Virus record (IMG/VR): IMGVR_UViG_3300044641_004197
Span: 1 to 64,000 of that record
Length of the DNA stretch: 64,000 bases
From: a virus
Reading direction: 5' to 3' (one strand)
The translations under genes and the position numbers were made by a program. Positions 1 to 64,000 of the stretch are shown in pieces (positions within the stretch are counted from its first letter, which is position 1; each line of letters starts with the position of its first letter). The notes beneath the pieces were generated by a model that did not search any database, was not told the origin of the DNA, and worked only from the letters and a program-made list of their open reading frames with translations.

Positions 1-356
1 CTCATATACCAATCATAATCATGTATATATGAATATACTTCACTGAAAAACAATTGACACATGTGTCTATAACCTATCTTGTATTCGTGTCTACCATCTT
101 CAAATTCTACTTGATATATACTAAAATCTTTAGATGACTTTAATTCGATAGTTTTAAATTTTAAATTGTCATATGACGATTCTAAATCTTTTATAACAGA
201 CTCAGAAAAATCATTTTCAACAAAAACGATTACATCGGCATTGTATATATATTTGTAATGACTATAGAGTTTATTCAAAGATAATTTTAAATTATCAATT
301 GTTTTATCATCCGATTTAGATAAATAACATATAACATTCTTTCTCACAAAACACAT
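1..356 (-). CDS. Partial glycosyltransferase, Kre2/GT15-like N-terminal part
   Basis: The frame opens at an ATG at 356 and is still open at base 1, so only about 118 N-terminal residues are visible. Near residues 95-118 it reads GYRHMCQLFFSEVYSY and then DYDWYM, which resembles the conserved YRHMCR...YDYYWR stretch of fungal Kre2/Ktr alpha-1,2-mannosyltransferases (GT15). The early segment with ADVIVFVEND fits a Rossmann-like nucleotide-sugar domain. There is no Shine-Dalgarno sequence, only an AT run before the ATG. It is the last visible gene of the leftward glycan run and lies 13 nt below the next gene. The family call is from motif recall, and the catalytic half lies outside the window. 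Confidence 0.55.
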   Translation of the reverse strand, partial: MCFVRKNVICYLSKSDDKTIDNLKLSLNKLYSHYKYIYNADVIVFVENDFSESVIKDLESSYDNLKFKTIELKSSKDFSIYQVEFEDGRHEYKIGYRHMCQLFFSEVYSYIHDYDWYM

Positions 357-369
357 ATATATTGTTATT

Positions 370-1074
370 TTAAACTATAGTATTTTTAACAGGATGATAA
401 TAACCGTGCATATTTTTATCAAAAGTTATAATATCTTCTCTCCAACTTACAGATTCTTTATCAATTTGGTTAAGTTGAAACCCAGATTGTTGAACTAACG
501 TTCCTAATCGCATTTCTGAAAACATATTATCGTATTGTCTTGGATTTGATATTATACGATTGACCATCGAAGATAAAACTTGGTTATTAAACATCAAACA
601 AGAAGTTGGTCCTAAACCCGCGAGATTTTCTATTGTTTTTTGTTCATCACTTAGTTGATTATACCAATACCAATCTAATAAACCATCATCGATTCTTACA
701 GCATGACCAAAATTGTTCAAATATAACGCATATCCATAATATTCTTCCAACGAACAATTGCAATATGTATCCCACTCCAATACAAAATATACAGGTAATT
801 TAGGATTAAATCTATAAAAATCATAGATTAATATATCCGCTTCATACCAACTAATTGGCCGTTCATCTCTGTTTAAAAAAATATTATTATTTGGATATAT
901 ATCATCAGTTCTAGTGACTACGTGAGAACCTTCAATCAGATCACAACCATCAAATCCAACTGGGTGTATATTCTTTGTTGGGTTATACTTCTTAATTCGC
1001 TCAAAATTTTGAAGAGTAACATCAGAACGGTTATAATGAAGAAACAATATTGATACACGGTTTTTAAGAATCAT
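370..1074 (-). CDS. Putative glycosyltransferase (GT-A-like), unknown specificity
   Basis: A 234-residue protein beginning MILKNRVSILFLHYNRSDV, the usual beta-strand plus N-R/D start of GT-A glycosyltransferases. A FVLEWDTYCN segment near residue 98 puts an acidic pair (E-W-D) where such enzymes carry the metal-binding DxD. No signal peptide or membrane segment is visible. Spacing to both neighbours is short (13 and 29 nt), so it is probably co-transcribed with them. The acceptor and donor sugars cannot be inferred. A non-catalytic sugar-binding relative is an alternative. Confidence 0.55.
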   Translation of the reverse strand: MILKNRVSILFLHYNRSDVTLQNFERIKKYNPTKNIHPVGFDGCDLIEGSHVVTRTDDIYPNNNIFLNRDERPISWYEADILIYDFYRFNPKLPVYFVLEWDTYCNCSLEEYYGYALYLNNFGHAVRIDDGLLDWYWYNQLSDEQKTIENLAGLGPTSCLMFNNQVLSSMVNRIISNPRQYDNMFSEMRLGTLVQQSGFQLNQIDKESVSWREDIITFDKNMHGYYHPVKNTIV

Positions 1075-1103
1075 ATATATAATTATCTTTGAAAACGATT
1101 AAA

Positions 1104-2003
1104 TTACATTATATAGTTAACTATACTTAAAAATTTCCTTTTGTTTTTATCATTCACTTCCAAGAAATGGTTTCTTATATTTTTACTATTTTTTCTCTGA
1201 AACTCTAATAGTTCATCAATATTTTTTAACATTTCATCAAATTTAGATCTATCGACAAAATGACCCTCTCTAAATCTATAACTAACGCCTGGAATAAATT
1301 TACTTTTATCTAAAAATTTATACCCCAACACACTTCTACATACATTTTTAGTGGGAATAAATTTTACCAAATCGGGATCTAAATACTCTTTAAATACAGG
1401 TATTTCACTACATATGACCAACTTACCACAACTCATTGCTTCCCATAAATAATGTCCCCAACCCTCATATAAGCTACAACAAATATGAATATCATGAGTA
1501 TTAAGTTCACCATCAACTTGACTGTCAGATAAATATTCAGACTCAGAGTCCAATACCTTTATACTATCTTTATAATTGTATATAAGTTCGGAGTTCTTTT
1601 GAATTGACTTACCTTTAAAATGTAATACTTTTCCAGTATTTCTAGGAAAGAAATATCTATCTAAACTAAAAAATCCAGTTTGGACTATATTTGCGTGGTA
1701 AGGAACTAACAATTGTTTTGCATAATCTGACTTAACGATCAAATAATCAAACTGACTCAAGAATAAAACTTCATCTTGATTTAACCACTCTTCATTTATG
1801 ATAAATATGTTTTTTTTATTATTTGGAAGTTGATCGGCATGAATATTTTGTATAAAGATACCTAAATCACCTTTTCTATATTCATTTGTTTTGGATATAT
1901 CATATGATGCAACATCGTGATCGGATAGTAATGTTTTAATTAAAATAGCGTCATTTACTACACCCACACCGTTATTCCAATAATATAAATTAACTTTATA
2001 CAT
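1104..2003 (-). CDS. Glycosyltransferase, GT4-like (GT-B fold)
   Basis: A 299-residue cytosolic protein. The C-terminal half has SLYEGWGHYLWEAMSCGK followed by a P-V-F-K-E-Y segment. This is the donor-binding E-x7-E region typical of GT4 enzymes, in which EGWG and the second Glu contact the nucleotide sugar. The N-terminal half is the acceptor-side Rossmann domain and is short for the family (usual length 350-400). Its ATG overlaps the end of the upstream HAD gene by 8 nt, so the two are probably translationally coupled. Donor and acceptor are unknown. Confidence 0.75.
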   Translation of the reverse strand: MYKVNLYYWNNGVGVVNDAILIKTLLSDHDVASYDISKTNEYRKGDLGIFIQNIHADQLPNNKKNIFIINEEWLNQDEVLFLSQFDYLIVKSDYAKQLLVPYHANIVQTGFFSLDRYFFPRNTGKVLHFKGKSIQKNSELIYNYKDSIKVLDSESEYLSDSQVDGELNTHDIHICCSLYEGWGHYLWEAMSCGKLVICSEIPVFKEYLDPDLVKFIPTKNVCRSVLGYKFLDKSKFIPGVSYRFREGHFVDRSKFDEMLKNIDELLEFQRKNSKNIRNHFLEVNDKNKRKFLSIVNYIM

Positions 2004-2349
2004 TTAACGAAATTAATCCTTCATTTCTTACCAAACAATATGATTCTGCAGTTATAGTGCCATCAGGTTTCATATCATTTATGATAACTCTAGATCCACG
2101 TCCAACGCCCATAATTAACATATCATATGTTATCCCAATTTCTTTTAACTGTTTCTCAGTTACCTCTCTCTGCGACTCTTTTCTTCCTGTCACTAATATC
2201 AATCTATAATTTTTAAGAGTCCACTCTTTTAATTTTTCAATAACTCCAGGTAAAACTTCCGCTTTAAAATCAGGCTTGGACGATTCAAATGTAGAACAAT
2301 GTTTTATTAATGTTCCATCTATATCACAAAAAATTGTTTTTGGGTTCAT
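1996..2349 (-). CDS. Small HAD-family phosphatase
   Basis: A 117-residue minimal HAD hydrolase. Motif I is FCDIDGTLIKH near residues 7-17 (nucleophile and acid/base Asp), motif II is the Thr of LILVTGRKES, and a late D (IINDMKP) fits the metal-binding motif. There is no cap domain, so it should act on a small or exposed phosphate ester. Stop and start overlap with both neighbours (4 nt with the aldolase-like gene, 8 nt with the GT4). Small HADs of this type in capsule clusters dephosphorylate sugar or polyol phosphates. Here it may serve the same activated ligand as the adjacent nucleotidyltransferase-kinase. That link is inference. Confidence 0.75.
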   Translation of the reverse strand: MNPKTIFCDIDGTLIKHCSTFESSKPDFKAEVLPGVIEKLKEWTLKNYRLILVTGRKESQREVTEKQLKEIGITYDMLIMGVGRGSRVIINDMKPDGTITAESYCLVRNEGLISLNV

Positions 2350-3296
2350 ATAAGTATACTGTTGATTTTTGATTTAATCTTAAGTTTAATCAAATCTGTT
2401 AAATCGTCAATTTTATATTTTACTTCTTTTTTAAATGTTTCATTTTCTAAAACATAATGACCACATATCTGAATTAATTTTTCTCTGTTGTTAGTATCAA
2501 AATCTTTATTGACCCACTTCTTCCACTGACCGCTATCATAACATAATTGATAAAAAACATCTAACAATTTTTTATTATTCGTCAAATGTTCCAGATAACA
2601 ATTAGTTTCTATCAATCCAAACTCAGGTGCAATATTAATTGCATCCAATCCATAATTAAATTTCTCTTTTACCAGATTCGAATCGATGTAATCACCATTA
2701 TGTTCCTTTGTTTTTAACCCATATTTGTGAACCACATTGACAAAAGAAATCAATTTCTCTCGGTCATATACACCTGTATTTACATTTTCTTTCAAACTGG
2801 TTCCGCTCTGGATTACTATATACTCTAAATTATAATTTTTACATTCTTCTATTAGTTTTTCCAATTCTTCTAATTTAAATTCTCTAATACTCTGTTCAGT
2901 TGAAATTTCAAACTTTATATGTTTATTATTATTCAAACATCTTTCAATTAAAAATTTTGTGCATAACATACCCTCTTCAAATGAAGAATATTTTTTCCAA
3001 GGGTCTATATGTATTATATCGTAATATTGACAGTCATCATTCAGAGAAATCAATCCATCATCTATTGTTTTTCCTTGCAATGGTCCACCATGATCTCTTT
3101 CTAAAATAACATTATTACTTCTACTTTTTACATATTCAAATAATGTTTTATTAGTAAAGCTTATATACCCACCATCAAAATCAACTTGTCGTCTACTGGG
3201 TATAAGACCCAAATAGACGTTGTGTAAATTAGCATATTCAACTGTTGCATCAACAGTATTACGTGTAACACATCCTATGTAAAGTTTACAATTCAT
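2346..3296 (-). CDS. TIM-barrel protein, D-tagatose-bisphosphate aldolase non-catalytic subunit (KbaZ/GatZ)-like
   Basis: A 316-residue soluble protein with a predicted (beta/alpha)8 pattern. Near residue 70 it reads NNVILERDHGGPLQG, close to the DH-GP signature of the KbaZ/GatZ family. Later strands (IIHIDPW, IKFEISTEQS, YIVIQSGTS, INIAPEFG) are consistent with the barrel. KbaZ/GatZ proteins stabilise or assist a class II aldolase, and stand-alone homologues occur in surface-sugar clusters. The start overlaps the nucleotidyltransferase-kinase end by 11 nt. A catalytic role on a sugar phosphate is likely but unproven, and the substrate is unknown. Confidence 0.6.
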   Translation of the reverse strand: MNCKLYIGCVTRNTVDATVEYANLHNVYLGLIPSRRQVDFDGGYISFTNKTLFEYVKSRSNNVILERDHGGPLQGKTIDDGLISLNDDCQYYDIIHIDPWKKYSSFEEGMLCTKFLIERCLNNNKHIKFEISTEQSIREFKLEELEKLIEECKNYNLEYIVIQSGTSLKENVNTGVYDREKLISFVNVVHKYGLKTKEHNGDYIDSNLVKEKFNYGLDAINIAPEFGLIETNCYLEHLTNNKKLLDVFYQLCYDSGQWKKWVNKDFDTNNREKLIQICGHYVLENETFKKEVKYKIDDLTDLIKLKIKSKINSILI

Positions 3297-4842
3297 TCAA
3301 TTGTTTCTGTAACGTATATATTCCTAAGAAATATAAGAACTTATTCAAAGGATAAATATGTAATGGCGACATATTCAACCAAATTATTGACGTTAAAATA
3401 TTAATTTTAGTTTCATTATAACCATGATTTTTTATAAATTGTTTAAATTTTTCACGTTTTTCTATAGATGAAAATTTACACAATAATTCTATGTTTACAT
3501 AATTCTCACACTCTTCGGATTTAAAATTATTATTGGTAATCAAATGATGATCAAAGTATAATGAATGATTCATTTTAGCCAAATCATAATATACATCACC
3601 TCCATCAATTTCACCGCAAAAATCTTGACGCCAATCTAAAAATTTAAATACTCCGTCTTTTATAATCAAATTATCTAATATAAAATCTCCATGAAAATAA
3701 CATTTTTTATTGGTGCAAAGTAAATTTTCTGGTATTTTAGAAATCAAATCTTCAAATTTATCAATCTTCAATCCGTTGATGTTTATATTTTCATACTTAT
3801 GTCCCACAGATTTATAAAACATAGAAACTCTTTCTTTTGTTTTATCAAAGTAAAATTTTCTTGTTTTATCATAAAACGTATCGTTTGAAGAAACTTCATT
3901 CCAAAAATTAGATTGTAGATCGGTTAATAAATTATAAAATAATGTAGCATCAACATTATCAGACGCTAATTGTCCCTCTACAAACTTATACTTATAAAAA
4001 TTATCCGTATAGTCTATGAGAGTAGGACCATAATTTTTTAAATGTTTTAATCTGTTTACTCTATTTTTTACTATAGTTTTATCATAGAAAAATTTAATTA
4101 CAAAATCAGGAAACAAAAATATGTTTTCTTCATCTTTATCTAAAATTTTAAAATCATTCTCAAATATCTTCTTGGCATCATTTAATGCTTTAGAGTTTCC
4201 GATATCATACCAATCATTTATTGATTGATTTTTAAAAGGTATTTTTGATTCAATCAATTTGTTTATTACATGACAATCTACTAATGTAGTATCTGTAGGG
4301 TAATCACTCAATAACGATTCTGTAATTTCCCAAAACTTTTCATAATCTTTAATCTTAACGATTCCTATATGGATGTTATTGGACGATAAAGAACCTTTTT
4401 CTTCTATATTAAGAATAGTATTATCAGATAGATTCAATGTTCTATACTGACTATTATCGTCTTTTTGAGAGGATATACATATGTTACCTTCGTCAAATTT
4501 AATAGGATTTTGTGTCACTGAATCACATGCATGAAATATAAATTCCGATTGTAAATGTGTTTTTGCGGATGTCATTGAATACAATAGACTAGATCCTGGT
4601 CCTTCAAATTTATCTACATTCACAAATGTTACATTAAGATCCGTATGTGCCAATTTTATATATTCTCTCACATGGTTTCCATAATAACCAACTGTAATAA
4701 CAAATTCCGTATCTTTTGGATATGAATTTAAAATATGACTTAATGTGGGTAACTTTCCCAATCTTACAAGACTTTTATTTGTATATTTTGTTATGTTACC
4801 TAATCGGTTACCCAAACCACTTGTTGTTATTAATACTTTCAT
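3286..4842 (-). CDS. Bifunctional nucleotidyltransferase-kinase fusion
   Basis: A 518-residue two-domain protein. Residues 1-240 form a sugar/choline-phosphate nucleotidyltransferase: TTSGLGNRLGNITKYTNKSL near residue 6 is a variant of the GxGTRL...PK signature, and ACDSVT supplies a metal-binding Asp. Residues 270-518 are an aminoglycoside/choline-kinase-like phosphotransferase, with HGDFILDN at 384-391 (catalytic Asp386, metal-binding Asn391) and FLDWRQ with Asp403. The protein could phosphorylate a small alcohol or sugar and then activate it with CTP or another NTP, as LicA and LicC do separately. It sits between cupin and aldolase-like genes, 2 nt from the former. The substrate is unknown. 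Confidence 0.75.
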   Translation of the reverse strand: MKVLITTSGLGNRLGNITKYTNKSLVRLGKLPTLSHILNSYPKDTEFVITVGYYGNHVREYIKLAHTDLNVTFVNVDKFEGPGSSLLYSMTSAKTHLQSEFIFHACDSVTQNPIKFDEGNICISSQKDDNSQYRTLNLSDNTILNIEEKGSLSSNNIHIGIVKIKDYEKFWEITESLLSDYPTDTTLVDCHVINKLIESKIPFKNQSINDWYDIGNSKALNDAKKIFENDFKILDKDEENIFLFPDFVIKFFYDKTIVKNRVNRLKHLKNYGPTLIDYTDNFYKYKFVEGQLASDNVDATLFYNLLTDLQSNFWNEVSSNDTFYDKTRKFYFDKTKERVSMFYKSVGHKYENININGLKIDKFEDLISKIPENLLCTNKKCYFHGDFILDNLIIKDGVFKFLDWRQDFCGEIDGGDVYYDLAKMNHSLYFDHHLITNNNFKSEECENYVNIELLCKFSSIEKREKFKQFIKNHGYNETKINILTSIIWLNMSPLHIYPLNKFLYFLGIYTLQKQLNEL

Positions 4843-4844
4843 GT

Positions 4845-5201
4845 TTAAGAAACCCTCCCATAATTGTCTTGAAGCCTTACAATATCATCTTCTCCAAAAT
4901 ATTCACCGGTTTGAATTTCAATAAATTCTATATCAGTATCTCCTGTATTTTTAAACTGGTGTTTGCTCATTTTTGGAATAAAAATTGAATCTCCTTCTTT
5001 TAACTCACGTTCTACGTCATCTAACTTCAATGTTCCTTTTCCTTTAATAACAATCCAATATTCATTTCTTTTAAAATGATATTGATAACTTGGTGATTGT
5101 CCTGATCTTATTACTATCTTTTTAACTTTGCATTTGTCGTCATCCAACAAAACAGTATAAGTTCCCCACGGTCTATTTTCTTGTGTATTCATAATATTCA
5201 T
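4845..5201 (-). CDS. Cupin, type II mannose-6-phosphate isomerase-like
   Basis: A 118-residue single cupin. It carries the whole signature of the PMI domain found at the C-terminus of bifunctional PMI-GMP proteins: RPWGTY at the start, YHFKRNEYWIV (metal His/Glu), EGDSIFIPKMSKHQF, and EIQTGEYFGEDDIVRL before the final YGR. It may interconvert fructose-6-P and mannose-6-P and so feed GDP-mannose for the fucose synthase and Kre2-like transferase elsewhere in the window. It starts MNIMNTQ; either Met could be used. A promoter-like TTGACA-17-TAAAGT lies directly upstream. A non-catalytic cupin is possible, because stand-alone forms of this size are not all isomerases. Confidence 0.75.
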   Translation of the reverse strand: MNIMNTQENRPWGTYTVLLDDDKCKVKKIVIRSGQSPSYQYHFKRNEYWIVIKGKGTLKLDDVERELKEGDSIFIPKMSKHQFKNTGDTDIEFIEIQTGEYFGEDDIVRLQDNYGRVS

Positions 5202-5206
5202 AACAA

Positions 5207-5235
5207 ACTTTAATTCAACATTTTGATGTTGTCAA
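5207..5235 (-). promoter_or_regulatory. Sigma70-like promoter for the cupin operon, with inverted repeat in its spacer
   Basis: Read leftward: TTGACA (5235-5230), a 17-bp spacer and TAAAGT (5212-5207), then only 5 nt to the first ATG. The spacer contains a perfect 6-bp inverted repeat with a 4-nt loop (CAACAT/ATGTTG, 5216-5231), so a repressor could sit there. The -10 matches only four of six consensus bases. The region also separates this operon from the divergent methyltransferase gene. Confidence 0.4.
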
Positions 5236-5255
5236 TATATATATAGTAAAATGTT

Positions 5256-5795
5256 ATGAGTTTAACTTTAAATAAAGCGTGTGAAATTATAAATTATAAT
5301 TATACACACGTTCTAGAGTTCGGTGTATATAAAGGTGGAAGTATTCGATTTTTAAGAGATAAATTACCATCAAATTTTAAAATTTTTGGTTTTGATAGTT
5401 TTGAAGGTTTGCCTGAAGATTGGACTGGAACTCAAGAAAAAAAAGGATATTTCAATGCCGAGGGAATAATACCAATTATTGAGAATGTAGAATTCTTTAA
5501 AGGATGGTTTGTAGATACATTACCTGAATATCTTAAAATGGCGGATACTATAGCATTATTACACATAGATTGTGATCTATACAGTTCGACAAAAACAGTA
5601 TTGTATAATCTAACAAATTACATAAAACCAGGAACAGTAATTGTTTTTGATGAGTGGTATTATAACTTTAAAGATATTGAAGAACATAAACAACACGAAC
5701 AAAAAGCTTTTTATGAATGGTCAACTGATAATAAAATTGATTATATTATTCTCGATGAATTAGAATGTGAAAAAAGAATTATAATTATTAAATAA
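5256..5795 (+). CDS. Class I SAM methyltransferase, TylF/MycF (macrocin O-methyltransferase)-like
   Basis: A 179-residue enzyme lying alone on the rightward strand inside the leftward glycan run. The SAM-binding loop is VLEFGVYKGGSIRFLRD near residues 19-35. FGFDSFEGLPEDW and LHIDCDLYSSTKTVL match the TylF family, in which the Asp pair binds Mg2+ near the sugar hydroxyls. FDEWYYN follows. TylF members methylate deoxysugar hydroxyls, so sugar O-methylation is the likely job. At 179 aa it is slightly shorter than typical members (about 200-250), mainly at the N-terminus. No Shine-Dalgarno sequence is visible, and TATATATATAGT lies just upstream. Confidence 0.75.
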   Translation: MSLTLNKACEIINYNYTHVLEFGVYKGGSIRFLRDKLPSNFKIFGFDSFEGLPEDWTGTQEKKGYFNAEGIIPIIENVEFFKGWFVDTLPEYLKMADTIALLHIDCDLYSSTKTVLYNLTNYIKPGTVIVFDEWYYNFKDIEEHKQHEQKAFYEWSTDNKIDYIILDELECEKRIIIIK

Positions 5796-5839
5796 ATATA
5801 TGCATGAAGCTGATCTTTTATTATCAATTCGTGGACAAA

Positions 5840-7012
5840 TTATTCAATAAATATTATTTTGTTATTTATATTATTTAATATATCATGTTTAATTTCATTA
5901 TTAAAGGTTCCCGATCTCAAAATAACCATGGAAGATTTTTGATTTGATAATTCTTGTAATGGAGACGTTACTCGTAAATTAGATCCACATAATCGTGTAT
6001 TTAATTTATTAATATCATTATCTAATATAAATTTTATTTTATCGGTATTTAGTCCATAAGATATAAGATATTGCGACACGGCATGAGCGCCAAAAAGATA
6101 TATGTCTCCGTCAAAATTATTAATTGCAGTATTATACTGTTCTACTAATTTTTTTTGATATTCAACATATTTCAAAAAAATGGTTTTATTTTTCAAATAT
6201 TCATCTTGTAAAAATGTATATTTCTTTGTGTGTCCTGAAAAAGTAACAGTATAAAAAATACTATGTTCTTCTCTGAAGTATTCTTTCTTTATTATTGAAA
6301 ATCCATGTTTACATAAAAAGAGTTCTAAATAATCATCGGACAATAAAAATGTGTGTTCAAAATTAATACAATTAGTATAAAATTTTTTAATCATTTCACT
6401 CATATTAGGAATCGAAAACACCATATTTCCATTCTTTTTCAAAATATTTTTACATTTTAATAAAAATTTATTTATATCATATACATGTTCGATAAGATGT
6501 GAATGCACAATAGTGTCATATTTTTCCTCGGTTTCGAAGAATTCATCAAAGAATAAATTAATAGTTTTAATTCCTAATTTTTTTTCTATATTAACATCAA
6601 TTATAGTCCAATCTATATTATTGCTTAATTTTTTAAAATTTTCATATAGAATTGTATGATGACTGCCTATTTCTAATATTTTCGTTGGATTAGATTCGTA
6701 TAAAAACTTTGCAAATTTTTCATGATGTTCTTTCCAAGAACTTCCAACTGTCCCAGATCCATGTGAGGTTTTGTAAACTTGATATATAGGCGCTGGATTT
6801 GTGATTTGAATTAACCCTGATGATAAACTTATACCGATATTTAAATCTTGTAAAACATCAGTCTCTATAGAAGAAACTGAAGTTCCCATAAATACAGGAA
6901 AATTTTTATATGTATAAATAATTTCTAAATCTTGATTTTCAGTTAATAAATCACAATTTCTAATCATAAATTTTTTAATATCGATTCTAACTTTTCTAAA
7001 TTCATTTTCCAA
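5840..7012 (-). CDS. NDP-hexose C-methyltransferase-like protein
   Basis: A 390-residue protein. Residues 65-100 (IYQVYKTSHGSGTVGSSW) match the HxSGxVGxSW entry to the SAM domain of sugar C-methyltransferases such as TylC3/NovU. SAM motif I is KILEIGSHH near residue 111, and HSHLIEHV matches the later conserved His/Glu region. The C-terminal 110 residues form the extra Rossmann-like domain of this family (DGDIYLFGAHAVSQYL). The N-terminal zinc-binding part seems degenerate, with only one Cys visible. Likely role: adding a methyl to a keto-deoxysugar. It overlaps the GT61-like gene by 49 nt, longer than usual; the ATG may lie further in. Confidence 0.7.
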   Translation of the reverse strand: MENEFRKVRIDIKKFMIRNCDLLTENQDLEIIYTYKNFPVFMGTSVSSIETDVLQDLNIGISLSSGLIQITNPAPIYQVYKTSHGSGTVGSSWKEHHEKFAKFLYESNPTKILEIGSHHTILYENFKKLSNNIDWTIIDVNIEKKLGIKTINLFFDEFFETEEKYDTIVHSHLIEHVYDINKFLLKCKNILKKNGNMVFSIPNMSEMIKKFYTNCINFEHTFLLSDDYLELFLCKHGFSIIKKEYFREEHSIFYTVTFSGHTKKYTFLQDEYLKNKTIFLKYVEYQKKLVEQYNTAINNFDGDIYLFGAHAVSQYLISYGLNTDKIKFILDNDINKLNTRLCGSNLRVTSPLQELSNQKSSMVILRSGTFNNEIKHDILNNINNKIIFIE

Positions 7013-7905
7013 GGTTCATTACAAGGATCGATTTTATTACCATATAACGGAGAATCTTTACATAATTCTCCAAATTCTAAACTAGTAACGTTTAAATTAG
7101 AAATATTAGAATAAACATATGAGGAATCGTAAGAAGGTGCCTGTAAATTATATATATTTACATTATTTGGATTTTCGATTAAAAACAAATTTATTAATCC
7201 ACATCCAGCTTCTATAAAAATATTTTTAAAATTGTTTAAATAAATCTTTTTTTCATAAAAACTTAAATCAGAGAATTTTTCTATTACGACAAAATTGTAT
7301 TTTATAAACAGTTCCCTAACATCTTCAGAATTTATTAATTTTCGGTTATAGCCTGTAGAAGCGTCTTTTCTCATAAAAACAATATTATCTTTGTGTATTA
7401 ATTTTCTAATATTAGAAAAGTCATACATTCCACCCATTGATACAATACAAGGATGTTCATCAAAATACATATTTTTAACAATTATTTTTTTATTACAAAT
7501 AATATCAATAACCGATTTCATATCTAAAATGTTATATCCATCTTTTCTAAAATAATCATATAACTCCAACATATATAATGAAAAATTGGTAACTAAAATA
7601 GGCACATTTTTAGGAAATGATTCTATTCTTCTACAAAAATTCATCACACTATGTCCATATACCTGCTCATCATTTTCATAAATCATATACAATTCTTCAA
7701 TATGATTAACATCGGATATCCAGTTGTTAAATTTAGACTCTAAAGATTTATGTAAAGTTGATCTTTCAAAATAATCATTTATCCACCATTTTTCTCTCCA
7801 TGGAAATAAATCATGTATGTAATCAGACCAAAAAACAATTGTTACATCTAAATTGGCATGATTTACACATTCTGCATAAAATTTTACATTATTTATACAC
7901 TTCAT
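6964..7905 (-). CDS. Glycosyltransferase, GT61-like
   Basis: A 313-residue protein. The C-terminal half resembles GT61/EOGT enzymes: FMRKDASTGYNRKLINSEDV (arginine and NR...N signature), a strand ending VVIEKFSDLSFYEKKIYL, and IFIEAGCGLINLFLI. The last matches the hGAGLxNxxF donor-site loop, although Gly-His is replaced by EAG here. The N-terminal half is variable. It is a soluble protein in the leftward operon, 9 nt below its upstream neighbour. The sugars involved are unknown. The family assignment rests on the spacing of these three blocks. Confidence 0.65.
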   Translation of the reverse strand: MKCINNVKFYAECVNHANLDVTIVFWSDYIHDLFPWREKWWINDYFERSTLHKSLESKFNNWISDVNHIEELYMIYENDEQVYGHSVMNFCRRIESFPKNVPILVTNFSLYMLELYDYFRKDGYNILDMKSVIDIICNKKIIVKNMYFDEHPCIVSMGGMYDFSNIRKLIHKDNIVFMRKDASTGYNRKLINSEDVRELFIKYNFVVIEKFSDLSFYEKKIYLNNFKNIFIEAGCGLINLFLIENPNNVNIYNLQAPSYDSSYVYSNISNLNVTSLEFGELCKDSPLYGNKIDPCNEPWKMNLEKLESILKNL

Positions 7906-7914
7906 ATTAACATT

Positions 7915-8865
7915 TTACTTTAATAATCTATTTCGTTCACCTTGCCAAAATTCATTATATAATCTACACACTTCACCAAATGTGCTTCCATTTATGTAAT
8001 TTGAACGTATACATACAGCCGAATAAACAGAACATGGTATCGATATTAACGTAAATTGTTTCTCTATAATATGTCCAGTAATTACAGATTCAGGAGTTAA
8101 CAAACAATCTCTGAGAGATTCATTGTTAATATATGTGTTATATACAAATAACATATTTTCTATGATTTGTTTTGTAAAATCTTTCGTAAACAATTTAATA
8201 CTATTTGAAGATCCTAAAAAGGTTGTGTCACACATTTTAGGACGACCATTTACTATTGATATATCGTGTGCAAATATTGTATTTGTTAATCTATAAGAAT
8301 CTGCCCATCTAGCATCTTTGTTTTGCAATTCTTTAAAATTATTTTCCCAGTTAAATGGATATTTAAATATCAAACCATTATAATGATTATTTAAATCTAA
8401 AAATAAATCGGGTCTTAATTTAAACACTAAATCATATGAAATATTATTTTCAATTTCATATTGTTCCATCAATTTAACACCTTCTTCAAAACTGTGATAT
8501 TGATATAATCGTTGAAAGTCATTATTATATTTTTCATTTGCACACCAAAATACAAATTTGTCATCTTGATAATTTTCAACTTTCGATTTTATATTATCAT
8601 AATTAGTTTCTATAACTAATTTTTTAGGTTTTAATATGTTATTAATATTGTTGACATCTTCCGATGTCAATAAATTCTGAGAAAATTTTGTTTTATCAAA
8701 ATTTAAATCGCAAGTTTTTTCATGAGTGTGGACGAAGAAATCAGCTTTTACGTCAATCTCGTCATCACTATAATTAAAATATTTATTAAAAATATCTAAA
8801 CAAACTTCACTATACTTTCTGTATCTTGATGATACAATCACAGCAACTTTAATTTCTTGCTTCAT
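7915..8865 (-). CDS. Putative glycosyltransferase with R-P-D motif
   Basis: A 316-residue protein with IKVAVIVSSRYRKYSEVC at the start and DLVFKLRPDLFLDL near residue 155. The strand-R-P-D signature also occurs in the rightward gene at 29365 (VIVARPDIAYF), so the two are probably distant paralogues. These proteins look like GT-A-fold enzymes whose RPD Asp takes the metal-binding role. That is inferred from position and not established. No signal peptide or transmembrane segment is seen. It lies 1 nt from the radical SAM gene and 9 nt from the GT61-like gene. Confidence 0.5.
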   Translation of the reverse strand: MKQEIKVAVIVSSRYRKYSEVCLDIFNKYFNYSDDEIDVKADFFVHTHEKTCDLNFDKTKFSQNLLTSEDVNNINNILKPKKLVIETNYDNIKSKVENYQDDKFVFWCANEKYNNDFQRLYQYHSFEEGVKLMEQYEIENNISYDLVFKLRPDLFLDLNNHYNGLIFKYPFNWENNFKELQNKDARWADSYRLTNTIFAHDISIVNGRPKMCDTTFLGSSNSIKLFTKDFTKQIIENMLFVYNTYINNESLRDCLLTPESVITGHIIEKQFTLISIPCSVYSAVCIRSNYINGSTFGEVCRLYNEFWQGERNRLLK

Positions 8866-8866
8866 A

Positions 8867-9910
8867 TTATTTAATAGCTAATTCTCTATATGGTGTTATA
8901 TTTCCCCATTTAACATTATATTTATCAAAATTAGGATGTCTTAACATATCCATAAATTCATTATACTCTGGATGTTCTTCTTTATAAACCATAGCATTTG
9001 TAAAAAATGTAGATTCATACCAAGGATAAATTAAATATGGTGCCGGTGTAAATCCGTAATCGTTTGCAAGTTCAACAAACTGAGGCAATTCTTTATAATT
9101 CTTCTGTTGTAAAATAAAAGACATTTCTACATAAAAAGTATATTTGTTTACTTCAATTTGTTCTTTTAAGAATTTAGTATTATCATTTAATGCCTTCCAA
9201 TTTCCACCTACACGTATTTGATTATAAGTTTCTTCTGTTGCAGCATCATATGAAATTAATATATGAACTATGTTATTATGAATTCTACTAATTTTTTCCC
9301 AATATTTAGGTGTCATCATTACAGCATTTGTCTGCAAACCAATCTTTAAATTAGGATATTGTTCACCATCAATGCTAAACAAAAACTCTCTATATAATTT
9401 TGCCGCAAAGGGATCACCTGATCCTGTTATGTTAATAGTTATAATTTTATCCGGATTATTCTTAATAAGTTCTAGTAATTTAAATTGAAACTTTTCATTA
9501 AGTTCATAATCTTTAACATTTAAATGATGTGCAATTTTTTCAGGACGACAACTTGGACATTCTAAATTACAACTTCTGTCATTGCACAAGTGTATATATC
9601 CTGGGAGTTTATCATATTCCAAGATGTAATTATCGATAATGGATCGGATTTCTGCGTCTTCAGTATCTCTATCAGGTAAAGTTCCTTCTTGAATATACGG
9701 ACAAATTTCTTGTTTACAATATTTAAAATTTCCATCAAGTATTGATTTTCTAACATCTTTCGCGTCAGAACTATTCCAAACATCAAATATATTGTCCGTT
9801 CTCAATTTTCCTATATTTTTGTGAATATAACAACATTGAGTTGCATATTCGTCGCCTACCAACAAAAAATCCCACGGCGCTTTACAAAACTTTTTAGTTA
9901 AATCTTTCAT
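8867..9910 (-). CDS. Radical SAM enzyme with N-terminal SPASM/twitch-like Cys-rich domain
   Basis: A 347-residue protein. The radical SAM cluster motif CNLECPSC (Cys114, 118, 121; CX3CX2C) binds the 4Fe-4S cluster that cleaves SAM. It is followed by barrel strands ITINITGSGDPF and IGLQTNAVM. Ahead of it, residues 9-70 hold FCKAPWDFL, CCYIH, an FDVWNSS helix and C65/C70, which looks like a SPASM/twitch auxiliary cluster module at the N-terminus instead of the usual C-terminus. Such proteins occur in surface-polysaccharide clusters. Likely chemistry is dehydrogenation, epimerisation or dehydration of a sugar or peptide, and the substrate is unknown. Confidence 0.75.
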   Translation of the reverse strand: MKDLTKKFCKAPWDFLLVGDEYATQCCYIHKNIGKLRTDNIFDVWNSSDAKDVRKSILDGNFKYCKQEICPYIQEGTLPDRDTEDAEIRSIIDNYILEYDKLPGYIHLCNDRSCNLECPSCRPEKIAHHLNVKDYELNEKFQFKLLELIKNNPDKIITINITGSGDPFAAKLYREFLFSIDGEQYPNLKIGLQTNAVMMTPKYWEKISRIHNNIVHILISYDAATEETYNQIRVGGNWKALNDNTKFLKEQIEVNKYTFYVEMSFILQQKNYKELPQFVELANDYGFTPAPYLIYPWYESTFFTNAMVYKEEHPEYNEFMDMLRHPNFDKYNVKWGNITPYRELAIK

Positions 9911-9913
9911 ATA

Positions 9914-10294
9914 TTATTCTGTTTTTTCTTGTGTATAAATTTGATATAACGGATTGTTTTTATCAATTATTTTCCATATCTTCGATGTTTCGTCGCGGGT
10001 GACTACACATTCAATATTTATTTTAGTTAATTTTTTACTATCTATATCTTCTTCCAAATCAATATATGATAAACATTTAATTATGTCTCCGTTAAATTCA
10101 ACATCTATATATTTTTTACCAGCATACTCTTCAATCAAAGTTTCTGGCGCAACTTTCCACTTTTTTTCAAAATCATCATAATATACAAATGTTTGATTTG
10201 GTAATTTAACAACATCAAATCCATTGACATGTTTCAAATCGTCGATTGGAACTTTATAAACTGTATTCTTGAAGTAAATTTCTTTTATACGCAT
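9914..10294 (-). CDS. Hypothetical protein (126 aa)
   Basis: Not recognised. The 126-residue protein is predicted mostly beta, with alternating hydrophobic and charged residues, no Cys cluster, no signal peptide and no membrane segment. It begins MRIKEIYFKNTVYKVP and ends in a charged tail. It lies 3 nt above the radical SAM gene and 5 nt below the large glycosyltransferase, so it is an operon member. Being directly upstream of the radical SAM gene, it could be an accessory or substrate protein, but nothing in the sequence proves this. Confidence 0.6.
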   Translation of the reverse strand: MRIKEIYFKNTVYKVPIDDLKHVNGFDVVKLPNQTFVYYDDFEKKWKVAPETLIEEYAGKKYIDVEFNGDIIKCLSYIDLEEDIDSKKLTKINIECVVTRDETSKIWKIIDKNNPLYQIYTQEKTE

Positions 10295-10299
10295 AATAA

Positions 10300-12879
10300 T
10301 TATAACTTTTGATATATTTCAGAGTTGCTGAACTCAGAAACAAATGTTTCTAACATTATATTCTTTCTTAAATCAAAGTTCAACAAATAATTATGAGTCT
10401 GTCTAATCAAATCTAAATTTTTTAATTTATTTTCAGCCTCATTATAGTCGTTGAAATAAAATGGATAGTCTTCTCCTAAATATTCAATGACTGCAGGATG
10501 TCGATTTATCAAAATTGGAGTAGCTCTTGCTATTGCTTCAATAATTGCATTATTGGCACTACTATCATATAAGTCTAAAAATATAATATTTTCGGTCAAT
10601 AATTTGTCATAGTCATCATTAGACAGATGATCCAATAAATTGACGGACTTAGTTTGATGTTCAGTTAATTCAATGTTATATAAAGCACGTTCTACTTTAG
10701 ATAATCTGAATATAGTATCCTTACATTTATTATTTGGTAACAACCTTACTTTTTTATAAGGACTGTTTAGTAAATAAAAAGAATTTAGTTTTCTCAACCA
10801 CCATCCAATATTAACTACCGATTTATCGTTGTTCTTTATAAAATTTTCAAAATTAAACTTGTTATCTGGAATTTCAGTTGGATGATATAATACATTTATT
10901 GGTATATGTGAAATAATAGCTTTTAAGAAATTTGCATGATATTTCGACAATACATATAAACCTTTACAGTAAATTAAACTTTGTTTGAAATACTTATCAT
11001 TTAATATAGAATTTGGATATGCACTATTATCACTAAACCAAGTAGGCATATTAGGTGGGTTATGAAAAAATCCAACCCATGGCTTTCTATATGGAATATT
11101 TTTCTTGGATATAAACTCTTCTTTTCTCCACACAAAAGCATTTTCCAAAAACCCATCAACAATTATTCCACGGTTATTATGTAAATCAAACAATCCACCC
11201 AAAGCATAATCCCATCCAGATCTATGAGAATAGAATGAAATCTGGTTGTAATTTAAATTTATTTTACCACTTGGATTGTGTTTTGACGTTTTTATAAACA
11301 TCTCACCATAGTTACCATACTCAGTCACAATTTTACCGCCTAATTCTAGGCTCCTGTTTGTTTTTAAATTCTCATAGTATTCAGGAGTAATATATCGAAT
11401 AGAATCTATATTAAGAGTTCTTATGTTATCATTTTTATAATTTAAACTGATTGCATAAAGTTTATATGACAACTCTCTAGTATCACTGCTATTATATGTA
11501 AGTGAAGGAACAAAATAGTTTTGCAATAGTTTTATTTTAGGACTTATTTTAGTTATTTCTAAATTATTAGAACCCACACTAAAACTGTATTCTTTATTAT
11601 TACAGTATAACTTACCCTCAAATTCCGCGATAAAATGTAGAGTAATAGAATTTATAGTGTTGTCAAACACATATATGTCGAGTTCTTTAGATATCCATTT
11701 GAAATGAGATTTTCCGTCATGTTCCAAATCATAAACACCTTCACCAATACAGATTGGGTTTTTTTGTAAAAATTTACCAAATTGATTATCCGTATTTTTT
11801 AACATCAATTTCGATACGTGATCCAAATCAACTATTGCCCATTTATACGATTCGTCAAAATTAAACTTAGGAAATGAGGAAGAATTTACTGATTCTAAAG
11901 AGCAATTTACTAGTCCATCATAATTCTCGCCCAAATATTCTACATGACCACCAAATTTAGTAGTAATAATAGGTTTATTCAAATTAAAAGCATCAAATAT
12001 ACCTAATCCAAATCCCTCTGCTTTAGCCAACGAAATATAACAATCTCCGATATCATGTAAACTCTGTAATTCATCGAAGTTTAAATTTTCTTTAATAAAG
12101 GCTATAGGTGCATATTTTTTATTATTACATAACTTTATAGTTTCACTTATAGATTCAATACATTTCTTCTGTTCTTCTACTGAATGACCGTCTCTAAATG
12201 TTTTCAATAACAAAATAACACCATCATTTTCAGTGTATGTTTCGCAAAAAACCTTTACTAATTCTAATACGCCTTTTCTATCCGTTAATTGAGATATCGA
12301 ATAAAACTTATAGGCATCTTCAAATTGTCTATCAAGGATAGGAGAATCTGAAAAAACAATTGATTTTTTCTTTAAAAAATGTTCTAACTCATATCTTTTA
12401 TAAGGATAGGAAACAAATATATGAGGATCTACTAATATAGGTTTCTTTACACCCGATTTAATAAATGTAGTTTTATTCCATTCAGTAGGCACACTCACAT
12501 AATCGACCGCACTATTATTTATAGAATCAACCCATTCAGGCACCAACTTTTCAAATTCCCAGACAGTCCTTCCTATTAATACACCAGTATTTAACTTTAA
12601 ATCACTAATCAGTTTAGGCCATATATCTGGTGTAGAATGAATAATAGTAGTATCTAGATTTTCTAATTCTATAGAAGTAGTCTTATTAATATAAATATCA
12701 AAGTTAGAGCTTTGATTTTTGTGGGATTCATCACATGCAAATTGTATTGATTTAACGTCTATTTTTTTATTTAAAAGTTCGTAAATATAACCTTTAGCCG
12801 CATTCGCATATCCGGATGTTCCAGACTGACATACATATAATACTTTATTTTTTATAAAATTCCAAGAACTATTATTCAT
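10300..12879 (-). CDS. Large dual GT-B glycosyltransferase (two GT4-like modules)
   Basis: An 859-residue protein that looks like two glycosyltransferase units with a linker domain. Residues 1-400 form a GT4: VGRTVWEFEKLVPEWVDSIN, VSVPTEWNK, and the donor site SLAKAEGFGLGIFDAF followed by TKFGGHVEYLG. Residues about 400-530 are beta-rich without a known motif. Residues 540-859 form a second, more divergent GT-B unit (VGFFHNPPNMPTWF, YVLSKYHANFL, NAIIEAIARATPILINRHPA). Two modules suggest sequential addition of two sugars. It is the first gene of the leftward glycan run, after a weak promoter. Specificities are unknown. Confidence 0.7.
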   Translation of the reverse strand: MNNSSWNFIKNKVLYVCQSGTSGYANAAKGYIYELLNKKIDVKSIQFACDESHKNQSSNFDIYINKTTSIELENLDTTIIHSTPDIWPKLISDLKLNTGVLIGRTVWEFEKLVPEWVDSINNSAVDYVSVPTEWNKTTFIKSGVKKPILVDPHIFVSYPYKRYELEHFLKKKSIVFSDSPILDRQFEDAYKFYSISQLTDRKGVLELVKVFCETYTENDGVILLLKTFRDGHSVEEQKKCIESISETIKLCNNKKYAPIAFIKENLNFDELQSLHDIGDCYISLAKAEGFGLGIFDAFNLNKPIITTKFGGHVEYLGENYDGLVNCSLESVNSSSFPKFNFDESYKWAIVDLDHVSKLMLKNTDNQFGKFLQKNPICIGEGVYDLEHDGKSHFKWISKELDIYVFDNTINSITLHFIAEFEGKLYCNNKEYSFSVGSNNLEITKISPKIKLLQNYFVPSLTYNSSDTRELSYKLYAISLNYKNDNIRTLNIDSIRYITPEYYENLKTNRSLELGGKIVTEYGNYGEMFIKTSKHNPSGKINLNYNQISFYSHRSGWDYALGGLFDLHNNRGIIVDGFLENAFVWRKEEFISKKNIPYRKPWVGFFHNPPNMPTWFSDNSAYPNSILNDKYFKQSLIYCKGLYVLSKYHANFLKAIISHIPINVLYHPTEIPDNKFNFENFIKNNDKSVVNIGWWLRKLNSFYLLNSPYKKVRLLPNNKCKDTIFRLSKVERALYNIELTEHQTKSVNLLDHLSNDDYDKLLTENIIFLDLYDSSANNAIIEAIARATPILINRHPAVIEYLGEDYPFYFNDYNEAENKLKNLDLIRQTHNYLLNFDLRKNIMLETFVSEFSNSEIYQKL

Positions 12880-12886
12880 AACTTAT

Positions 12887-12914
12887 ATTGTATCAGATAA
12901 ATAGATACCGTCAT
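12887..12914 (-). promoter_or_regulatory. Weak sigma70-like promoter at the head of the leftward glycan run
   Basis: Read leftward: ATGACG (12914-12909), a 16-bp spacer and TACAAT (12892-12887), then 7 nt to the ATG of the dual glycosyltransferase. The -10 is five of six to consensus, the -35 four of six. It overlaps the stop codon of the clamp-loader gene. If active it would give an almost leaderless mRNA. Confidence 0.3.
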
Positions 12915-13861
12915 TTTAATTCTTTCAACAATCTAGCAATACAAGCCATGAAAGTAATTTCTTTATTTACCACCAAACTACTCTGATGCAAATACTCCGC
13001 AATTGTCAAAATTGCCAATGTCTGTTTACCAGCCGCATATTCATCAACACGTTCAAATAACAACTGATAAAGTTCATCGAATTGACGAAGACCTTCATCC
13101 GCAACCAATTGACGAATATCATTAAATGCAGTTGAAGGTTTAGTTCTCATTAATTCCATTAACTTAACCTTAATATCCTTACCAACCGAATCCATTTGAT
13201 TGATCTTGATCTCCCCATTCAAAACACTCTGTTGGGAATAATTCAAAATCTTTCTGATATCTGGATAATAAGCATTTACAATATATGCCAAATCGCCTGG
13301 AACATACTTAATCTGTTCTTTAGACAGAATATTACTTATATGGATTGCCACCTCTTTCTTACTAAGAGGTTCAATCTTATAAGTCTGACAACGAGACACC
13401 AACGCGGAAATAATCTTCTCTACATAATTACAAGTAAGGATAAACCGTGTAGTCAAACTATAGGTTTCCATCATATTACGAAGAGCCGCTTGAGCTTCTT
13501 GACTCAAGAAATCTGCCTCATCAAGAATGATAACCTTAAGTTTCTTAAATCCAGCACTACTAGCAAAACCCTTGATCTTATTACGAACGTTATCTACACT
13601 ATTTTCGTCAGACGCATTTACATACAAAATATCACATTGAATGTTCTTGGTGATCGCTTTTGCCAGTGTAGTCTTTCCAGTTCCAGCAGTTCCATAAAAT
13701 AACAAGTGTGGAACGTCTCCTTTATCGATAAAGGACTTAATAGTATCTTTTAATTGTTGATTTCCAATATAATTCTCTAAAGTAGTTGGACGATACTTCT
13801 CAACCCAAAGATAATGTGTATTTTCTGACGGTTTAACTTCTTCAAATTCAATAAAACTCAT
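12911..13861 (-). CDS. gp44: Clamp loader large subunit (gp44-like AAA+ ATPase)
   Basis: A 316-residue RFC-type AAA+ ATPase, close to T4 gp44 (319 aa). Walker A GTAGTGKT is at 57-64, Walker B VIILDEAD at 110-117, sensor 1 TCN near 143, and SRC at 156-158 carries the arginine finger. An N-terminal EKYRPTTLENYIG is typical of RFC-small/gp44. It would form a gp44-gp62-type complex that opens the sliding clamp (the next gene upstream in the transcript) and loads it on primer-template junctions. There is no Shine-Dalgarno sequence. A perfect 11-bp hairpin lies 14 nt before the start. Confidence 0.95.
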   Translation of the reverse strand: MSFIEFEEVKPSENTHYLWVEKYRPTTLENYIGNQQLKDTIKSFIDKGDVPHLLFYGTAGTGKTTLAKAITKNIQCDILYVNASDENSVDNVRNKIKGFASSAGFKKLKVIILDEADFLSQEAQAALRNMMETYSLTTRFILTCNYVEKIISALVSRCQTYKIEPLSKKEVAIHISNILSKEQIKYVPGDLAYIVNAYYPDIRKILNYSQQSVLNGEIKINQMDSVGKDIKVKLMELMRTKPSTAFNDIRQLVADEGLRQFDELYQLLFERVDEYAAGKQTLAILTIAEYLHQSSLVVNKEITFMACIARLLKELK

Positions 13862-13875
13862 ATAATTAATAGTAA

Positions 13876-13912
13876 AATTGGCTTCTCTTACAACAGGTAA
13901 AAGAAGCCAATT
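13876..13912 (-). promoter_or_regulatory. 11-bp hairpin between clamp and clamp-loader genes
   Basis: AATTGGCTTCT (13876-13886) and AGAAGCCAATT (13902-13912) are perfect complements around a 15-nt loop. On the leftward transcript the stem is followed by TTTTACTATTAATT, a weak U tract, and then the clamp-loader ATG at 13861. It could be an attenuator that lowers clamp-loader relative to clamp, or a translational operator. The partial U tract does not decide between them. Confidence 0.5.
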
Positions 13913-13954
13913 CTTAATGATGTAGGTTTTCCTTTTCTGTTAACATCCAGTATA

Positions 13955-14692
13955 TCAGTCAACGTTCTTAGTTTCAACGATATAATAAACCGATGTAAAG
14001 TCTCCACAAACAAACTCAGCCGTAGCTAGTCCTGCATCGCTAACTTTAAGGACAGCGGTTTCACAATCCTTATTAGCCATCAAGATTTCCTTGAAGTGGT
14101 TTGCGTTAAAATGAATAGTCTTAGACACGGTATCCTTACCTTCATTGGTATCAACCGACAACTTAACTCTGTTGGTATTAATGCTTGAATATCCCAAGAC
14201 AAACTCCAACTTACCCTTCTTGTTCATCAAGAGTGTGAAAGTATCAACATCTGGAAGAGCATTCTTCGCCTGAATAAACCTACCAACAAACTCAGAAGTC
14301 AACTTGATCTCCACATTAAACGGAGGAACCTTCTTAAGAGGTGGTGCTGCCGGAATAACTGAAAGGTCAGCGGTAACATACTGAATATCAGTTTTGTCAT
14401 CACTGAAGGTAATACTAGTCATCTTATCATTGACAATATCATAATTACCCTTGATTTCGTCATCCAATACATTCAACAACTTCAATAGTTTGGAAGTATC
14501 ATTAATACCGATTTCAGAGTTATCCAACTCATCAAAATTGTTCTTTACAACTGACAATAATACATTCTTGTCGTCAGTCAAAGCATTGACTTTAAGTGTC
14601 TTGGATGCGCTATCCACGATAATTCTAACCGATTCGATAGTTCCACCCAAATAATATTTGTTAATGAACGTTTTTAGTGTTTCTTTTGTCAT
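13955..14692 (-). CDS. gp45: DNA polymerase sliding clamp (gp45-like)
   Basis: A 245-residue protein, near T4 gp45 (228 aa), starting MTKETLKTFINKYYLGGTIE. The two-domain beta/alpha pattern fits a processivity clamp, with FNVEIKLTSEFVGRFIQAKN in the middle and acidic surface strands. Such clamps trimerise around DNA, tether the polymerase and, in T4, activate late transcription. The position directly upstream of the clamp-loader gene and downstream of polymerase supports the call. Base composition is visibly richer in GC than the glycan genes. A good sigma70-like promoter lies 26 nt upstream. Confidence 0.9.
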   Translation of the reverse strand: MTKETLKTFINKYYLGGTIESVRIIVDSASKTLKVNALTDDKNVLLSVVKNNFDELDNSEIGINDTSKLLKLLNVLDDEIKGNYDIVNDKMTSITFSDDKTDIQYVTADLSVIPAAPPLKKVPPFNVEIKLTSEFVGRFIQAKNALPDVDTFTLLMNKKGKLEFVLGYSSINTNRVKLSVDTNEGKDTVSKTIHFNANHFKEILMANKDCETAVLKVSDAGLATAEFVCGDFTSVYYIVETKNVD

Positions 14693-14717
14693 ATTTTTTA
14701 TTTAATTGTATTCTACT

Positions 14718-14746
14718 ACTATACTTTATGGTTTCTTTATGGTCAA
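14718..14746 (-). promoter_or_regulatory. Sigma70-like promoter upstream of the sliding clamp
   Basis: Read leftward: TTGACC (14746-14741), a 17-bp spacer, TATAGT (14723-14718). Both hexamers match five of six consensus bases. The predicted start near 14711 gives a leader of about 19 nt with no Shine-Dalgarno sequence. The -35 overlaps the stop codon of the preceding gene, so the clamp has its own promoter inside the polymerase operon. Confidence 0.6.
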
Positions 14747-15159
14747 CTTTTTATATCAAAATCAAAGAATTGTTTTGCAGTATCCGTATAATCGTCCGGT
14801 AAAATTATGCAGGGAGACCCGTCAACTTTATATAAATCATCTGGTGAAATATAAAAACATCCTATCTTATAATCTGCATATGCTACACTTCTCATTTGAT
14901 AATATACCTTTGCATTACAATCAGTTGTTCTAAACTCAATATAATATACCTTTGGGTCACTTAATCTATATAATTGACTGGTTGGTATATACAATTTAGT
15001 ATCAACGATTTGATTTTTATTGAATTCTACATACGGCCCCCTTTGTCCTATAACCACTCTGTTATAACCATGGGAAATAACATATGGAACATTTACGCAC
15101 AAAGGGATATTTGACCCATCCTCAATCGGAATGGTTAGCATTTCTTTATATTTACTCAT
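14743..15159 (-). CDS. Hypothetical protein between polymerase and clamp
   Basis: Not recognised. 138 residues, beta-rich and soluble, with a striking RVVIGQRGPYVEFNKNQI segment near residue 34 and YYIEFRTTDCNAKVYYQM later. No catalytic signature, signal peptide or membrane segment is seen. It starts 3 nt after the polymerase stop and ends just before the clamp promoter, in the place where T4 has RegA between gp62 and gp43. It does not resemble RegA in length or motif, so it is left unnamed. A role near the replisome is suggested by position only. Confidence 0.7.
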   Translation of the reverse strand: MSKYKEMLTIPIEDGSNIPLCVNVPYVISHGYNRVVIGQRGPYVEFNKNQIVDTKLYIPTSQLYRLSDPKVYYIEFRTTDCNAKVYYQMRSVAYADYKIGCFYISPDDLYKVDGSPCIILPDDYTDTAKQFFDFDIKS

Positions 15160-15162
15160 AAC

Positions 15163-17706
15163 TTAAAATCCGAAAAACTCACTAGCTTTAGCTTCATCTT
15201 CATTAGGATACGACCAGTGTAATACTTCATAGAAATCAATTAGTTTACTCTTGAGTTCTTGTTCATACATCGTATCTCTATCAATATACTTCTCAATGAA
15301 GTTCATTATTTGATCTGGATCGGTTCCATCCGCTTTCATAGCAAGACATTCGATACCATATTCATTTTGTTTTAGATATACCCACTTAATTTTCTGACCG
15401 TGGAAGATCGGTGGAATGATCTTGGTAAGACCAAACTTCTCAAGCAAGTCATTATAATGTAAAGCCGCTTTAACTTGTGCAGGAGTTCCACTGATAATCT
15501 GAAAAGGCAATCTCTTCTTTGGATTGTAATCCTTTCGTTTATCTTGACTCTGGAACTTAACACTGGTGTTCTTAGCAATATCAATAACACTATATGTCTT
15601 CATATCCTCCTTAAACTGAAGAATATTCTTATTAATAGTCTCTTGTTCCACTTTCTTTAGAAGATCAATCAAGAAACCTTTCATAAAAGTTCTGAACTTT
15701 GCTGGGAATGATGTTCTTACAACGTCAATACCTTTAACTTCAAGTTCATCACACACTACACCACCCTTGTTGATGATGAACTGGGCATATCTCTTCTTAG
15801 CCAACCAAAAGGATGTCTTAGCAATCACTTCTTGTTTCGCATCAAATCTATGAGTCTTGATATTAAATAATCTCAATGCCATTATATCAAACATCTTGTT
15901 TACATATGTCTGAGCTTCGCCAGTAACCTTTAGAATAGCCTCAGTCATTTGAGTTTCATCATTCAAATCAATATCAGGCATAGTCTTTTGGATAATAGGC
16001 AATGCACTAGCAAAGCAACTATCAGTATCTACATAGATAACATAGTCTTTGTCGTTTGCATCTTCACCCAACGTATTTTTATAGTATTGGTTAATAGCCT
16101 TATTAGCAGTTTGAATGATACTAACACCACTCAAAGTAACTGCTTCCGCATTATCCTTATCATAAAAACGGAATACAGGCAAACCCAAACAGCCATAAAT
16201 ACTGTTAAGCAAAATCTTTTGAATCTTTTGTCGTTGATCATAAAACTCATATAATTCCCAGTTCTTTTCTTCAGCATACTTACTGGCCATCTTACGCATT
16301 TCTTTACGTTCATTGAACCACTTAATTAGAATATTTGGTATAGTTCCACACTCTCCGTTTTCCGGAGGTTGTTTATACATAGCACCATTACTTGCAATAC
16401 TGAAATTATTATCAACCAGTAACTTTTTAAAATCATCACTATTATAACTTTGACCGGCAAGATAAACTGTAGGAAGATTTCCCCTCACAAATTCTTCAGC
16501 AGACCAATTTTCTGCTTTACCTACCTTAGTCTCTGGACTGATGTTAAGACTGATGATGATATTCGGATACATTGATGTAAGGTCCAAATCAAACACCCAA
16601 TCATAACGGCCAGGAACAGGATCTTTAACAAATGCTCCTTCAAACCCTTCTTCATTTTCTTCAAGTCTCTGTTCGTATTCTTCACGTCCTTCTAAAGGTT
16701 TATTTGGAGCAACTTTCTTCTTTCTACGAAGATACATAAGAATAGCACCCTCAAGGTATCTTGATGAAGTTCCAAACTGTTCATAAGAAACGTGACCGGT
16801 ATGACAAATACCTCTAGCAAGATCGATAAATTGAAGTTTCTTGTCAAGAGCTACAACGATTTTAACGTCATTCAAGTTATATTCGATATATTTGTTGATG
16901 TCTTCCTTATACAAATCATTCAAACTACCCTTATAACTGATCTTATCAATATTAACAACCTTCTTACCAATCGCACCTAGAGTATAACTAGGTTCATTCT
17001 TACCACTGAACTTCTTATATAGAATCAGATAATCCAAACAAGATACACCTGCAATAGTCATCTTTTCGGAAAACTTATTGAAATATGCAATACCAATCGG
17101 ACTAATTCTCTTTGCGTTGGTTTCTCCAACAACACGTTTGGTTCTATTGTAGAGATAGGTCATATCGAACCCATCAATGTTCCACCCAGTAACAATTGTA
17201 GGTCTGATTTCTTCCCACTTACTATAAAAATGTAACAACAATGATTCTTCATTGTCAAAACTTTTGATTTCAACATCTTCAGTTATACTATCTTGAAGTT
17301 TACATTCTTTATCTAGAATGAATGCAGTATACTTCTTTGTAGTAGAATCGTGAACAGCAATAGCTGTAATTTCTTTATCTCCTTGTTCAATAACAGGAAA
17401 TCCACCCTCCGAACTCACTTCGATATCGATAGTAGCAACAGTATGACCTTTTGAAGGATTATCACTATCTTCATACGCATCAATCAAAATACGAGTCTCC
17501 AGTGGAACATCACTCTCATACAATGACGGATCTCTCGGATTGAAATTGTAAACCTTCTCTAACTTATCTCCATAAATGCTCGTATATGTTCCACTTGCAC
17601 TCTTTCTATAGGCATAATTTCTAAATGGAAACTTAAGGTATCCTTTTTCATCATCCCACAAATGGATTTGGTTGTCTTTTCTATCAATAAAGATGTTCTG
17701 ATACAT
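15163..17706 (-). CDS. gp43: Family B DNA polymerase (gp43-like) with 3'-5' exonuclease
   Basis: 847 residues (T4 gp43 has 898). Exonuclease motifs: DIE at 94-96, GWNIDGFD at 174-181 and YNLND at 276-280. Polymerase motifs: A, DLTSMYP at 375-381; B, KILLNSIYG at 497-505; C, YVDTDS at 558-563. All catalytic acids are present, so both activities should be intact. It is the replicative polymerase, held by the clamp encoded downstream. The C-terminus ends ASEFFGF, a plausible clamp-binding tail like those of T4-type polymerases. It follows a small gene by 7 nt. Confidence 0.97.
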   Translation of the reverse strand: MYQNIFIDRKDNQIHLWDDEKGYLKFPFRNYAYRKSASGTYTSIYGDKLEKVYNFNPRDPSLYESDVPLETRILIDAYEDSDNPSKGHTVATIDIEVSSEGGFPVIEQGDKEITAIAVHDSTTKKYTAFILDKECKLQDSITEDVEIKSFDNEESLLLHFYSKWEEIRPTIVTGWNIDGFDMTYLYNRTKRVVGETNAKRISPIGIAYFNKFSEKMTIAGVSCLDYLILYKKFSGKNEPSYTLGAIGKKVVNIDKISYKGSLNDLYKEDINKYIEYNLNDVKIVVALDKKLQFIDLARGICHTGHVSYEQFGTSSRYLEGAILMYLRRKKKVAPNKPLEGREEYEQRLEENEEGFEGAFVKDPVPGRYDWVFDLDLTSMYPNIIISLNISPETKVGKAENWSAEEFVRGNLPTVYLAGQSYNSDDFKKLLVDNNFSIASNGAMYKQPPENGECGTIPNILIKWFNERKEMRKMASKYAEEKNWELYEFYDQRQKIQKILLNSIYGCLGLPVFRFYDKDNAEAVTLSGVSIIQTANKAINQYYKNTLGEDANDKDYVIYVDTDSCFASALPIIQKTMPDIDLNDETQMTEAILKVTGEAQTYVNKMFDIMALRLFNIKTHRFDAKQEVIAKTSFWLAKKRYAQFIINKGGVVCDELEVKGIDVVRTSFPAKFRTFMKGFLIDLLKKVEQETINKNILQFKEDMKTYSVIDIAKNTSVKFQSQDKRKDYNPKKRLPFQIISGTPAQVKAALHYNDLLEKFGLTKIIPPIFHGQKIKWVYLKQNEYGIECLAMKADGTDPDQIMNFIEKYIDRDTMYEQELKSKLIDFYEVLHWSYPNEDEAKASEFFGF

Positions 17707-17713
17707 AATATAA

Positions 17714-17941
17714 CTAGTTTATACCCAATTTAAGTTTGAGACCAGTAAATTTATCCATGTGTTCTGGTTTTATAAATTTTTCACACTGCACTATTCTATC
17801 CACCAATCGGTTATGTTTGATCGAACAAAATAACCTTGGTTCCATTTCCCAAGACATTACAGAAGGATTTACTTTATTTACGATGAACCACAATAAAGAC
17901 AATTCATCTTCGTTTAAGGATTCTAGTTGAGATAATGTCAT
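17714..17941 (-). CDS. Small hypothetical protein ahead of the polymerase
   Basis: Not recognised. 75 residues, mostly helical and soluble (MTLSQLESLNEDELSLLWFI, then an RLFCSIKHNRLVDRI segment). It lies 7 nt upstream of the polymerase start and directly behind a promoter-like sequence. Its predicted transcription start falls on the A of its own ATG, so its mRNA may be leaderless. Its place at the head of the polymerase operon supports a real gene. Function is unknown. Confidence 0.65.
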   Translation of the reverse strand: MTLSQLESLNEDELSLLWFIVNKVNPSVMSWEMEPRLFCSIKHNRLVDRIVQCEKFIKPEHMDKFTGLKLKLGIN

Positions 17942-17947
17942 TCAACC

Positions 17948-17976
17948 AATATACCACACTAAAAACAAGAAATCAA
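17948..17976 (-). promoter_or_regulatory. Promoter of the polymerase operon, leaderless spacing
   Basis: Read leftward: TTGATT (17976-17971), a 17-bp spacer, TATATT (17953-17948), then exactly 6 nt to the ATG at 17941. With standard spacing the transcript would begin on the A of the start codon. The -35 is only four of six, the -10 five of six. The same spacing occurs at two other genes in the window. Confidence 0.45.
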
Positions 17977-18713
17977 TTTATTTTAATACCAACGACTTTT
18001 TTATCGATTACCACAAATTTTATATTTTCGTTTTGTTTTTGTGTATCATTCAATGTAGAGGAGAAAAACTTAGATTCATCTTCTTCCATCTTACGAACAT
18101 TAAATAAATGTTGTTTTCTAAACACCTCACCGTTTCTTCCCGTAAGTTTTGGTGCTTCTACTACCACTACTATATCACCTGTCTTTAATGTGACCTCTTT
18201 TTTACTGAATGTATCAAGCAATTTGATTTCACCTTCAATCGAAGCAACAGTGACACTCTTCTCATCTACTTTTATAAAATACTTACCCGATTTAGGCACA
18301 ATAGTTGTCATCATAGTTCCCAATATTAAATTTGGATTCTTAACTACAACTTCTAATTCACCTTCCAACAAAGAAGACTGTAACTCACTTTCTGCATATA
18401 TAATAGTTTCTGGTTGATTCTCTATGTTCTTTATTGGATGATCAAACGTATCTATTTGAATTTTAGTATTTTGATTTAACTTAAATAGTATATCATTGCT
18501 GAATACCACCGATGATTCGCCGTTCGTAGATGTAGATAAAGATATATTATTCGTATTTACATAATAACTCTTACCAACAACAATTTCTATCTTTTCAATT
18601 TTATTATTTTTGACATTTTCTATTTCAGTTTCTTTTGATTTATTTATATAAAATGTTCCGTCGCCAAGTAACGTTAACGTAAAAAATATAAGTGATATAA
18701 AATGTTTGATCAT
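17973..18713 (-). CDS. Exported FecR-domain-like protein
   Basis: A 246-residue protein with an N-terminal signal-peptide-like segment (MIKHFISLIFFTLTLLGDG) and a beta-rich body. KVDEKSVTVASIEGEIKLLD followed by LKTGDIVVVVE near residues 150-180 matches the FecR fold (V.V..G.v......L..Gq). Classical FecR is a membrane regulator of FecI sigma factors. This one has no further transmembrane segment and no adjacent sigma gene, so it is more likely a secreted or periplasmic structural variant. FecR-type proteins are unusual in phages. It is transcribed away from the Cas4-like nuclease gene across a 29-bp gap. Confidence 0.6.
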   Translation of the reverse strand: MIKHFISLIFFTLTLLGDGTFYINKSKETEIENVKNNKIEKIEIVVGKSYYVNTNNISLSTSTNGESSVVFSNDILFKLNQNTKIQIDTFDHPIKNIENQPETIIYAESELQSSLLEGELEVVVKNPNLILGTMMTTIVPKSGKYFIKVDEKSVTVASIEGEIKLLDTFSKKEVTLKTGDIVVVVEAPKLTGRNGEVFRKQHLFNVRKMEEDESKFFSSTLNDTQKQNENIKFVVIDKKVVGIKIN

Positions 18714-18734
18714 AATTAGTTGTAGTATATACTA
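18706..18734. promoter_or_regulatory. Overlapping divergent promoters sharing a 12-bp palindrome
   Basis: TAGTATATACTA at 18723-18734 is a perfect palindrome in the 29-bp gap between the divergent FecR-like and nuclease genes. It contains a TATACT -10 hexamer on both strands. Rightward, TTGATC (18706-18711) with a 16-bp spacer gives a promoter for the nuclease gene. Leftward no good -35 is seen. One regulator bound here could control both genes. Confidence 0.4.
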
Positions 18735-18742
18735 TCATAAAT

Positions 18743-19654
18743 ATGTCCGAACCTACACAAGAAATCAAAAAGAAAAAGGTAAGTTTCAGCCAATTTTCAA
18801 TGTGGATGAAATGTCCTTATAGTTGGAAACTAAACTACCTTGAAGGTAAACGCATTTTTGACGCAAGCCTAAATACGTGTTTCGGAACAGCTATCCACGA
18901 TACAGTTCAAACCTATATCAAGAAGCTTTATACTGAAAGTGTAGAGTCCGCAGAATCATTGAATTTATATGAAATGTTCAAGAATAAATTTGATGATGAA
19001 GTTGTAAAAGAAAAGTCAAAGAATGAAAAATTCCCGTTTACAGACGAAGAATATACAGATTTTATATTCGACGGTGAGGATATTCTAAAGACTTTTATAA
19101 GTCCTAAGAATAGAGTTAAATATTTTCCTAGCAATAAATATGAATTTGTTGGTGTAGAACTTCCGTTGGAAATGCCTATCAAGAACAATGTAGAATTTAT
19201 TGCGTTTATCGATTTGGTCTTGAAAGATAAAGAAACTGGTAAAATTAAGATATGGGATTTTAAGACCAGCACGAATGGATGGAATAAATATCAAAAAGCC
19301 GATCCCGTCAAGTATAGTCAGGTTCTATTGTATAAAGCATTTTATGCCAAAAAGTTTAACTTGCCTATCAATATGATTGAAGTTGAGTTCTTTATATTGA
19401 AGAGAAAGTTGTATGAAAACGTAGACTTCCCCCAAAGTAGAATTCAAATATTTGAACCTTTACATGGAAAATTACAGATAGTCGAATCTCTCAACGATTT
19501 CTCACAATTTGTATCCGAATGTTTTACTGCCGACGGTTCGTATAACACGGAACAATCCTATCCTAAAATTCCAGGCAAAGCAAAGAAGAATTGTAAATAT
19601 TGCGCACACTATAAAGTAAACTGTGATGCCAAGGCAGATAAACTTCTTGATTAA
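18743..19654 (+). CDS. PD-(D/E)XK nuclease, Cas4/RecB-like
   Basis: 303 residues. VSFSQFSMWMKCPYSWKLNY near residue 14 is the RecB/Cas4 N-terminal motif with the first Fe-S Cys. Later come GTAIHDTVQTY, the active-site strand AFIDLVLKD (Asp) and KIWDFKTS (E/D-x-K, here DFK). The C-terminus has CKYCAHYKVNC, giving the remaining Cys ligands of a 4Fe-4S cluster. It probably acts as an exonuclease in recombination or end processing. It is known from many T4-like marine phages. No cas genes or arrays are nearby, so a CRISPR role is not suggested. Confidence 0.85.
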   Translation: MSEPTQEIKKKKVSFSQFSMWMKCPYSWKLNYLEGKRIFDASLNTCFGTAIHDTVQTYIKKLYTESVESAESLNLYEMFKNKFDDEVVKEKSKNEKFPFTDEEYTDFIFDGEDILKTFISPKNRVKYFPSNKYEFVGVELPLEMPIKNNVEFIAFIDLVLKDKETGKIKIWDFKTSTNGWNKYQKADPVKYSQVLLYKAFYAKKFNLPINMIEVEFFILKRKLYENVDFPQSRIQIFEPLHGKLQIVESLNDFSQFVSECFTADGSYNTEQSYPKIPGKAKKNCKYCAHYKVNCDAKADKLLD

Positions 19655-19693
19655 AAAAATATCAAAAACTTTTTCGTCCATATATATGAATAT

Positions 19694-19912
19694 ATGAACA
19701 AAGAAACAGTTATGACATCTGTAAAAGTTCAAAAAGAACTTTACGAAGAATTCAAAAATAAAACAAACAAAACCAAGTTTTATTTACAAGATTTAGTCAA
19801 TCGTTCAATGAACCTATATTTGACCGACGAATCTTTCAAGAAAAGAATAGACGAATTTGCGCAATCTCAAGTAACAGATTCGTCTAAACCATTTAATTTG
19901 ACCCCCGTATAA
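19694..19912 (+). CDS. Small ribbon-helix-helix-like protein 1
   Basis: 72 residues. TVMTSVKVQKELYEEFKNK gives the beta-strand plus helix 1 of an Arc/MetJ-type RHH, and FYLQDLVNRSMNLYL gives helix 2. The C-terminal 20 residues look disordered. RHH proteins dimerise, and the paired strands bind the DNA major groove. It precedes a second RHH gene by 54 bp that contain three 10-bp repeats, so autoregulation is plausible. No toxin partner is visible. Confidence 0.65.
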   Translation: MNKETVMTSVKVQKELYEEFKNKTNKTKFYLQDLVNRSMNLYLTDESFKKRIDEFAQSQVTDSSKPFNLTPV

Positions 19913-19920
19913 TTTTTTTA

Positions 19921-19950
19921 TAAGATTTTCATTACTTTTCTAAGATTTTC
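19921..19950. promoter_or_regulatory. Three 10-bp iterons between the two RHH genes
   Basis: TAAGATTTTC (19921-19930), ATTACTTTTC (19931-19940) and TAAGATTTTC (19941-19950) lie head to tail with a 10-bp period, so the copies face the same side of the helix. Such helical-phase direct repeats are typical operators of RHH repressors. TATAGT, a possible -10, follows at 19956-19961, five nt before the next ATG. Confidence 0.45.
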
Positions 19951-19966
19951 TAATATATAGTAATAT

Positions 19967-20116
19967 ATGAAAAAGAAATCAGATAAATGGTCCATTCAAA
20001 TTTCGAAAAATTTGTATGAAAGTCTAAGAACTCATTGTAAAGAACGGGGATACAAAATCAGTGGGTTTGTAGAAAAAAGCATTAAATATACAATTTCAGG
20101 AAGCGCATTAGTATAA
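19967..20116 (+). CDS. Small ribbon-helix-helix-like protein 2 (49 aa)
   Basis: A 49-residue gene. The protein reads KWSIQISKNLYESLRTHCKE then GYKISGFVEKSIKYTISG, which is again strand, helix, turn, helix of the RHH fold with almost nothing else. It differs clearly from the first RHH, so this is not a recent duplication. It is followed 8 nt later by the split glycosyltransferase, placing it at the head of the rightward glycan operon. It may be the regulator of that operon, which is inference from position. Confidence 0.65.
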   Translation: MKKKSDKWSIQISKNLYESLRTHCKERGYKISGFVEKSIKYTISGSALV

Positions 20117-20124
20117 AACAACTT

Positions 20125-20673
20125 ATGAAGAAAAAAATACTTTTACTTAGTGACGATTTAAGAATGAATAGTGGCATTGCTACTATGAGCAGAGAATTAG
20201 TTCTCGGAACAGTCCATCGTTATGATTGGGTTCAAATCGCCGGTGCAATCAAACATCCAGAAGCAGGTAAGATAGTCGATTTAAACCAAGCAACCAATCA
20301 AATGTTAAATAGAGACGATTGTTATGTCAAATTATATCCAGTTGATGGATATGGTAATGATCAAATTCTATTCTCTGTAATGCAAATTGAAAAAGTAGAT
20401 GCAATTATGCATTTTACAGATCCTAGATTCTGGGGATGGTTGTATGCAGTAGAACAACAAATTAGACAGAAAATTCCATTGACATATCTTGATATTTGGG
20501 ATGACTTACCATATCCTATGTGGAATAGACCATTTTATGAATCTTGCGATTCATTGTTCGCAATTAGCAAACAAACCGACAACATTAATAAATGGGTTTT
20601 GAGACCAGAACATTGTTTCTCTTTAGAAGGAGAATTTGACAGTGAAGGAAATGTAATAAAGGAGACCGTATAA
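20125..20673 (+). CDS. Glycosyltransferase GT4, N-terminal half (split gene)
   Basis: 182 residues forming only the acceptor-binding Rossmann half of a GT-B enzyme: ILLLSDDLRMNSGIATMSRE (the G-G/S-IA loop), MHFTDPRFWGW, and LDIWDDLPYPMWN with SLFAISKQTDN. It lacks the donor site, which is supplied by the next gene. The stop at 20671 and the following ATG at 20675 are in different frames. Together the two make about 518 residues, the usual length of a GT4. They probably assemble as a heterodimer, or the split is a recent frameshift. See the findings. Confidence 0.8.
   Translation: MKKKILLLSDDLRMNSGIATMSRELVLGTVHRYDWVQIAGAIKHPEAGKIVDLNQATNQMLNRDDCYVKLYPVDGYGNDQILFSVMQIEKVDAIMHFTDPRFWGWLYAVEQQIRQKIPLTYLDIWDDLPYPMWNRPFYESCDSLFAISKQTDNINKWVLRPEHCFSLEGEFDSEGNVIKETV
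20661..20664 (+). promoter_or_regulatory. Shine-Dalgarno sequence inside the 3' end of the split gene
   Basis: AAAGGAG ends at 20664, 10 nt before the ATG of the C-terminal half. Most genes in this window lack such a sequence, so its presence at the split supports independent translation of the second half over a sequencing or accidental frameshift. Confidence 0.55.
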
Positions 20674-20674
20674 T

Positions 20675-21685
20675 ATGCCATTTAAATTTAAAGATAAAAT
20701 CATTGATAAACATTTGTTGCATTATGTTCCGCACGGAATAAATAGCGAAGAATTCAAGCCGTTGCCAGATAATCACCTATCTATACGTAATAGAAAAAAA
20801 GAATTATTTGGTGATGAAAATTATGAGTTTGTCGTATTCTATAATAGCAGAAACGTTCAAAGAAAGAAAACAAGCAATTTAATTCTGGCATTCAGAGCAT
20901 TCTGTGATAATCTTACAGCTGAAGAAGCGAGGAAATGTGCGTTAGTATTGCATACAGAAAAAACACAAGACGCTGGAACTGATCTACCCGCAGTAATTAA
21001 ATCATTGTGTCCAAACTACAAAGTTGTATTTAGTGATGCAAAACTACCACCTGCGGAAATGACGGCTCTATATAATATCGCATCCGTAACAGTATTGCCT
21101 AGTTCTAACGAAGGTTTTGGATTGAGTATCGCAGAATCAATTATGTGTGGAACTCCTGTAATAGTCAATGTTACAGGTGGATTACAAGATCAAATTGGAC
21201 AATTAGAAGATGACGGAACTCCAGTTAAATTCAATAAAAACTTTGGAACTAACTCTATTGGTAAGTTTAAAAAATATGGAAAATGGGCAAAAGCAGTCTA
21301 CCCAACTGTTAGAACAATTCAAGGAAGCGTTCCGACACCATATATTTTTGATGACATCTGCACATGGGAAGATACCGCAGAAGCAATAATGTATTGGTAT
21401 CTATTCAAAACCAATAACAAAGATGAATATGAAAAATGTGGCATTGAAGGTAGACGTTGGGCAATGAATGAAGGTGGTATTAATTCTAAAAACATGTGCG
21501 AACAATTTATTAAAGCAATGGATTTTACTATTGAAAATTATGTAAAACCAAAGAATTTTAAATTGTATACTGTCAATGACTACTTCGATCATAAACAACC
21601 AGATGAATGTATTGGAGTGGAAATTCCAAAAATTAATATTGACAAATTGAAGAAAGAAATTGATAATACTATATCTTCAGTATGA
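20675..21685 (+). CDS. Glycosyltransferase GT4, C-terminal donor-binding half (split gene)
   Basis: 336 residues starting MPFKFKDKIIDKHLLHYVPH. It carries the whole donor half of a GT4: the linker VPHGINSEEFKPL, FVVFYNSRNVQRKK, and SSNEGFGLSIAESIMCGTPV (E-x7-E donor motif) with NVTGGLQDQIG. There is no acceptor domain. It has its own Shine-Dalgarno sequence and overlaps the dUTPase start by 4 nt. The nucleotide-sugar site appears intact, so activity should depend on association with the N-half product. Confidence 0.8.
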   Translation: MPFKFKDKIIDKHLLHYVPHGINSEEFKPLPDNHLSIRNRKKELFGDENYEFVVFYNSRNVQRKKTSNLILAFRAFCDNLTAEEARKCALVLHTEKTQDAGTDLPAVIKSLCPNYKVVFSDAKLPPAEMTALYNIASVTVLPSSNEGFGLSIAESIMCGTPVIVNVTGGLQDQIGQLEDDGTPVKFNKNFGTNSIGKFKKYGKWAKAVYPTVRTIQGSVPTPYIFDDICTWEDTAEAIMYWYLFKTNNKDEYEKCGIEGRRWAMNEGGINSKNMCEQFIKAMDFTIENYVKPKNFKLYTVNDYFDHKQPDECIGVEIPKINIDKLKKEIDNTISSV

Positions 21686-22377
21686 AAATACAAATATTAA
21701 AGAACGAAACGTATACTAATGAAAGTCAAGTTCCTAAAAAAGGAACGCAACGATCCACTGGATATGATATAATCGCATCCAGTGAACCTGAAATTGTAGG
21801 AGAATTGAATGCAAACGGTTCTTATAAAAGAATTGATTATATTCAATACAAAACCAATTTAAAACTAGCCGTTCAAACTGATCGAACCTTTAGTGGATTT
21901 GGTCATACTGACATAGATTATGACATTCTAGCATTTCCACGTAGTAGTGTTAGTAAGTATAATCTAGTATTAGCCAATAGTATTGGATTGATTGACGCAG
22001 ATTATCGTGGTGAAGTGTTGCTTCGTTTCAAGTATATCTGGCAACCAGAAGATTATAATGTATATACACATGAATCCGGCGACGGATCTCCTTTATACAC
22101 TTATATCGGAGGTAAACCTAATGTTGGCAAAATCTATAAAAAAGGTGACAAGATTTGTCAATTAAAGGTTACGAGAGTTGAACATGTTGAATTTTTCATA
22201 GTAGATGAATTGGATTCTACTAATAGAGGCGAAGGTGGATTTGGTAGCACGGACAAAAAAGTTGAACAAAATTTAGATTCAATTATGTCGTCCTATAAAA
22301 AACAACCGGTCTACACTCCAGAAAAAAAGTATATAGATTTAATAAAAGAAAGAGAAGAACTAAATAATAATTTATGA
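21682..22377 (+). CDS. dut: dUTP diphosphatase (dUTPase)
   Basis: 231 residues with the five trimeric dUTPase motifs in order: STGYDI (1), PRSSVSK (2), ANSIGLIDADYRGEV (3, catalytic Asp), GDKICQL (4) and RGEGGFGSTD (5, the flexible Gly-rich tail). It is longer than the usual 140-160 aa because of an insert between motifs 1 and 2 and another before motif 4. It hydrolyses dUTP to dUMP, keeping uracil out of phage DNA and feeding dTMP synthesis. It is placed oddly, among glycosyltransferase genes, with ATGA overlaps on both sides. Confidence 0.92.
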   Translation: MKIQILKNETYTNESQVPKKGTQRSTGYDIIASSEPEIVGELNANGSYKRIDYIQYKTNLKLAVQTDRTFSGFGHTDIDYDILAFPRSSVSKYNLVLANSIGLIDADYRGEVLLRFKYIWQPEDYNVYTHESGDGSPLYTYIGGKPNVGKIYKKGDKICQLKVTRVEHVEFFIVDELDSTNRGEGGFGSTDKKVEQNLDSIMSSYKKQPVYTPEKKYIDLIKEREELNNNL

Positions 22378-23675
22378 GCAAACCATTATGTGTTATTGAA
22401 GCGCCTGTATTTAACAGAAGCGGTTACGGTGATTTATCAACTGATATTGCAAAGAGCATATTAAGATACGGAAAATATGACTTAAAGATTGCAGCAACTA
22501 GATGGGGAACATGTCCTTCAAAAATGTTTGCCGATGATCTAACCAAAGAAGAAGATAAAGCACTGTCTGCATGTCTGATAAACGGTCAATTAAATAAACA
22601 ACCTGACTTATATATCAAGATAAGTATTCCAAATGAGTTTCAACCACATGGTAAATACAATATTGGTATAACTGCGGGAATTGAAACAACTGTTCCAAGT
22701 GGTGATTTTGTTGAAGGAATGAATAAAATGAATCTTAACATTGTTACATCAAACTTTGTTAAGTCTACATTTGCGAGTGTAAATTATCAAAAACAGTTTG
22801 AAAATGGAACAACACAACCATTGAAGGTAGAAAAACCAATGGAAGTATGTTTCTGGGGTGCAAATACAAAAATTTATAAGAAAACAAATGAAATAAGCGA
22901 AACCGTCCAAGAAGAATTGGATAAGATTCCAGAGACATTTGCATTTTTGTTTGTCGGCCAATGGACACATACAGGAATCTATGATGATAGAAAAGATATC
23001 GGTAACTTAATTAAAAGTTTTCTAAACGCATTTAAAGATAAAAAAGATCCACGTCCATGTTTGTTGTTAAAGACTAGTGGAACTAATTTCTCCAAAGTAG
23101 ATAAAGATGAACTTCTTAAAAAAATAAAGATTATACGTGATGAAGTAGGCGGCAATCTACCAAATGTATATCTTCTCCACGGTGAATTAAATGATGTCGA
23201 GATGAACTCTCTTTATAACCATCCAAAGGTAAAGGCACATTTGAATTTTACTCACGGTGAAGGATTCGGCCATCCAATCTTACTATCATCTTTAAGTGGC
23301 AAACCATTGTTTGTTTCTAGATGGAGCGGTCATTTGGACTTTTTAAATCCAAAATATTGTAACTTCTTTGAAGGAAATGTAAAACCAATTAATCCCGCAT
23401 CTGTAAATCAATGGTTGGTAAAAGAAGGAAGTTGGTTCTATGTCGCATATAGTTTGGCAGAAGAAAAGATTAAAAATTTCTATTATTCTCCAAGTAAAGA
23501 TATTATTGAAAATGCGGAAAAGTTAGCGGAAGAAAATTCTGCAAAATTTAGTATAGAAGAAATGGACAAGACATTACACGCTATATTAGATAAATACGTT
23601 CCACAGTTTTCAGTAGAAGAAAAGATCGTTCTACCTAAACTCAAGAAAATTGAAATGCCAAAACTAAATAAGTAA
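22374..23675 (+). CDS. Glycosyltransferase, GT4-like
   Basis: 433 residues, GT-B type. The N-terminal half starts PLCVIEAPVFNRSGYGDLST and has a GIETTVPSGDFVEGMNKMN segment. The donor half has FLFVGQWTHTG, VYLLHGELNDVEMNSLYN and HGEGFGHPILLSSLSGKP with SRWSGHLDFL. The Gly-rich EGFGHP loop replaces the usual EGFG-P-E. An adjacent pair of lysine-rich stretches ends the protein. It overlaps dUTPase by 4 nt and is 1 nt from the next gene. Sugar specificity is unknown. Confidence 0.75.
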   Translation: MSKPLCVIEAPVFNRSGYGDLSTDIAKSILRYGKYDLKIAATRWGTCPSKMFADDLTKEEDKALSACLINGQLNKQPDLYIKISIPNEFQPHGKYNIGITAGIETTVPSGDFVEGMNKMNLNIVTSNFVKSTFASVNYQKQFENGTTQPLKVEKPMEVCFWGANTKIYKKTNEISETVQEELDKIPETFAFLFVGQWTHTGIYDDRKDIGNLIKSFLNAFKDKKDPRPCLLLKTSGTNFSKVDKDELLKKIKIIRDEVGGNLPNVYLLHGELNDVEMNSLYNHPKVKAHLNFTHGEGFGHPILLSSLSGKPLFVSRWSGHLDFLNPKYCNFFEGNVKPINPASVNQWLVKEGSWFYVAYSLAEEKIKNFYYSPSKDIIENAEKLAEENSAKFSIEEMDKTLHAILDKYVPQFSVEEKIVLPKLKKIEMPKLNK

Positions 23676-23676
23676 A

Positions 23677-24345
23677 ATGGATACTCCTTTTATATCATAT
23701 CTAGTCACTACGAAAAATACAGGGTTTGAACTTCAAACCCTTTTGGAAAGACTGTATAAATACGGTCAAAACAATGAATGTATTATATTAGATGATTACA
23801 GTGATAATCCTAATACATTAGAAATGTTAAATAATGTATCGAATAATAATTTCTTCAAAGTTTATAAACATAAATTAGATAGAAATTATAGCGAACACAA
23901 AAACTATGGAAAAGGTTTTTGTAAAGGTGAATATATATTTCAAATTGATGATGACGAATTGCCTACCGAAACGTTATTGGAAAACTTAAAAGATATAATC
24001 GATTTGAATAAAGATATTGACTTATTCTGGATTCCACGTATAAATGATTTTAAGGGGGTAAATGAAAGTAATTTCCGCCAATGGGGATGGAGATTGACTC
24101 CATACGAAGACAGATTAATTGTCAATTGGCCAGATCCGCAAGGTAGATTGTTTAAAAACGTCCCTTATATTGAATGGAAACGCAGATTACACGAAAAAGT
24201 AGAAGGATCTAAAAATCATGTGCATCTACCCTATGATTACGAATTAGCACTCCATCATAATAAAACTATAGAAAAGCAAATACAAACTAACGTAAATTAT
24301 AATAAAATGTTTACCGAAGATGAAAATAAAGGGTTTAAAATATGA
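23677..24345 (+). CDS. Glycosyltransferase family 2
   Basis: 222 residues. It starts PFISYLVTTKNTGFELQTLL and has ECIILDDYSDNP (first Asp pair) and FQIDDDELPTETLL, which carries the DxD metal and nucleotide site near residues 89-93. The C-terminal part has DLFWIPRIN and an R-W-G-W segment, then a histidine-rich LPYDYELALHHNKT. This is the GT2 (GT-A) pattern. It is shorter than average, so probably a single catalytic domain without a membrane anchor. ATGA overlap with the fucose synthase gene follows. Confidence 0.8.
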   Translation: MDTPFISYLVTTKNTGFELQTLLERLYKYGQNNECIILDDYSDNPNTLEMLNNVSNNNFFKVYKHKLDRNYSEHKNYGKGFCKGEYIFQIDDDELPTETLLENLKDIIDLNKDIDLFWIPRINDFKGVNESNFRQWGWRLTPYEDRLIVNWPDPQGRLFKNVPYIEWKRRLHEKVEGSKNHVHLPYDYELALHHNKTIEKQIQTNVNYNKMFTEDENKGFKI

Positions 24346-25274
24346 ATAAAACAGATAAAATTTTTGTTGCTGGCCATAAGGGTCTTGTTGGATCTGCGAT
24401 TGTAAGAAAACTTGTATCCGATGGATATACTAATATTCTAACCGTGGATAAATCTGTAGTTGATTTAAAAAATCAATATAGTGTAAATCAATGGTTTAAA
24501 ACAAATACACCTGATTATGTATTTCTCGCAGCCGCAAAAGTTGGTGGAATTCATGCAAATAACACATATCCAGCAGAATTCATTACTGAAAATTTGTTAA
24601 TACAAAATAATGTAATAGAAGCGTGTCATGAGTATAAAGTAAAAAAATTAATGTTTTTGGGCAGTGTTTGTATATATCCAAAATACGCTCCTACACCTGT
24701 AAAAGAAAAATACTTATTGTCAGGTGAATTAGAACCTACAAACGAATGGTATGCGGTTGCCAAAATTGCAGGAATCAAACAATGTCAGGCATATAGAAAA
24801 CAATATGGTGATAACTTTATTAGTGTAATGCCATGTAATTTATATGGTATCAATGATAACTTTCATCCAACCAATTCACATGTATTACCCGCATTGATAA
24901 GAAAGTTTCATGAAGCCAAAATAAATAATAATAATGAAGTTATATGTTGGGGAGATGGTTCTGCTAGAAGGGAATTTTTAAATGCTGACGATTTGTCGTC
25001 TGCATTATCGTTCCTAATGAATAACTATGAGTCTTACGAAATAGTAAATGTTGGATATGGTGAAGATTATTCAATTAAAGAAACCGTCAACTTTATTAAA
25101 GAAATAGTAGGATATGAAGGTAATATTGTATGGGATACATCAAAACCTAACGGAACACCAAAACGTTTATTAGATTCTACTAAAATTTTTAATATGGGAT
25201 GGAAACCTAGTATTGAATTACGTGATGGATTAAAGCAGGCATATGATTGGTTTAAATCTAATATAAAAGAATGA
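24342..25274 (+). CDS. fcl: GDP-L-fucose synthase (epimerase/reductase)
   Basis: 310 residues, the normal length. NAD(P)-binding VAGHKGLVGSAIVRKL near residue 9, AAAKVGGIHANNTYPAEFI, FLGSVCIYPKYAPTPVKE (catalytic Ser and Cys region) and WYAVAKIAGIK (YxxxK) are all characteristic of Fcl/WcaG. It converts GDP-4-keto-6-deoxymannose to GDP-fucose with NADPH. The preceding enzyme, GDP-mannose 4,6-dehydratase, is not in the window, so the host or another phage region must supply it. The cupin isomerase-like protein could feed GDP-mannose. Confidence 0.92.
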   Translation: MNKTDKIFVAGHKGLVGSAIVRKLVSDGYTNILTVDKSVVDLKNQYSVNQWFKTNTPDYVFLAAAKVGGIHANNTYPAEFITENLLIQNNVIEACHEYKVKKLMFLGSVCIYPKYAPTPVKEKYLLSGELEPTNEWYAVAKIAGIKQCQAYRKQYGDNFISVMPCNLYGINDNFHPTNSHVLPALIRKFHEAKINNNNEVICWGDGSARREFLNADDLSSALSFLMNNYESYEIVNVGYGEDYSIKETVNFIKEIVGYEGNIVWDTSKPNGTPKRLLDSTKIFNMGWKPSIELRDGLKQAYDWFKSNIKE

Positions 25275-26266
25275 AAACTGCGTTTTTGACAGAAATGAAT
25301 TTTGTAGGAACTGTTCCTCGCACACACAGAAACATGAGAACAGAATTTGCCTGGATGTGTGCGCTTAAGTCAGATCATTATTATATTCATAACTTTAATG
25401 ATATTAAAAATTACGACGCAGTATTTATTATTTTTCCAAAATCAGTGGTAAAATTAAATGCGGTAGGATCAGAGTTGCACTACAATGGACCAGATAAAGA
25501 CATTACAATATATTCAAAACCTGTAATTGAGACATTAAAACAAAATAATAAAAAAGTGTGTGTAGTTCAAGAAGGACCATCTTGGTTTTTCAATGACTAT
25601 GACATGGTTACTCAATTTAACTTTTATAATCAATTATCAGAAGCAGATGTAATCTTTGCTCATAATGTATATGATATGGATTTTTACAATGGTTTATTCC
25701 CCCAGACAAAGATTGCGAATATTCCAAGTTTAATGATAAATGATCCATCTACATGTATTACATCATGGACTACAGAACCTAAATCAATTATTGGAGGAAA
25801 TTTTTGTAGATGGTATGGCGGATTCCAAAGTTATATGGTTGCTACAGAATTTCAATGTCCAATTTATGTTCCGTCATCGCATTGTAAACGGCCAGGAGAA
25901 GAATCAGTTCCAGACTTAAAACATTTGGGTTGGGTTACTTGGGCAGATTGGATGAAACAACTATCTTCATTCAAATATGCAGTCAATTTGATGCCTACGG
26001 TTGCGGCAGGCACATTTTCAATGAATTGTGCTTATTTTGGGATTCCGTGTATTGGAAATAAAAATGTAGATACTCAAAACACATTATTTCCAAGTTTAAG
26101 TGTAGATGTTAATGATGTATTTAAAGCCAGATCACTTGCATCAGCATTAAAAACAGATCTTGATTTTTATAACGACTGTAGCGCTTATGCAAAAAGAAAA
26201 ATTAAAGAAAGTTATCATTTTGACGAAAACAAATGGTTAACTCACATTAATAATATAATATCATGA
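25271..26266 (+). CDS. Putative glycosyltransferase (GT-B-like)
   Basis: 331 residues. It starts MKTAFLTEMNFVGTVPRTHR, has VCVVQEGPSWFFNDYD and a domain-boundary region IIGGNFCRWYGGFQ. The C-terminal half has a loop FKYAVNLMPTVAAGTFSMNC then FGIPCIGNKNVDTQ, which resembles the donor site of GT-B enzymes without an obvious E-x7-E. No membrane segment is seen. It has ATGA overlaps with both neighbours. It could also be a sugar-binding relative; specificity is unknown. Confidence 0.55.
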   Translation: MKTAFLTEMNFVGTVPRTHRNMRTEFAWMCALKSDHYYIHNFNDIKNYDAVFIIFPKSVVKLNAVGSELHYNGPDKDITIYSKPVIETLKQNNKKVCVVQEGPSWFFNDYDMVTQFNFYNQLSEADVIFAHNVYDMDFYNGLFPQTKIANIPSLMINDPSTCITSWTTEPKSIIGGNFCRWYGGFQSYMVATEFQCPIYVPSSHCKRPGEESVPDLKHLGWVTWADWMKQLSSFKYAVNLMPTVAAGTFSMNCAYFGIPCIGNKNVDTQNTLFPSLSVDVNDVFKARSLASALKTDLDFYNDCSAYAKRKIKESYHFDENKWLTHINNIIS

Positions 26267-28632
26267 TAATTCAAATAACATTACTAAGAAACGAACTTCA
26301 CTTTTTAAAAGAACTTTTTCCTATATGGAAGAAGTTTGCGGACGGATTTGTTTTTCTAGACGATTCATCAGATGATGGATCATATGAGTTTCTTATAGAA
26401 AATAAAGAAAAATATAACATCCTTGATGTGATTAGGATGAATCGAAATGATTCTCAGTTAACTATTGAAACAGATATCCGTCAATCAATGTTTGATACTG
26501 CAAATAAATATAGCCCTAATATAATATGTTTAGATGCAGATGAATATTTGGATGGATCATTATCAAAAGAAGAGTTAGAAAATTTGTTACAAAATAATGG
26601 AGATGCTACGTATTTTCTAGATTGGATACAATATACATCAGAAAATACTATAAGAACAGATGGACCTTGGGCAGAAAATATTAAAGATAGAATCGGTAGA
26701 TATGCATCAGGTGGTAAATTTAAAAGAGCACAAACACATTCTACACATCTACCAATTAACAATAAGACACTCAGAATACCAAGAGACAAACTTTTCATAT
26801 CACATCTGCAATGGTTGAATAAAAACTTTGTGGGTGTAAAACAGTATTTTTGGAAAGTAACAGATTATGTTACAAAAAATAAATTCAATGAAGCGGTCGT
26901 TGATTCATCGGCATATGATGCTTCCGTTGCAAATTTTAACTGGCAAGAAGAATACTTTGAATATCCATTAAAAGTTCGAAGTGATATCTTAGAAGATATT
27001 TCAAACTCTTCAAATTATAGAATCAAATATATAAATGAAAAGACCAAAGAGTTTTCGATTCCAAATCTAGGAGACTGGAACCTAAATATAGCGGATTCTA
27101 TTCCTATGTATTTTTCTACAGTATCGGACGAAAAACACTTTCCATTACTATTAAATTTAATAGGAAGCATTCACACTTATCATTTTTATGATGTGGAAGA
27201 AATCGGTGTATTTGATTTAGGAATGACAGATACTCAAATCAATGAATTAAACAACATCAAGAAGGTTAAGATTTATGAAATTGAAAAGACCAATCCTAAA
27301 ATATTTGAACTTATTAATACAGGAATAAATAGAAATGTAAAATGGTTGTTTTCGTTGAAACCTGTAGTCATTAAGCAATCTCTAGAAAAGTATCCATATG
27401 TTGTTTATTTAGATGCAGGATCTACAATCTTAAAACCAGTAAACCGTTTATTCCAACATATAACAGAACATGGGTATTTTTTAAGTGATTGTGGACATTC
27501 AATTGCTCAAATGACCCCAAAACATATCATAGATAAGTTTAATCTTGATCAATCAATCTTAAGTGAATTAGGAATTGATGCCGGTTTTATGGGAGTTTCT
27601 AGAAAAGTATATGATACTTTCATTAAGCCTGTTTATGAATTATCATTTGACATAAATAATTTTATTGATGACGGCACCTGTCCAGATGGATATGGTATGG
27701 GAAGACACGATCAAACTTTATTTAGTATATTTGCAAGAAAATTAAATTTAGATATTCAATTACATGATAGAGACCCAGATGTAATGAATACCATTGTAAA
27801 TGGAAAATCAACTCCATTTATAATTACCCACACTTTATCTAAAGTGAGTTCTTTGACATCTATATTTAGATCAAGATGGAATATTATGCCTAATGTGGCA
27901 AAAACACATGCATCAGCTATCAAACGTAAATACGTATTATCAGTAATTACAGGAATAGGTCCTGGTGGTAAATATGAACAATTTATCGACGGTTATTTTA
28001 AAAATATTGAAGAACAAATACTGTTTAATAGGACCGAACATATAGTAATTTATTCCGAATGGTCTTCTAAATTTGATCAATGGACTGGTTATAGAAATAT
28101 TAAATTTATAAAAGAAAAAGAATCAAAGGGCGTTTATAATGCATGGAATATAGGTTTGTCGAATTGTAACAGTGAATATATAACAAACTGGAATGTTGAC
28201 GATCTTCGACATCCAATTAATACTAAAATTAAATATGACATGTTAAATAATAATATTGATATTGACATGGCATACAATTATTATGTTGCCACAACAACAA
28301 ATGAAACCTTTTACAATATAAACTTAGAAAATAGACAAATATTACAATTTCCAGACAATTATCATCTATACGCAACACAAGCATGTCTCGCTGGACCAGA
28401 TCCGATGTGGAGAAAGTTTGTTCATAGATTCATTGGGAATTTCAACGGAGAAGACTTTTCTATTGTTGCTGATTGGGATATGTGGATACGAATGGCAAAA
28501 TTCGGGTGTAAGTTCAAACTAATTCCAGAAATTCTTTGTATATTTTCAATTCACGAAAACAACGAAAGTAAAAGATCCGAAAAATTAGAAAATCAAAACA
28601 AATTAATTATACAAAAATATGGAAAAAATTAA
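26263..28632 (+). CDS. Multi-domain glycosyltransferase (GT2, GT8-like and GT2 modules)
   Basis: 789 residues with three units. Residues 1-285 are GT2-like: ITLLRNELHFLKELFPIW, VFLDDSSDDGSYE and ICLDADEYLDG (DxD). Residues about 290-540 have VVYLDAGSTILKP and MGVSRKVYDTF, a GT8 or DUF1647-like fold with a D-A-G site. Residues 555-789 are a second GT2-like unit: SVITGIGPGGKYEQFIDGYF, KGVYNAWNIGLSN, NVDDLRHP and IVADWDMWIRMA. Three catalytic domains in one chain suggest stepwise assembly of a short oligosaccharide. The end overlaps the next gene by 14 nt. Confidence 0.7.
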   Translation: MIIQITLLRNELHFLKELFPIWKKFADGFVFLDDSSDDGSYEFLIENKEKYNILDVIRMNRNDSQLTIETDIRQSMFDTANKYSPNIICLDADEYLDGSLSKEELENLLQNNGDATYFLDWIQYTSENTIRTDGPWAENIKDRIGRYASGGKFKRAQTHSTHLPINNKTLRIPRDKLFISHLQWLNKNFVGVKQYFWKVTDYVTKNKFNEAVVDSSAYDASVANFNWQEEYFEYPLKVRSDILEDISNSSNYRIKYINEKTKEFSIPNLGDWNLNIADSIPMYFSTVSDEKHFPLLLNLIGSIHTYHFYDVEEIGVFDLGMTDTQINELNNIKKVKIYEIEKTNPKIFELINTGINRNVKWLFSLKPVVIKQSLEKYPYVVYLDAGSTILKPVNRLFQHITEHGYFLSDCGHSIAQMTPKHIIDKFNLDQSILSELGIDAGFMGVSRKVYDTFIKPVYELSFDINNFIDDGTCPDGYGMGRHDQTLFSIFARKLNLDIQLHDRDPDVMNTIVNGKSTPFIITHTLSKVSSLTSIFRSRWNIMPNVAKTHASAIKRKYVLSVITGIGPGGKYEQFIDGYFKNIEEQILFNRTEHIVIYSEWSSKFDQWTGYRNIKFIKEKESKGVYNAWNIGLSNCNSEYITNWNVDDLRHPINTKIKYDMLNNNIDIDMAYNYYVATTTNETFYNINLENRQILQFPDNYHLYATQACLAGPDPMWRKFVHRFIGNFNGEDFSIVADWDMWIRMAKFGCKFKLIPEILCIFSIHENNESKRSEKLENQNKLIIQKYGKN

Positions 28633-29368
28633 ATTGAACGAGGACTTTGATAGATGGGTAAAAAATTGGTCTAACGATGAAAAAACCAATGATGAAATTT
28701 ACTATGAATTCCAAAATAAAACAATGGAAAATGATGCATTAAAATTTCATGTAGACTATATTGGTAAAAACTCTATGGGATTTGGAGAAGTGCCGTTTAG
28801 ATATATGTGGATGTTGTTAGTAAATCAAATGCCTGATACATTTAAATTTCTAGAAATCGGAGTATACAAAGGATCTGTTCTTTCATTGGTTCAATTGTGT
28901 TCTAATCAATTAAATAAAACTCCATCAATTTACGGTGTAACTCCACTAAATCAATCAGGAGACAAATATCTTCCAGCATATGAAAATGCTGATTATTTAC
29001 ATTGTATAGGAACAGTATATAACGCTTTAAATTTAAGTATAAATAACACAACGATAATAAACGGACTATCTACAGACCCTACTATAAAATCTATGGTCAA
29101 AGAAGAATCTCCATTTGACATGATTTATATTGACGGAAGTCACAATTATGAAGATGTTGTAAGTGATATTTTGTTCTGTGATCAATTATTAAAACAAAAC
29201 GGACTACTAGTCATGGACGATGCGTCTTCAGATTTGTCATTAGGAAAGTCTTCATTATTCCGTGGTCATGCTGATGTTGCATTAGCAATCAAAAATTCAC
29301 TGGACACTACAAAGTATAAACATTTATTTGCTTGTGGTCACAACAGAGTATGGATGAAAACACAATGA
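28619..29368 (+). CDS. Class I SAM methyltransferase (Methyltransf_24/cephalosporin-hydroxylase-like)
   Basis: 249 residues. SAM loop KFLEIGVYKGSVLSLVQL near residue 79, then MIYIDGSHNYEDVVSD and LLVMDDASSD (metal-binding Asp). This arrangement occurs in sugar O-methyltransferases and cephalosporin-hydroxylase-like proteins of polysaccharide clusters. It belongs to the same broad group as the proteins at 5256 and 31521, so the cassette has three such enzymes. The stop overlaps the next start (ATGA). Sugar O-methylation is likely and the acceptor is unknown. Confidence 0.7.
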   Translation: MEKIKLNEDFDRWVKNWSNDEKTNDEIYYEFQNKTMENDALKFHVDYIGKNSMGFGEVPFRYMWMLLVNQMPDTFKFLEIGVYKGSVLSLVQLCSNQLNKTPSIYGVTPLNQSGDKYLPAYENADYLHCIGTVYNALNLSINNTTIINGLSTDPTIKSMVKEESPFDMIYIDGSHNYEDVVSDILFCDQLLKQNGLLVMDDASSDLSLGKSSLFRGHADVALAIKNSLDTTKYKHLFACGHNRVWMKTQ

Positions 29369-30144
29369 AAATAGCATTATGTTTAACAGGACAATATAGG
29401 ACATTCGACTCTGACTTAGTTCAGAAAAGTCTCAACCATTTTGTTTTAGATAAATATCCATGTGATGTTTATGTCACTACATGGAAATACCGAGGTCTTT
29501 CTTTAAATCACGGAAATAAAATTATTTATAAAGACGAATTTGAAGAAATTACACCTGATCATATTTTAAACTATATACCAAATGCTATTGTAGATATAGA
29601 AGATTATGAAGTCTGGAAATCCAACTTAGACAGTAAATATGTCGATTTATTAAATCAATTATCATCGACATTATATTCGGGAATGATTCCACAATTATAT
29701 AAAAAATGGAAAATTAACAATTTACTCAATAAACAATATGATTGGGTAATTGTTGCTAGACCTGATATTGCATATTTTTCTTCTCCAGAAATTTATAGTA
29801 GTTGTGATAATATAGTCTGGAATATAAATCCACAGAATAAAATTGGACATTATCCCAATCGTATTTATGATATTTTTGTAATGGGTTATCAAGAAAATAT
29901 TAAAAAATTAAATAGTTGTTATTTAAATATTTTAAATTTATTAGACGATCCATTTCATAGCAATCTAGGATCTACAGATTGTTGTAAAATGCTTTACATA
30001 CATGCAAAAATGTTTAACAATTTGGATGTAAAATCTGTGTCTGACATTATCGGAGATATATATAGAGGACAATCTCCGATTGATTTTATAAATCATTATA
30101 AAAACAACAACGTTAATACGGAGGACTTACAAAATTTATTGTGA
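29365..30144 (+). CDS. Putative glycosyltransferase with R-P-D motif
   Basis: 259 residues from the ATG at 29365. That start is preferred over one 33 nt earlier because it gives the usual ATGA overlap and begins MKIALCLTGQYRTFDSDL, the natural first strand. It contains VYVTTWKYRG, WVIVARPDIAYF (R-P-D), and NIVWNINPQNKIGHYP. It is a distant paralogue of the leftward gene at 7915. It is the last gene before a 58-bp gap with a promoter. Function as a GT-A-like enzyme is inferred from the strand-RPD pattern. Confidence 0.5.
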   Translation: MKIALCLTGQYRTFDSDLVQKSLNHFVLDKYPCDVYVTTWKYRGLSLNHGNKIIYKDEFEEITPDHILNYIPNAIVDIEDYEVWKSNLDSKYVDLLNQLSSTLYSGMIPQLYKKWKINNLLNKQYDWVIVARPDIAYFSSPEIYSSCDNIVWNINPQNKIGHYPNRIYDIFVMGYQENIKKLNSCYLNILNLLDDPFHSNLGSTDCCKMLYIHAKMFNNLDVKSVSDIIGDIYRGQSPIDFINHYKNNNVNTEDLQNLL

Positions 30145-30152
30145 ATATTTAA

Positions 30153-30180
30153 TTGACAAATATCACATTTAATGTAAGAT
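30153..30180 (+). promoter_or_regulatory. Sigma70-like promoter heading the deoxysugar block
   Basis: TTGACA (30153-30158), a 16-bp spacer and TAAGAT (30175-30180), with TG just before the -10. Predicted start is near 30187, 16 nt before the ATG at 30203. The same -10 hexamer with a TTGACT -35 and 16-bp spacer occurs before the MoxR gene. It allows genes 30203-39600 to be expressed separately from the upstream glycosyltransferases. Confidence 0.5.
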
Positions 30181-30202
30181 TACATAAAATAGATTTATTA
30201 AT

Positions 30203-31528
30203 ATGCAAGTTACAAAAGATGAAATTTTAAAATTGGTTTCTCAATACATAAACGAAAAACATTCTAATAAAACATGGACACCAGGAGTTGATTGGGTTCA
30301 ATATGCAGGACCATTATTTGATGAAAACGAATATATCGCAGCAATAGAATCACTTTTAAAAGGATGGTTAGTTTTAGGACAAGATGCTATTACATTTGAA
30401 AATAACTTTCCTCTATTATTTGGAAAAGAGTACGGTATTCTTACTAACAGTGGAAGTAGTTCAAATCTTATTATGATGTTAGTAATGACATCTAAAAGAC
30501 TGTATAATCTCCCAAAAGGAACAAAAGTAATTACTCCAATCGCTGGATTTCCTACTACTCTGAATCCTATTTTGCAAGTAGGATTTGAACCTGTATTTGT
30601 AGACGTTGATCTAGACACTCTCAACTTAAATCTAGATCAAGTCGAAGAAGCAGCTAAAAAAGGAGCTAAAATAATTACTTTTGCGCACGTTCTTGGCAAT
30701 CCGCCTAATATGAATAGATTGATGGATATAGTTAAAAAATATAATCTAATCCTATTAGAAGACTGTTGTGATGCTCTTGGTTCTACTTATGACGGTAGAC
30801 CATTGGGAAGTTTTGGAGAACTATCAAGTTGTAGCTTTTATCCAGCTCATCATATGACTATGGGCGAAGGTGGATTTGTTGCTTGTAATACCAAGATTCA
30901 AGAAATAATTGCACGTAGTTTTCGTGAATGGGGACGTGGATGTTATTGTGTAGGTAAAAAAGCTAATCTATTGAAGAATGGAAGTTGTGGAAATAGATTC
31001 TCAAACTGGTTACCTGAATTACCAGATGAAATCTTTGATCACAAGTATGTTTATGATGAAATTGGATATAATTTAAAACCAATTGAACTACAAGCTTCTA
31101 TTGGACTAGAACAAATGAAGAAACTTCCAGAAATCCATAAAAGAAGGAAAGAGAATCATTTCAAACTAAAACAAATATTCGGTAAGTATGAAGAATTCTT
31201 TCATCTACCGAATGCAACTGAGTTGTCAGATCCAAGTTGGTTTGCATTTGCGTTAACCATTAAAGACAACAGTAAATTTAAACGTAAGGATATTGTAGAC
31301 TTCTTGGAATCAAATAAGATTCAAACTAGACCTTATTTTGCTGGCAATATTATGTTACAGCCAGCATACACAGGACTTATGGATAAAAATCAAGTTTTAA
31401 CAAAATACCCAAATGCAAGAAAAATAACAACTGATACTTTCTTTTTAGGAACAAGTCCTGTTATAACATTAGATCAGTTAAATTATGTAGAAAACACCAT
31501 AAATAATTTTTTTAAAAAATATGTATAA
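30203..31528 (+). CDS. E1-type dehydrase (CDP-4-keto-6-deoxyglucose-3-dehydrase, RfbH/AscC-like)
   Basis: 441 residues, DegT/DnrJ/EryC1 fold but of the unusual dehydrase class. His216 in SFYPAHHMTMGEGGF replaces the PLP-binding Lys of the aminotransferases, so the cofactor is free PMP, as in E1. The Cys ligands of E1's 2Fe-2S cluster (known as C-X57-C-X1-C-X7-C) are Cys189, 247, 249 and 262, with spacings 57, 1 and 12. The first three spacings match, while the last loop is longer. E1 removes the C3 hydroxyl of CDP-4-keto-6-deoxyglucose on the way to 3,6-dideoxyhexoses. The partner reductase E3 is not in the window. Confidence 0.85.
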   Translation: MQVTKDEILKLVSQYINEKHSNKTWTPGVDWVQYAGPLFDENEYIAAIESLLKGWLVLGQDAITFENNFPLLFGKEYGILTNSGSSSNLIMMLVMTSKRLYNLPKGTKVITPIAGFPTTLNPILQVGFEPVFVDVDLDTLNLNLDQVEEAAKKGAKIITFAHVLGNPPNMNRLMDIVKKYNLILLEDCCDALGSTYDGRPLGSFGELSSCSFYPAHHMTMGEGGFVACNTKIQEIIARSFREWGRGCYCVGKKANLLKNGSCGNRFSNWLPELPDEIFDHKYVYDEIGYNLKPIELQASIGLEQMKKLPEIHKRRKENHFKLKQIFGKYEEFFHLPNATELSDPSWFAFALTIKDNSKFKRKDIVDFLESNKIQTRPYFAGNIMLQPAYTGLMDKNQVLTKYPNARKITTDTFFLGTSPVITLDQLNYVENTINNFFKKYV

Positions 31529-32159
31529 ATTAATAAATTCAGTAAACATATACAATTATCCATCACATATGAAAAGACCAGATGGATTTTTCGGCTCTAA
31601 TTTTTTTGAAAAATGGATACCTAATTGGCAATCTCATTTAGGACATCTAAAAGGATTACCAAACATTTATGGAATTGAAATTGGATGTCTAAATGGCGAC
31701 TGTTCTATATTCTGTGCAGAGGAAATAACAAACGGTGAAGGAAGTATACATCATTGTATAGACATAAATAAAAACGAATATTTTACAAATAATATAAGTC
31801 CATATAAAAATATTAAATTTACACAAGGAAAATCCTGTGATGTTTTGAGATCCAATATATTTAAACCAAAATCAGCAGATTATATATATATTGATGGATC
31901 TCATCTTGCAATTGACGTATTAACCGATGCAGTTCTATCGTGGTATCTTCTTAAAGACAATGGGATATTAATATTTGATGATTATGGTTGGGGAGTTCAT
32001 ACAAATGATGAAAAACAAAAACCAAAATTGGGAATTGATGCGTTTTTAAATGCTTATACACAACATTATGAAGTGATTCAATTTGGATGGCAAGTATTTT
32101 TAAAAAAATTACCTTATACATATTCAGACGAAGAATTAGAAGCAAATTATCAAAAATAA
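31521..32159 (+). CDS. Class I SAM methyltransferase-like protein
   Basis: 212 residues. SAM loop YGIEIGCLNGDCSIFCAEE near residue 50, IHHCIDINKNEYF, DYIYIDGSHLAIDVLTDA and ILIFDDYGWG. The acidic pairs fit the metal-dependent Methyltransf_24 group. It overlaps the dehydrase end by 8 nt and lies 1 nt before the 4,6-dehydratase, so it is embedded in the deoxysugar block and probably methylates its product. It is a divergent relative of the proteins at 28619 and 5256. Confidence 0.65.
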   Translation: MYKLINSVNIYNYPSHMKRPDGFFGSNFFEKWIPNWQSHLGHLKGLPNIYGIEIGCLNGDCSIFCAEEITNGEGSIHHCIDINKNEYFTNNISPYKNIKFTQGKSCDVLRSNIFKPKSADYIYIDGSHLAIDVLTDAVLSWYLLKDNGILIFDDYGWGVHTNDEKQKPKLGIDAFLNAYTQHYEVIQFGWQVFLKKLPYTYSDEELEANYQK

Positions 32160-32160
32160 T

Positions 32161-33138
32161 ATGAAAAAAATTGTATACGTAACAGGATGTTTAGGTTTTA
32201 TTGGATCATACGTCACCAGAGCTTGTTTAGAACAAGGATGGTATGTTATTGGCGTAGATAAAGGAACCTATGCGGCTAGATATGAAAATCTAAAAGAATT
32301 TGAAAAATATGGACCAAACTGTTTTAAATTTATTAATTCAGACATCAACGATTTAACATCATTGTTTGACTGCGATTATATAATTAATACAGCAGCAGAA
32401 ACTCATGTTGATAATTCAATTGTATCAAGTGACGAATTTATTCATTCCAATATCAATGGCGTAAAACATCTACTAGATCTCATAAGACTTAAGAGTAAGT
32501 TTACGATGCCTACATTACTTCATTTTAGCACTGACGAAGTATATGGAGATATTAAAGAAGGATCTCATACCGAAACCGATTTGTTAAAACCAAGTAATCC
32601 ATACTCCGCAACAAAAGCTGCTGCTGATATGTTAATAACGGCATGGGGAAGAACCTTTAAAGTTCCATATATAATTGTAAGACCGACAAATAACTATGGA
32701 ATAGGACAGTATCCAGAAAAGCTAGTTCCCAAAGTTTGTAAATTCATAAATCTTGGAAAAAAAGTTCCTCTTCATAATAACGGAACACCAAAACGAGTAT
32801 GGTTACATGCAAAAGATACCGCAAATGCAGTCATTACTATCATTAAAAATAACGAAAACAATGAATGTTTAAATGAAATATATAATATTGGAGGTGACAT
32901 TGAACTTCCAAATATTGAAATCGTTGAAAAGGTTCATAAGTTATTGATATCACCATCTGTTCAATCATCCGATTGGAAAGATGAAATTTGTGATTTTAAT
33001 TATACAAGAGCAGGTCAAGATGTCAGATATAGTTTGGATGACAACAAATTAAGAAAATTAGGATGGAAAAATGAATGTAATCTTGACACCGAACTACAAA
33101 GTATAGTAGAATTCTACAAAAATAATTTCATTTGGTAA
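32161..33138 (+). CDS. NDP-hexose 4,6-dehydratase (RmlB/RfbG-like)
   Basis: 325 residues, extended SDR. VTGCLGFIGSYVTRACLEQG (NAD site, GxxGxxG), AAETHVDNSI, FSTDEVYGD (catalytic Thr-Asp-Glu), NPYSATKAAAD (YxxxK) and RPTNNYGIGQYPEKLVPK are those of dTDP-glucose 4,6-dehydratase. It oxidises C4, removes water across C5-C6 and reduces C6 to give an NDP-4-keto-6-deoxyhexose, the substrate needed by the E1-type enzyme two genes upstream. Sequence alone does not tell whether it uses dTDP-, CDP- or UDP-sugars. Context with E1 favours CDP, its motifs favour dTDP. Confidence 0.85.
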   Translation: MKKIVYVTGCLGFIGSYVTRACLEQGWYVIGVDKGTYAARYENLKEFEKYGPNCFKFINSDINDLTSLFDCDYIINTAAETHVDNSIVSSDEFIHSNINGVKHLLDLIRLKSKFTMPTLLHFSTDEVYGDIKEGSHTETDLLKPSNPYSATKAAADMLITAWGRTFKVPYIIVRPTNNYGIGQYPEKLVPKVCKFINLGKKVPLHNNGTPKRVWLHAKDTANAVITIIKNNENNECLNEIYNIGGDIELPNIEIVEKVHKLLISPSVQSSDWKDEICDFNYTRAGQDVRYSLDDNKLRKLGWKNECNLDTELQSIVEFYKNNFIW

Positions 33139-33145
33139 TCGATTT

Positions 33146-34972
33146 ATGAAAATTAAAATAAGCGACTTGATCGCTGAATATTTAAAGGAAGCTGGAATTA
33201 AAACTGTGTTTGGGATTATTGGTTCAGCCAATTCTTACATTTTCGATTCTATAAATAAACTAGGATATACAGAAATTGTCTGTGTTCATCATGAACAATC
33301 TGCTGTTATGGCAATGGGTGCTTATTTTAGAACGAGTGGTAAATTATCAGCTGCAATTGTAACCGCTGGTGCAGGATCTTCAAATGCAATTACAGGAGTA
33401 TTGAGTAATTGGGCAGATTCTATTCCCGGTATTATTATATCCGGACAAGAACAATCCAAGTTCATAGAAAAATATGAAGGGTTGAGAATGTATGGAATTC
33501 AAGGATTTAATTCGGCAAAAATGACGAAAGATATCACGAAATATTCTACGATATTAAAATCAGATGATGACATACAATCAATTCTTGAATATTCACACTT
33601 TGTAACTATAAACCAAAGGCCAGGGCCAGTATGGTTAGATGTTCCATTCGATGTTCAATCAAAATTCACATCTGTAAGAAAATGGAATTTAAAGTCCGCA
33701 CAATTAATTGATTCTGTAGACGCACTCCCAGTTACTATAGATTGGGATATCAATTATGTAGTTGATAAATTAAAGACTGCAAAACGACCTTTAATTTGGG
33801 CAGGTCATGGCATTAGATTGTCGGAAATGAAAGATAAGTTTAGAGATTTAACAAAATCATTGAAAGTTCCTACGATTCTTACATGGAGCGGAATTGATTT
33901 ACTAGAAGACGAACATCCATATTATTTCGGAAGAGCTGGTATAAGTGGAATGCGATATTCGAACTTTATAGTTCAAAATTGTGATCTTCTTCTTGTAATT
34001 GGAAGTAGATTATCACTATTACAAACAGGTTACGATATAAATCGATTTGCACCAAATGCAAAAATTATAGTTGTTGAGAACGACCCCACTGAATTAAAAA
34101 AGTTTGATAATAAATACGATAAAGTTCTTCAGATGGATTGTCGTATTTTTATAAATGAATTGCAAAAACTAACATTCTCTAATGAGTATACCGAGTGGTT
34201 AGAATATTGCAATAAAATGAAACAAAAGTTTCCTTTGTTGGAAGAATGTCATAAGGATGGTGGGGAAAATTATTTAAATTCATATCATTTTATAAATGAT
34301 CTATGTGATTATATCGATGACGATGCAATTATAGTTACCGACATGGGAACTGGATTGCTGAGCGGACATTATTCTATGAGATTAAAACCTAATCAAATAA
34401 TGTTTACATCACTTGGATTAGGAGAGATGGGATATGGACTTCCAGGTGCAATAGGTGCAGCAAAAGCATATCCAGGCAGACAAATTATTTGTTTGAATTG
34501 TGACGGTGGCATGATGATGAATCTGCAAGAATTACAAACAATTATTCATCATAAAATGAATATAAAAATTGTAGTATTTAATAACGATGGATATCTAATG
34601 ATTAAACATACACAAAATATGTTATTCAAAGGACACAAAACATCTGTAGATTCTAATACCGGCCTTAGTTTGCCTGATTATATAAAAGTCGGAAATTCAT
34701 TCGGATTTGGATCATGGTCACTTAATAATTGGTCTAACTTCGAAAATACAATAAAAGAATGGTTGAGTTCAAATAATCCTACGTTGTTAGAGGTATATAT
34801 GGACCCAAATCAGGAATTTTTACCTAAAGTAAAGGGAATTGCAAATGAAGACGGAACTATTACCCCAGCATCTTTAGAAGAAATGTCTCCTATACTACCA
34901 TATAAAGATATCGAAGATGCGATGATTGCAGGTGTAAGTGAAAATTCTAAAAAAATTCGTAGACCAAATTAA
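33146..34972 (+). CDS. Thiamine-diphosphate enzyme, acetolactate synthase-like (YerE-type candidate)
   Basis: 608 residues with the three-domain layout of the acetohydroxyacid synthase family: N-terminal Pyr domain with catalytic Glu50 in CVHHEQSAVMAMGAY, a central domain (about 200-340) and the C-terminal PP domain with LGLGEMGYGLPGAIGAAKA, NCDGGMMMN and VVFNNDGY (the GDG...NN motif, first Gly replaced by Cys). Family members decarboxylate pyruvate to hydroxyethyl-ThDP. YerE adds this two-carbon unit to CDP-3,6-dideoxy-4-keto-glucose. The neighbours supply exactly that kind of ketosugar, so the same reaction is proposed, by inference. Confidence 0.75.
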   Translation: MKIKISDLIAEYLKEAGIKTVFGIIGSANSYIFDSINKLGYTEIVCVHHEQSAVMAMGAYFRTSGKLSAAIVTAGAGSSNAITGVLSNWADSIPGIIISGQEQSKFIEKYEGLRMYGIQGFNSAKMTKDITKYSTILKSDDDIQSILEYSHFVTINQRPGPVWLDVPFDVQSKFTSVRKWNLKSAQLIDSVDALPVTIDWDINYVVDKLKTAKRPLIWAGHGIRLSEMKDKFRDLTKSLKVPTILTWSGIDLLEDEHPYYFGRAGISGMRYSNFIVQNCDLLLVIGSRLSLLQTGYDINRFAPNAKIIVVENDPTELKKFDNKYDKVLQMDCRIFINELQKLTFSNEYTEWLEYCNKMKQKFPLLEECHKDGGENYLNSYHFINDLCDYIDDDAIIVTDMGTGLLSGHYSMRLKPNQIMFTSLGLGEMGYGLPGAIGAAKAYPGRQIICLNCDGGMMMNLQELQTIIHHKMNIKIVVFNNDGYLMIKHTQNMLFKGHKTSVDSNTGLSLPDYIKVGNSFGFGSWSLNNWSNFENTIKEWLSSNNPTLLEVYMDPNQEFLPKVKGIANEDGTITPASLEEMSPILPYKDIEDAMIAGVSENSKKIRRPN

Positions 34973-35830
34973 ATGAATAAAATTAGAGTCGGAATAATAG
35001 GAACAGGAAACATCGGAACAGACCTTTTGATGAAGTCTTTAAAATCAAAAGATTTAGAAATAGTTGCGTTTGTTGGTAGACGTGCAGATTCTGAAGGAAT
35101 TTTGAAAGCACAATCTCTCAATGTAAATACATCTACAGAAGGGTTGGATTATTTTATTAAAAATAATAACGTCGATGTAGTATTTGACTGCACAGATGCA
35201 TTCACTGCTCTTAAAAATTGGAATTTCTTTAAAAATTCTAATATTAAAGTAATTGATATGACTCCATCAAAAATAGGAGAAATGTGTATTCCGATCATTA
35301 ACGGCGATACAATAAAACAAAATTCAAACGTTAATATGGTAACGTGCGGTGGTCAATCTTCTATTCCTTTATTAAATTTAATATCAAATTGTTGTTCTGA
35401 TATAGAATATATAGAAATCGTATCTCAGATTGCGTCAAAGAGTGCTGGTATAGCAACAAGACTAAACATAGATCAATATATTCACACCACAGAAGATGCT
35501 ATATATAAATTTACAAACTGTAAGAAATGTAAAGTAATTCTCAACTTAAATCCAGCAGAACCCTGCGTTGATATGCAAACAACAATGTTTGTAAAATCAA
35601 ACGATATAAACTTTGACAAACTTCAATCAGAGTTAAATAATAGATTAAAAATGGTTCGTGAATATGTTCCACATTATGAATTAGTGATGATGCCAGTAAT
35701 TAATGAAGATGGTATTTTAATACTAAGCATAAAAGTTAGAGGAACCGGTGATTATCTTCCTAGTTATGCGGGAAATCTAGATATCATAAATTGTGCAGCA
35801 GTAAATGTAGCGGAAAGATTAAAGAAATGA
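34973..35830 (+). CDS. Acetaldehyde dehydrogenase, acylating (DmpF/MhpF-like)
   Basis: 285 residues (family about 300-315). VGIIGTGNIGTDLLMKSL (NAD site at 8-15), catalytic Cys125 in NMVTCGGQSSIPL, IVSQIASKSAGIATRLNID and a C-terminal AGNLDIINCAAVNVAE all match DmpF. It oxidises acetaldehyde to acetyl-CoA with NAD and CoA, normally channelled from the partner aldolase, whose gene follows with an ATGA overlap. The start follows the ThDP enzyme stop directly. Finding it in a sugar operon is unusual, since DmpFG usually act in meta-cleavage catabolism. Confidence 0.88.
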   Translation: MNKIRVGIIGTGNIGTDLLMKSLKSKDLEIVAFVGRRADSEGILKAQSLNVNTSTEGLDYFIKNNNVDVVFDCTDAFTALKNWNFFKNSNIKVIDMTPSKIGEMCIPIINGDTIKQNSNVNMVTCGGQSSIPLLNLISNCCSDIEYIEIVSQIASKSAGIATRLNIDQYIHTTEDAIYKFTNCKKCKVILNLNPAEPCVDMQTTMFVKSNDINFDKLQSELNNRLKMVREYVPHYELVMMPVINEDGILILSIKVRGTGDYLPSYAGNLDIINCAAVNVAERLKK

Positions 35831-36873
35831 AAAATGTAATAATTAACGATCCTTCTTTAAGAGACGGAAACCATTGTGTAAAACACAAAATAAATTTAAA
35901 AAGTATTGAGAATTATTGTAAATTTGCAGAATCTGCACATATTCCTGTCGTTGAAGTCGGCCATGGAAATGGTTTAGGTGCATCTTCACTCTTAATAGGT
36001 CAATCTCCTCATACGGATGAAGAAATGTTAACAGTAGCAAGAAATAATTTAAAATTGTCAAAACTCAGCGTTCATGTAATTCCAGGAATGGCAACTATAA
36101 AACGTGATATTCAACCCGCAATTGATATTGGCGTAGATGTATTTCGTATTGCAAGTCATGTAACAGAAGCAAACGTTACACAGAAACATATAGAATATGT
36201 AAGGAACAAAGGAAAAAATGCATATGGAGTTTTAATGATGTCAGCATTAGCGGATACAAAAACTCTAGTAAACGAAGCAAAAAAGATGGAAGAGTATGGT
36301 GCAGATACATTCCTCATTATGGATTCAACCGGAACATATCTACCAAAAGACGTTGAAGAAAGAATTAAAGCATTAAAAGATAATTTATCAATCAAGATCG
36401 GTTTCCACGGACATAATAATCTAGGATTAGCTATAGCAAATTCTTTGGTTGCAGTCCAAAATGGTGCCGACATAATAGACGCATGTATTCGTGGATTTGG
36501 TGCTGGTGCAGGAAACGCTCAATTAGAAGCATTGATTCCAGTTCTTGAACAATATGGATACAATACGAATATAGATTTTCAAAAAGTTATTTTAGAATCA
36601 GATAACGTAATGCAGTATATGGTAGAAAACGTGCCAACAACTGCACCCATAAACATATTAACAGGCTTGAACAAATTGTTCTCTGGTTTTGAAAAACCAA
36701 TAATTAAAGCATCAAAGTTGTATGGATTGCAATATTCATCATTAATATTTGAATTAGGAAATCGAAAACTTGTGGCGGGACAAGAAGATCTAATCTTAGA
36801 AATAGCTCAAAATATTAAAAAGAAACCATCCAATACGTCTGATGAGGGGTGGGAACGTATTTCATGTCCATAG
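35827..36873 (+). CDS. 4-hydroxy-2-oxovalerate aldolase (DmpG/MhpE-like)
   Basis: 348 residues from the ATG at 35827, which overlaps the previous stop (an upstream ATG at 35791 would add 12 unrelated residues). DPSLRDGNH (Arg12, Asp13, His16) holds the catalytic residues of DmpG; PVVEVGHGNGLGASS, IGFHGHNNLGLAIAN (metal-binding HxH) and FGAGAGNAQLEAL follow. It is a class II pyruvate-metal aldolase cleaving 4-hydroxy-2-oxopentanoate to pyruvate and acetaldehyde, or running in reverse. Pyruvate would feed the ThDP enzyme. It ends TAG, then TTT ATG in the same frame starts the next gene. Confidence 0.88.
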   Translation: MKNVIINDPSLRDGNHCVKHKINLKSIENYCKFAESAHIPVVEVGHGNGLGASSLLIGQSPHTDEEMLTVARNNLKLSKLSVHVIPGMATIKRDIQPAIDIGVDVFRIASHVTEANVTQKHIEYVRNKGKNAYGVLMMSALADTKTLVNEAKKMEEYGADTFLIMDSTGTYLPKDVEERIKALKDNLSIKIGFHGHNNLGLAIANSLVAVQNGADIIDACIRGFGAGAGNAQLEALIPVLEQYGYNTNIDFQKVILESDNVMQYMVENVPTTAPINILTGLNKLFSGFEKPIIKASKLYGLQYSSLIFELGNRKLVAGQEDLILEIAQNIKKKPSNTSDEGWERISCP

Positions 36874-36876
36874 TTT

Positions 36877-37716
36877 ATGAAAATATTAATAACAGGAGGT
36901 AATGGGTATATTTCAAAAAGTATATCTGAAAAACTTCGAAATATAGGCCACATTGTAATTTCTCCGTCAAGACAAGAAATGAACGTTACAAATTTTAGTG
37001 ACGTTAATCTTTTTATTGAAAAACACACACCAGATGTAGTAATTCACGCAGCATCAAAAGGAGGATATCGTGATGTTCCAGATACACACGAAGTCTTTTT
37101 AGAAAATACAATGATGTTTGAGACTTTAATTAAAGCAATACCATCAAATATCCCTATTATCTTTTATACATCAGGAGCAGACTTTGATAGACGAAACGAA
37201 ATAAAAGAAATTATAGAATCTGACGTTGTAAATCGATGGCCAGTAGACCCTTACGGATTGTCAAAAAACTTGATAGTAAGAAGAATTTTGCAGGGCAATC
37301 ATAAAAATATAAGTATTTTAAGAATATTTGCAGCGTTCAACGAAGATGAAAAAAACACACGATTTATTAAAAAATCCATCTTAAATATAAAAGAGGGATT
37401 GCCTATTACTATACATCAAAATCGAGAAATTGATTTTTTCTATATTGACGATTTGGTCACTGTTACAGATTATTTATTAAATAAATTGCTTAATAATCAA
37501 TTTCATATTAATATATCATATATCAACAAAACAACTTTATTAGATGTTTCTAAAATTATCTGCAAATACACAAGTCATTTAAATCCTAAAATAACAATTT
37601 TAAATGAAGAAGAAGGTGTTTCATATTCTGGATATGGTCAGAAATTGAATAGTTTTTCTTTGCCATTAATAGGATTAGAAGAAGGTATATCTAGAACCGT
37701 TAAGAAATTAATATGA
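36877..37716 (+). CDS. NAD-dependent epimerase/dehydratase (extended SDR)
   Basis: 279 residues. ILITGGNGYISKSISEKL (nucleotide site, GGNGYIS), DVVIHAASKGGYRDVPD, FYTSGADFDRRNE, then DPYGLSKNLIVRR with the YxxxK pair. The C-terminal sugar-binding part is short. The fold is that of NDP-sugar reductases or epimerases such as RmlD. In this block it may be the ketoreductase that acts after the two-carbon addition, like YerF after YerE. That pairing is inference from order. Confidence 0.75.
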   Translation: MKILITGGNGYISKSISEKLRNIGHIVISPSRQEMNVTNFSDVNLFIEKHTPDVVIHAASKGGYRDVPDTHEVFLENTMMFETLIKAIPSNIPIIFYTSGADFDRRNEIKEIIESDVVNRWPVDPYGLSKNLIVRRILQGNHKNISILRIFAAFNEDEKNTRFIKKSILNIKEGLPITIHQNREIDFFYIDDLVTVTDYLLNKLLNNQFHINISYINKTTLLDVSKIICKYTSHLNPKITILNEEEGVSYSGYGQKLNSFSLPLIGLEEGISRTVKKLI

Positions 37717-38987
37717 TTACATTTTGTATAAATACATGTAAAAATGAAAGACACCACCTTGAATTATTGTTCAAGTCACTTGCGACCAATCTTTCAAGAA
37801 AAGATTATAACATTATTGTATTCGTTGACAGTGATAATCAAAATACAACAGACTGGTTAGTTTCACAAAAAAATATATTTAAGAACTTAAAGATCGTAAA
37901 AAATCCAAACGCAATTCCAGTAGGATATCAACGAAATATTAATCTGATGTTTGAAATGGCAGACACTGATATTGTTTCGTATATTCAATCGGACATGGTG
38001 ATCTGTAAAGACTATGATTTAGAAATCATTAAAAATATAGACGATAACACAGTGATATCTAGCACCAGAATAGAACCACCTCTACACCCACCTTCTTCAG
38101 AAAAAATTACCTTTGATTTTGGATTAGATCCTCAAAATTTTAACTTTGACGAATTTCAAAAATTTTCCCAACAACAAAAACAAAACAAATTAACAGATTA
38201 TTGGTTCGCTCCATTTACGCTTTATAGAAAAAAATGGATAGAAATCGGCGGACACGATACTCTGTTCAGACGTTCAAGAGAAGATTCCGATATCTTGTAT
38301 AGAATGTGTTTAAATGGAATGAAGTTTAAACAAGATTGGAATGCAATTGTATATCATTTTACATGCACATCGTCTAGAGGTAAAGAATGGTGGAAACAAG
38401 AAAACCAAGAAAAAACAAAATTACAAAGTATAGCAGATCAAATTGAAATGACTAGATTTTTGAGAAAGTGGGGCAAATTTAAACACAATACTCAAAAAGA
38501 CGGAGATGAGTATAAATATAATATTTCAATTAATTTTAATAATGTAAAAAATAATGAACGGTTTATATTAGAAAATTATTTTCTGTTTAACAAAATCGGT
38601 GTAGATAATCAATCATCATATGAAAGTTTGAAACGAGAGTATAATACGTTCCATGACTATGCAAATAGATTGTTGAACGTTTCAGATGAAACATGGAAAA
38701 ACTTAAAATCTTCATATAGAACATTTGATTTTGAAGACATATTCAGTAACAACATTGTAGATGACGATATTGTTATCTCATTAAATTTAAATAAAGCAAA
38801 TAACAATACAATCAATCATCTAAGACAACTCCAAGACATTGTAAAAAATTCATTAAATGAAACTGACACCGGAGAATTTATTCTGGACGATTCTATATAT
38901 ATAAAAGTAAATAAAGTCGTAAATAGAATATCAGAAAACATTGTTGTAAACAATCCTCCATTCACATTACCATTAGAATATCTATGA
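37713..38987 (+). CDS. Glycosyltransferase family 2
   Basis: 424 residues. FCINTCKNERHHLELLFKSL, IIVFVDSDNQNTTDWL, NPNAIPVGYQRNINLMFEMA and SYIQSDMVI (the DxD equivalent as SDM) give the GT2 catalytic core. WFAPFTLYRKKWIEIGGHD and RRSREDSDILYRM (the ED base) complete it near residue 195. About 180 C-terminal residues (predicted helical, Asn- and Lys-rich) have no recognisable domain. There is no membrane anchor. ATGA overlap with both neighbours. It could transfer the modified sugar made by the preceding genes. Confidence 0.8.
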   Translation: MITFCINTCKNERHHLELLFKSLATNLSRKDYNIIVFVDSDNQNTTDWLVSQKNIFKNLKIVKNPNAIPVGYQRNINLMFEMADTDIVSYIQSDMVICKDYDLEIIKNIDDNTVISSTRIEPPLHPPSSEKITFDFGLDPQNFNFDEFQKFSQQQKQNKLTDYWFAPFTLYRKKWIEIGGHDTLFRRSREDSDILYRMCLNGMKFKQDWNAIVYHFTCTSSRGKEWWKQENQEKTKLQSIADQIEMTRFLRKWGKFKHNTQKDGDEYKYNISINFNNVKNNERFILENYFLFNKIGVDNQSSYESLKREYNTFHDYANRLLNVSDETWKNLKSSYRTFDFEDIFSNNIVDDDIVISLNLNKANNNTINHLRQLQDIVKNSLNETDTGEFILDDSIYIKVNKVVNRISENIVVNNPPFTLPLEYL

Positions 38988-39316
38988 TAACAATAACATG
39001 TTTTATTTTGTTCGTTAATATAATCTGGTTTGAAACCGAAGCATTCGTTGAATATATAAAATTATTCAGACTTGATTGGTTCAAAGTTAACGAATATTTA
39101 AATGCAAAAAAATTAAACTTTGAACTCACATATCATTCATATTTATTAGCAAATCATAACAACTTTTTTACTAAATTAATAACATGTCCAATATGTTTCA
39201 CAACGTGGTTAAGCATTATATTGAGTGTATTATTTACACCATCTATATTAAATTTTTCAATTATATTCGTATTATCAATTGTTGGATTTAATATATATAA
39301 AAAAACATCAGTATGA
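38984..39316 (+). CDS. Small membrane protein with CPxC motif
   Basis: 110 residues. Hydrophobic segments at about 1-18 and 70-100, the latter after TCPICFTTWLSIILS, suggest two or three membrane passes. The CPICFTTW box at the membrane edge resembles DUF1360-type phage and bacterial membrane proteins, in which a CxxC-W patch precedes the helix. It is at the end of the glycan operon with ATGA overlaps, so it could anchor or transport the glycan product, but no function is known. Confidence 0.6.
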   Translation: MITITCFILFVNIIWFETEAFVEYIKLFRLDWFKVNEYLNAKKLNFELTYHSYLLANHNNFFTKLITCPICFTTWLSIILSVLFTPSILNFSIIFVLSIVGFNIYKKTSV

Positions 39317-39600
39317 TAATAACAAATCTAACAGAGTTCTTTTATTTTTTGAATAACAACGGATTTACAAATTTAAATCCTGTATTTGCAAGATTTATAA
39401 GTAGTGTCAATGATTTTAACGGAACCTGCGGATGTAAAGCTGCAGAAAAAAGCAAAAAATTAAACGTTTGCACACAACTATATACAGAATGTGCAAACGT
39501 TTTACCAACTTATAAATCTACATTATTTTCTAGATTTCCTACGGAGTCTTTTATCGAACTGAGGAATAACTCCATAGTCCTTAATACTATTAGAAGATAA
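39313..39600 (+). CDS. Hypothetical protein at the end of the rightward operon
   Basis: Not recognised. 95 residues with four Cys in two clusters (TCGCKAA, and VCTQLYTEC). The start overlaps the membrane protein's stop by 4 nt, favouring a real gene. A 13-bp inverted repeat lies inside it (39462-39502), and its last 78 nt are antisense to the convergent dNMP kinase gene, so the C-terminal third may be a run-on of the frame. Confidence is moderate. Confidence 0.45.
   Translation: MIITNLTEFFYFLNNNGFTNLNPVFARFISSVNDFNGTCGCKAAEKSKKLNVCTQLYTECANVLPTYKSTLFSRFPTESFIELRNNSIVLNTIRR
39462..39502. terminator. Bidirectional terminator-like hairpin between convergent operons
   Basis: AAACGTTTGCACA (39462-39474) and TGTGCAAACGTTT (39490-39502) are a perfect 13-bp inverted repeat with a 15-nt loop. 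Leftward it is followed by AATTTTTTGC and a second T run, and it lies 21 nt past the end of the dNMP kinase gene, so it fits as that operon's terminator. Rightward only TTTTACC follows. It sits inside the 95-residue frame. Confidence 0.6.
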
Positions 39601-40218
39601 TACTCCAATACTAGTCAAAGCTGTATTTACGTTTTCAATTATATAAGGACATTCTACAATTTGTTCCTTGGTGGTGTATTTCTCAGAATAGTCTTCCCAT
39701 TCAAAACTATAATCTGCTCTATTTTTTACCTTTGGGTTATTAATAGATTCATGTTCATTGGGAGGCAAATCATATACCTTCTTCTTTCTCTTAGAAGATG
39801 TATCATACTTAAACCTAGTAATATGAATTAATTTACCCGCCTGTTTATATTGTAACCATGTGCATTCATCTTCTGGATAATGATCATAACGAATATCCGT
39901 GATGAAAACAACATCTGCCTTGGATTTACCAACACGTTGTTCCATCTTTTGAGTCCAATATCTACCACCACTAATCTTTCTCATTACATCACCATATGCA
40001 ACTAACAATGGACGAATAATAGTCTTTTCCTCTGTATTTTCTGTAAAGACATCAATTCCTGTCTTCTTATAAATCAAATCTTTTAAATCAAACTTGAGTT
40101 CATATGCCAACGCAAATCTCTCAGTCTTTAATCCTTTTTCTTCTAATACATTCTGCGCAACTGTGGTAAACAAATCTTTACCACTTCTAGCTAAACCTGA
40201 TACACCAATCAATTTCAT
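39523..40218 (-). CDS. gp1: Deoxynucleoside monophosphate kinase (gp1-like)
   Basis: 231 residues (T4 gp1 has 241). LIGVSGLARSGKDLFTTVAQ near residue 3 is the family's P-loop, LVAYGDVMRKISGGRYW the nucleotide-binding region, and VFITDIRYDHYPEDE the later conserved block. The enzyme phosphorylates dTMP, dGMP and modified dCMP in T4. It supplies dNDPs for the polymerase, alongside the window's NrdAB and dUTPase. ATGA-type overlap with the gp62-like gene shows coupling. The last 78 nt overlap a convergent frame. Confidence 0.85.
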   Translation of the reverse strand: MKLIGVSGLARSGKDLFTTVAQNVLEEKGLKTERFALAYELKFDLKDLIYKKTGIDVFTENTEEKTIIRPLLVAYGDVMRKISGGRYWTQKMEQRVGKSKADVVFITDIRYDHYPEDECTWLQYKQAGKLIHITRFKYDTSSKRKKKVYDLPPNEHESINNPKVKNRADYSFEWEDYSEKYTTKEQIVECPYIIENVNTALTSIGVLSSNSIKDYGVIPQFDKRLRRKSRK

Positions 40219-40745
40219 TGTTCAAATAACCTTTCAATTTCTTTATCTGTTTTACCATATAACTTACAAATATCCGTTATATAAGATATCCCAGACTCGT
40301 TTTTTAATAAAATCTTACAATAGTCCTTAACTTCATCACTTCCTAACTGGAAGTGTTTGGACAATATCTCAATCAATTCTTCATTATATTTTGTGGCGGA
40401 AGATTTAATCCACTTACAAAACTTTCTACCAGATGGAGTCAAATCACAACAAACCTTGTAGAATTGTTCATTTGGAATAGATTCAAAATATCTAGACAAA
40501 TATGCCATAGATTCAATAGAACCAACATCCATACTCAACCCCATCAGTAATGTATACTTACTGAAGGATTTCTTCTCTACATCAGATAAATTTGTATAAT
40601 AATCATCAGACTTTACCTCACGAATGTGATTTATGTGATCAAATAAACCTTTACTCTTCGTCTTCGTCGATAAGGTCTTTTTCTCTTCGTTGGATATCTC
40701 GGAGCCGTTCTTCGACGGTTTTTGATTTTTCTTCGGTCTTGCCAT
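40215..40745 (-). CDS. gp62: Probable clamp loader small subunit (gp62-like)
   Basis: 176 residues (T4 gp62 has 187). After a basic low-complexity N-terminus, LFDHINHIREVKSDDYY and KKSFSKYTLLMGLSMDVGSI begin an all-helical body. SGRKFCKWIKSS then resembles the R-F-x-W-xK patch of gp62. The call depends on size, helical pattern, that patch and the neighbouring dNMP kinase. It would complete the gp44 clamp loader. The first 95 nt overlap the upstream membrane-protein frame. The overlapping part encodes the low-complexity N-terminus, so the true start may be later. Confidence 0.55.
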   Translation of the reverse strand: MARPKKNQKPSKNGSEISNEEKKTLSTKTKSKGLFDHINHIREVKSDDYYTNLSDVEKKSFSKYTLLMGLSMDVGSIESMAYLSRYFESIPNEQFYKVCCDLTPSGRKFCKWIKSSATKYNEELIEILSKHFQLGSDEVKDYCKILLKNESGISYITDICKLYGKTDKEIERLFEQ

Positions 40746-40998
40746 TTGATTTAATCTTATTGATTCTAGCTCTGATAGAGTTGATTAACAATGATAGTTG
40801 TTTTTGATTACCATTCAAAGATTTTATATCACTATTTAAACGAGACGTTCTATTATCTAATATATCCAATTTTTCGTCAATAGTGTTATTAGACAACAAG
40901 TAAAAAAATGCCAATAGCCCTAGAGCTATTGGCATTGTCTTGGGAAATGCCGACGATACTACACAAATAATAATTATAAGTATCGTTTTAGTAATCAT
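40651..40998 (-). CDS. Membrane-anchored coiled-coil protein
   Basis: 115 residues. A hydrophobic N-terminus (ITKTILIIIICVVSSAF and IALGLLAFFYLL) gives one or two membrane passes; the rest is a charged coiled coil ending in DEDEE. The membrane anchor plus coiled coil recalls inner-membrane spanins or tethering proteins, but there is no lysis gene nearby. An apparent intrinsic terminator lies inside its membrane-coding part. Its last 95 nt overlap the gp62-like frame, so one of the two starts may be wrong. Confidence 0.5.
   Translation of the reverse strand: MITKTILIIIICVVSSAFPKTMPIALGLLAFFYLLSNNTIDEKLDILDNRTSRLNSDIKSLNGNQKQLSLLINSIRARINKIKSNGKTEEKSKTVEERLRDIQRREKDLIDEDEE
40908..40935 (-). 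terminator. Intrinsic-terminator-like hairpin inside a reading frame
   Basis: On the leftward transcript: ATGCCAATAGC, loop TCTAGG, GCTATTGGCAT, then TTTTTTA. The 11-bp stem is perfect and followed by six U, the classic intrinsic terminator pattern. It lies about 60 nt into the membrane-protein gene, upstream of gp62 and dNMP kinase, and could attenuate their expression. Confidence 0.6.
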
Positions 40999-41134
40999 TC
41001 TCTTCTTCTAGAAAGTCTTTCACAGACTTCTTTTTGGAAGGATCAAGTCCTTCCCACTTCTTGAGTTTCTTACTATTTTTTGACTTTTTACCCTTGAAAG
41101 GTTTGTCAGAATTACGACGAAATGTCTTTCCCAT
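40988..41134 (-). CDS. Small basic protein (48 aa)
   Basis: A 48-residue frame. It starts MGKTFRRNSDKPFKGKKSKN, is very Lys-rich in its first two thirds, and ends in the acidic VKDFLEEENDY. The charge split suggests a disordered nucleic-acid- or protein-binding peptide. It overlaps the next start (40998) by 11 nt and lies 21 nt below a well-expressed-looking small gene, so operon context supports it. There is no known homologue that I recognise. Confidence 0.6.
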   Translation of the reverse strand: MGKTFRRNSDKPFKGKKSKNSKKLKKWEGLDPSKKKSVKDFLEEENDY

Positions 41135-41155
41135 ATTTCAACTACAATTTATGTT

Positions 41156-41368
41156 TTAACGACGAGAAGCAGCACGCTTAGTAGCGGTGATGATACGAGT
41201 CAAAGCATTGACCTGGCGGCCATTCAACTCAATACGCTTTTCACCCTCAACGATAACCAACTTGGTTGCCTTCTTGGTAGAAGCAAACGGAACAACAACG
41301 TGAGCACGAACACCTTGAACGGCAGTCTTAGCAAACGTGGTGCGCTTATTCTTATTAGTAACGATCAT
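41156..41368 (-). CDS. Small basic protein with strong leader
   Basis: Not recognised. 70 residues (VRAHVVVPFASTKKATKLVI, ending TKRAASRR), beta-strand rich in the middle and strongly basic. Codons are richer in GC than in neighbouring genes, as is usual for highly expressed genes. It has a Shine-Dalgarno AAAAGGAA 6 nt before the ATG and an A-rich leader resembling that of the 128-aa gene at 44070. A nucleoid- or RNA-binding role would fit its charge, but no domain proves it. Confidence 0.6.
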   Translation of the reverse strand: MIVTNKNKRTTFAKTAVQGVRAHVVVPFASTKKATKLVIVEGEKRIELNGRQVNALTRIITATKRAASRR

Positions 41369-41432
41369 ATTTTTTCCTTTTTTATTTATTTTGTTTTTGT
41401 TTTTCAGTTAGCGATTTACTAACATAAATATA

Positions 41433-41461
41433 ATACTACACGAACAAACTCACATCGTCAA
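41433..41461 (-). promoter_or_regulatory. Sigma70-like promoter with hairpin leader
   Basis: Read leftward: TTGACG (41461-41456), a 17-bp spacer, TAGTAT (41438-41433). Predicted start is near 41426, giving a 58-nt leader. The leader begins with a small stem (GTTAG/CTAAC), continues as an A-rich tract and ends in AAAAGGAAAAAAT before the ATG at 41368. The same design occurs at 44456. Confidence 0.5.
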
Positions 41462-41474
41462 CAACTTTTACTTA

Positions 41475-42386
41475 TTATATTTTGTAGGTCTGTTCGAACT
41501 TTTCAATAGCATAGTCCTTACCCTTGAACTCAAATTCAAAGTCAACATCCAAATTTTGATATTCAGCAGGAATCTCACGGACATAATCCGCATGAGCACG
41601 GGGATTGCTATTGTTCAAATCATTGTCACTAAAGTGAAACAACGGACGATGCTTACCCCAAGTAGACATTGCAAGATTAACATCTTCAGTAGCAGTCAAC
41701 TTGCCAGTATTACAGCGGTAGTGTAAATTGTCATAAGTAATAGGAATGCCAGTATTTTGATATACGTAATCATACAGTTCTTGAACTTTCCAACTATTAG
41801 GTTTATCTTCGTTTTCCAAAACCAGCCTAGACCTCACTTTCTCAGAAAGGCTGTTATATACATCAATAAAACGCAAGGCGATGTCCTTTACGTTACCCTT
41901 GTAACAATTCATATGAATGTTTATAGGAGCATCATACGAACGAGGAAGACCAAAGTAGTCCATCATCTTGCCATGCATCTCCAATTCTTCAATAGATTTC
42001 TTAACTACAGCAGAATTGGCACTGGCAGGAACAACGAACTGGTCAGGATGAGTGCTACAACGGATATTATACTTTTTGATAACCGCAGCAGCAAGATCAA
42101 ACTCTTGTTTGATTTTAGAAAAATTATAGGTATTCTCAAGCAACAAATTAGCATCTGGCAATGTTTCCAGAGGCATCATACCACTACTGATACGATAATT
42201 CCAACCACGTTGACCACAAAACTCCAACGTCTTACGAGTAACATAAACGTTGTTAAGAGTTCTATCCGCAACAATACGTTCGGCGGAATTACGTTCAAGA
42301 GCAAGAAATCTAGTCTTGGTCATGGTTGACGCTTTGATTCCTTGTTCTTGAAGTTTGAGAGAAATGCAACAGAGTGACTTTTTCAT
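41475..42386 (-). CDS. UV damage endonuclease, UvdE/UvsE-like
   Basis: 303 residues, TIM-barrel. YRISSGMMPLETLPDANLL, CSTHPDQFVVP, NIHMNCYKGNVKDIALRF, SRLVLENEDK (Glu-Asn-Asp/Glu metal site), ITYDNLHYRC and LFHFSDNDL match UVDE in order. The enzyme uses metal ions to nick DNA 5' of pyrimidine dimers and other lesions, starting excision repair. In the His-rich metal site some positions differ (NLHYRC for the bacterial D-x-H-H). The promoter hexamers lie immediately before the ATG, so its mRNA is probably leaderless. Confidence 0.85.
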   Translation of the reverse strand: MKKSLCCISLKLQEQGIKASTMTKTRFLALERNSAERIVADRTLNNVYVTRKTLEFCGQRGWNYRISSGMMPLETLPDANLLLENTYNFSKIKQEFDLAAAVIKKYNIRCSTHPDQFVVPASANSAVVKKSIEELEMHGKMMDYFGLPRSYDAPINIHMNCYKGNVKDIALRFIDVYNSLSEKVRSRLVLENEDKPNSWKVQELYDYVYQNTGIPITYDNLHYRCNTGKLTATEDVNLAMSTWGKHRPLFHFSDNDLNNSNPRAHADYVREIPAEYQNLDVDFEFEFKGKDYAIEKFEQTYKI

Positions 42387-42392
42387 TCTCTT

Positions 42393-42420
42393 ATTATAAC
42401 TAACTTATTATAAATGTCAA
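42393..42420 (-). promoter_or_regulatory. Consensus sigma70 promoter, leaderless start
   Basis: Read leftward: TTGACA (42420-42415), a 16-bp spacer, TATAAT (42398-42393). Both hexamers are perfect. Six nt separate the -10 from the ATG at 42386, so with standard spacing transcription begins on the A of the start codon. No Shine-Dalgarno sequence can exist on such a transcript. Confidence 0.7.
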
Positions 42421-42423
42421 CGG

Positions 42424-43599
42424 TTATCTTCCAACTTCACCGAAATACTTATCCTTAGCCTCTTCATAAGTCATTCCTATCATTTTATTATAATATAGAA
42501 TATCAGGCTTCAAGTTACCCTCATTATTTAGCTTTTTATATCTTTCTATTGCCTTTGGTTTCCACCATTCAATTATACCATTTACATCTTTCTTAAAGAG
42601 TTCTTTCATCTTCAATTGATCTTCTGCAATTTTATTTTGAAGGAACTCTTTGGTATTTTCATAGAAACAACTATAATAGACACCTCTCTCATATCCATGT
42701 TGATAATCAGTAGCTTTAATTTTTAATTCTTGGAATATCATACTGATTACTCTGTTCTTAGCACCAGTTACAGGTCCACTAACACCTTCCTTCTGTGTCA
42801 TTTCCTCTTCGTATTTCTGTTTTTTATTATCCTTAATCCATTGATGCCAGACATCATATACACTATCATCTGGTTTAATCATCATTTTACCGGCACTAGA
42901 ACCGCATTTATGCCACCATTTCAAACTATTATACATACTATAACTTCCATATAAACTTGTAGTGGTAATACCTACAAGGGATTGTCCATACAACTTCTTC
43001 CAAATTTCTCTAACTTTTGAAGATGTAACAAGAGCAGCTACCAATTTACCACCCAAGAAATTATATCCAAACGGTTGGGTGGACATAATACAACTACCAA
43101 TAGCACTATTAGCAAGTTTCTTATCTTGCAACCTATTCTCATCAGTCCATCCAATATAATTATCTCTATCTGTAATAGCAATAACGTCACTTGATATACT
43201 AACTACACCCAAATAACGTGGATTATCTTCATTACCATCACTAATCAACAGTTTAATAAATCTACCAGGAGTTTGAGCATATTCCATCGTATGACAGAAT
43301 GTTCGTAACAGCACCCAATCAGAATCTAATGGATTATTTAATACATGAACTACCGTTGGATTAATATCCTCAATCTCTTGAATTGTCAATTTTTCATCAT
43401 TGATATCTGTAGGAGTCCATATCTTAGCTTTTGATATTGACGATTTATTAATATAATTTCTTAACCCTTGAACTTCCAACCATTTCTTATAAAAGGTCTG
43501 TTCTTCCGCCGTCATACTCTTTAAGAAATTTAAGTTATTAATAAACTTGCGTTTCTCTAAATCATAGTCAAAATCAAAATCTCCAAAAAATTGGCTCAT
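42424..43599 (-). CDS. Conserved hypothetical, possibly DUF4338/DruA-related
   Basis: 391 residues. After about 90 variable residues comes GRFIKLLISDGNED, YLGVVSISSDV, DRDNYIGWTDENR, STQPFGYNFLGGKLVAALV and ITTTSLYGSYSMYNSLKWW. The YLG...RD-x-IGW...GGKL order recalls DUF4338 proteins such as Druantia DruA and, more remotely, the GNAT-like fold. I cannot verify the relationship. No nuclease motif is seen. It overlaps a 96-aa gene by 4 nt. It may be a phage-borne relative of a defence component. Confidence 0.4.
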   Translation of the reverse strand: MSQFFGDFDFDYDLEKRKFINNLNFLKSMTAEEQTFYKKWLEVQGLRNYINKSSISKAKIWTPTDINDEKLTIQEIEDINPTVVHVLNNPLDSDWVLLRTFCHTMEYAQTPGRFIKLLISDGNEDNPRYLGVVSISSDVIAITDRDNYIGWTDENRLQDKKLANSAIGSCIMSTQPFGYNFLGGKLVAALVTSSKVREIWKKLYGQSLVGITTTSLYGSYSMYNSLKWWHKCGSSAGKMMIKPDDSVYDVWHQWIKDNKKQKYEEEMTQKEGVSGPVTGAKNRVISMIFQELKIKATDYQHGYERGVYYSCFYENTKEFLQNKIAEDQLKMKELFKKDVNGIIEWWKPKAIERYKKLNNEGNLKPDILYYNKMIGMTYEEAKDKYFGEVGR

Positions 43600-43886
43600 T
43601 TAGTTTCTTTCTCAGTCTGTGTTTTTCTAAGTTTAAGTTTAAACCTCAGTTCACATGTTACCACACATTCGTTTAAAGACTTAGTTTTTTCTTTCATTTC
43701 TACTACTTCAAATAAATCCCATTCTTCTCTAAACGATTCTTTTAAACCATCCGTCTTGAGTCCGTTAGTCACTATCTCTACATCGTCCTTAGATAGTTTT
43801 TTATTGACAACTTTGTTTTCATCATATACAAAGAAGCATTTTCTGGATGGTTTGTCTAAATACAATATAATCTTGTCTCTTTTCAT
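43596..43886 (-). CDS. Hypothetical protein (96 aa)
   Basis: Not recognised. A very charged, soluble 96-residue protein (KRDKIILYLDKPSRKCFFVY, ending in a Lys/Thr/Glu tail). It overlaps the next gene by 4 nt and the TGA of the small frame above overlaps its ATG, so all three appear translationally coupled. No Cys or His cluster, membrane segment or signal peptide is seen. A regulatory or inhibitor role is possible for such small early-type proteins, but unsupported. Confidence 0.6.
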   Translation of the reverse strand: MKRDKIILYLDKPSRKCFFVYDENKVVNKKLSKDDVEIVTNGLKTDGLKESFREEWDLFEVVEMKEKTKSLNECVVTCELRFKLKLRKTQTEKETK

Positions 43887-44041
43887 TTTTTTAATGTTAT
43901 TGGTAATCTAACCACACTATAGTGGTCTTCATCATACATATTAGAATCAAATTCAAACTATATGTCTTCTTCGCTTAAAGAAACATAAATTAACTTGCAG
44001 TCATCAAAAGAAAAGATGCCGAATATAGTCACATTGGACAT
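43883..44041 (-). pseudogene. Small gene interrupted by an in-frame amber codon
   Basis: From ATG at 44041 the frame reads 27 residues (MSNVTIFGIFSFDDCKLIYV, then SLSEEDI), a TAG at 43958-43960, and continues FEFDSNMYDEDHYSVVRLPI to a TGA at 43883 that overlaps the next ATG. Both parts look like coding sequence of one acidic 51-residue protein. AAAAAGG lies 8 nt before the ATG. Either a nonsense mutation, a suppressed amber, or two tiny peptides (an internal ATG is at 43939). The start codon lies inside a hairpin. Confidence 0.45.
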
Positions 44042-44049
44042 ACTCGGCA
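44017..44049 (-). promoter_or_regulatory. Hairpin covering a small gene's start codon
   Basis: On the leftward RNA, TGCCGAGUAUG (44049-44039) can pair with UAUAUUCGGCA (44027-44017) over 11 bp with two G-U pairs and an 11-nt loop. The ATG at 44041 is within the first arm. It lies 21 nt past the end of the 128-aa gene and is followed by TCTTTTCTTTTG, so it may act as a weak terminator for that gene, a translation block, or both. Confidence 0.5.
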
Positions 44050-44069
44050 CCTTTTTGTTTTTGTTTTTC

Positions 44070-44456
44070 TTAGGCATTAACCGTCTTATGTGAGTGTGTC
44101 TCTACAACCGCTTCAGTATTCTCGGTAGAATCAGAAGCCTTAATGTTAACCACATTGACAGTAGAATAACAATCCTTCAAGAGAACCTCAGCCGCCTTAG
44201 CAGACTCCAAGGCCTTCTCAGTGACAGGTGCCATAGCAAAAGCCAACTTCGGGCGACCCTTACCAGTATTAATGGTTCCGATCTCAACAATTGTTGCATC
44301 TTCAATGGCATTCTTGACGCGGACACGAAGGGTGATTTCCTTGAAGTCACCATTGGTAGTCAACAACGAGTCAATCGTAAAATACGAATCAGCACTAGGC
44401 CAGTTCACAACTTGATTGGTCTTGTTCTTACGGTCAGTCTTCTTTGCGTTACTCAT
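44070..44456 (-). CDS. Hypothetical, probably highly expressed protein (128 aa)
   Basis: Not recognised. 128 residues: a basic N-terminus, VVNWPSADSYFTIDSLLTTN, a FKEITLRVRVKNAIE strand and a GKGRPKLAFAMAPVT loop, then an acidic tail ending HSHKTVNA. Codons are visibly GC-richer than in flanking genes, it has the best promoter in the window, and AAGGAA precedes the ATG. These point to strong expression soon after infection. A DNA- or polymerase-binding accessory is conceivable; nothing shows it directly. Confidence 0.65.
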   Translation of the reverse strand: MSNAKKTDRKNKTNQVVNWPSADSYFTIDSLLTTNGDFKEITLRVRVKNAIEDATIVEIGTINTGKGRPKLAFAMAPVTEKALESAKAAEVLLKDCYSTVNVVNIKASDSTENTEAVVETHSHKTVNA

Positions 44457-44519
44457 ATACTATATTTCCTTTTTTATTTTTTGTTTATGTTTGTTTATTG
44501 GTTTTTAACCACTTTTAAA

Positions 44520-44548
44520 AGTATAACACGGGTTATATATTATGTCAA
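44520..44548 (-). promoter_or_regulatory. Strong sigma70 promoter (consensus -35, extended -10)
   Basis: Read leftward: TTGACA (44548-44543), a 17-bp spacer, TATACT (44525-44520) preceded by TGT, an extended -10. Predicted start is near 44513. The 57-nt leader has a stem TGGTT/AACCA at its 5' side and an A-rich tract ending AAAAAAGGAAA before the ATG at 44456. It overlaps the stop codon of the VWA gene. Confidence 0.75.
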
Positions 44549-46662
44549 TCCTTATTCAAGAACATTTTATTAATAGTTTTAGCAATATCAAAAATATTCT
44601 TGACGTTCACAAATGATGCATTTTGTCCATACATCACTTTGAATTGCTTTCTCACTGCATCAAGATCCTTGTTAGTAGAACTCATAACATAAGAACTATA
44701 CAATGCTTCATAATCCTCCTTAATAAAATAACTCAAGATTTTATATCCCTTATCACGAACCTTATTGACTTGACTACGTGTATGAATACAAGCCTGTTCT
44801 CCTCCGTATTGAACGGTCACTCCAGACACATCTTGGTAATTCATAAAAGGTTGACCATCACTAAAATTTAGAAAATAGTAATTGTCATCCGTAGATGTAG
44901 GAAGTTCATTCATAATAGATTCAAAACACATTCCTTCAGGAGTGCATCCTGCGGGAACAATATAAGGAAACAAATTCTTTACCTTACTAATTTTATCAAT
45001 ATTAGAATCATAAGCAATAACAACATAAGGATGTTCCGAAGATCGACTTGTGCTATGGAAAGTAGATCTAAAACTAACAGCAACCCTTACATTATCAATC
45101 ATAGACGCAGCTTTACAAATAGCAGTAACAGCAGTCATTGTAGTCAACCACTTATTACCACCCATGCTTGAACTAGCATCTACACTAATATGAATATAAG
45201 ATTTATTATATTGATCCACATCAATATTATAAAACACGTTCTCATTGTCATAAGACAACTCAGACAATATGCGTTTATCAATACGTCCGGTAGGCTTACG
45301 CATATGCTTACAAGTGTTGACCTCGTTTCTAACCTGAAGTCTACGACCCAAGACCGCACCCTTAACGAATCCTTCATTAATAGCATTAACCATTTCTTTA
45401 GAAGCGTATGCCTTATCCTTATGATCAAGCATGCTCAAAGGAAACAACTTACTATCAATCAATTCTTTAGTCAGTTTCTTGACCAGAATACAATCAACCT
45501 TGTATTTACCATCAGACTTAACATAGGTATTACCGACAGAAACAAGTGTCATTCCTGACTTCTCGATAGCATCAAGAATATTCTTCTCTTTAGTAGAGAC
45601 CTTTTTCTTCTTGATGTTTCCGTTCAAAAAGTCCTTTTGTTTGTCAAGAGACTTTTTAATTTGATTGGTTCTAGTCTTGGATACCTTTGAATCCTCGCCA
45701 ATGTTGTCCTTAATGGTTTGTTCGTCTGTGGTAGAGACCTTAGTAGTATCTTCCCCACCCAAAACATCATCAACATTTTGATTTGAATTAGACGGACTTT
45801 TATTAGAGTCTCCTCCTTTATTGTCCAAAGGAATTCCAATTGAACTGGAACTGTCATCGCCTTGAGATTCAGAATTCTCTTCTGTATTCTGGGATGCAGA
45901 CTGTCCTTTATCTTGCTTTGTAGGAGCTTCAATAATATTTTGGAGAATAATTGCAACGACCTCATAAGCTACCTGCAATCTATCATGGGTAGTCTTAAGA
46001 CGTTCAATGTCAGAAAGATTGATGATCTTGGCAATATCACGAAGACCCGGCAAAGCATCAAGATCGGTGTTTTTATTAGTGAAATTGATGATACGAGCTT
46101 CGTAACTTGCAATGCTAGGAACACGATACAAATCGCTCTTAAGCATTATATCAATCTTATTGCTATTAAAATACTTATCATAGAGAGCGTTATAATAACC
46201 ACGATATCCAGGAGCATTCTTGAATACGTAATTATCAATATAACGATCCTCAATATAGTTGAGAATGTTCTTGACAAGCACATGAATGTCTTCCTTCGAA
46301 ATTTGAAGACGTTGGCCGTAAGTATAAAGTTCACGGGGAACCTTCTGCCAGATAGTTTTAAAAATATCAAAATCTGACAGAAGGACGTGACTACCTTCGT
46401 GAAGGGCCAAACCTACAGCGGGGTCAAAATCTTCCTTATTAACAATATCAGAAGAAATATAAACCGTCTTTCCACAAGTGCTGTTGTCGCCACTATCATT
46501 AAAATAAACCGGAATAGATTTATTTGTAAGAATGTGAACGAAGTTGCTAATAGCCCTACGGGCCATTGCTAGTTTGATCAAGTTGGTGTTGATAGCATTC
46601 TCGCTAACATCATCCTCGAAATCAAAATCATCCAACCAGTATTCGCTGTAGGTATTTTCCAT
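44545..46662 (-). CDS. VWA-domain protein with N-terminal HExxH (CobT/VWA-peptidase-like)
   Basis: 705 residues. Residues 75-150 carry AVGLALHEGSHVLLSDF with HEGSH at 88-92, a zinc-protease-like HExxH. Residues 250-345 are acidic and Ser-rich, probably disordered. Residues 485-700 are a von Willebrand A domain with the MIDAS D495-A-S-S-S (SVDASSSMGG), a Thr in PAGCTPEGM and FLNFSDGQP. It is the partner of the MoxR-like ATPase 12 nt upstream. This resembles CobS/CobT-type chelatase or MoxR/VWA protein-remodelling pairs. A metal chelatase role is unlikely without cofactor genes. Confidence 0.8.
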   Translation of the reverse strand: MENTYSEYWLDDFDFEDDVSENAINTNLIKLAMARRAISNFVHILTNKSIPVYFNDSGDNSTCGKTVYISSDIVNKEDFDPAVGLALHEGSHVLLSDFDIFKTIWQKVPRELYTYGQRLQISKEDIHVLVKNILNYIEDRYIDNYVFKNAPGYRGYYNALYDKYFNSNKIDIMLKSDLYRVPSIASYEARIINFTNKNTDLDALPGLRDIAKIINLSDIERLKTTHDRLQVAYEVVAIILQNIIEAPTKQDKGQSASQNTEENSESQGDDSSSSIGIPLDNKGGDSNKSPSNSNQNVDDVLGGEDTTKVSTTDEQTIKDNIGEDSKVSKTRTNQIKKSLDKQKDFLNGNIKKKKVSTKEKNILDAIEKSGMTLVSVGNTYVKSDGKYKVDCILVKKLTKELIDSKLFPLSMLDHKDKAYASKEMVNAINEGFVKGAVLGRRLQVRNEVNTCKHMRKPTGRIDKRILSELSYDNENVFYNIDVDQYNKSYIHISVDASSSMGGNKWLTTMTAVTAICKAASMIDNVRVAVSFRSTFHSTSRSSEHPYVVIAYDSNIDKISKVKNLFPYIVPAGCTPEGMCFESIMNELPTSTDDNYYFLNFSDGQPFMNYQDVSGVTVQYGGEQACIHTRSQVNKVRDKGYKILSYFIKEDYEALYSSYVMSSTNKDLDAVRKQFKVMYGQNASFVNVKNIFDIAKTINKMFLNKD

Positions 46663-46674
46663 AGTCCTCTTATT

Positions 46675-47628
46675 TTAGAACGGAGGTTGGTTATTGTCAA
46701 CCTTCAAAGGATCATTGATTAAATTTTCATTCGTAACCGAAGGAATATATTTCTGAACCAATTGCTTGACATATGTCCGTTCACTGTCAACCCCACCATC
46801 AGTTAAGAAGTTAGGATAAATTGCAGTTTCAGCAATTTCGTTCAAATTGAACCCATCCAAAATCAACTCGCTCATTTCAACAGTAGAACGAGTAGGAATA
46901 AAATTAGTAAGCTTACTATCCTCACTCTTTACCTGTTCACGGGTATGATGAGCAATCTCACAAACAGCAGCAAGAATCTTTAGGGATGCTTCATCACTAA
47001 TAGAAAACCTATTCTTAAGATAATTAAACTCAGTAAGATTATCCATAGGGGACATCTCAATCTTAATAGGGAAACGACTCATCAAAGCCCTATCCATAAC
47101 ACGGGTTGCGGTATACTCATTACCGATATTAGCAGTTCCAATAAAACATACACCCTCAGCAACCTTAACAACCTCACTGTCCTGCTTTTCATCTAACCTC
47201 AAATAACGTTGAATGTCATCCAAAACAGTCATCATAACGTTCCAAGCATCGTGATGAGCACGGGAAATCTCGTCCAACAAAATAACAGCATTTGGAGTCT
47301 TGATAGCCTTGACAAAGGTAGACTCGCTAAAATAAGTTCCAGTTTCCTTATTGTAGTGGGTGTTACCAATCAAGGCTGCACGAGCATCTTGAGTAGCACC
47401 CAAGTTAAAATAAAAGAAAGGACGATCAAGAGCATTCGCCACCGTTTGAGCGGAAAGAGTCTTGCCACAACCAGTAGGTCCAACAATCAAAATATTCTTT
47501 CCACGATACACCGAGCGAACCATGTATTTCCACTTGATGTCATCCATAACCAAACTAACCGGCTTAAGTTTGGTTGCGTTGCTAATTAGAGTCTTCGTAT
47601 CCATTGTCTTGTTTGATGTTTTTTTCAT
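46675..47628 (-). CDS. MoxR/CobS-like AAA+ ATPase
   Basis: 317 residues. Walker A GPTGCGKT at 50-57, Walker B AVILLDEIS near 115-122, a helix-2 insert (LGATQDARAALIGN), sensor 1 FIGTANIG and the arginine-containing ALMSRFPIKIEM complete the MoxR clade pattern. It probably forms a hexamer that works with the downstream VWA protein to remodel a protein or complex. CobS-like genes occur in T4-like cyanophages. It has its own promoter right after the terminator of the upstream gene. Confidence 0.88.
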   Translation of the reverse strand: MKKTSNKTMDTKTLISNATKLKPVSLVMDDIKWKYMVRSVYRGKNILIVGPTGCGKTLSAQTVANALDRPFFYFNLGATQDARAALIGNTHYNKETGTYFSESTFVKAIKTPNAVILLDEISRAHHDAWNVMMTVLDDIQRYLRLDEKQDSEVVKVAEGVCFIGTANIGNEYTATRVMDRALMSRFPIKIEMSPMDNLTEFNYLKNRFSISDEASLKILAAVCEIAHHTREQVKSEDSKLTNFIPTRSTVEMSELILDGFNLNEIAETAIYPNFLTDGGVDSERTYVKQLVQKYIPSVTNENLINDPLKVDNNQPPF

Positions 47629-47637
47629 TACAAATCC

Positions 47638-47665
47638 ATCTTAACACGGTTTATTATAAAGTCAA
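47638..47665 (-). promoter_or_regulatory. Sigma70-like promoter of the MoxR/VWA operon
   Basis: Read leftward: TTGACT (47665-47660), a 16-bp spacer, TAAGAT (47643-47638). It begins only 6 bp past the intrinsic terminator of the upstream gene. Predicted start near 47631 leaves a leader of about 3 nt, so this message may also be essentially leaderless. Confidence 0.5.
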
Positions 47666-47671
47666 ACAAAA

Positions 47672-47697
47672 AAACCGCCAAAGTTAATTGGCGGTTT
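47672..47697 (-). terminator. Intrinsic terminator
   Basis: On the leftward transcript AAACCGCCAA pairs with TTGGCGGTTT around a 6-nt loop and is followed by TTTTGTTTG. The 10-bp stem with six G-C pairs and the T run form a textbook intrinsic terminator, 18 nt past the stop codon of the exported His-rich protein. It separates that operon from the MoxR promoter. Confidence 0.88.
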
Positions 47698-47714
47698 GAA
47701 CTTAAAATTAAAAT

Positions 47715-48056
47715 TTATCTATGACCGTGAAAATGTCTATGATGGTGTATATGTCCCCAAGATCCATATACAACCACTTGCGGTCCATAATAAACTGGTG
47801 CCGGAACATAAACTACAGGAGCAGTTTGAACCACAACAGTCGTGGTTTGATAAACTACTGGAGTAGATTGAACTACCACTGGTTGTTGATAAACCACAAC
47901 AGTTTGAGGAGGGTTTACAATTCTATCGATGACTTGAATAGCTGCAACACCTGTCAATACTTTACCTACAGTTGCCCATTCTCTATCACCTGCATATGCT
48001 GACATATTTGATGCTAACAATGTAGCACCTAACAATACCGCTAATTTATTTTTCAT
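47715..48056 (-). CDS. Exported Val-repeat, His-rich small protein
   Basis: 113 residues. A clear signal peptide (MKNKLAVLLGATLLASNMSA, with likely cleavage after AYA) is followed by a helix and then imperfect repeats of PVVVQSTPVVYQ / TTVVVQTAPVVY type at residues 55-85, and a His/Gly-rich end (WGHIHHHRHFHGHR). The repeats predict extended beta structure, and the tail could bind metal. Such proteins are known from bacterial envelopes and are rare in phages. It may have come from a host. Function is unknown. Confidence 0.65.
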   Translation of the reverse strand: MKNKLAVLLGATLLASNMSAYAGDREWATVGKVLTGVAAIQVIDRIVNPPQTVVVYQQPVVVQSTPVVYQTTTVVVQTAPVVYVPAPVYYGPQVVVYGSWGHIHHHRHFHGHR

Positions 48057-48057
48057 A

Positions 48058-48717
48058 TTATTTCTTTTGTCTGCCTCTACCCTTGAAGACAGTAGGCTTA
48101 ACTACAAGTTTCTTATCTTTTTGTTTTGGATACTTGTATTCGGCCTTTTCACCCTTGACACTGTGGTCAACTTGTTTCTTTATTTTGTCCACTGATTTCA
48201 TTGGTGAGGTAGGCAAATCATCTTTCTTTTCAACTGCGTCTTCGACTTTTTCATCGGTTTCTTGAGGTTTATCAAGGTCTTTCTTTCCTTCCTTGTCCTC
48301 AGAGTTTTTAACGCACTTTTCCCATTTTTCTTGACCAAAATCAGGCTTTGTTTCCTTTAATGTTTCGGTAACAAATTTCTTTAAATCTTCGAATGAAAGA
48401 TTTAATTTCTTGGTTCTGTCAGTTTTATTTTTAAAATGAGTTACATTGAAACTATCATCTGTTACTGGATAGATACTAAAATGATGTGGATCGCAATCAC
48501 ATACATTATATCTCTTTGCATCATCAAGATAAACACGAGCATCTTTATTTGCGGACTTAACGGCTTCTGCTAATTCTTCCATCTTGGCTTCCAATGAATG
48601 TTCTTTCTTAATCTTCATTGGTTTCAACGATTCTTTAATGATGTTACGAATAGCCTTTTCTAACTTAACTTCGGCTACACATTCACTGATAATTTTCTTT
48701 AGTTCTTTATTGGTCAT
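48058..48717 (-). CDS. Hypothetical charged protein (219 aa)
   Basis: Not recognised. The first 125 residues are probably helical (KKIISECVAEVKLEKAIRNI) with a small NVCDCDPHHFSIY patch of Cys and His that could bind a metal. Residues 130-219 are Lys/Glu/Asp-rich and likely disordered, ending FKGRGRQKK. The exported protein follows after 1 nt. No membrane segment is seen. A structural or scaffolding role would suit the composition, but it is only a guess. Confidence 0.6.
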   Translation of the reverse strand: MTNKELKKIISECVAEVKLEKAIRNIIKESLKPMKIKKEHSLEAKMEELAEAVKSANKDARVYLDDAKRYNVCDCDPHHFSIYPVTDDSFNVTHFKNKTDRTKKLNLSFEDLKKFVTETLKETKPDFGQEKWEKCVKNSEDKEGKKDLDKPQETDEKVEDAVEKKDDLPTSPMKSVDKIKKQVDHSVKGEKAEYKYPKQKDKKLVVKPTVFKGRGRQKK

Positions 48718-48747
48718 ATATATGAAAATGGTTATATATAAATATTG

Positions 48748-49530
48748 TCAAAAAAATGAATTATCATTCTTATTTTCAACTACAATTTCCATTATTTCTT
48801 CTTTATAAGTATTGGTTTTTGGAGCGGACAACACTTTATGTTTCAATGATTTAGACAGTTTTTTGTTTTCTATCTTATTACTGATGAATTTTATATAACG
48901 ATGTTTACCGCTTTCCTTTTTCCTCCAGAATGTATGACCAATCTTCTTCTTTAATACATCTACACTATGACTGCCCCAATTAGCATATACAGTTCTACTA
49001 TGTATCCATTCGTAATCAGGCGGACCTTTTAAACTTACACTATAATTAGGCATAATAGCCACATCGACATAATTATCCCCTTGATATAAAAACCCAGTAG
49101 CTTGATAGATTTTACCGAGATGTCCTACTTCACTATCTGCATAACTCAATATGCACTTGATAATGGGAAAATCACGGTTTAATTGTCTGAATGACTCCGC
49201 AATACAATAACTCTCTATATTCTTACCATACCCATCAGCAATCCATAAACGGGTCAATTCTAACACATTATTATTAACTAATAGAGGACTTATACTAGTG
49301 CTAGCATTTCTACCTACTGCCTGTCCATATACTAATACACCAATTAATTTACTATTATAACCACCAAAAAAAGTGCTTTCTATATATTCTTTATAGTAAA
49401 CACCATATGCAACTCTACAAACCGTCCATTTATGAGTATAATGGTTTTTTACAATAATATCCTTAGCCAAATTCTTTTGAATGGGTCTAAGGTAAATTAA
49501 TGATGTATCACAATAATGCGTCTCGGACAT
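48748..49530 (-). CDS. Mom-like DNA modification protein (GNAT-related)
   Basis: 260 residues. GVLVYGQAVGRNASTS, LELTRLWIADGYGKNIESYC and ILSYADSEVGHLGKIYQATG match the order of blocks in phage Mu Mom-family proteins (EL-RL, then SYAD-x-x-GH-G-IYxAxxF-Y-G). Mom converts adenine to a carbamoylmethyl (acetamido) form and so shields phage DNA from restriction. The C-terminal 60 residues are basic and charged. A perfect hairpin lies 3 nt before the start. The call is by motif recall, and another GNAT-like activity is possible. Confidence 0.65.
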   Translation of the reverse strand: MSETHYCDTSLIYLRPIQKNLAKDIIVKNHYTHKWTVCRVAYGVYYKEYIESTFFGGYNSKLIGVLVYGQAVGRNASTSISPLLVNNNVLELTRLWIADGYGKNIESYCIAESFRQLNRDFPIIKCILSYADSEVGHLGKIYQATGFLYQGDNYVDVAIMPNYSVSLKGPPDYEWIHSRTVYANWGSHSVDVLKKKIGHTFWRKKESGKHRYIKFISNKIENKKLSKSLKHKVLSAPKTNTYKEEIMEIVVENKNDNSFF

Positions 49531-49533
49531 AAC

Positions 49534-49557
49534 AATTCTAATATCACTATTAGAATT
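49534..49557 (-). promoter_or_regulatory. Perfect 10-bp hairpin just before the mom-like start
   Basis: AATTCTAATA (49534-49543) and TATTAGAATT (49548-49557) are exact complements around TCAC. The hairpin fills the gap between the coiled-coil gene's stop (49561) and the mom-like ATG (49530), where a ribosome must bind. There is no T run, so it is more like a translational operator than a terminator. Confidence 0.55.
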
Positions 49558-49560
49558 ATA

Positions 49561-49950
49561 TTACACCAGTTTCAATTTTTCAACTTTTTTTTTATTAACT
49601 TTTCCACTATTTAATAAAGTCTTTATAACCTCATTCGACGCATCAAGTTTGATTTCAAGTTCGTTTAACTCAGCTTGTAATCGTTTATTTTCGTCTTTAT
49701 ATTCCCTCAACTCTTTCTTTATACTTTCATTTTCTTTTTTATACGCATTCATTTCTTGTCTAATCGCATCTCTATCGGTTCTACATTCATCCAAGTCTTT
49801 CTTAAGTTCTTTTCGCAACTTTTCATTGGATTCATTTATTAATTTCACCAAATCAAGTCTTGATTTTTTAGACGCTATCGCATATGCAACTACAGATGAA
49901 AATATAGCCGGTATAATTGCAATTAAAGAAGTAGAAATTGTATCATTCAT
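49561..49950 (-). CDS. Membrane-anchored coiled-coil protein
   Basis: 129 residues. One N-terminal membrane segment (TSLIAIIPAIFSSVVAYAIA) precedes a long, regular heptad coiled coil (about residues 30-115: LRKELKKDLDECRTDRDAIR and on) and a basic tail. This is the layout of i-spanins and of some membrane tethers. No endolysin or holin gene is near, so spanin is only one option. It lies 30 nt before the mom-like gene and 56 nt below nrdB. Confidence 0.6.
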   Translation of the reverse strand: MNDTISTSLIAIIPAIFSSVVAYAIASKKSRLDLVKLINESNEKLRKELKKDLDECRTDRDAIRQEMNAYKKENESIKKELREYKDENKRLQAELNELEIKLDASNEVIKTLLNSGKVNKKKVEKLKLV

Positions 49951-50006
49951 ATTATAAAAACATACTTAAATAAATATAGTTATTATAAAATAAATTATAA
50001 AAATTT

Positions 50007-51065
50007 TTACAATTTGAAATCGTCAAATGCACTATCGTTAATAGTATTATCTACACCTTTTACATAACTACTCAATTCGGTTTCTTGAGGGGCTACTTGT
50101 AGTTTCTTACTATCATAGTAACTATCCAACCACCCAGCCAATGGATTGGTTTTAGCAGCTGGATACAACTTCTTATATCCAAGACTTGTTAATCTATTAT
50201 TGGCCAACCACTCAATATAATGCTTTAAACTCTCAGCAGTCAATCCAATCAAACTACCCTTACTGAATAGATAGTCTGCCCAGTCTTTTTCTGCATTAAC
50301 CGCCATTTCATAAGCAGCATAGATCTTCTCTTCATTTTTCTTAACAATATCTTGGAATCCTTCATCTGGGTTGTTGATCCAGTTCTTCATGATGTTCTGA
50401 GTAATAGCTACGTGTAGATTTTCATCACGGCTAATAAACTTAATAATCTTACTATTACCCTCCATCTTTCCACGATAGCCAAAGTAGAAACTACAAGCAA
50501 AACTCACATAGAAAATCAATCCTTCAGTGATCTGCGTAGCAAGAACAGCATCAAACAATTGTTGTTTAACATCATCTGATGGCTTTAGTAGTTCATCATA
50601 CTTCTTACTGATTGCAGTAGCTCTCTTAACAATTTCTTCATCATTCAAAATACTATCAAAAAACTTGGTAGCATCTGGATAAACATTGTTTAGAATGTAT
50701 GTATAACTGTTACTGTGAATAGTTTCAAAGAAACTCCATGTGTTCATGCAAATCTCCAATTCACTATTGGTAACATGCTTCATAAGTTCATGAATACTAC
50801 GACTCAACATACTATCAGTCATAGTCTGAAACTTTAGATTGCTATCAAATACAAAACGTTCTTCAGGTGAAAGATTCTTATAATCACTAATGTCCTTCAC
50901 CAAAGAAACTTCTTGTGGTCTCCAAAAGAAATTCAATTGTTGATCGTATAGGTCATAGAACTTAGGATACTTGATCAAATCATATCGTTGTAGTGATAGA
51001 TCTTCTCCCAAGAACATTGGATTTCTTAATTGGTCTATGTTTCTTTTATTTAATACAGTTTTCAT
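50007..51065 (-). CDS. nrdB: Ribonucleotide reductase class I beta subunit
   Basis: 352 residues. The diiron ligands are Asp84 (QTMTDSML), Glu114 and His117 (FFETIHSNSY), a Glu in EGLIFYVSF, and Glu/His in SRDENLH. Tyr121 in the same segment is the radical tyrosine, so this is a normal tyrosyl-radical subunit. It pairs with NrdA to make dNDPs. It is preceded by the strongest Shine-Dalgarno sequence in the window and is 12 nt below nrdA. The C-terminus, rich in Asp and Phe (SAFDDFKL), should dock on NrdA. Confidence 0.96.
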   Translation of the reverse strand: MKTVLNKRNIDQLRNPMFLGEDLSLQRYDLIKYPKFYDLYDQQLNFFWRPQEVSLVKDISDYKNLSPEERFVFDSNLKFQTMTDSMLSRSIHELMKHVTNSELEICMNTWSFFETIHSNSYTYILNNVYPDATKFFDSILNDEEIVKRATAISKKYDELLKPSDDVKQQLFDAVLATQITEGLIFYVSFACSFYFGYRGKMEGNSKIIKFISRDENLHVAITQNIMKNWINNPDEGFQDIVKKNEEKIYAAYEMAVNAEKDWADYLFSKGSLIGLTAESLKHYIEWLANNRLTSLGYKKLYPAAKTNPLAGWLDSYYDSKKLQVAPQETELSSYVKGVDNTINDSAFDDFKL

Positions 51066-51070
51066 CTTAT

Positions 51071-51076
51071 CCTCCT
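51071..51076 (-). promoter_or_regulatory. Perfect Shine-Dalgarno sequence of nrdB
   Basis: AGGAGG, 5 nt before the nrdB ATG and overlapping the end region of nrdA. Most genes in this window have no recognisable ribosome site, so this one marks a gene set for high translation within a coupled nrdA-nrdB message. Confidence 0.8.
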
Positions 51077-51077
51077 A

Positions 51078-53366
51078 TTATAGAGCACACGCTCCGCTAG
51101 CACAACCACTTTCTTCTATAACCACTTTCTTTGTCTCCAAAGTCTTTTGTTCCATTGCGGTTTGTTTATCACCGTCATCGGTATTAGCATAATATAAATT
51201 CTTAATACCATACTTATAAGCCGTCAAAATATCCTTAATAACTTCCTGAACAGGAACTTTATTATTTGGATAACGTGAAGGAATGTAATAAGTGTTGGTG
51301 CTAATGCTCATATCAGTAAACTTCTGAATGGCAGCAGCCACTTTTAAATATCCTTCATTACTTGGCATATCAAAAGCAAAGGTATAATTTTCTTTATACT
51401 TGTCAATACCAGGAACAACTACAGGCAAAATGTTACTCTTGCTACCCTTGAAACTAATAGCACTACGAGGAGGTTCAATACCATTCGTAGAACTTTGAAT
51501 TACACTACTAGATTCTACAGGCATACAAGCAGTTAATGTTGAATGACGCATTCCATACTTCTTAATATCTTCACGTAGGCTTTCCCAGTCACAATGAAGT
51601 TTCTCAGTTATGAATTCGTCAATGTCTCTCTTATAAGTATCAATTGGAAGGACTCCCTGACTAAATTTTGTGCGATCAAATTTTTCACACTTACCTACTT
51701 CTTTAGCCATCTCAACACTAGCTTTAATCAAATAATAACTAGTCTTTTCCATCCACTTAGCAACAAAGTTAGGAGCATCCTTGTCCCAATACTTCAATCC
51801 TTCTTTAGCCAACAAAGCAGCCAAGTTACTTACACCAACACCAAGGCTACGTCGTTTCTTAGCGAAGTTTTCAGCTGCTGGAACGAAATAATCTTGATGG
51901 TCAATCAATGAATCCAACATTCTGACAATAATGTCACAAACACTTTCCATTTCATCATCATCCTTGATTTCCAACCAATTCAATGCGGCCAGAATACATA
52001 CACCAATTTCACCGTCTTTATCATTAACGTCACTGATAGGAATCAATGGGTGGTTAACCTCAAGACATAGATTGCTTGTATCAACTTGATCTAACCAACT
52101 ACCATGTTCATTGGCGTGATCGACGTGCATTGTATAAATACGTCCAGTTTCAAGACGTTCCTTAGCCAATAGACCCATCAATTCACGAGCGTTAATCTTC
52201 TTCTTGAACTTAATGTTCTTATTAGCTTCAGCCTTTTCATACTTCTCCTTGAATCCTTCCATGCCGAAAGTATTCCACAATGAAGGACATTCGTGATAAC
52301 TAAACAATGTAACATCTTGATTCTTGAGGAATCGTTCAAATATAACTTTATCTAATCCAACACAATAATCCAACTTACGAACACGATTATCATCAGTTCC
52401 CGCATTGTTCTTCAATACAAGAATATCCATGATATCATAATGAAACCAAGCAAAGTTTACAGTTGCACTTCCGCCACGAATACCATTTTGATGACAACTC
52501 TTCACTGTGGATTCAAATGCCTTACTAAAAGGAATTGGTCCGGTATGAATAACTTCACCATTACGAATAGGAGCATTAGTAGCACGTAATCTGGATAGAT
52601 TCAATCCAATACCATAACGGCTTGCGGTGGCAAATCCTACAGCACTATTATTTGCAAAGATACTCTTGAGTGTATCGTCTACAGTAAACAAACTACAAGA
52701 AGCATAACTCTTCATTACAGTTCTTACACCGGCCATAATAGGGGTGGGAAGATTAATCTTATGCTTACTAAAGTAGTTATACGCCTTCTTTACATATTCC
52801 AATCTATTTTCTTTATAGTTCTTAAAGAAGGTCATTGCGATTAGAATATATGCAAACTGAGGAGTCTCATATATCTTCTTGGTTGATCTGTTCTGGACCA
52901 AATACTTATCACACAACTGTTTAATTCCAGCGTATGTGAAATTAAAATCTCTATCGTGTTTAAGAAACTCGTCAATCTTGTCAAATTCTTGTTTAGTATA
53001 CCATTGAAGAATTTCTTCATCATATACTAGATTAGAAACGTTGTCTTTGACAAGATCATACAATTTAGGTGGATTCTTACCACCCCAAACTTCTTTACGA
53101 AGTTGGTAATTAAGCAATCTACTTGCAACAAATTGGTAATTGGGTTTATCTTCGCTAATTAGATTAGCAGAAGATTCGATAAGAAGTTTATGTATATCTG
53201 CGCTTGACATTCCATCAAAGAATGACAAATGTGCATTCATACCAACTTCTTCAAAACTAACTCCTTTTATATCCTCCGTAGCCCACTGCAACACTTTGTT
53301 TATTTTGTCTGCATTAAACTTCTCGGTTTTTCCGCTACGCTTTTTAATAAAAATATCTTTGTTCAT
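51078..53366 (-). CDS. nrdA: Ribonucleotide reductase class I alpha subunit
   Basis: 762 residues, E. coli NrdA type. ATP cone at the N-terminus (IKKRSGKTEKFNADKINKVL). Active-site Cys residues in KSYASCSLFTVDD, DTSNLCLEVNHP and IGVCILAALNW correspond to E. coli Cys225, 439 and 462. The C-terminal redox pair is Cys755/Cys760 in ESGCASGACAL, as in E. coli. It reduces ribonucleoside diphosphates, re-reduced by thioredoxin or glutaredoxin, which is not in the window. The leader has a promoter-like TTGAAA-17-GATAAT. Confidence 0.96.
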   Translation of the reverse strand: MNKDIFIKKRSGKTEKFNADKINKVLQWATEDIKGVSFEEVGMNAHLSFFDGMSSADIHKLLIESSANLISEDKPNYQFVASRLLNYQLRKEVWGGKNPPKLYDLVKDNVSNLVYDEEILQWYTKQEFDKIDEFLKHDRDFNFTYAGIKQLCDKYLVQNRSTKKIYETPQFAYILIAMTFFKNYKENRLEYVKKAYNYFSKHKINLPTPIMAGVRTVMKSYASCSLFTVDDTLKSIFANNSAVGFATASRYGIGLNLSRLRATNAPIRNGEVIHTGPIPFSKAFESTVKSCHQNGIRGGSATVNFAWFHYDIMDILVLKNNAGTDDNRVRKLDYCVGLDKVIFERFLKNQDVTLFSYHECPSLWNTFGMEGFKEKYEKAEANKNIKFKKKINARELMGLLAKERLETGRIYTMHVDHANEHGSWLDQVDTSNLCLEVNHPLIPISDVNDKDGEIGVCILAALNWLEIKDDDEMESVCDIIVRMLDSLIDHQDYFVPAAENFAKKRRSLGVGVSNLAALLAKEGLKYWDKDAPNFVAKWMEKTSYYLIKASVEMAKEVGKCEKFDRTKFSQGVLPIDTYKRDIDEFITEKLHCDWESLREDIKKYGMRHSTLTACMPVESSSVIQSSTNGIEPPRSAISFKGSKSNILPVVVPGIDKYKENYTFAFDMPSNEGYLKVAAAIQKFTDMSISTNTYYIPSRYPNNKVPVQEVIKDILTAYKYGIKNLYYANTDDGDKQTAMEQKTLETKKVVIEESGCASGACAL

Positions 53367-53391
53367 AAAACTTTAAAATAGGTAATAAATA

Positions 53392-53420
53392 ATTATCATG
53401 TTCTAAAAAATAATTTTCAA
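53392..53420 (-). promoter_or_regulatory. Sigma70-like promoter of nrdA-nrdB
   Basis: Read leftward: TTGAAA (53420-53415), a 17-bp spacer, GATAAT (53397-53392), each five of six. Predicted start near 53385, about 19 nt before the nrdA ATG. The -35 lies in the second arm of the terminator-like hairpin of the upstream helicase gene. Confidence 0.4.
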
Positions 53421-53437
53421 ATTTATTTTTGAAAATT
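53412..53437 (-). terminator. Terminator-like hairpin after the helicase gene
   Basis: Leftward: AATTTTCAAA, loop AATAAA, TTTGAAAATT, then ATTTTTTAG. The 10-bp stem is perfect but has a single G-C pair, so it is weak despite the good T run. It lies 43 nt past the gp41-like stop. Confidence 0.45.
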
Positions 53438-53479
53438 TTCTACTTTTTGAACTTTTTGTTAATCATCTTGATATGAGAA

Positions 53480-54865
53480 TTACTCTGAATCCTCTTCGCT
53501 CATATGAGCATTCCATTTACCAGACATCATCTTCTTGACAAGATTTTCGCCTTGGTTCATTTCATTGATGATTCCCATACCTTCCCTACTGTTTTCAGCA
53601 AAGATTTGAATATCACCACAACCCGCGTTCATTCGACTTGGGAATGTAATACCGTCTGGTCCAAATCGATTCTTAATAATATGGAATCGTGCGGTGTTAC
53701 TAACTTTATCGTTAACTTTACGACTGAGTGACATAACAAAATCAGCCGTCATGATTTTACGATAACTGTCTGAAATATTATTTGCTTGAATAATATCTTC
53801 ATCCATAGCAGCACGATTGCTTTGACTTGCAGTCCAAACTGGAACCTGAAGTTCACCGGCAATACCACGAAGTTCTTCATAGATACCACCCGCCTCACTA
53901 TAACTGTTACTATTACGTTCACTTTGGGATGGACGTAGAATATCAGCATAGTCAACGATAATCATATCTACTTTTGTCCCCAGAGTTTGGATACGTTCTG
54001 CATGAAGCTTCAAACTGTGAGCGGACACAGTTTTGATGGGGAAATACTTAATGATAAGTTTGCCGGGAACTTCAGAAATTTTCTTCTTTACAACATCAAC
54101 GTTATTACGAATGTTCTGGAAATCAATACCAGTGAAACACGCATCGTAACGTAGTCCAACGTAGTTTTCATTCAACTCAAGAGTATAATGTAACACATTC
54201 TTACCCTGCTTCATTGCCTCGGCACCAATCTTGGCAAGAACCCAACTCTTACCACTACCAGCACAAGCAGTAATAACACCCATTTCACCGCCAGCCAATC
54301 CACCGTCCATAACAGTGTCAACTTCTGTCCAATTGGTCTTGACGGTCTTACGAGCCATCATACTCATACGTTTTTCCACATCGACTTCGTATTCATGACC
54401 GATATTTCTTTCCATACCAGCCTTCATAGCAACGTCAACAACATGCTTGATCTTGTCATATTGACCATTCTTCAGATGATCAACACTCTCCATGATCGCA
54501 TTCTTCAACTTTTGATTCTTACAAAATTCAAGGAATTGTTCCTTAATAAATTTCAAATCACTGTCAGTGATCTTTTGATAAACCAATCTCAATTGGTCAA
54601 CAACAGTCTTCTTCAACAATTCATTGTCAATACTATCAACCTTGACTTTGAATACCGCCAATGTAGGCAGTTCTTTATATTGTAGGAAATAACTAACGGT
54701 TTCCTTTACAATAAACTGATGTGCATCAGTCTCAAACGATTGCGGTTCCAAAATATCGCTAATGCGTTCAATAAATGATTTATCACTCACAAGTGCAGAG
54801 ATGCACTTGGTTTGAAACTCAGTTCCAAACTTCTTTAGATTATCTATAATGTATGTTTCGCTCAT
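53480..54865 (-). CDS. gp41: Replicative DnaB-type helicase (gp41-like)
   Basis: 461 residues (T4 gp41 has 475). Walker A ACAGSGKS at 200-207, H1a glutamate in HYTLELNE, Walker B VDMIIVDYADIL, H3 Gln in VWTASQSNRAA, and a C-terminal RFHIIKNRFGPDG with the arginine finger. The N-terminal 150 residues are the helical DnaB-N domain. It should form a hexamer and unwind DNA 5'-3' on the lagging strand with a primase, which is not in the window. Acidic C-terminus ends SEEDSE. Confidence 0.93.
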   Translation of the reverse strand: MSETYIIDNLKKFGTEFQTKCISALVSDKSFIERISDILEPQSFETDAHQFIVKETVSYFLQYKELPTLAVFKVKVDSIDNELLKKTVVDQLRLVYQKITDSDLKFIKEQFLEFCKNQKLKNAIMESVDHLKNGQYDKIKHVVDVAMKAGMERNIGHEYEVDVEKRMSMMARKTVKTNWTEVDTVMDGGLAGGEMGVITACAGSGKSWVLAKIGAEAMKQGKNVLHYTLELNENYVGLRYDACFTGIDFQNIRNNVDVVKKKISEVPGKLIIKYFPIKTVSAHSLKLHAERIQTLGTKVDMIIVDYADILRPSQSERNSNSYSEAGGIYEELRGIAGELQVPVWTASQSNRAAMDEDIIQANNISDSYRKIMTADFVMSLSRKVNDKVSNTARFHIIKNRFGPDGITFPSRMNAGCGDIQIFAENSREGMGIINEMNQGENLVKKMMSGKWNAHMSEEDSE

Positions 54866-54928
54866 AATTTAATAACGTATCCTTGTGAGTATAATACTAT
54901 ACCCACTTCTCTTTTTTTAAAAGATTTT

Positions 54929-55996
54929 TTAAGCCACAAATGAATTCACTTTCCCAAACACCTCTTGTAGCCAGATTATGCTGTTGGGGAAATTGTTTTG
55001 CATATTGTCTTCTAACAACAATTTGCTAAACTTATATCTGTCAAGTTTAATCAGTGGTTTCTCAAGAATTTCATTGATTCTGAGTTGACTAAATGACTGT
55101 ATCTGCGTTTCATGTAATTGCATTAATTGCCAATTACGTTCTATAATATTCTTATTATCCAAGATGGTATTATACAATTTATACTTTCCCTTGTGGGTAT
55201 CACTATAATTGTATATTTCTTGTAATGAATATCGTTTTTCGTCAGTAAATATAGGAAAACATTTGATGATGGTCTTCAATCCCGCACCATTTATACCATC
55301 AATGTTATCACTATCGTCACCTTCCATTATACGATAATTTATAAAGTTACTACAAGTTACACCATACTCTTGTAGAATTTCAGCACATCCATACAACTTC
55401 TTCTTAGTTGGACTCCAGATTTTAACTCTGTCATTTGCCAACTGCAAAAAGTCTTTGTCTGCACTCATAATAGTTACATTACTATTTTTAAAATAGTCTG
55501 TAGCTAAATATGCAATTGTGTCATCCGCTTCAATATGATCAATTGCCATAGTTGTAACAGGCAATGTATCCAAATATCTTACAGTCTTAATCAACTGTAT
55601 TTTAAGATTCTTTTCTTCTGAATCTGGATTGCTCAGATCCTCATATGTTCTATTGAGACGGATCTTTGTTTTTCTACCAGCCTTATAATCAGGATAAATT
55701 TTTCTGCGTTTCATTGAACCACCATTACCATCAGACACAATTACGATTCTGGTGGGATTCAACAATTTAACCGCATATCCAATACTTTTTAAACATCCAG
55801 CAATACCACCCGTATGATTTCCATTAGAATTCAATGCGGGACTTGCCATGAATGCTCTAATAAAAGTATTCATAAAGTCGATTATAAGGACATCAGAGTT
55901 GAGGGTCCGATTAAGACCCTCACTCTGCGGGGTTGTTTTTATTTGATCAAACAAACTAAACAACCTCTTTTTTTCACTGTCAGTTAGATTGCTCAT
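54929..55996 (-). CDS. rnh: 5'-3' nuclease, RNase H/FEN-type (T4 rnh-like)
   Basis: 355 residues (T4 RNase H has 305). VLIIDFMNTFIRAFMAS with Asp40, VIVSDGNGGSMKRRKIYPDY (arch base), HIEADDTIAYLA, IMSADKDFLQLA and MEGDDSDNIDGINGAG (H3TH) are the metal and DNA-binding motifs of the FEN/5' nuclease family. It removes RNA primers and flaps from Okazaki fragments. The extra length is at the C-terminus. Its ATG overlaps the uvsX stop by 4 nt. Confidence 0.92.
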   Translation of the reverse strand: MSNLTDSEKKRLFSLFDQIKTTPQSEGLNRTLNSDVLIIDFMNTFIRAFMASPALNSNGNHTGGIAGCLKSIGYAVKLLNPTRIVIVSDGNGGSMKRRKIYPDYKAGRKTKIRLNRTYEDLSNPDSEEKNLKIQLIKTVRYLDTLPVTTMAIDHIEADDTIAYLATDYFKNSNVTIMSADKDFLQLANDRVKIWSPTKKKLYGCAEILQEYGVTCSNFINYRIMEGDDSDNIDGINGAGLKTIIKCFPIFTDEKRYSLQEIYNYSDTHKGKYKLYNTILDNKNIIERNWQLMQLHETQIQSFSQLRINEILEKPLIKLDRYKFSKLLLEDNMQNNFPNSIIWLQEVFGKVNSFVA

Positions 55997-57141
55997 TCTT
56001 CACTACCAGCAGATTCTTCATCAGTATCCACAACAGCGTCATCAACAATCTGACTATTAGGATCTTTATATTTCATAATAACAGACTCACAAATCTTCAA
56101 ATAAACTTCTTCTTTCAAAGATTGATCAGTCTGCATTGCGGATACAAAGTCCTTGGATTGGAACTTCCATTCACTGCCATCATCCTTCTTATAGGTATAA
56201 TAAGCACCACCTTGTTTGATAATGTTATTCTCCTTCAATACTTTGATCCAACTGCTATAGTCGGCAATACCACTATCGAAGTAAATATCAAAATTAGCTT
56301 GACGTTGTGGTGGACCCATTCTGTTCTTAACAACAACTGCCTTACACTCATTACCGATGATTTCTTCACCCTTTTTGAGTTTACCAGTGTTGTTCAAACG
56401 AACACGGACACTACAATGATAAGCCAAAGCCTTACCACCACTCACCACATACTTGTCACCAAATGCCATAGCATTTAGATTCTGACGTAATTGATTTGTG
56501 AATACAGTAAGAACCTTCTGACGGCCAATCATGTTGGTGATCTTTCTCATGGCCTTACTAATGATAATACTCTTACCAGTAGCAAATCCATCTTTACCGT
56601 GATCACTCTCTAACTCTGCCTTTGTAGAAGCAGCAGCAACAGAGTCAATAATAAGTGTCAAAATACGATCTTTACTGCTCTTACGAACAATTCCAATCAT
56701 CTGTTCCATCTTTTCAAAAATATCCTCTACAGTATCCGTTTGGACATATAGAAGATTCTTTAGATCTACGCCCAAACTCTTCCAGAATTCTGGAGCAGCG
56801 GCGTTTTCAGTGTCCAATACTACTGCGACACCACCTTTACGTTGTGTCTCTGCACAAATATGCGCAGACACCAAACTCTTTCCGGTTCCTTCCAATCCGT
56901 TAAGTTCAACCATCTTTCCAACTGGCAATCCGCCATGTGGACGATTACTAATGGCCAAATCTAACATTGATGATCCGGTGCTAATCCAATCACTAATATC
57001 GGCGGGGTTTTCTTGTTCATCCAAGAAATAAGCAATTTTACCACCGTCTTTATTTGCTTTATTTAATTCATTTGCCAACAACTCAACCAATTCGTCTCGT
57101 TGTGGTGATTCATTCTGCGTAACATGTGATTTCTTTTTCAT
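55993..57141 (-). CDS. uvsX: RecA-like recombinase (UvsX)
   Basis: 382 residues (T4 UvsX has 391). Walker A GLEGTGKS at 82-89, catalytic Glu region VVLDTENAA, Walker B LTLIIDS at 161-167, L1 and L2 loops around the KSIIISKAMRKITN and NAMAFGDKYVVSGGKAL segments. It forms filaments on ssDNA with gp32 for strand exchange and recombination-dependent replication. The C-terminus is acidic (DTDEESAGSEE). A strong hairpin separates it from the gp32 gene upstream. Confidence 0.95.
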   Translation of the reverse strand: MKKKSHVTQNESPQRDELVELLANELNKANKDGGKIAYFLDEQENPADISDWISTGSSMLDLAISNRPHGGLPVGKMVELNGLEGTGKSLVSAHICAETQRKGGVAVVLDTENAAAPEFWKSLGVDLKNLLYVQTDTVEDIFEKMEQMIGIVRKSSKDRILTLIIDSVAAASTKAELESDHGKDGFATGKSIIISKAMRKITNMIGRQKVLTVFTNQLRQNLNAMAFGDKYVVSGGKALAYHCSVRVRLNNTGKLKKGEEIIGNECKAVVVKNRMGPPQRQANFDIYFDSGIADYSSWIKVLKENNIIKQGGAYYTYKKDDGSEWKFQSKDFVSAMQTDQSLKEEVYLKICESVIMKYKDPNSQIVDDAVVDTDEESAGSEE

Positions 57142-57158
57142 AAAACTTATAAGTTAAA

Positions 57159-57187
57159 GGGGTGATAGTAATATATACCATCACCCC
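57159..57187 (-). terminator. Strong hairpin between gp32 and uvsX (terminator or processing site)
   Basis: On the leftward transcript GGGGTGATGGTA pairs with TACTATCACCCC over 12 bp with one G-U, around a 5-nt loop. It is followed by TTTAACTTATAAG, only three U in a row. It lies 18 nt past the gp32 stop and 18 nt before the uvsX ATG. It likely stops part of the transcripts or protects the 3' end of gp32 mRNA. Confidence 0.6.
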
Positions 57188-57204
57188 AATCTAAACCAGT
57201 TATT

Positions 57205-58026
57205 TTAACTGTTGAACAAATTATCAAAAGCCTTGGTCAAGTCTTCTGTATTTGTCTTGCTAGCAGAGGCGGACGGTGACGAAGCCTTTGCCTTTGGTGC
57301 CGGGGTTGGTGCGGACGGAGCTGCCTCCATCTCAGGATCATCATCCACAACTGCATTCACAGTTGGTTCGCTTCCATTTTCAGGATTTAACCAAGCATCC
57401 ATGACACCCTTCAACTGTTCGTAACTCAACTCAGGGAACAAATCCAAAATATTGGTTTGCTTACCGAGCAATTCCTTCTGGGAAGGATCAATCGCAACTG
57501 AAGTGTTTGGCTTTGGACGAATGGTAGTTTCTGGGAAACTCTTACCACACTCTTCTGCGGTTCTAAACTCTACAACAATATCACGTCCATTAACTGGATC
57601 GGTAATATCACCATAGTCAGCGTCACTGATAATAGAAAGAAGTTCTTGATAAACGTTCTTTCCGAATCCCCAGAAACGAACACCCTGATCCTCTTCTCCA
57701 CGGACCAAAACAGGAACATAGGTTCGGAGCTTCGGTTCCATCTTACGGCCCAACTGCCAATCTTCCTTGTTGCCGGTCTTCTTCATACGATTTGACCATT
57801 CAACAATAGGATCAGGACGGTTAAAACTATCAGGAGATAGATAAGTCTTGTTGTTGATATTGTAGTGGAACTTGAGTTCGATAAACGGATTCTCAGGATT
57901 ATACTTGTAGGGAACGATACGAACTACTTGCTTTCCGGGGTTTGGTTTCCAAATCAAATTTGTCTTTTGATTTGCGTTTGAGAGAGAATTCAAACGATTC
58001 TTAATTTTAGATAGATCTAATGCCAT
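57205..58026 (-). CDS. gp32: Single-stranded DNA-binding protein (gp32-like)
   Basis: 273 residues (T4 gp32 has 301). N-terminal basic LDLSKIKNRLNSL corresponds to the self-association B domain. The core has VVRIVPYKYNPENPFIELKF, aromatic strands and RFWGFGKNVYQELL. A Pro/Ala/Ser-rich acidic linker (residues 215-258) leads to a tail ending TKAFDNLFNS, which recruits partners. The core shows no clear Cys/His zinc site like T4's. It coats ssDNA at the fork. Its leader has features of an autoregulatory operator. Confidence 0.92.
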   Translation of the reverse strand: MALDLSKIKNRLNSLSNANQKTNLIWKPNPGKQVVRIVPYKYNPENPFIELKFHYNINNKTYLSPDSFNRPDPIVEWSNRMKKTGNKEDWQLGRKMEPKLRTYVPVLVRGEEDQGVRFWGFGKNVYQELLSIISDADYGDITDPVNGRDIVVEFRTAEECGKSFPETTIRPKPNTSVAIDPSQKELLGKQTNILDLFPELSYEQLKGVMDAWLNPENGSEPTVNAVVDDDPEMEAAPSAPTPAPKAKASSPSASASKTNTEDLTKAFDNLFNS

Positions 58027-58071
58027 AATTGTTTATTATATTAATTGTTAAGTGTTAATTAATTATTCGAT

Positions 58072-58087
58072 AAATCCACACGGACTT
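58072..58087 (-). promoter_or_regulatory. Leader hairpin upstream of gp32, possible autogenous operator
   Basis: On the leftward RNA, AAGUCC and GGAUUU form a 6-bp stem (one G-U) around GUGU, followed by about 45 nt of almost pure A/U up to the gp32 ATG. T4 gp32 represses its own mRNA by nucleating at a structured element and spreading along an unstructured A/U-rich leader. The layout here is similar, although no pseudoknot was found by eye. Confidence 0.4.
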
Positions 58088-58110
58088 AATTCATAACTAA
58101 TACACGTATA

Positions 58111-58139
58111 ACTATAAACAAGAATGACAAATCTTTCAA
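58111..58139 (-). promoter_or_regulatory. Sigma70-like promoter of gp32
   Basis: Read leftward: TTGAAA (58139-58134), a 17-bp spacer, TATAGT (58116-58111), each five of six. Predicted start near 58104 leaves a leader of about 78 nt without Shine-Dalgarno sequence. The -35 overlaps the stop of the preceding gene. Confidence 0.5.
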
Positions 58140-58528
58140 CTTATTATATCAAAAAGTTTTATGGGAATTATTCTAACAGAAACCTCGCCGGTTAAAATAA
58201 GGCAATTGTTGTAAAGTTCCCAATTTAATTGGAATTTGTTATCAAATACACCATTATTTTCCTCAGTTATTAATTTATTCATGGCATTCAACGTATACAA
58301 AGTGTTTGTTTGTTTTTTACGGTGAAGACCAATTGTATTTGGAAACTTTGGAAATTGGTTGGATTCATTTATATCTATATTGTAAGTGATATAAACGTTT
58401 CGTGGAGCTTTTGTTCCACTAAACAAAAAAAGTTTATTTCCATTTACGGAATAAAAACTCCTAATTTTTTCAATTAGTTCTTTGTATTCATCGATATTTG
58501 AAAATGTGCAAAGTAGTTGTTTTTTCAT
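58136..58528 (-). CDS. Conserved hypothetical protein of T4-like phages
   Basis: 130 residues, mixed alpha/beta. It begins KKQLLCTFSNIDEYKELIEK and has VYITYNIDINES, NTIGLHRKKQTNTLYTLNAM and WELYNNCLILTG. The HRKK-x-TNTLYT-x-NA box is, from memory, shared by unnamed proteins of marine T4-like phages, usually near structural and recombination genes. No catalytic residues are evident. Its ATG overlaps the upstream stop by 4 nt. Confidence 0.65.
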   Translation of the reverse strand: MKKQLLCTFSNIDEYKELIEKIRSFYSVNGNKLFLFSGTKAPRNVYITYNIDINESNQFPKFPNTIGLHRKKQTNTLYTLNAMNKLITEENNGVFDNKFQLNWELYNNCLILTGEVSVRIIPIKLFDIIS

Positions 58529-59154
58529 TTTTTAGGACGGATCATTATTTTGCCTATGTCTTCGACATATCTGGCAATTCCTACTTCAGAACCTTCTTCC
58601 GTATACCAAGTAGATCCTTTATTATAGAAACCGTTTGCTTTGGCTTCTTCTAAAGAGTATTCGGTTGTTAAAATAGTTTGAACGGTCTGAGCATCAGCTT
58701 GTTTTTCTTGCGGAGTTCTCAAGTCAGGTTCTTCTTTATCCTTTTCCGCAGGAGTTTCTGGTTGTTGCGGTTCTGGTGCAGATGGTTGACTTGGTTCTTG
58801 TGGTTGTGTAGCAGGTGGTTCAGAAGATTGTGGTTCTGGTGCAAAAATATTTGCGCCTGCGGCTTTCTTGGGATTTTCTTCAAAGTGAGTTCCACGAGAA
58901 ATTGCTCTTTGTTTATATTCCGGTGTGGGGAATGTTACGAGAAGACCCGCAGCATTATAAGCTTGTCGTTCAGGATATTTACCCTCAACCATCGCATTTC
59001 TTATTTCGGCAGATGATGACTCATCCAAATTCAAAGTGGTTTCCAAATATTCTTGTAGAATATTCAAATGGTCATTATTTTCCATCGAAAAAATGCCGTC
59101 TTTTATGCGTGAGTCAAGACAAATGTTCTCTATTATATAAGATAGTATGTTCAT
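58525..59154 (-). CDS. Hypothetical protein with Pro/Glu/Gln-rich linker
   Basis: Not recognised. 209 residues: a helical N-terminal domain (1-95), a disordered Pro/Gln/Glu/Ser-rich linker (about 100-150, with repeated PEPQ/QPSAPEPQ-like units) and a small C-terminal domain (TVQTILTTEYSLEEAKANGF, WYTEEGSEVGIARYV). The linker suggests a two-domain tether. It is coupled to both neighbours (4 nt and 1 nt). It could be structural or replication-linked, and I see no way to decide. Confidence 0.6.
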   Translation of the reverse strand: MNILSYIIENICLDSRIKDGIFSMENNDHLNILQEYLETTLNLDESSSAEIRNAMVEGKYPERQAYNAAGLLVTFPTPEYKQRAISRGTHFEENPKKAAGANIFAPEPQSSEPPATQPQEPSQPSAPEPQQPETPAEKDKEEPDLRTPQEKQADAQTVQTILTTEYSLEEAKANGFYNKGSTWYTEEGSEVGIARYVEDIGKIMIRPKK

Positions 59155-59155
59155 A

Positions 59156-60307
59156 TTAACCTAATGTTACTTGCGGTCTTACAAATTGGTTTATTGCATT
59201 AAATTTAAAGTTCGGAGGATTAATCAAGAATTCATTCTTTTCATTGATTATCATTATTTCAACACCTGCGTTTCTATACTTTTCGTTCAATTGAACAACC
59301 ATTTGTGTTTGAAATATTTCTGATTTAGGATACTTCTTCAAGAATACACTTAACAAAGAATTGACATCTTCAGCAAATGACGTTAATTCTTCAGTGTCTT
59401 GAGTATCTTCTGTTTTTTCAATAGTGGTTTGGTGTTTTCCCGATTGAAGCGCTTTCTTCAAATCATCAAACGAAATCTTAAAGAATACATCTTTATCTAT
59501 ATCATTTGCTTTGAATACGAAACTTTTACCGGCAGTTTTTTCTGATGACAAACTCTTTTGTGATTTTTCGTAAACTACATAGTTACGAAGTTGTTCGATG
59601 AAATCATAAAAAGCATTTAATTTTTTAAGAGTAACAGATGCTTCTGATCCGTCCATTAATGCATCATATGCATTTGACATCTCTTGAATCTTTTCACCGT
59701 CTTTATATTCTTTGGATGTAAATAACTTTTTAAGACCGAATGTTACGTATCTAAAAGAGTTGATAGTGTCTAAGTCAATATTAGTTCCAAATCGAATTGT
59801 ATCTTTTGCCTTCTTAATCTTTTTGATTTCGTATTTCTTTTCACCGATTTGAATATCACCTTTATCGCCGATAATCTTTTTGGAATCAGGCAATAATAAA
59901 TAAAAAGCAAACTCACCCTGACCTATCTGATTCTTTTCATACACAATCAGAGACGGATTTTCTCTCAAGAATTGAAACGTAGCATCTATCGTTTGATTTG
60001 TTTTTCTAAACTCTCTGACATAATTAACCAAAAGTTCCAAATCTTGAGCAGATGGTTGAGTCTTAAAGAAAGACATGTATCTTTTCTTTACATAGTTTAC
60101 GATTTCTTCTGTAGTATCAGGAACAACTGACCCCTCCGCTTCAAAAAGTTCATTTAATCTTTTTCTATCAAACAAAGAAATGTATTTATTTTTAATCAAA
60201 AAAGATTCGAAGTGAAATAAATCTTCGGAATTTTTTATATTAAACTTCAGTCCTCCATCTTTTCTTGATATAAAGTATTCTTGTAGGATATCATCAATTG
60301 TTAACAT
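59156..60307 (-). CDS. Hypothetical protein with PD-(D/E)XK-like core
   Basis: 383 residues. The N-terminal helical part includes YVKKRYMSFFKTQPSAQDLE. Near residues 127-165 it has IGQGEFAFYLLLPDSKKII, then GDKGDIQIGEKKYEIKKIK. A Glu in a helix followed by GDI...EIK is the E-D-ExK spacing of the restriction-nuclease-like fold. The rest is helical. It may be a nuclease or a virion protein using that fold. I do not recognise the family with confidence. Confidence 0.5.
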   Translation of the reverse strand: MLTIDDILQEYFISRKDGGLKFNIKNSEDLFHFESFLIKNKYISLFDRKRLNELFEAEGSVVPDTTEEIVNYVKKRYMSFFKTQPSAQDLELLVNYVREFRKTNQTIDATFQFLRENPSLIVYEKNQIGQGEFAFYLLLPDSKKIIGDKGDIQIGEKKYEIKKIKKAKDTIRFGTNIDLDTINSFRYVTFGLKKLFTSKEYKDGEKIQEMSNAYDALMDGSEASVTLKKLNAFYDFIEQLRNYVVYEKSQKSLSSEKTAGKSFVFKANDIDKDVFFKISFDDLKKALQSGKHQTTIEKTEDTQDTEELTSFAEDVNSLLSVFLKKYPKSEIFQTQMVVQLNEKYRNAGVEIMIINEKNEFLINPPNFKFNAINQFVRPQVTLG

Positions 60308-60348
60308 ATAGTATAAATATATAAATATTTATTGAAATTTTGAATTTC

Positions 60349-61698
60349 TTATATATCAACAAGTTTCATGTCATTATAATTAACACCCATATAACTTTTG
60401 GTAGGAAACTTTCCATTTTCCATCAAAGTCTTTATTTGACCAAAACATTCTTTTTCTTCCAAACAAACGTCAAACAAAATACTATCATACGTATACAATA
60501 TAGCTTTTGTTTGTTTATTGTTTAGATATTGATTTACACTAGCTAATGATTGTATACCAAACTCAGTTTCACTTGCTTGTAGAATATAGTTAAATAACTT
60601 ATTTGGGTTGGGTTCGTATATATGATTTGTGGTGATCTGTCTCTTAAAGATCGGAGTTTCTACATATTGGTATCTATTAAAGAAATCCCATCTATGATCA
60701 ATATATTCATTCATCTTTTTATAATAAGGAATCTCCAACAATTCGTCTGGTATGTTACCATACATACACTGAAAAGTAACATTCTTAGCTGTTTTAATCT
60801 CCTCAGATGTTAATTGTTCTTTTCCGTAATAATACCGTCCAAGATATTCGTAAGCATTTGACGGTAGATTATAATTAATTAACTTTGCTACCAAATGTGG
60901 ATGATACGCACTATAATCAATCATAAATAGAATACCGTCCTTTCCGAATCTACTTATGAAACTACTACGACACCCATTCTCCTTGTTTAAGGCGCTATAG
61001 TTTACATTTCCAAACCGATTGCTAGGTCTACCCGTGGATGTATACATATTATACTGTGTATACACAAATTCATTTATTACCTTAACGTTCTTATCTCCAA
61101 AGTGAGTATTGAAAATGTCTTCGTTAACTTTTAATCCATTCTTTTCTAGAATCTGTAGATTATCCGTTATAATTCCGTTTAAATCATTAAAACTACTGTC
61201 TAGCCTTACATTTCTAACTCGTTTCAATGATTCCACACACATTTGTTCAAATTTCTCCAAATGTTTTGTAATAGGAATAACTTTGTTTATATCACTATAG
61301 TTAGAAAACTTCTGTTTATAGAAATTATGAGATGCGGTATCGTATTCACTATAATCATCTACTTTACCATCAGAGATAAAGAATATGATATTGATGTCAA
61401 ACAGATTTTGAATAGGAAGAATATGACTAAATTTCTTTTTATCAAACACCCACTTTTTACCACTCAGTCGGTTTAAATCATACTTTAACTGTTCAACATC
61501 AAGTTTAAATGATGAATCGTTGTGATTTATGGAAATGACGTTAGTTTTTTGCTTGTGAATATTATACGAGAAAAATAAAGAAGGAATTGATACGCATGGA
61601 TGAAAACGATCATCTACTTGAATTACATCGCAGATTAAATCGTCGTCTCTATTTTCTTTTAGAAAAAGTTTGTATTCGTCACTCGACCGTATGACCAT
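60349..61698 (-). CDS. Family A DNA polymerase-like protein
   Basis: 449 residues. The C-terminal half has the PolA motifs: TSTGRPSNR (220-228), motif A DYSAYHPHLVA (261-271, catalytic Asp), motif B KNVTFQCMYG (305-314, Lys...Phe...Tyr-Gly), the QASETEFGIQ helix, and motif C LYTYDSILFDV (400-411, Asp405, with Tyr for the usual His). The N-terminal 200 residues are a degenerate exonuclease-like region without clear acids. The phage also has a family B replicase, so this may serve repair or lesion bypass. It is shorter than bacterial Pol I. Confidence 0.75.
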   Translation of the reverse strand: MVIRSSDEYKLFLKENRDDDLICDVIQVDDRFHPCVSIPSLFFSYNIHKQKTNVISINHNDSSFKLDVEQLKYDLNRLSGKKWVFDKKKFSHILPIQNLFDINIIFFISDGKVDDYSEYDTASHNFYKQKFSNYSDINKVIPITKHLEKFEQMCVESLKRVRNVRLDSSFNDLNGIITDNLQILEKNGLKVNEDIFNTHFGDKNVKVINEFVYTQYNMYTSTGRPSNRFGNVNYSALNKENGCRSSFISRFGKDGILFMIDYSAYHPHLVAKLINYNLPSNAYEYLGRYYYGKEQLTSEEIKTAKNVTFQCMYGNIPDELLEIPYYKKMNEYIDHRWDFFNRYQYVETPIFKRQITTNHIYEPNPNKLFNYILQASETEFGIQSLASVNQYLNNKQTKAILYTYDSILFDVCLEEKECFGQIKTLMENGKFPTKSYMGVNYNDMKLVDI

Positions 61699-61704
61699 TA
61701 TAAT

Positions 61705-61733
61705 AATCTACAACAGAAACTTTGTTTTGTCAA
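61705..61733 (-). promoter_or_regulatory. Promoter of the family A polymerase-like gene, leaderless spacing
   Basis: Read leftward: TTGACA (61733-61728), a 17-bp spacer, TAGATT (61710-61705), with TG directly before the -10. Six nt follow and then the ATG at 61698, so transcription should begin on the A of the start codon. The -10 is four of six. Confidence 0.55.
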
Positions 61734-61734
61734 C

Positions 61735-62115
61735 TTAACTTGGTTTCCAGTATTCCAGAGGATTTTTTAGAGTAGATTCGATTTCAGGAATATATTTTTT
61801 ATGAATATTGATTTGATTCCGATTATATTCATATACACCTTCTTCAATTTTTATTTTATCTTTAAAAACATCATTTCTCTTTCCTGTCAATTTCCAGTTT
61901 ATTGCAATTTTTATATATATATTTGTTGATATATCGGTATAATTATCACTTGCAACTTCATAAACAATTTTATCGTTTGCTCTTTTTACAAAATATCTAG
62001 TGAAAAAACCACCGTCATAATCGCTTTCCGTTGGTATTACTTTATCATAAACAGGATAACTTGTAATAATCCCGTCATAACTAATATCTCTAGTATTATC
62101 TGGATATTCAATCAT
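61735..62115 (-). CDS. Hypothetical protein, probably virion-associated
   Basis: 126 residues, beta-rich: IEYPDNTRDISYDGIITSYP, GGFFTRYFVKRANDKIVYEV, then INWKLTGKR and a C-terminal LKNPLEYWKPS. It follows the tail-like gene by 5 nt. From memory, similar proteins with an NTRD start and NPLEYW end occur beside baseplate genes in T4-like marine phages. No enzymatic motif. Structural assignment is from neighbourhood. Confidence 0.6.
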   Translation of the reverse strand: MIEYPDNTRDISYDGIITSYPVYDKVIPTESDYDGGFFTRYFVKRANDKIVYEVASDNYTDISTNIYIKIAINWKLTGKRNDVFKDKIKIEEGVYEYNRNQINIHKKYIPEIESTLKNPLEYWKPS

Positions 62116-62120
62116 TTTAT

Positions 62121-64000
62121 TTAGGGAGTGTTTAATTGAAATTGTGAATTCATTGTTGATTGCGTAGTTTGTTGACCTCTTTGAAGATTATAAGACGGTC
62201 TCAAAGACGCTTTTATTCTGGTTTCCCATCCATTTTCATCAAGTGTATGATTTACATCTCTAACTTGAAAAACAACTACATCGTCTGTAAATGGAGGTGG
62301 AAGATTTTGTATTTTAAAGTATTCAAATACACGTATGCCAGCAATCCCCATCAATGTAATTTCAATTTCAACATTTCTAATAGGTGCGCAGTATACGCCT
62401 GGATTTCCAGATTTATCGTTGTCATTTAACATATACACTAAGGCTTCTTTTTCAGGTATATATAAATCCACAATATTGTATTTTGTTCTGTCGATGGTGG
62501 TTTGCATTGTAGTTCCTCTACCACCAGCTCTTTCAGTTTTTGTAGGAAATACCTGCACTCTCATTAATACATAATCTGGATTTCCCGGGTCAAATTTAAC
62601 ATATTTTTGCATTATGTTTAAAAAAGTCAACGTTGTCTCTGAATTACGTGGTTGATTTTTATCCTTATTTATTGGACCCTTTATTTTATCATAATATTGA
62701 TTTTGATTTGAAAAATCAATTAAATTGTTCATTGAAAGAGATTTTTGTCCAAACGATCTATACAATATTTGATTTGCCATTGCATTCGTAAGTGATGTTG
62801 TAAAACTCATCTTTTTTATTATAGATGTATTACTTCCGTATGAAAAAACAAAAACGTTATCCGCATTTTGTTTGTTGGTAGGCAATTTCTGATCAACTAT
62901 TTGTAATCTATTGTATGGCGTAGAAAGATTTGGATCTGTCGTTCTTATTTCCGCAACCTCAAGATTCCAATAATCACATACAGACTCATTCATTTCTTTT
63001 AAAATTAAATCGTATACTTCTTTCATATCAATTGCATCATCATTGATTACAATCGAATCATTTATAAAACTTACATTTATGTATACATTTTTTATTAAAC
63101 CTTCACTATCAAATGAAGTTTTTCCACGTTTATTACTTGTAGATTTTCTACCATAAGCATTTAAAACACCATCTAAATTATTTCTATATACATCAGAATT
63201 ATAAGTGCCTAATAAAGCCAGTGTATTATTAGCATTTGGAGGCAACTCATTAATATTATTAAGAGATATAAAATTTCTCCCCGTCGATTCCGATTTCATA
63301 TACACAGAATCATTTAACCATTGTCCAGTTTTTCGTCTTTGTGTAGGATCTTCAGGAATCTCTTCGTCAAAAAACCGGGTCACGTCATCTGCATTTTGGT
63401 TATAATTTAAAGAACCTTTACCATTAAATTTTGGAGCATCTGGGTTTGGTATCAATATAGTGCGATTGGTAGAAATTAAATTTTTATGATATCCTGCCTT
63501 TGCATTCATTACATCCATCTCAAAGAAATTTTTGAGAAAAGAATTTTCTTTATTTTGATTTTTCAATGAATTCATTATATCCACAAATAATTCAAGTGTA
63601 ATATAATAATCTTTCATTGCGGCTGACTGATCGTTGCCGTTTTGAGATGTCGAATCAGAAGTCTTTTTTGATGGAAACTTGTATATATAAGAAGACAAAT
63701 TTTCTAAATTTTTGCCATATTTGATACTTAAACCACCGAGCAATGTTTTGATATTATCCACCGGTTCATTTACATTTCCAGATCTTCCTTGTAACTGTTG
63801 TTGCGAAGGTAAAAATGGTTCGGCGTCGTTGGGCGTAAAATTCTTTTTCGTCAATGACACAAATATTTGTTGACATTGTGTTTTAAATGGCATTGCAGGA
63901 CTTTCCCTTCCTGATTGTTCTGTTACTGTATTTACAGTCTTTTCGCCACGAACATTGAATCCACTATACAACATCTGTCTAGATTTTATTTCAGTAAAAC
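62121..64000 (-). CDS. Baseplate/tail structural protein (partial at right edge)
   Basis: The frame is open through base 64000: before the Met at 63974 it reads FTEIKSRQ without a stop, so the gene probably begins outside the window. About 626 residues are visible. The protein is Asn/Ser/Gln-rich with long loops, typical of virion proteins. The end has FEYFKIQNLPPPFTDDVVVF, QVRDVNHTLDENGWETRIKA and SLRPSY, like the hub-type F-V...V-H-x-I....W-T-x-I pattern of baseplate proteins. It may be a gp27-like hub relative. Its Met at 63974 is a fallback start. Confidence 0.65.
   Translation of the reverse strand, partial: FTEIKSRQMLYSGFNVRGEKTVNTVTEQSGRESPAMPFKTQCQQIFVSLTKKNFTPNDAEPFLPSQQQLQGRSGNVNEPVDNIKTLLGGLSIKYGKNLENLSSYIYKFPSKKTSDSTSQNGNDQSAAMKDYYITLELFVDIMNSLKNQNKENSFLKNFFEMDVMNAKAGYHKNLISTNRTILIPNPDAPKFNGKGSLNYNQNADDVTRFFDEEIPEDPTQRRKTGQWLNDSVYMKSESTGRNFISLNNINELPPNANNTLALLGTYNSDVYRNNLDGVLNAYGRKSTSNKRGKTSFDSEGLIKNVYINVSFINDSIVINDDAIDMKEVYDLILKEMNESVCDYWNLEVAEIRTTDPNLSTPYNRLQIVDQKLPTNKQNADNVFVFSYGSNTSIIKKMSFTTSLTNAMANQILYRSFGQKSLSMNNLIDFSNQNQYYDKIKGPINKDKNQPRNSETTLTFLNIMQKYVKFDPGNPDYVLMRVQVFPTKTERAGGRGTTMQTTIDRTKYNIVDLYIPEKEALVYMLNDNDKSGNPGVYCAPIRNVEIEITLMGIAGIRVFEYFKIQNLPPPFTDDVVVFQVRDVNHTLDENGWETRIKASLRPSYNLQRGQQTTQSTMNSQFQLNTP

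Follow-up and report, generated by a model that had tools for sequence, protein, structure and literature searches.

A gene block in a T4-like phage predicted to encode an erwiniose-type pathway for a branched dideoxysugar

Gene content of the block

The window analysed here consists of bases 1-64000 of a 72,264-base IMG/VR virus record. It encodes a T4-like DNA polymerase, a clamp loader, a sliding clamp, a DnaB-like helicase and a ribonucleotide reductase, and judged by its sequence the record is a T4-like phage of 72 kb. The polymerase shares 45% identity with its counterpart in Microcystis phage Mel-JY01, whose annotated glycosyltransferase region shows none of the genes described below. 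The block spans 30203-37716 on the + strand and comprises seven intact genes that overlap or are separated by gaps of a few bases; a GT2 glycosyltransferase gene (37713..38987, +, PF00535) overlaps the last one. G+C content is 31.3% in the block and 31.5% in the window. Family profiles, catalytic residues and recurrence in other viral contigs bear out the enzymes named in an initial annotation, all of which are present and intact on the + strand, although the methyltransferase (Methyltransf_24, PF13578, 31521..32159, +), listed there toward the end, lies between the first gene and the dehydratase.

The first gene (30203..31528, +) encodes an E1-type (RfbH) 3-dehydrase, which scores 475 bits against NF011936 (cut-off 423) and 350 bits against the solved structures 3bcx/3bb8. 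His216 replaces the Lys of aminotransferases; neither it nor the [2Fe-2S] cluster cysteines (189, 247, 249 and 262) vary across 26 viral and 58 bacterial relatives. The predicted reaction is PMP-dependent removal of the C3 hydroxyl from an NDP-4-keto-6-deoxyhexose. The NDP-hexose 4,6-dehydratase (32161..33138, +), whose best solved match is 2hun, reaches 280 bits against TIGR01181, the model for dTDP-glucose 4,6-dehydratase (RfbB), and only 77 against the CDP-type model TIGR02622. Because the TIGR01181 score falls under the cut-off of 365, the enzyme is taken to be related to RfbB but divergent. In viral relatives an RfbB-like dehydratase usually adjoins or lies near the thiamine diphosphate (ThDP) gene.

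The ThDP enzyme (33146..34972, +), a predicted JanthE-like carboligase, carries three TPP Pfam domains. It is followed by a DmpF-like acylating acetaldehyde dehydrogenase (34973..35830, +), above cut-off for TIGR03215 with 328 bits, whose TCGGQ active-site motif is found in 65/65 viral homologues, and by a DmpG-like pyruvate aldolase (4-hydroxy-2-oxovalerate aldolase; 35827..36873, +) with 334 bits against TIGR03217 (cut-off 286) and invariant Arg, Asp and His catalytic and metal residues. The most likely start codon of the aldolase is ATG 35827, which overlaps the stop of the dehydrogenase gene as ATGA, rather than TTG 35791. The last gene (36877..37716, +) encodes a short-chain dehydrogenase/reductase (SDR) with Epimerase/RmlD Pfam matches, whose Ser-Tyr-Lys residues (S99, Y126, K130) are conserved among viral relatives and whose predicted structure (pLDDT 94) is similar to those of GDP-fucose synthase and RmlD-type ketoreductases; it is proposed as the ketoreductase for a new side-chain carbonyl. 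The methyltransferase, for which the first set of loci has close homologues in L002 and L045 alone, the nearest relatives, possibly acts on the sugar, and the GT2 protein, found after the block in many relatives, is a candidate user of it.

Compared with L045, synonymous sites in the block are saturated or nearly so and nonsynonymous distances range from 0.14 to 0.50, which marks the genes as old residents under selection. This mostly synonymous divergence, the retention of catalytic residues and the recurrence in dozens of viral contigs argue that the block is not a chance assembly.

The ThDP enzyme belongs with JanthE

Among solved structures the window's ThDP enzyme matches 8rph with 552 bits, vs. 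256 for 5ahk, which we take to be PpYerE, and 255 for acetolactate synthase. The entry 8rph is JanthE of Janthinobacterium sp. HH01 (PMC12188165), an identity that fits by numbering, with V121, Y268, P293, Y297 and K567 all agreeing under one offset. In a quick tree, which contains long branches and has SH-aLRT as its only support measure, the enzyme groups with JanthE, outside the YerE branch. These scores and the separate clade speak against YerE, which the initial annotation had used as the model. The cofactor motif is NCDGG, and the replacement of GDG by CDG, a rare motif common to JanthE, is seen in 77/77 viral loci. JanthE shares about 44% identity with viral and bacterial relatives of this type, and of its five pocket positions two, Y268 and P293, are replaced by Ser and Leu in the window enzyme. 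By sequence the protein belongs to the JanthE group of YerE-like ketone-accepting lyases, and would accordingly join its donor to a ketone. It belongs to phrog_11199 (function unknown), and its structure model finds only distant matches in BFVD, at 22% and 19% identity, which do not confirm homology to prasinovirus genes. Phosphonopyruvate decarboxylase was also considered and dropped; the families scanned named no PEP mutase.

The donors used by characterised enzymes bear on the size of the branch. JanthE takes 4-hydroxy-2-oxovalerate and also pyruvate (PMC12188165). Pyruvate is not a donor for ErwE, which favours 4-hydroxy-2-oxo acids and forms erwiniose; both ErwE and MMAR_2332 accept several hydroxy-oxo acids (PMC12247030). 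Erwiniose is a ten-carbon sugar (PMC8657720); subtracting the hexose leaves four carbons, which matches the remainder of 4-hydroxy-2-oxopentanoate after decarboxylation.

The aldolase and dehydrogenase as donor source

Running in the reverse of catabolism, DmpF can convert acetyl-CoA to acetaldehyde and DmpG can condense acetaldehyde with pyruvate to 4-hydroxy-2-oxopentanoate. Both genes occur in 74/80 bacterial loci with this type of ThDP enzyme and in 66/77 viral loci. A YerE-only locus, L138 (E3, RfbF, RfbG, E1, YerE and an SDR), shows neither gene in 19 kb and serves as a single control. YerE adjoins a JanthE-like enzyme in three Pseudomonas loci (L082, L086 and L088), and the two presumably have separate functions. 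An enteric bacterial locus, L134, has the same gene set, DmpF/DmpG included (loci L129-L135 come from samples of one class and one order). An HpaI-type aldolase lies beside the ThDP gene in L134 and in L125, the latter without DmpF/DmpG. From this linkage we infer that DmpF and DmpG are the source of the hydroxy-oxo acid. The initial annotation had the pair supplying or consuming C2/C3 units; given the linkage and the donors of ErwE and JanthE, synthesis of 4-hydroxy-2-oxopentanoate is the better reading.

The aldolases themselves carry a distinctive signature at positions mapped onto BphI through the 1nvm and 8ih7 alignments. The position of L87 is His in 65/65 viral and 75/77 bacterial linked DmpGs, and that of Y290 is Phe in 60/65 viral (four have Met, one is truncated) and 77/77 bacterial sequences. 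Catabolic DmpFG/BphIJ belong to the same families as the block's pair, which keeps their catalytic residues, but the four solved catabolic enzymes have Leu/Tyr at these positions, and the linked pair is proposed to work in the synthetic direction. Engineered L87N/Y290F and L87W/Y290F variants of BphI are 4R-specific (PMC3962088); by analogy the natural His/Phe pair would make the linked DmpG 4R-selective. The BphI Leu-89 position, which sets chain length, is Ile in the window DmpG.

Distribution and composition of the viral version

The ThDP-DmpF-DmpG unit is found in at least 66 other viral contigs. No isolated-phage record has the unit; ThDP and DmpG matches in such records are all below 40% identity, many of them in records resembling bacterial contigs, and plasmids gave no match at E 1e-80. 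E1 occurs at about 43% identity in some Synechococcus phages, and in one of these, S-H68, the genes annotated around E1 include neither a ThDP enzyme nor DmpF/DmpG. Linkage of the ThDP enzyme to 3-dehydrase and dehydratase is seen both in other viruses and in bacterial polysaccharide loci. Measured against the bacterial pathway, the phage block is incomplete: glucose-1-phosphate cytidylyltransferase, CDP-glucose 4,6-dehydratase and E3 are absent.

The same pattern extends to the viral relatives. RfbF is present in 0/44 viral vs. 62/80 bacterial loci, and a strong RfbG match in 0/44 vs. 60/80. Two bacterial E3-type reductases have no match in the 44 viral loci, whose contigs are fragments, and one of the two also lacks a match in 45 viral records, likewise fragments. 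A host reductase may serve E1 in place of E3; the E1 homologue SpnQ, whose substrate is a dTDP sugar, is served by general cellular reductases. No SDR of the type beside YerE in L138 occurs in the 44 viral loci; there a phage SDR family follows instead. E1 is present in 34/45 viral records, and T4-type major capsid protein matches in 11/45, two of them marginal and stop-interrupted, most of these records being fragments.

In the tree, 30 viral ThDP sequences fall together with one Flavobacteriaceae MAG (L046), while four others (L028, L029, L031 and L032) lie inside a mainly betaproteobacterial group. Phage-type E1 and dehydratase occur in both viral groups (L032 ends before any dehydratase region), which suggests that modules have been exchanged. 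A second scan identified nine viral loci (L160, L166 and L168-L174) in which the ThDP enzyme is flanked by a DegT protein on one side and an SDR on the other, with no DmpF/DmpG in the available flank. The DegT protein is ColD-like in eight of the nine, having the His and no cluster Cys; that of L170 is ColD-like by reading of its sequence. These nine loci probably use another donor, perhaps pyruvate. Another locus, L185, is also without DmpF/DmpG, on a contig that stops at the ThDP gene.

A proposed pathway and its alternatives

We consider it probable that the block encodes an erwiniose-type pathway in viral form, leading to a sugar whose branch has four carbons. This reading builds on the observed gene content, the protein families with their conserved residues, the clade and the linkage between genes; all the reactions, the direction in which DmpF/DmpG run, and the identity of stereoisomer, nucleotide and product are inferred from these. 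Host NDP-glucose would be converted to NDP-4-keto-6-deoxyhexose by the RfbB-like dehydratase, and E1, with electrons from a host reductase, would remove the C3 hydroxyl. DmpF would reduce acetyl-CoA to acetaldehyde, and DmpG would join this to pyruvate as 4-hydroxy-2-oxopentanoate, probably 4R. The JanthE-like enzyme would then decarboxylate the acid and couple the resulting 3-hydroxybutanoyl unit to the C4 ketone, and reduction of the new carbonyl by the SDR would yield a ten-carbon sugar, an NDP-3,6-dideoxyhexose bearing a 1,3-dihydroxybutyl branch, for use by GT2 or a neighbouring transferase. The C7 configuration of erwiniose, 7R, would be consistent with a 4R donor; this is not counted as evidence.

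The proposal resembles the erwiniose pathway of Pectobacterium atrosepticum in its hydroxy-oxo-acid donor, YerE-like ThDP enzyme and 4-keto-3,6-dideoxy acceptor, and the window contains an E1, a ThDP enzyme of the hydroxy-oxo-acid type and a putative source of the acid. It differs in that ErwE works on a CDP sugar, whereas the CDP-glucose enzymes and E3 are missing from the viral block, whose dehydratase and SDR are different ones. With the yersiniose A pathway (YerE, YerF, E1, E3 and CDP-glucose enzymes) it shares E1 and a ThDP enzyme whose ketone acceptor is a 4-keto-3,6-dideoxy sugar; there the donor is pyruvate, the branch has two carbons and DmpF/DmpG are absent (L138). The branched deoxysugar first suggested for this block survives as a 3,6-dideoxy sugar receiving pyruvate carbon through a YerE-like ThDP enzyme, but the JanthE clade and DmpF/DmpG linkage make four carbons likelier than two in the branch.

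The missing E3, RfbF and CDP-type dehydratase of the viral loci count against the four-carbon reading, as do the nine loci without DmpF/DmpG, which make the link less than strict, the Ser/Leu substitutions in the pocket, and the use of pyruvate by JanthE. The pyruvate activity and the nine loci would also fit a two-carbon branch, with acetyl added from pyruvate as by YerE in yersiniose A and DmpF/DmpG only recycling acetaldehyde and pyruvate. This is unlikely: the clade is separate from YerE, Pseudomonas loci keep both enzymes together, the YerE-only locus does without DmpF/DmpG, and a pyruvate donor leaves a specialised DmpG without a reason. Use of an aldehyde other than acetaldehyde, giving a longer branch as in caryophyllose, would be in keeping with the broad acceptance of hydroxy-oxo acids by ErwE and MMAR_2332 and with Ile at the Leu-89 position, yet we regard it as improbable, as the partner DmpF exceeds the acetaldehyde dehydrogenase cut-off and no enzyme for a larger aldehyde is recognised beside it.

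Automatic gene names, together with similar Micromonas virus genes filed under amino acid synthesis (PMC5454428), would instead suggest metabolic genes unlinked to any sugar, serving the synthesis of acetolactate or of branched-chain amino acids, or turning over pyruvate and acetaldehyde in support of replication. Here the chance appears very small, given that acetolactate synthase models score far under their cut-offs on a ThDP enzyme closest to JanthE and that linkage to 3-dehydrase and dehydratase recurs in viruses and bacterial polysaccharide loci. Family scores, relatives and linkage lead us to reject assignment of the genes to acetolactate synthase or pyruvate catabolism.

Wider significance

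Such pathways are known from bacterial surface polysaccharides, and our literature search found no viral branched-sugar pathway. Micromonas pusilla viruses MpV1 and MpV-PL1 are reported to have genes for acetaldehyde dehydrogenase, acetolactate synthase, an aminotransferase and dTDP-glucose 4,6-dehydratase (PMC5454428); these are algal viruses, and the resemblance to the block is one of gene names. A broader proposal is tentative, and on balance we lean against it: that a virus-specific, rewired route to long-branched sugars, not starting from CDP-glucose and with a dedicated 4R-type DmpG, has spread in T4-like phages and, with a ColD-like dehydrase, in algal DNA viruses, where its genes are filed as amino acid synthesis. 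If the pathway proposed for the block is right, infecting viruses turn central metabolites into a sugar that ranks among the more elaborate ones known, and a concrete function can be given to viral genes annotated as acetolactate synthase or aminotransferase. The viral enzymes are candidates for the production of chiral tertiary alcohols, and biosynthetic DmpGs could be recognised from sequence by the His/Phe signature.

Active site of the ThDP enzyme

Relative to JanthE (8rph), its closest solved relative, the ThDP enzyme of the window (33146-34972) carries Ser in place of Y268 and Leu in place of P293. Both are highlighted pocket residues of JanthE, and the substrates of the two enzymes may therefore differ.

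Gene neighborhoods of related ThDP enzymes

Viral contigs L160, L166 and L168-L174 have no DmpF or DmpG beside the ThDP enzyme, which is flanked by an SDR and a ColD-like 3-dehydrase lacking the Fe-S Cys; these contigs perhaps represent a second, parallel route to a branched sugar, using another donor. Among bacterial loci, an HpaI-type aldolase gene adjoins the ThDP gene in L125 (11820-12581), where it replaces DmpF/DmpG, and in L134 (7820-8602). As a pyruvate aldolase distinct from DmpG, it may deliver another donor. Pseudomonas loci L082, L086 and L088 each place YerE-like and JanthE-like ThDP genes near each other in a single polysaccharide locus. In a Flavobacteriaceae MAG (L046:10001-13639), the ThDP, DmpF and DmpG genes are phage-like and the adjoining CDP-glucose genes and E1 are bacterial-type; this lineage is a possible source or recipient.

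DmpG and the ThDP gene lie on opposite strands in contigs L022, L163, L167, L175 and L202, with DmpF present in the first four and none seen in L202. Because L022 encodes a RING-finger protein and a ColD-like dehydrase, it may derive from an algal DNA virus, an origin to which the genes reported for Micromonas viruses would also point.

Additional glycan genes

Numerous additional glycosyltransferases and methyltransferases are encoded at 370-12879 and 20125-29368 of the window, and a radical SAM protein at 8867-9910. Judging by these genes, glycan synthesis is a major investment of this phage.

Follow-up and report, generated by a model that had tools for sequence, protein, structure and literature searches.

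The present analysis concerns a window of 64,000 nucleotides, the whole stretch of DNA analyzed, from a T4-like virus known from a metagenome, in which a Mom-like gene is directly preceded by an inverted repeat. In phage Mu, a hairpin over the mom start region blocks translation and is opened by Com, and an earlier note on this DNA drew a parallel with that system. The question raised by the locus is, therefore, whether the hairpin controls mom at all and, if so, by which route.

Results

Mom-family gene and its genomic surroundings

The genes and the motif that define the locus are as follows.

48748..49530, minus strand: mom, predicted Mom-family adenine-modifying acyltransferase-fold protein, 260 aa; ATG at 49530, stop codon ending at 48748
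48058..48717, minus strand: c6, 219 aa, no assigned function; downstream of mom, also present where mom is absent
49561..49950, minus strand: c14, one membrane helix and a coiled coil, spanin/holin-like with weak PHROG matches; upstream of and codirectional with mom
49970..49977, minus strand: ATATTTAT motif ahead of c14, taken as a putative start motif of late genes in the clade
50007-51065, minus strand: nrdB, codirectional, before c14 and mom, read from the translated sequence
51078-53366, minus strand: nrdA, codirectional, before nrdB, read from the translated sequence

The identification of a Mom-like gene in the earlier note was borne out, and mom almost certainly encodes a Mom enzyme. 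Its product gave a full-length match to the profile of Pfam family PF25680 (143.2 bits against a curated cut-off of 27.1, residues 12-231), matched phrog_1384 ("Mom-like DNA modification protein") in PHROG, and was aligned by phmmer with PDB entry 8BV8 ("Methylcarbamoylase mom" of Mu) with an E value of 1.6e-11. In an alignment with the Mom proteins of Mu and Polaribacter, residues H30, Y31, R94, S107, D132, and Y142 are invariant, and their counterparts in Mu Mom are H58/Y59, R111, S124, D149, and Y159, which we take to be active-site residues. The ATG of mom is backed by similar N-termini in relatives, and no further common start codon is found in frame upstream of it. Judging from its family, the product would probably modify adenines of the phage DNA against restriction.

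About ten relatives share the gene order nrdA-nrdB-c14 (or another gene)-mom-c6. In L090-L093, c6 comes directly after nrdB or is separated from it by no more than a small ORF, and searches of L089-L093 and L097 gave no mom match; mom is therefore optional cargo, here placed between nrdB and c6. In a second group, which includes L031 and L055 among other loci, mom is found near the major capsid gene (phrog_138) and in the opposite orientation; the gene has thus occupied at least two genomic sites. Some other features of these regions deserve mention. In two relatives (L020:1-3286 and L029:1-3234), a 253-aa ORF from a different family apparently interrupts nrdA and leaves it as two ORFs, which is reminiscent of the homing endonuclease mobE in nrdA of the Aeromonas phage Aeh1. 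At 44545-47628 of the window lie the genes of a conserved pair found downstream of mom in group A relatives; one product is an AAA+ (MoxR/CobS-like) ATPase, and its partner of 705 aa looks metallopeptidase/VWA-like by eye and has no significant Pfam match.

Hairpin before the mom start

The elements recognized in and around the gap between c14 and mom are listed below.

49534..49557, minus strand: hairpin AATTCTAATA-GTGA-TATTAGAATT; 5' arm 49557..49548, loop 49547..49544, 3' arm 49543..49534
49578..49583, minus strand: predicted -35 element TTGAAA, sigma70-type match
49555..49560, minus strand: predicted -10 element TATAAT; occupies the first 6 nt of the gap and runs into the beginning of the 5' arm
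49531..49548, minus strand: predicted 18-nt leader of the mom transcript, start at about 49548 as judged from the position of the -10 element

The perfect 10-bp stem described in the earlier note is real. The gap from the stop codon of c14 to the ATG of mom spans 30 nt (49531-49560; 49560..49531 reads TATAATTCTAATAGTGATATTAGAATTGTT), 24 of which are taken by the stem and loop, and the arms at 49534-49543 and 49548-49557 pair without a mismatch over 10 bp around the 4-nt loop. RNAfold predicted 12 pairs at -10.7 kcal/mol (z = -2.96), a stability equaled by 1 of 200 shuffles. The stem stops 3 nt short of the ATG and leaves the start codon unpaired. No Shine-Dalgarno sequence was found inside the gap, and such a sequence is present at just 9 of the 59 genes of the window. 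In a long RNA, the opening energy of the mom start region (-16 to +14) amounts to 11.0 kcal/mol, compared with a mean of 5.8 for the genes, and the region ranks as the 4th most closed among 58 window genes. Control at the RNA level is plausible, as had been suggested. A single stem of at least 10 bp is, however, not overwhelming, because the window holds 4 perfect stems of that length with short loops against 1.09 +/- 1.12 in shuffles; start-codon pairing in the window was no higher than in shuffles (p = 0.19).

The sequence of the hairpin is not conserved at the mom starts of relatives. The exact palindrome was found in IMG/VR in the same virus only, the window lineage being represented by one virus (L001 matches the window at 100% identity over 5959 nt), and no variants of it were found, even with a degenerate start-of-gene pattern. 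A conserved RNA element was rejected on the basis of this confinement to one virus and the lack of an Rfam match. As the hairpin starts directly after the stop codon of c14, it might instead form the end of the upstream message, acting as a weak terminator, a pause, or an RNA processing site for c14. We consider this highly improbable: no T run follows the stem, which is nearly devoid of G-C pairs, and the hairpin has no Rfam match and is absent from the terminator-scan list. The terminator proper was rejected on the missing T run and the scan.

Predicted promoter within the gap

It is very likely that mom has its own sigma70-type promoter. The predicted element, TTGAAA-17-TATAAT, scores 11/12 and is one of the two tied best among 87 matches in 19 kb. 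This lone match proves little because the total of 87 is not raised over that of shuffles (82.5), and the relatives described below carry the argument. The first nucleotide of RNA from this promoter would probably lie near 49548, where the 5' arm ends, and such RNA would therefore be unable to form the hairpin; the predicted leader has the loop and the 3' arm, while only the last base of the 5' arm remains in it. Correspondingly, the opening energy of the mom start falls to about 6-8 kcal/mol in the short RNA. The hairpin is thus poorly described as a fixed block on the mom mRNA, which was the picture drawn earlier, given that a strong sigma70-type promoter is predicted to initiate within the gap, giving RNA devoid of the 5' arm. 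The predicted leader of 18 nt reflects the position of the promoter, which sits further upstream than in most relatives.

The late expression of mom supposed in the earlier note is also unsupported. The predicted promoter is of the TTGACA/TATAAT type and not the ATATTTAT motif, the putative late type, which precedes virion genes of the clade, and the timing of mom expression is therefore uncertain. In addition, TATTTATA was not found within 100 nt upstream of mom.

Promoters and structure at the mom starts of relatives

A first scan of IMG/VR yielded 189 stretches encoding mom relatives, and all scans together gave 244 mom loci with a usable start, of which 30 are non-redundant around the start. 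A promoter match of at least 11/12 lies close to the ATG in 11 of these 30, against 0.11 expected from shuffles, and in 16 of the 30 the -10 element ends exactly 6 nt before the ATG, a near-leaderless arrangement in which transcription would begin at or next to the A of the ATG. The recurrent feature of mom starts is, at the level of promoter matches, a close promoter.

Structure at these starts was examined with shuffles in which the promoter hexamers and coding bases were kept fixed. Excess structure at p<0.05 was found in 8 of 22 lineages of promoter-bearing mom starts (Fisher 6e-7), a value that is optimistic because the rows are related and the lineages only partly independent; when the codirectional lineages were collapsed by hand into nine, 5e-5 was retained. 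The test is well calibrated, as 4.8% of 187 genes without a promoter fell below 0.05, and other genes with a sigma promoter gave 2/24, the difference from mom being 0.03 for these genes and 5e-5 for those without a promoter by the exact test. Structure is thus over-represented at mom starts though the hairpin sequence varies. Sorted by the upstream gene, structured mom starts account for 8/18 where that gene is codirectional, 1/7 where it is divergent, and 0/5 where it overlaps; for codirectional versus divergent alone, p = 0.07, after placement of L025 and L028 in the codirectional group by hand, because the ORF assigned to them automatically as upstream gene lies on the reverse strand of c14. 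Many mom starts have no structure, including those of L055 (52 members, p = 0.88), L025, and L028. Start-codon pairing across the relatives is weak with the hexamers kept constant (Fisher 0.017, a value due mainly to L029 and L025), and our claim therefore rests on overall structure and not on burial of the ATG.

The overlapping arrangement is seen in L002, L005, L020, and L023 (4751-5023), where a 90-aa SemiSWEET-like gene (MtN3_slv, PF03083) covers the first 23 nt of mom. No excess structure was found at the mom start in these four, and in two of them a TTGACA-16-TA-type promoter precedes the SemiSWEET-like gene instead of mom. Such a sugar-transporter-like gene is unusual for a phage.

These data bear on two readings of the palindrome that involve no control of translation. 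One is that the palindrome plays no regulatory part and has merely arisen by chance, or is drifting, in an AT-rich promoter region, mom being transcribed from its own promoter. The uniqueness of its sequence, the absence of a hairpin from many relatives, the 1.09 stems of at least 10 bp expected per window by chance, and the fact that mom is one among 58 starts tested make this an appreciable possibility, albeit not one that we favor, because the excess of structure at promoter-bearing mom starts persists with composition and hexamers fixed and is unlike what is seen at other promoter-bearing genes. The other is that the inverted repeat is a DNA operator, on which a phage or host repressor would control mom transcription. 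The palindrome does lie exactly over the -10 element and the predicted start, and in L004 a different perfect palindrome occurs at almost the same offset. Nevertheless, we regard an operator as improbable, given that the palindromes of relatives are wholly different in sequence and the excess of structure tracks the read-through context. Half-sites are not enriched in the window (31 versus 27 expected), and a shared operator was rejected on that search.

Possible start-codon promoters across the clade

Over the 310 unique genes of the retrieved loci, occurrences of ATATTTAT cluster 4-5 nt ahead of the ATG (34 of 79), the reverse complement of the motif shows no peak, and TTGACA peaks 28 and 31 nt before the ATG. 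Examples of ATATTTAT in the window lie upstream of 48717 and 60307. Promoters may sit directly on start codons across the phage clade. A gene for a UvdE-type UV endonuclease (41475-42420 of the window) has a 12/12 TTGACA-16-TATAAT promoter whose -10 element ends 6 nt before the ATG, the same layout as in most mom genes. Beside it, at 42424-43599, this phage carries a stand-alone homologue of DruA (Druantia defence; PF14236, 85 bits; DruA in PADLOC).

Discussion

Of the explanations considered, we favor the one in which the hairpin acts as a read-through silencer like those of T4 e and soc, set on an optional Mom cargo gene, and we hold this model to be about evenly poised between right and wrong. 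It would work as follows: mom would carry its own sigma70-type promoter set against the start codon, with the hairpin spanning the promoter. RNA begun at this promoter would have its first nucleotide near the final base of the 5' arm, form no hairpin, and be translated, while read-through RNA from nrdAB and c14 would hold both arms, so that the hairpin would probably keep the mom start closed. Translation would then be permitted from the local transcript only, with no trans-activation of the Com type. What favors such silencing is that excess structure occurs where a codirectional gene lies upstream and not where the upstream gene is divergent or overlapping. Against it stand the unconserved hairpin sequence, the many unstructured mom starts, the position of the ATG outside the stem, and the modest energies. 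The benefit in timing is also unclear, unlike in T4 e, because the mom promoter is not of the putative late type.

A broader and more doubtful view, which we put forward tentatively, is that early-type (TTGACA/TATAAT) and putative late-type (ATATTTAT) promoters abut the ATGs of this clade at a fixed distance and make leaderless or near-leaderless messages common, and that the cargo genes mom and c14 add ever-changing hairpins limiting translation to local messages. This would amount to the T4 gene e switch in near-leaderless form, with structure kept and sequence not. If the read-through model of mom is right, silencing of the kind described for the lysis and homing genes of T4 would also protect a DNA-modification gene, through a mechanism that does not involve Mu Com. 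A phage group with promoters directly on start codons would also be a natural set for studies of leaderless translation in phage infection.

Comparison with the Mu com-mom system shows both likeness and difference. The Mom proteins are homologous (30% identity, with active-site residues kept), and the opening energy near the start is similar (10.7 kcal/mol for Mu mom and 11.0 for mom of the window). The start codon of Mu mom, GTG, lies inside the stem, whereas the ATG here is 3 nt outside it; com and mom overlap in Mu, but no Com and no such overlap were found in the window; and Mu uses the C-dependent late promoter Pmom, in contrast with the predicted near-consensus promoter of mom here. A Mu-like switch, in which the hairpin would block translation until a small phage protein analogous to Com opens it, might be read from the Mom family gene, the pre-start hairpin, and the nearby small genes with no assigned function. 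It is nevertheless extremely improbable. As the earlier note had seen, there is no obvious com: searches of the 72-kb contig and nine related ones, all possibly incomplete, gave no hit to the Com family (PF10122) above the cut-off, and Mu Com itself was recovered (36.7 bits), leaving the proposed parallel with Com unsupported. Given this possible incompleteness, an activator of another family is conceivable. Moreover, no gene overlapping mom is common to the Mom family relatives examined, and the transcript from the promoter of mom would lack the 5' arm. The same enzyme family (PF25680/phrog_1384) is found in other phages such as Polaribacter phage P12002L, whose protein is 42% identical, but this belongs to another phage group with another gene context around Mom.

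The closer parallel, by analogy of layout, is probably with the hairpins of T4 genes e, soc, and 49. In these genes, I-TevI, and mobE of the Aeromonas phage Aeh1, the start region is sequestered in read-through RNA, and for e it was shown that the start is freed in RNA from a promoter within the 5' strand of the hairpin (PMC3014915). The T4 genes have a late promoter, whereas the one predicted for mom is sigma70-like, and mom also differs in having no Shine-Dalgarno sequence, an ATG just outside the stem, and a hairpin sequence not conserved in relatives. What the two would share is a hairpin over the translation start region in read-through RNA and a local transcript without the 5' arm, both predicted for mom, together with codirectional transcription from upstream genes; Aeh1 mobE sits in a ribonucleotide reductase gene, and mom lies downstream of nrdAB. 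The read-through model also draws support from the neighboring c14 in some relatives (L263 and L265-L271), where a perfect 16-bp hairpin, GTCCATAAGTTATA...TATAACTTATGGAC, lying some 40 nt ahead of the start of c14 (L263:1468-1506; the corresponding stretch of the window is 49951-50006), buries the ATG and contains ATATTTAT, which is by its arrangement a textbook design of the T4 gene e type.
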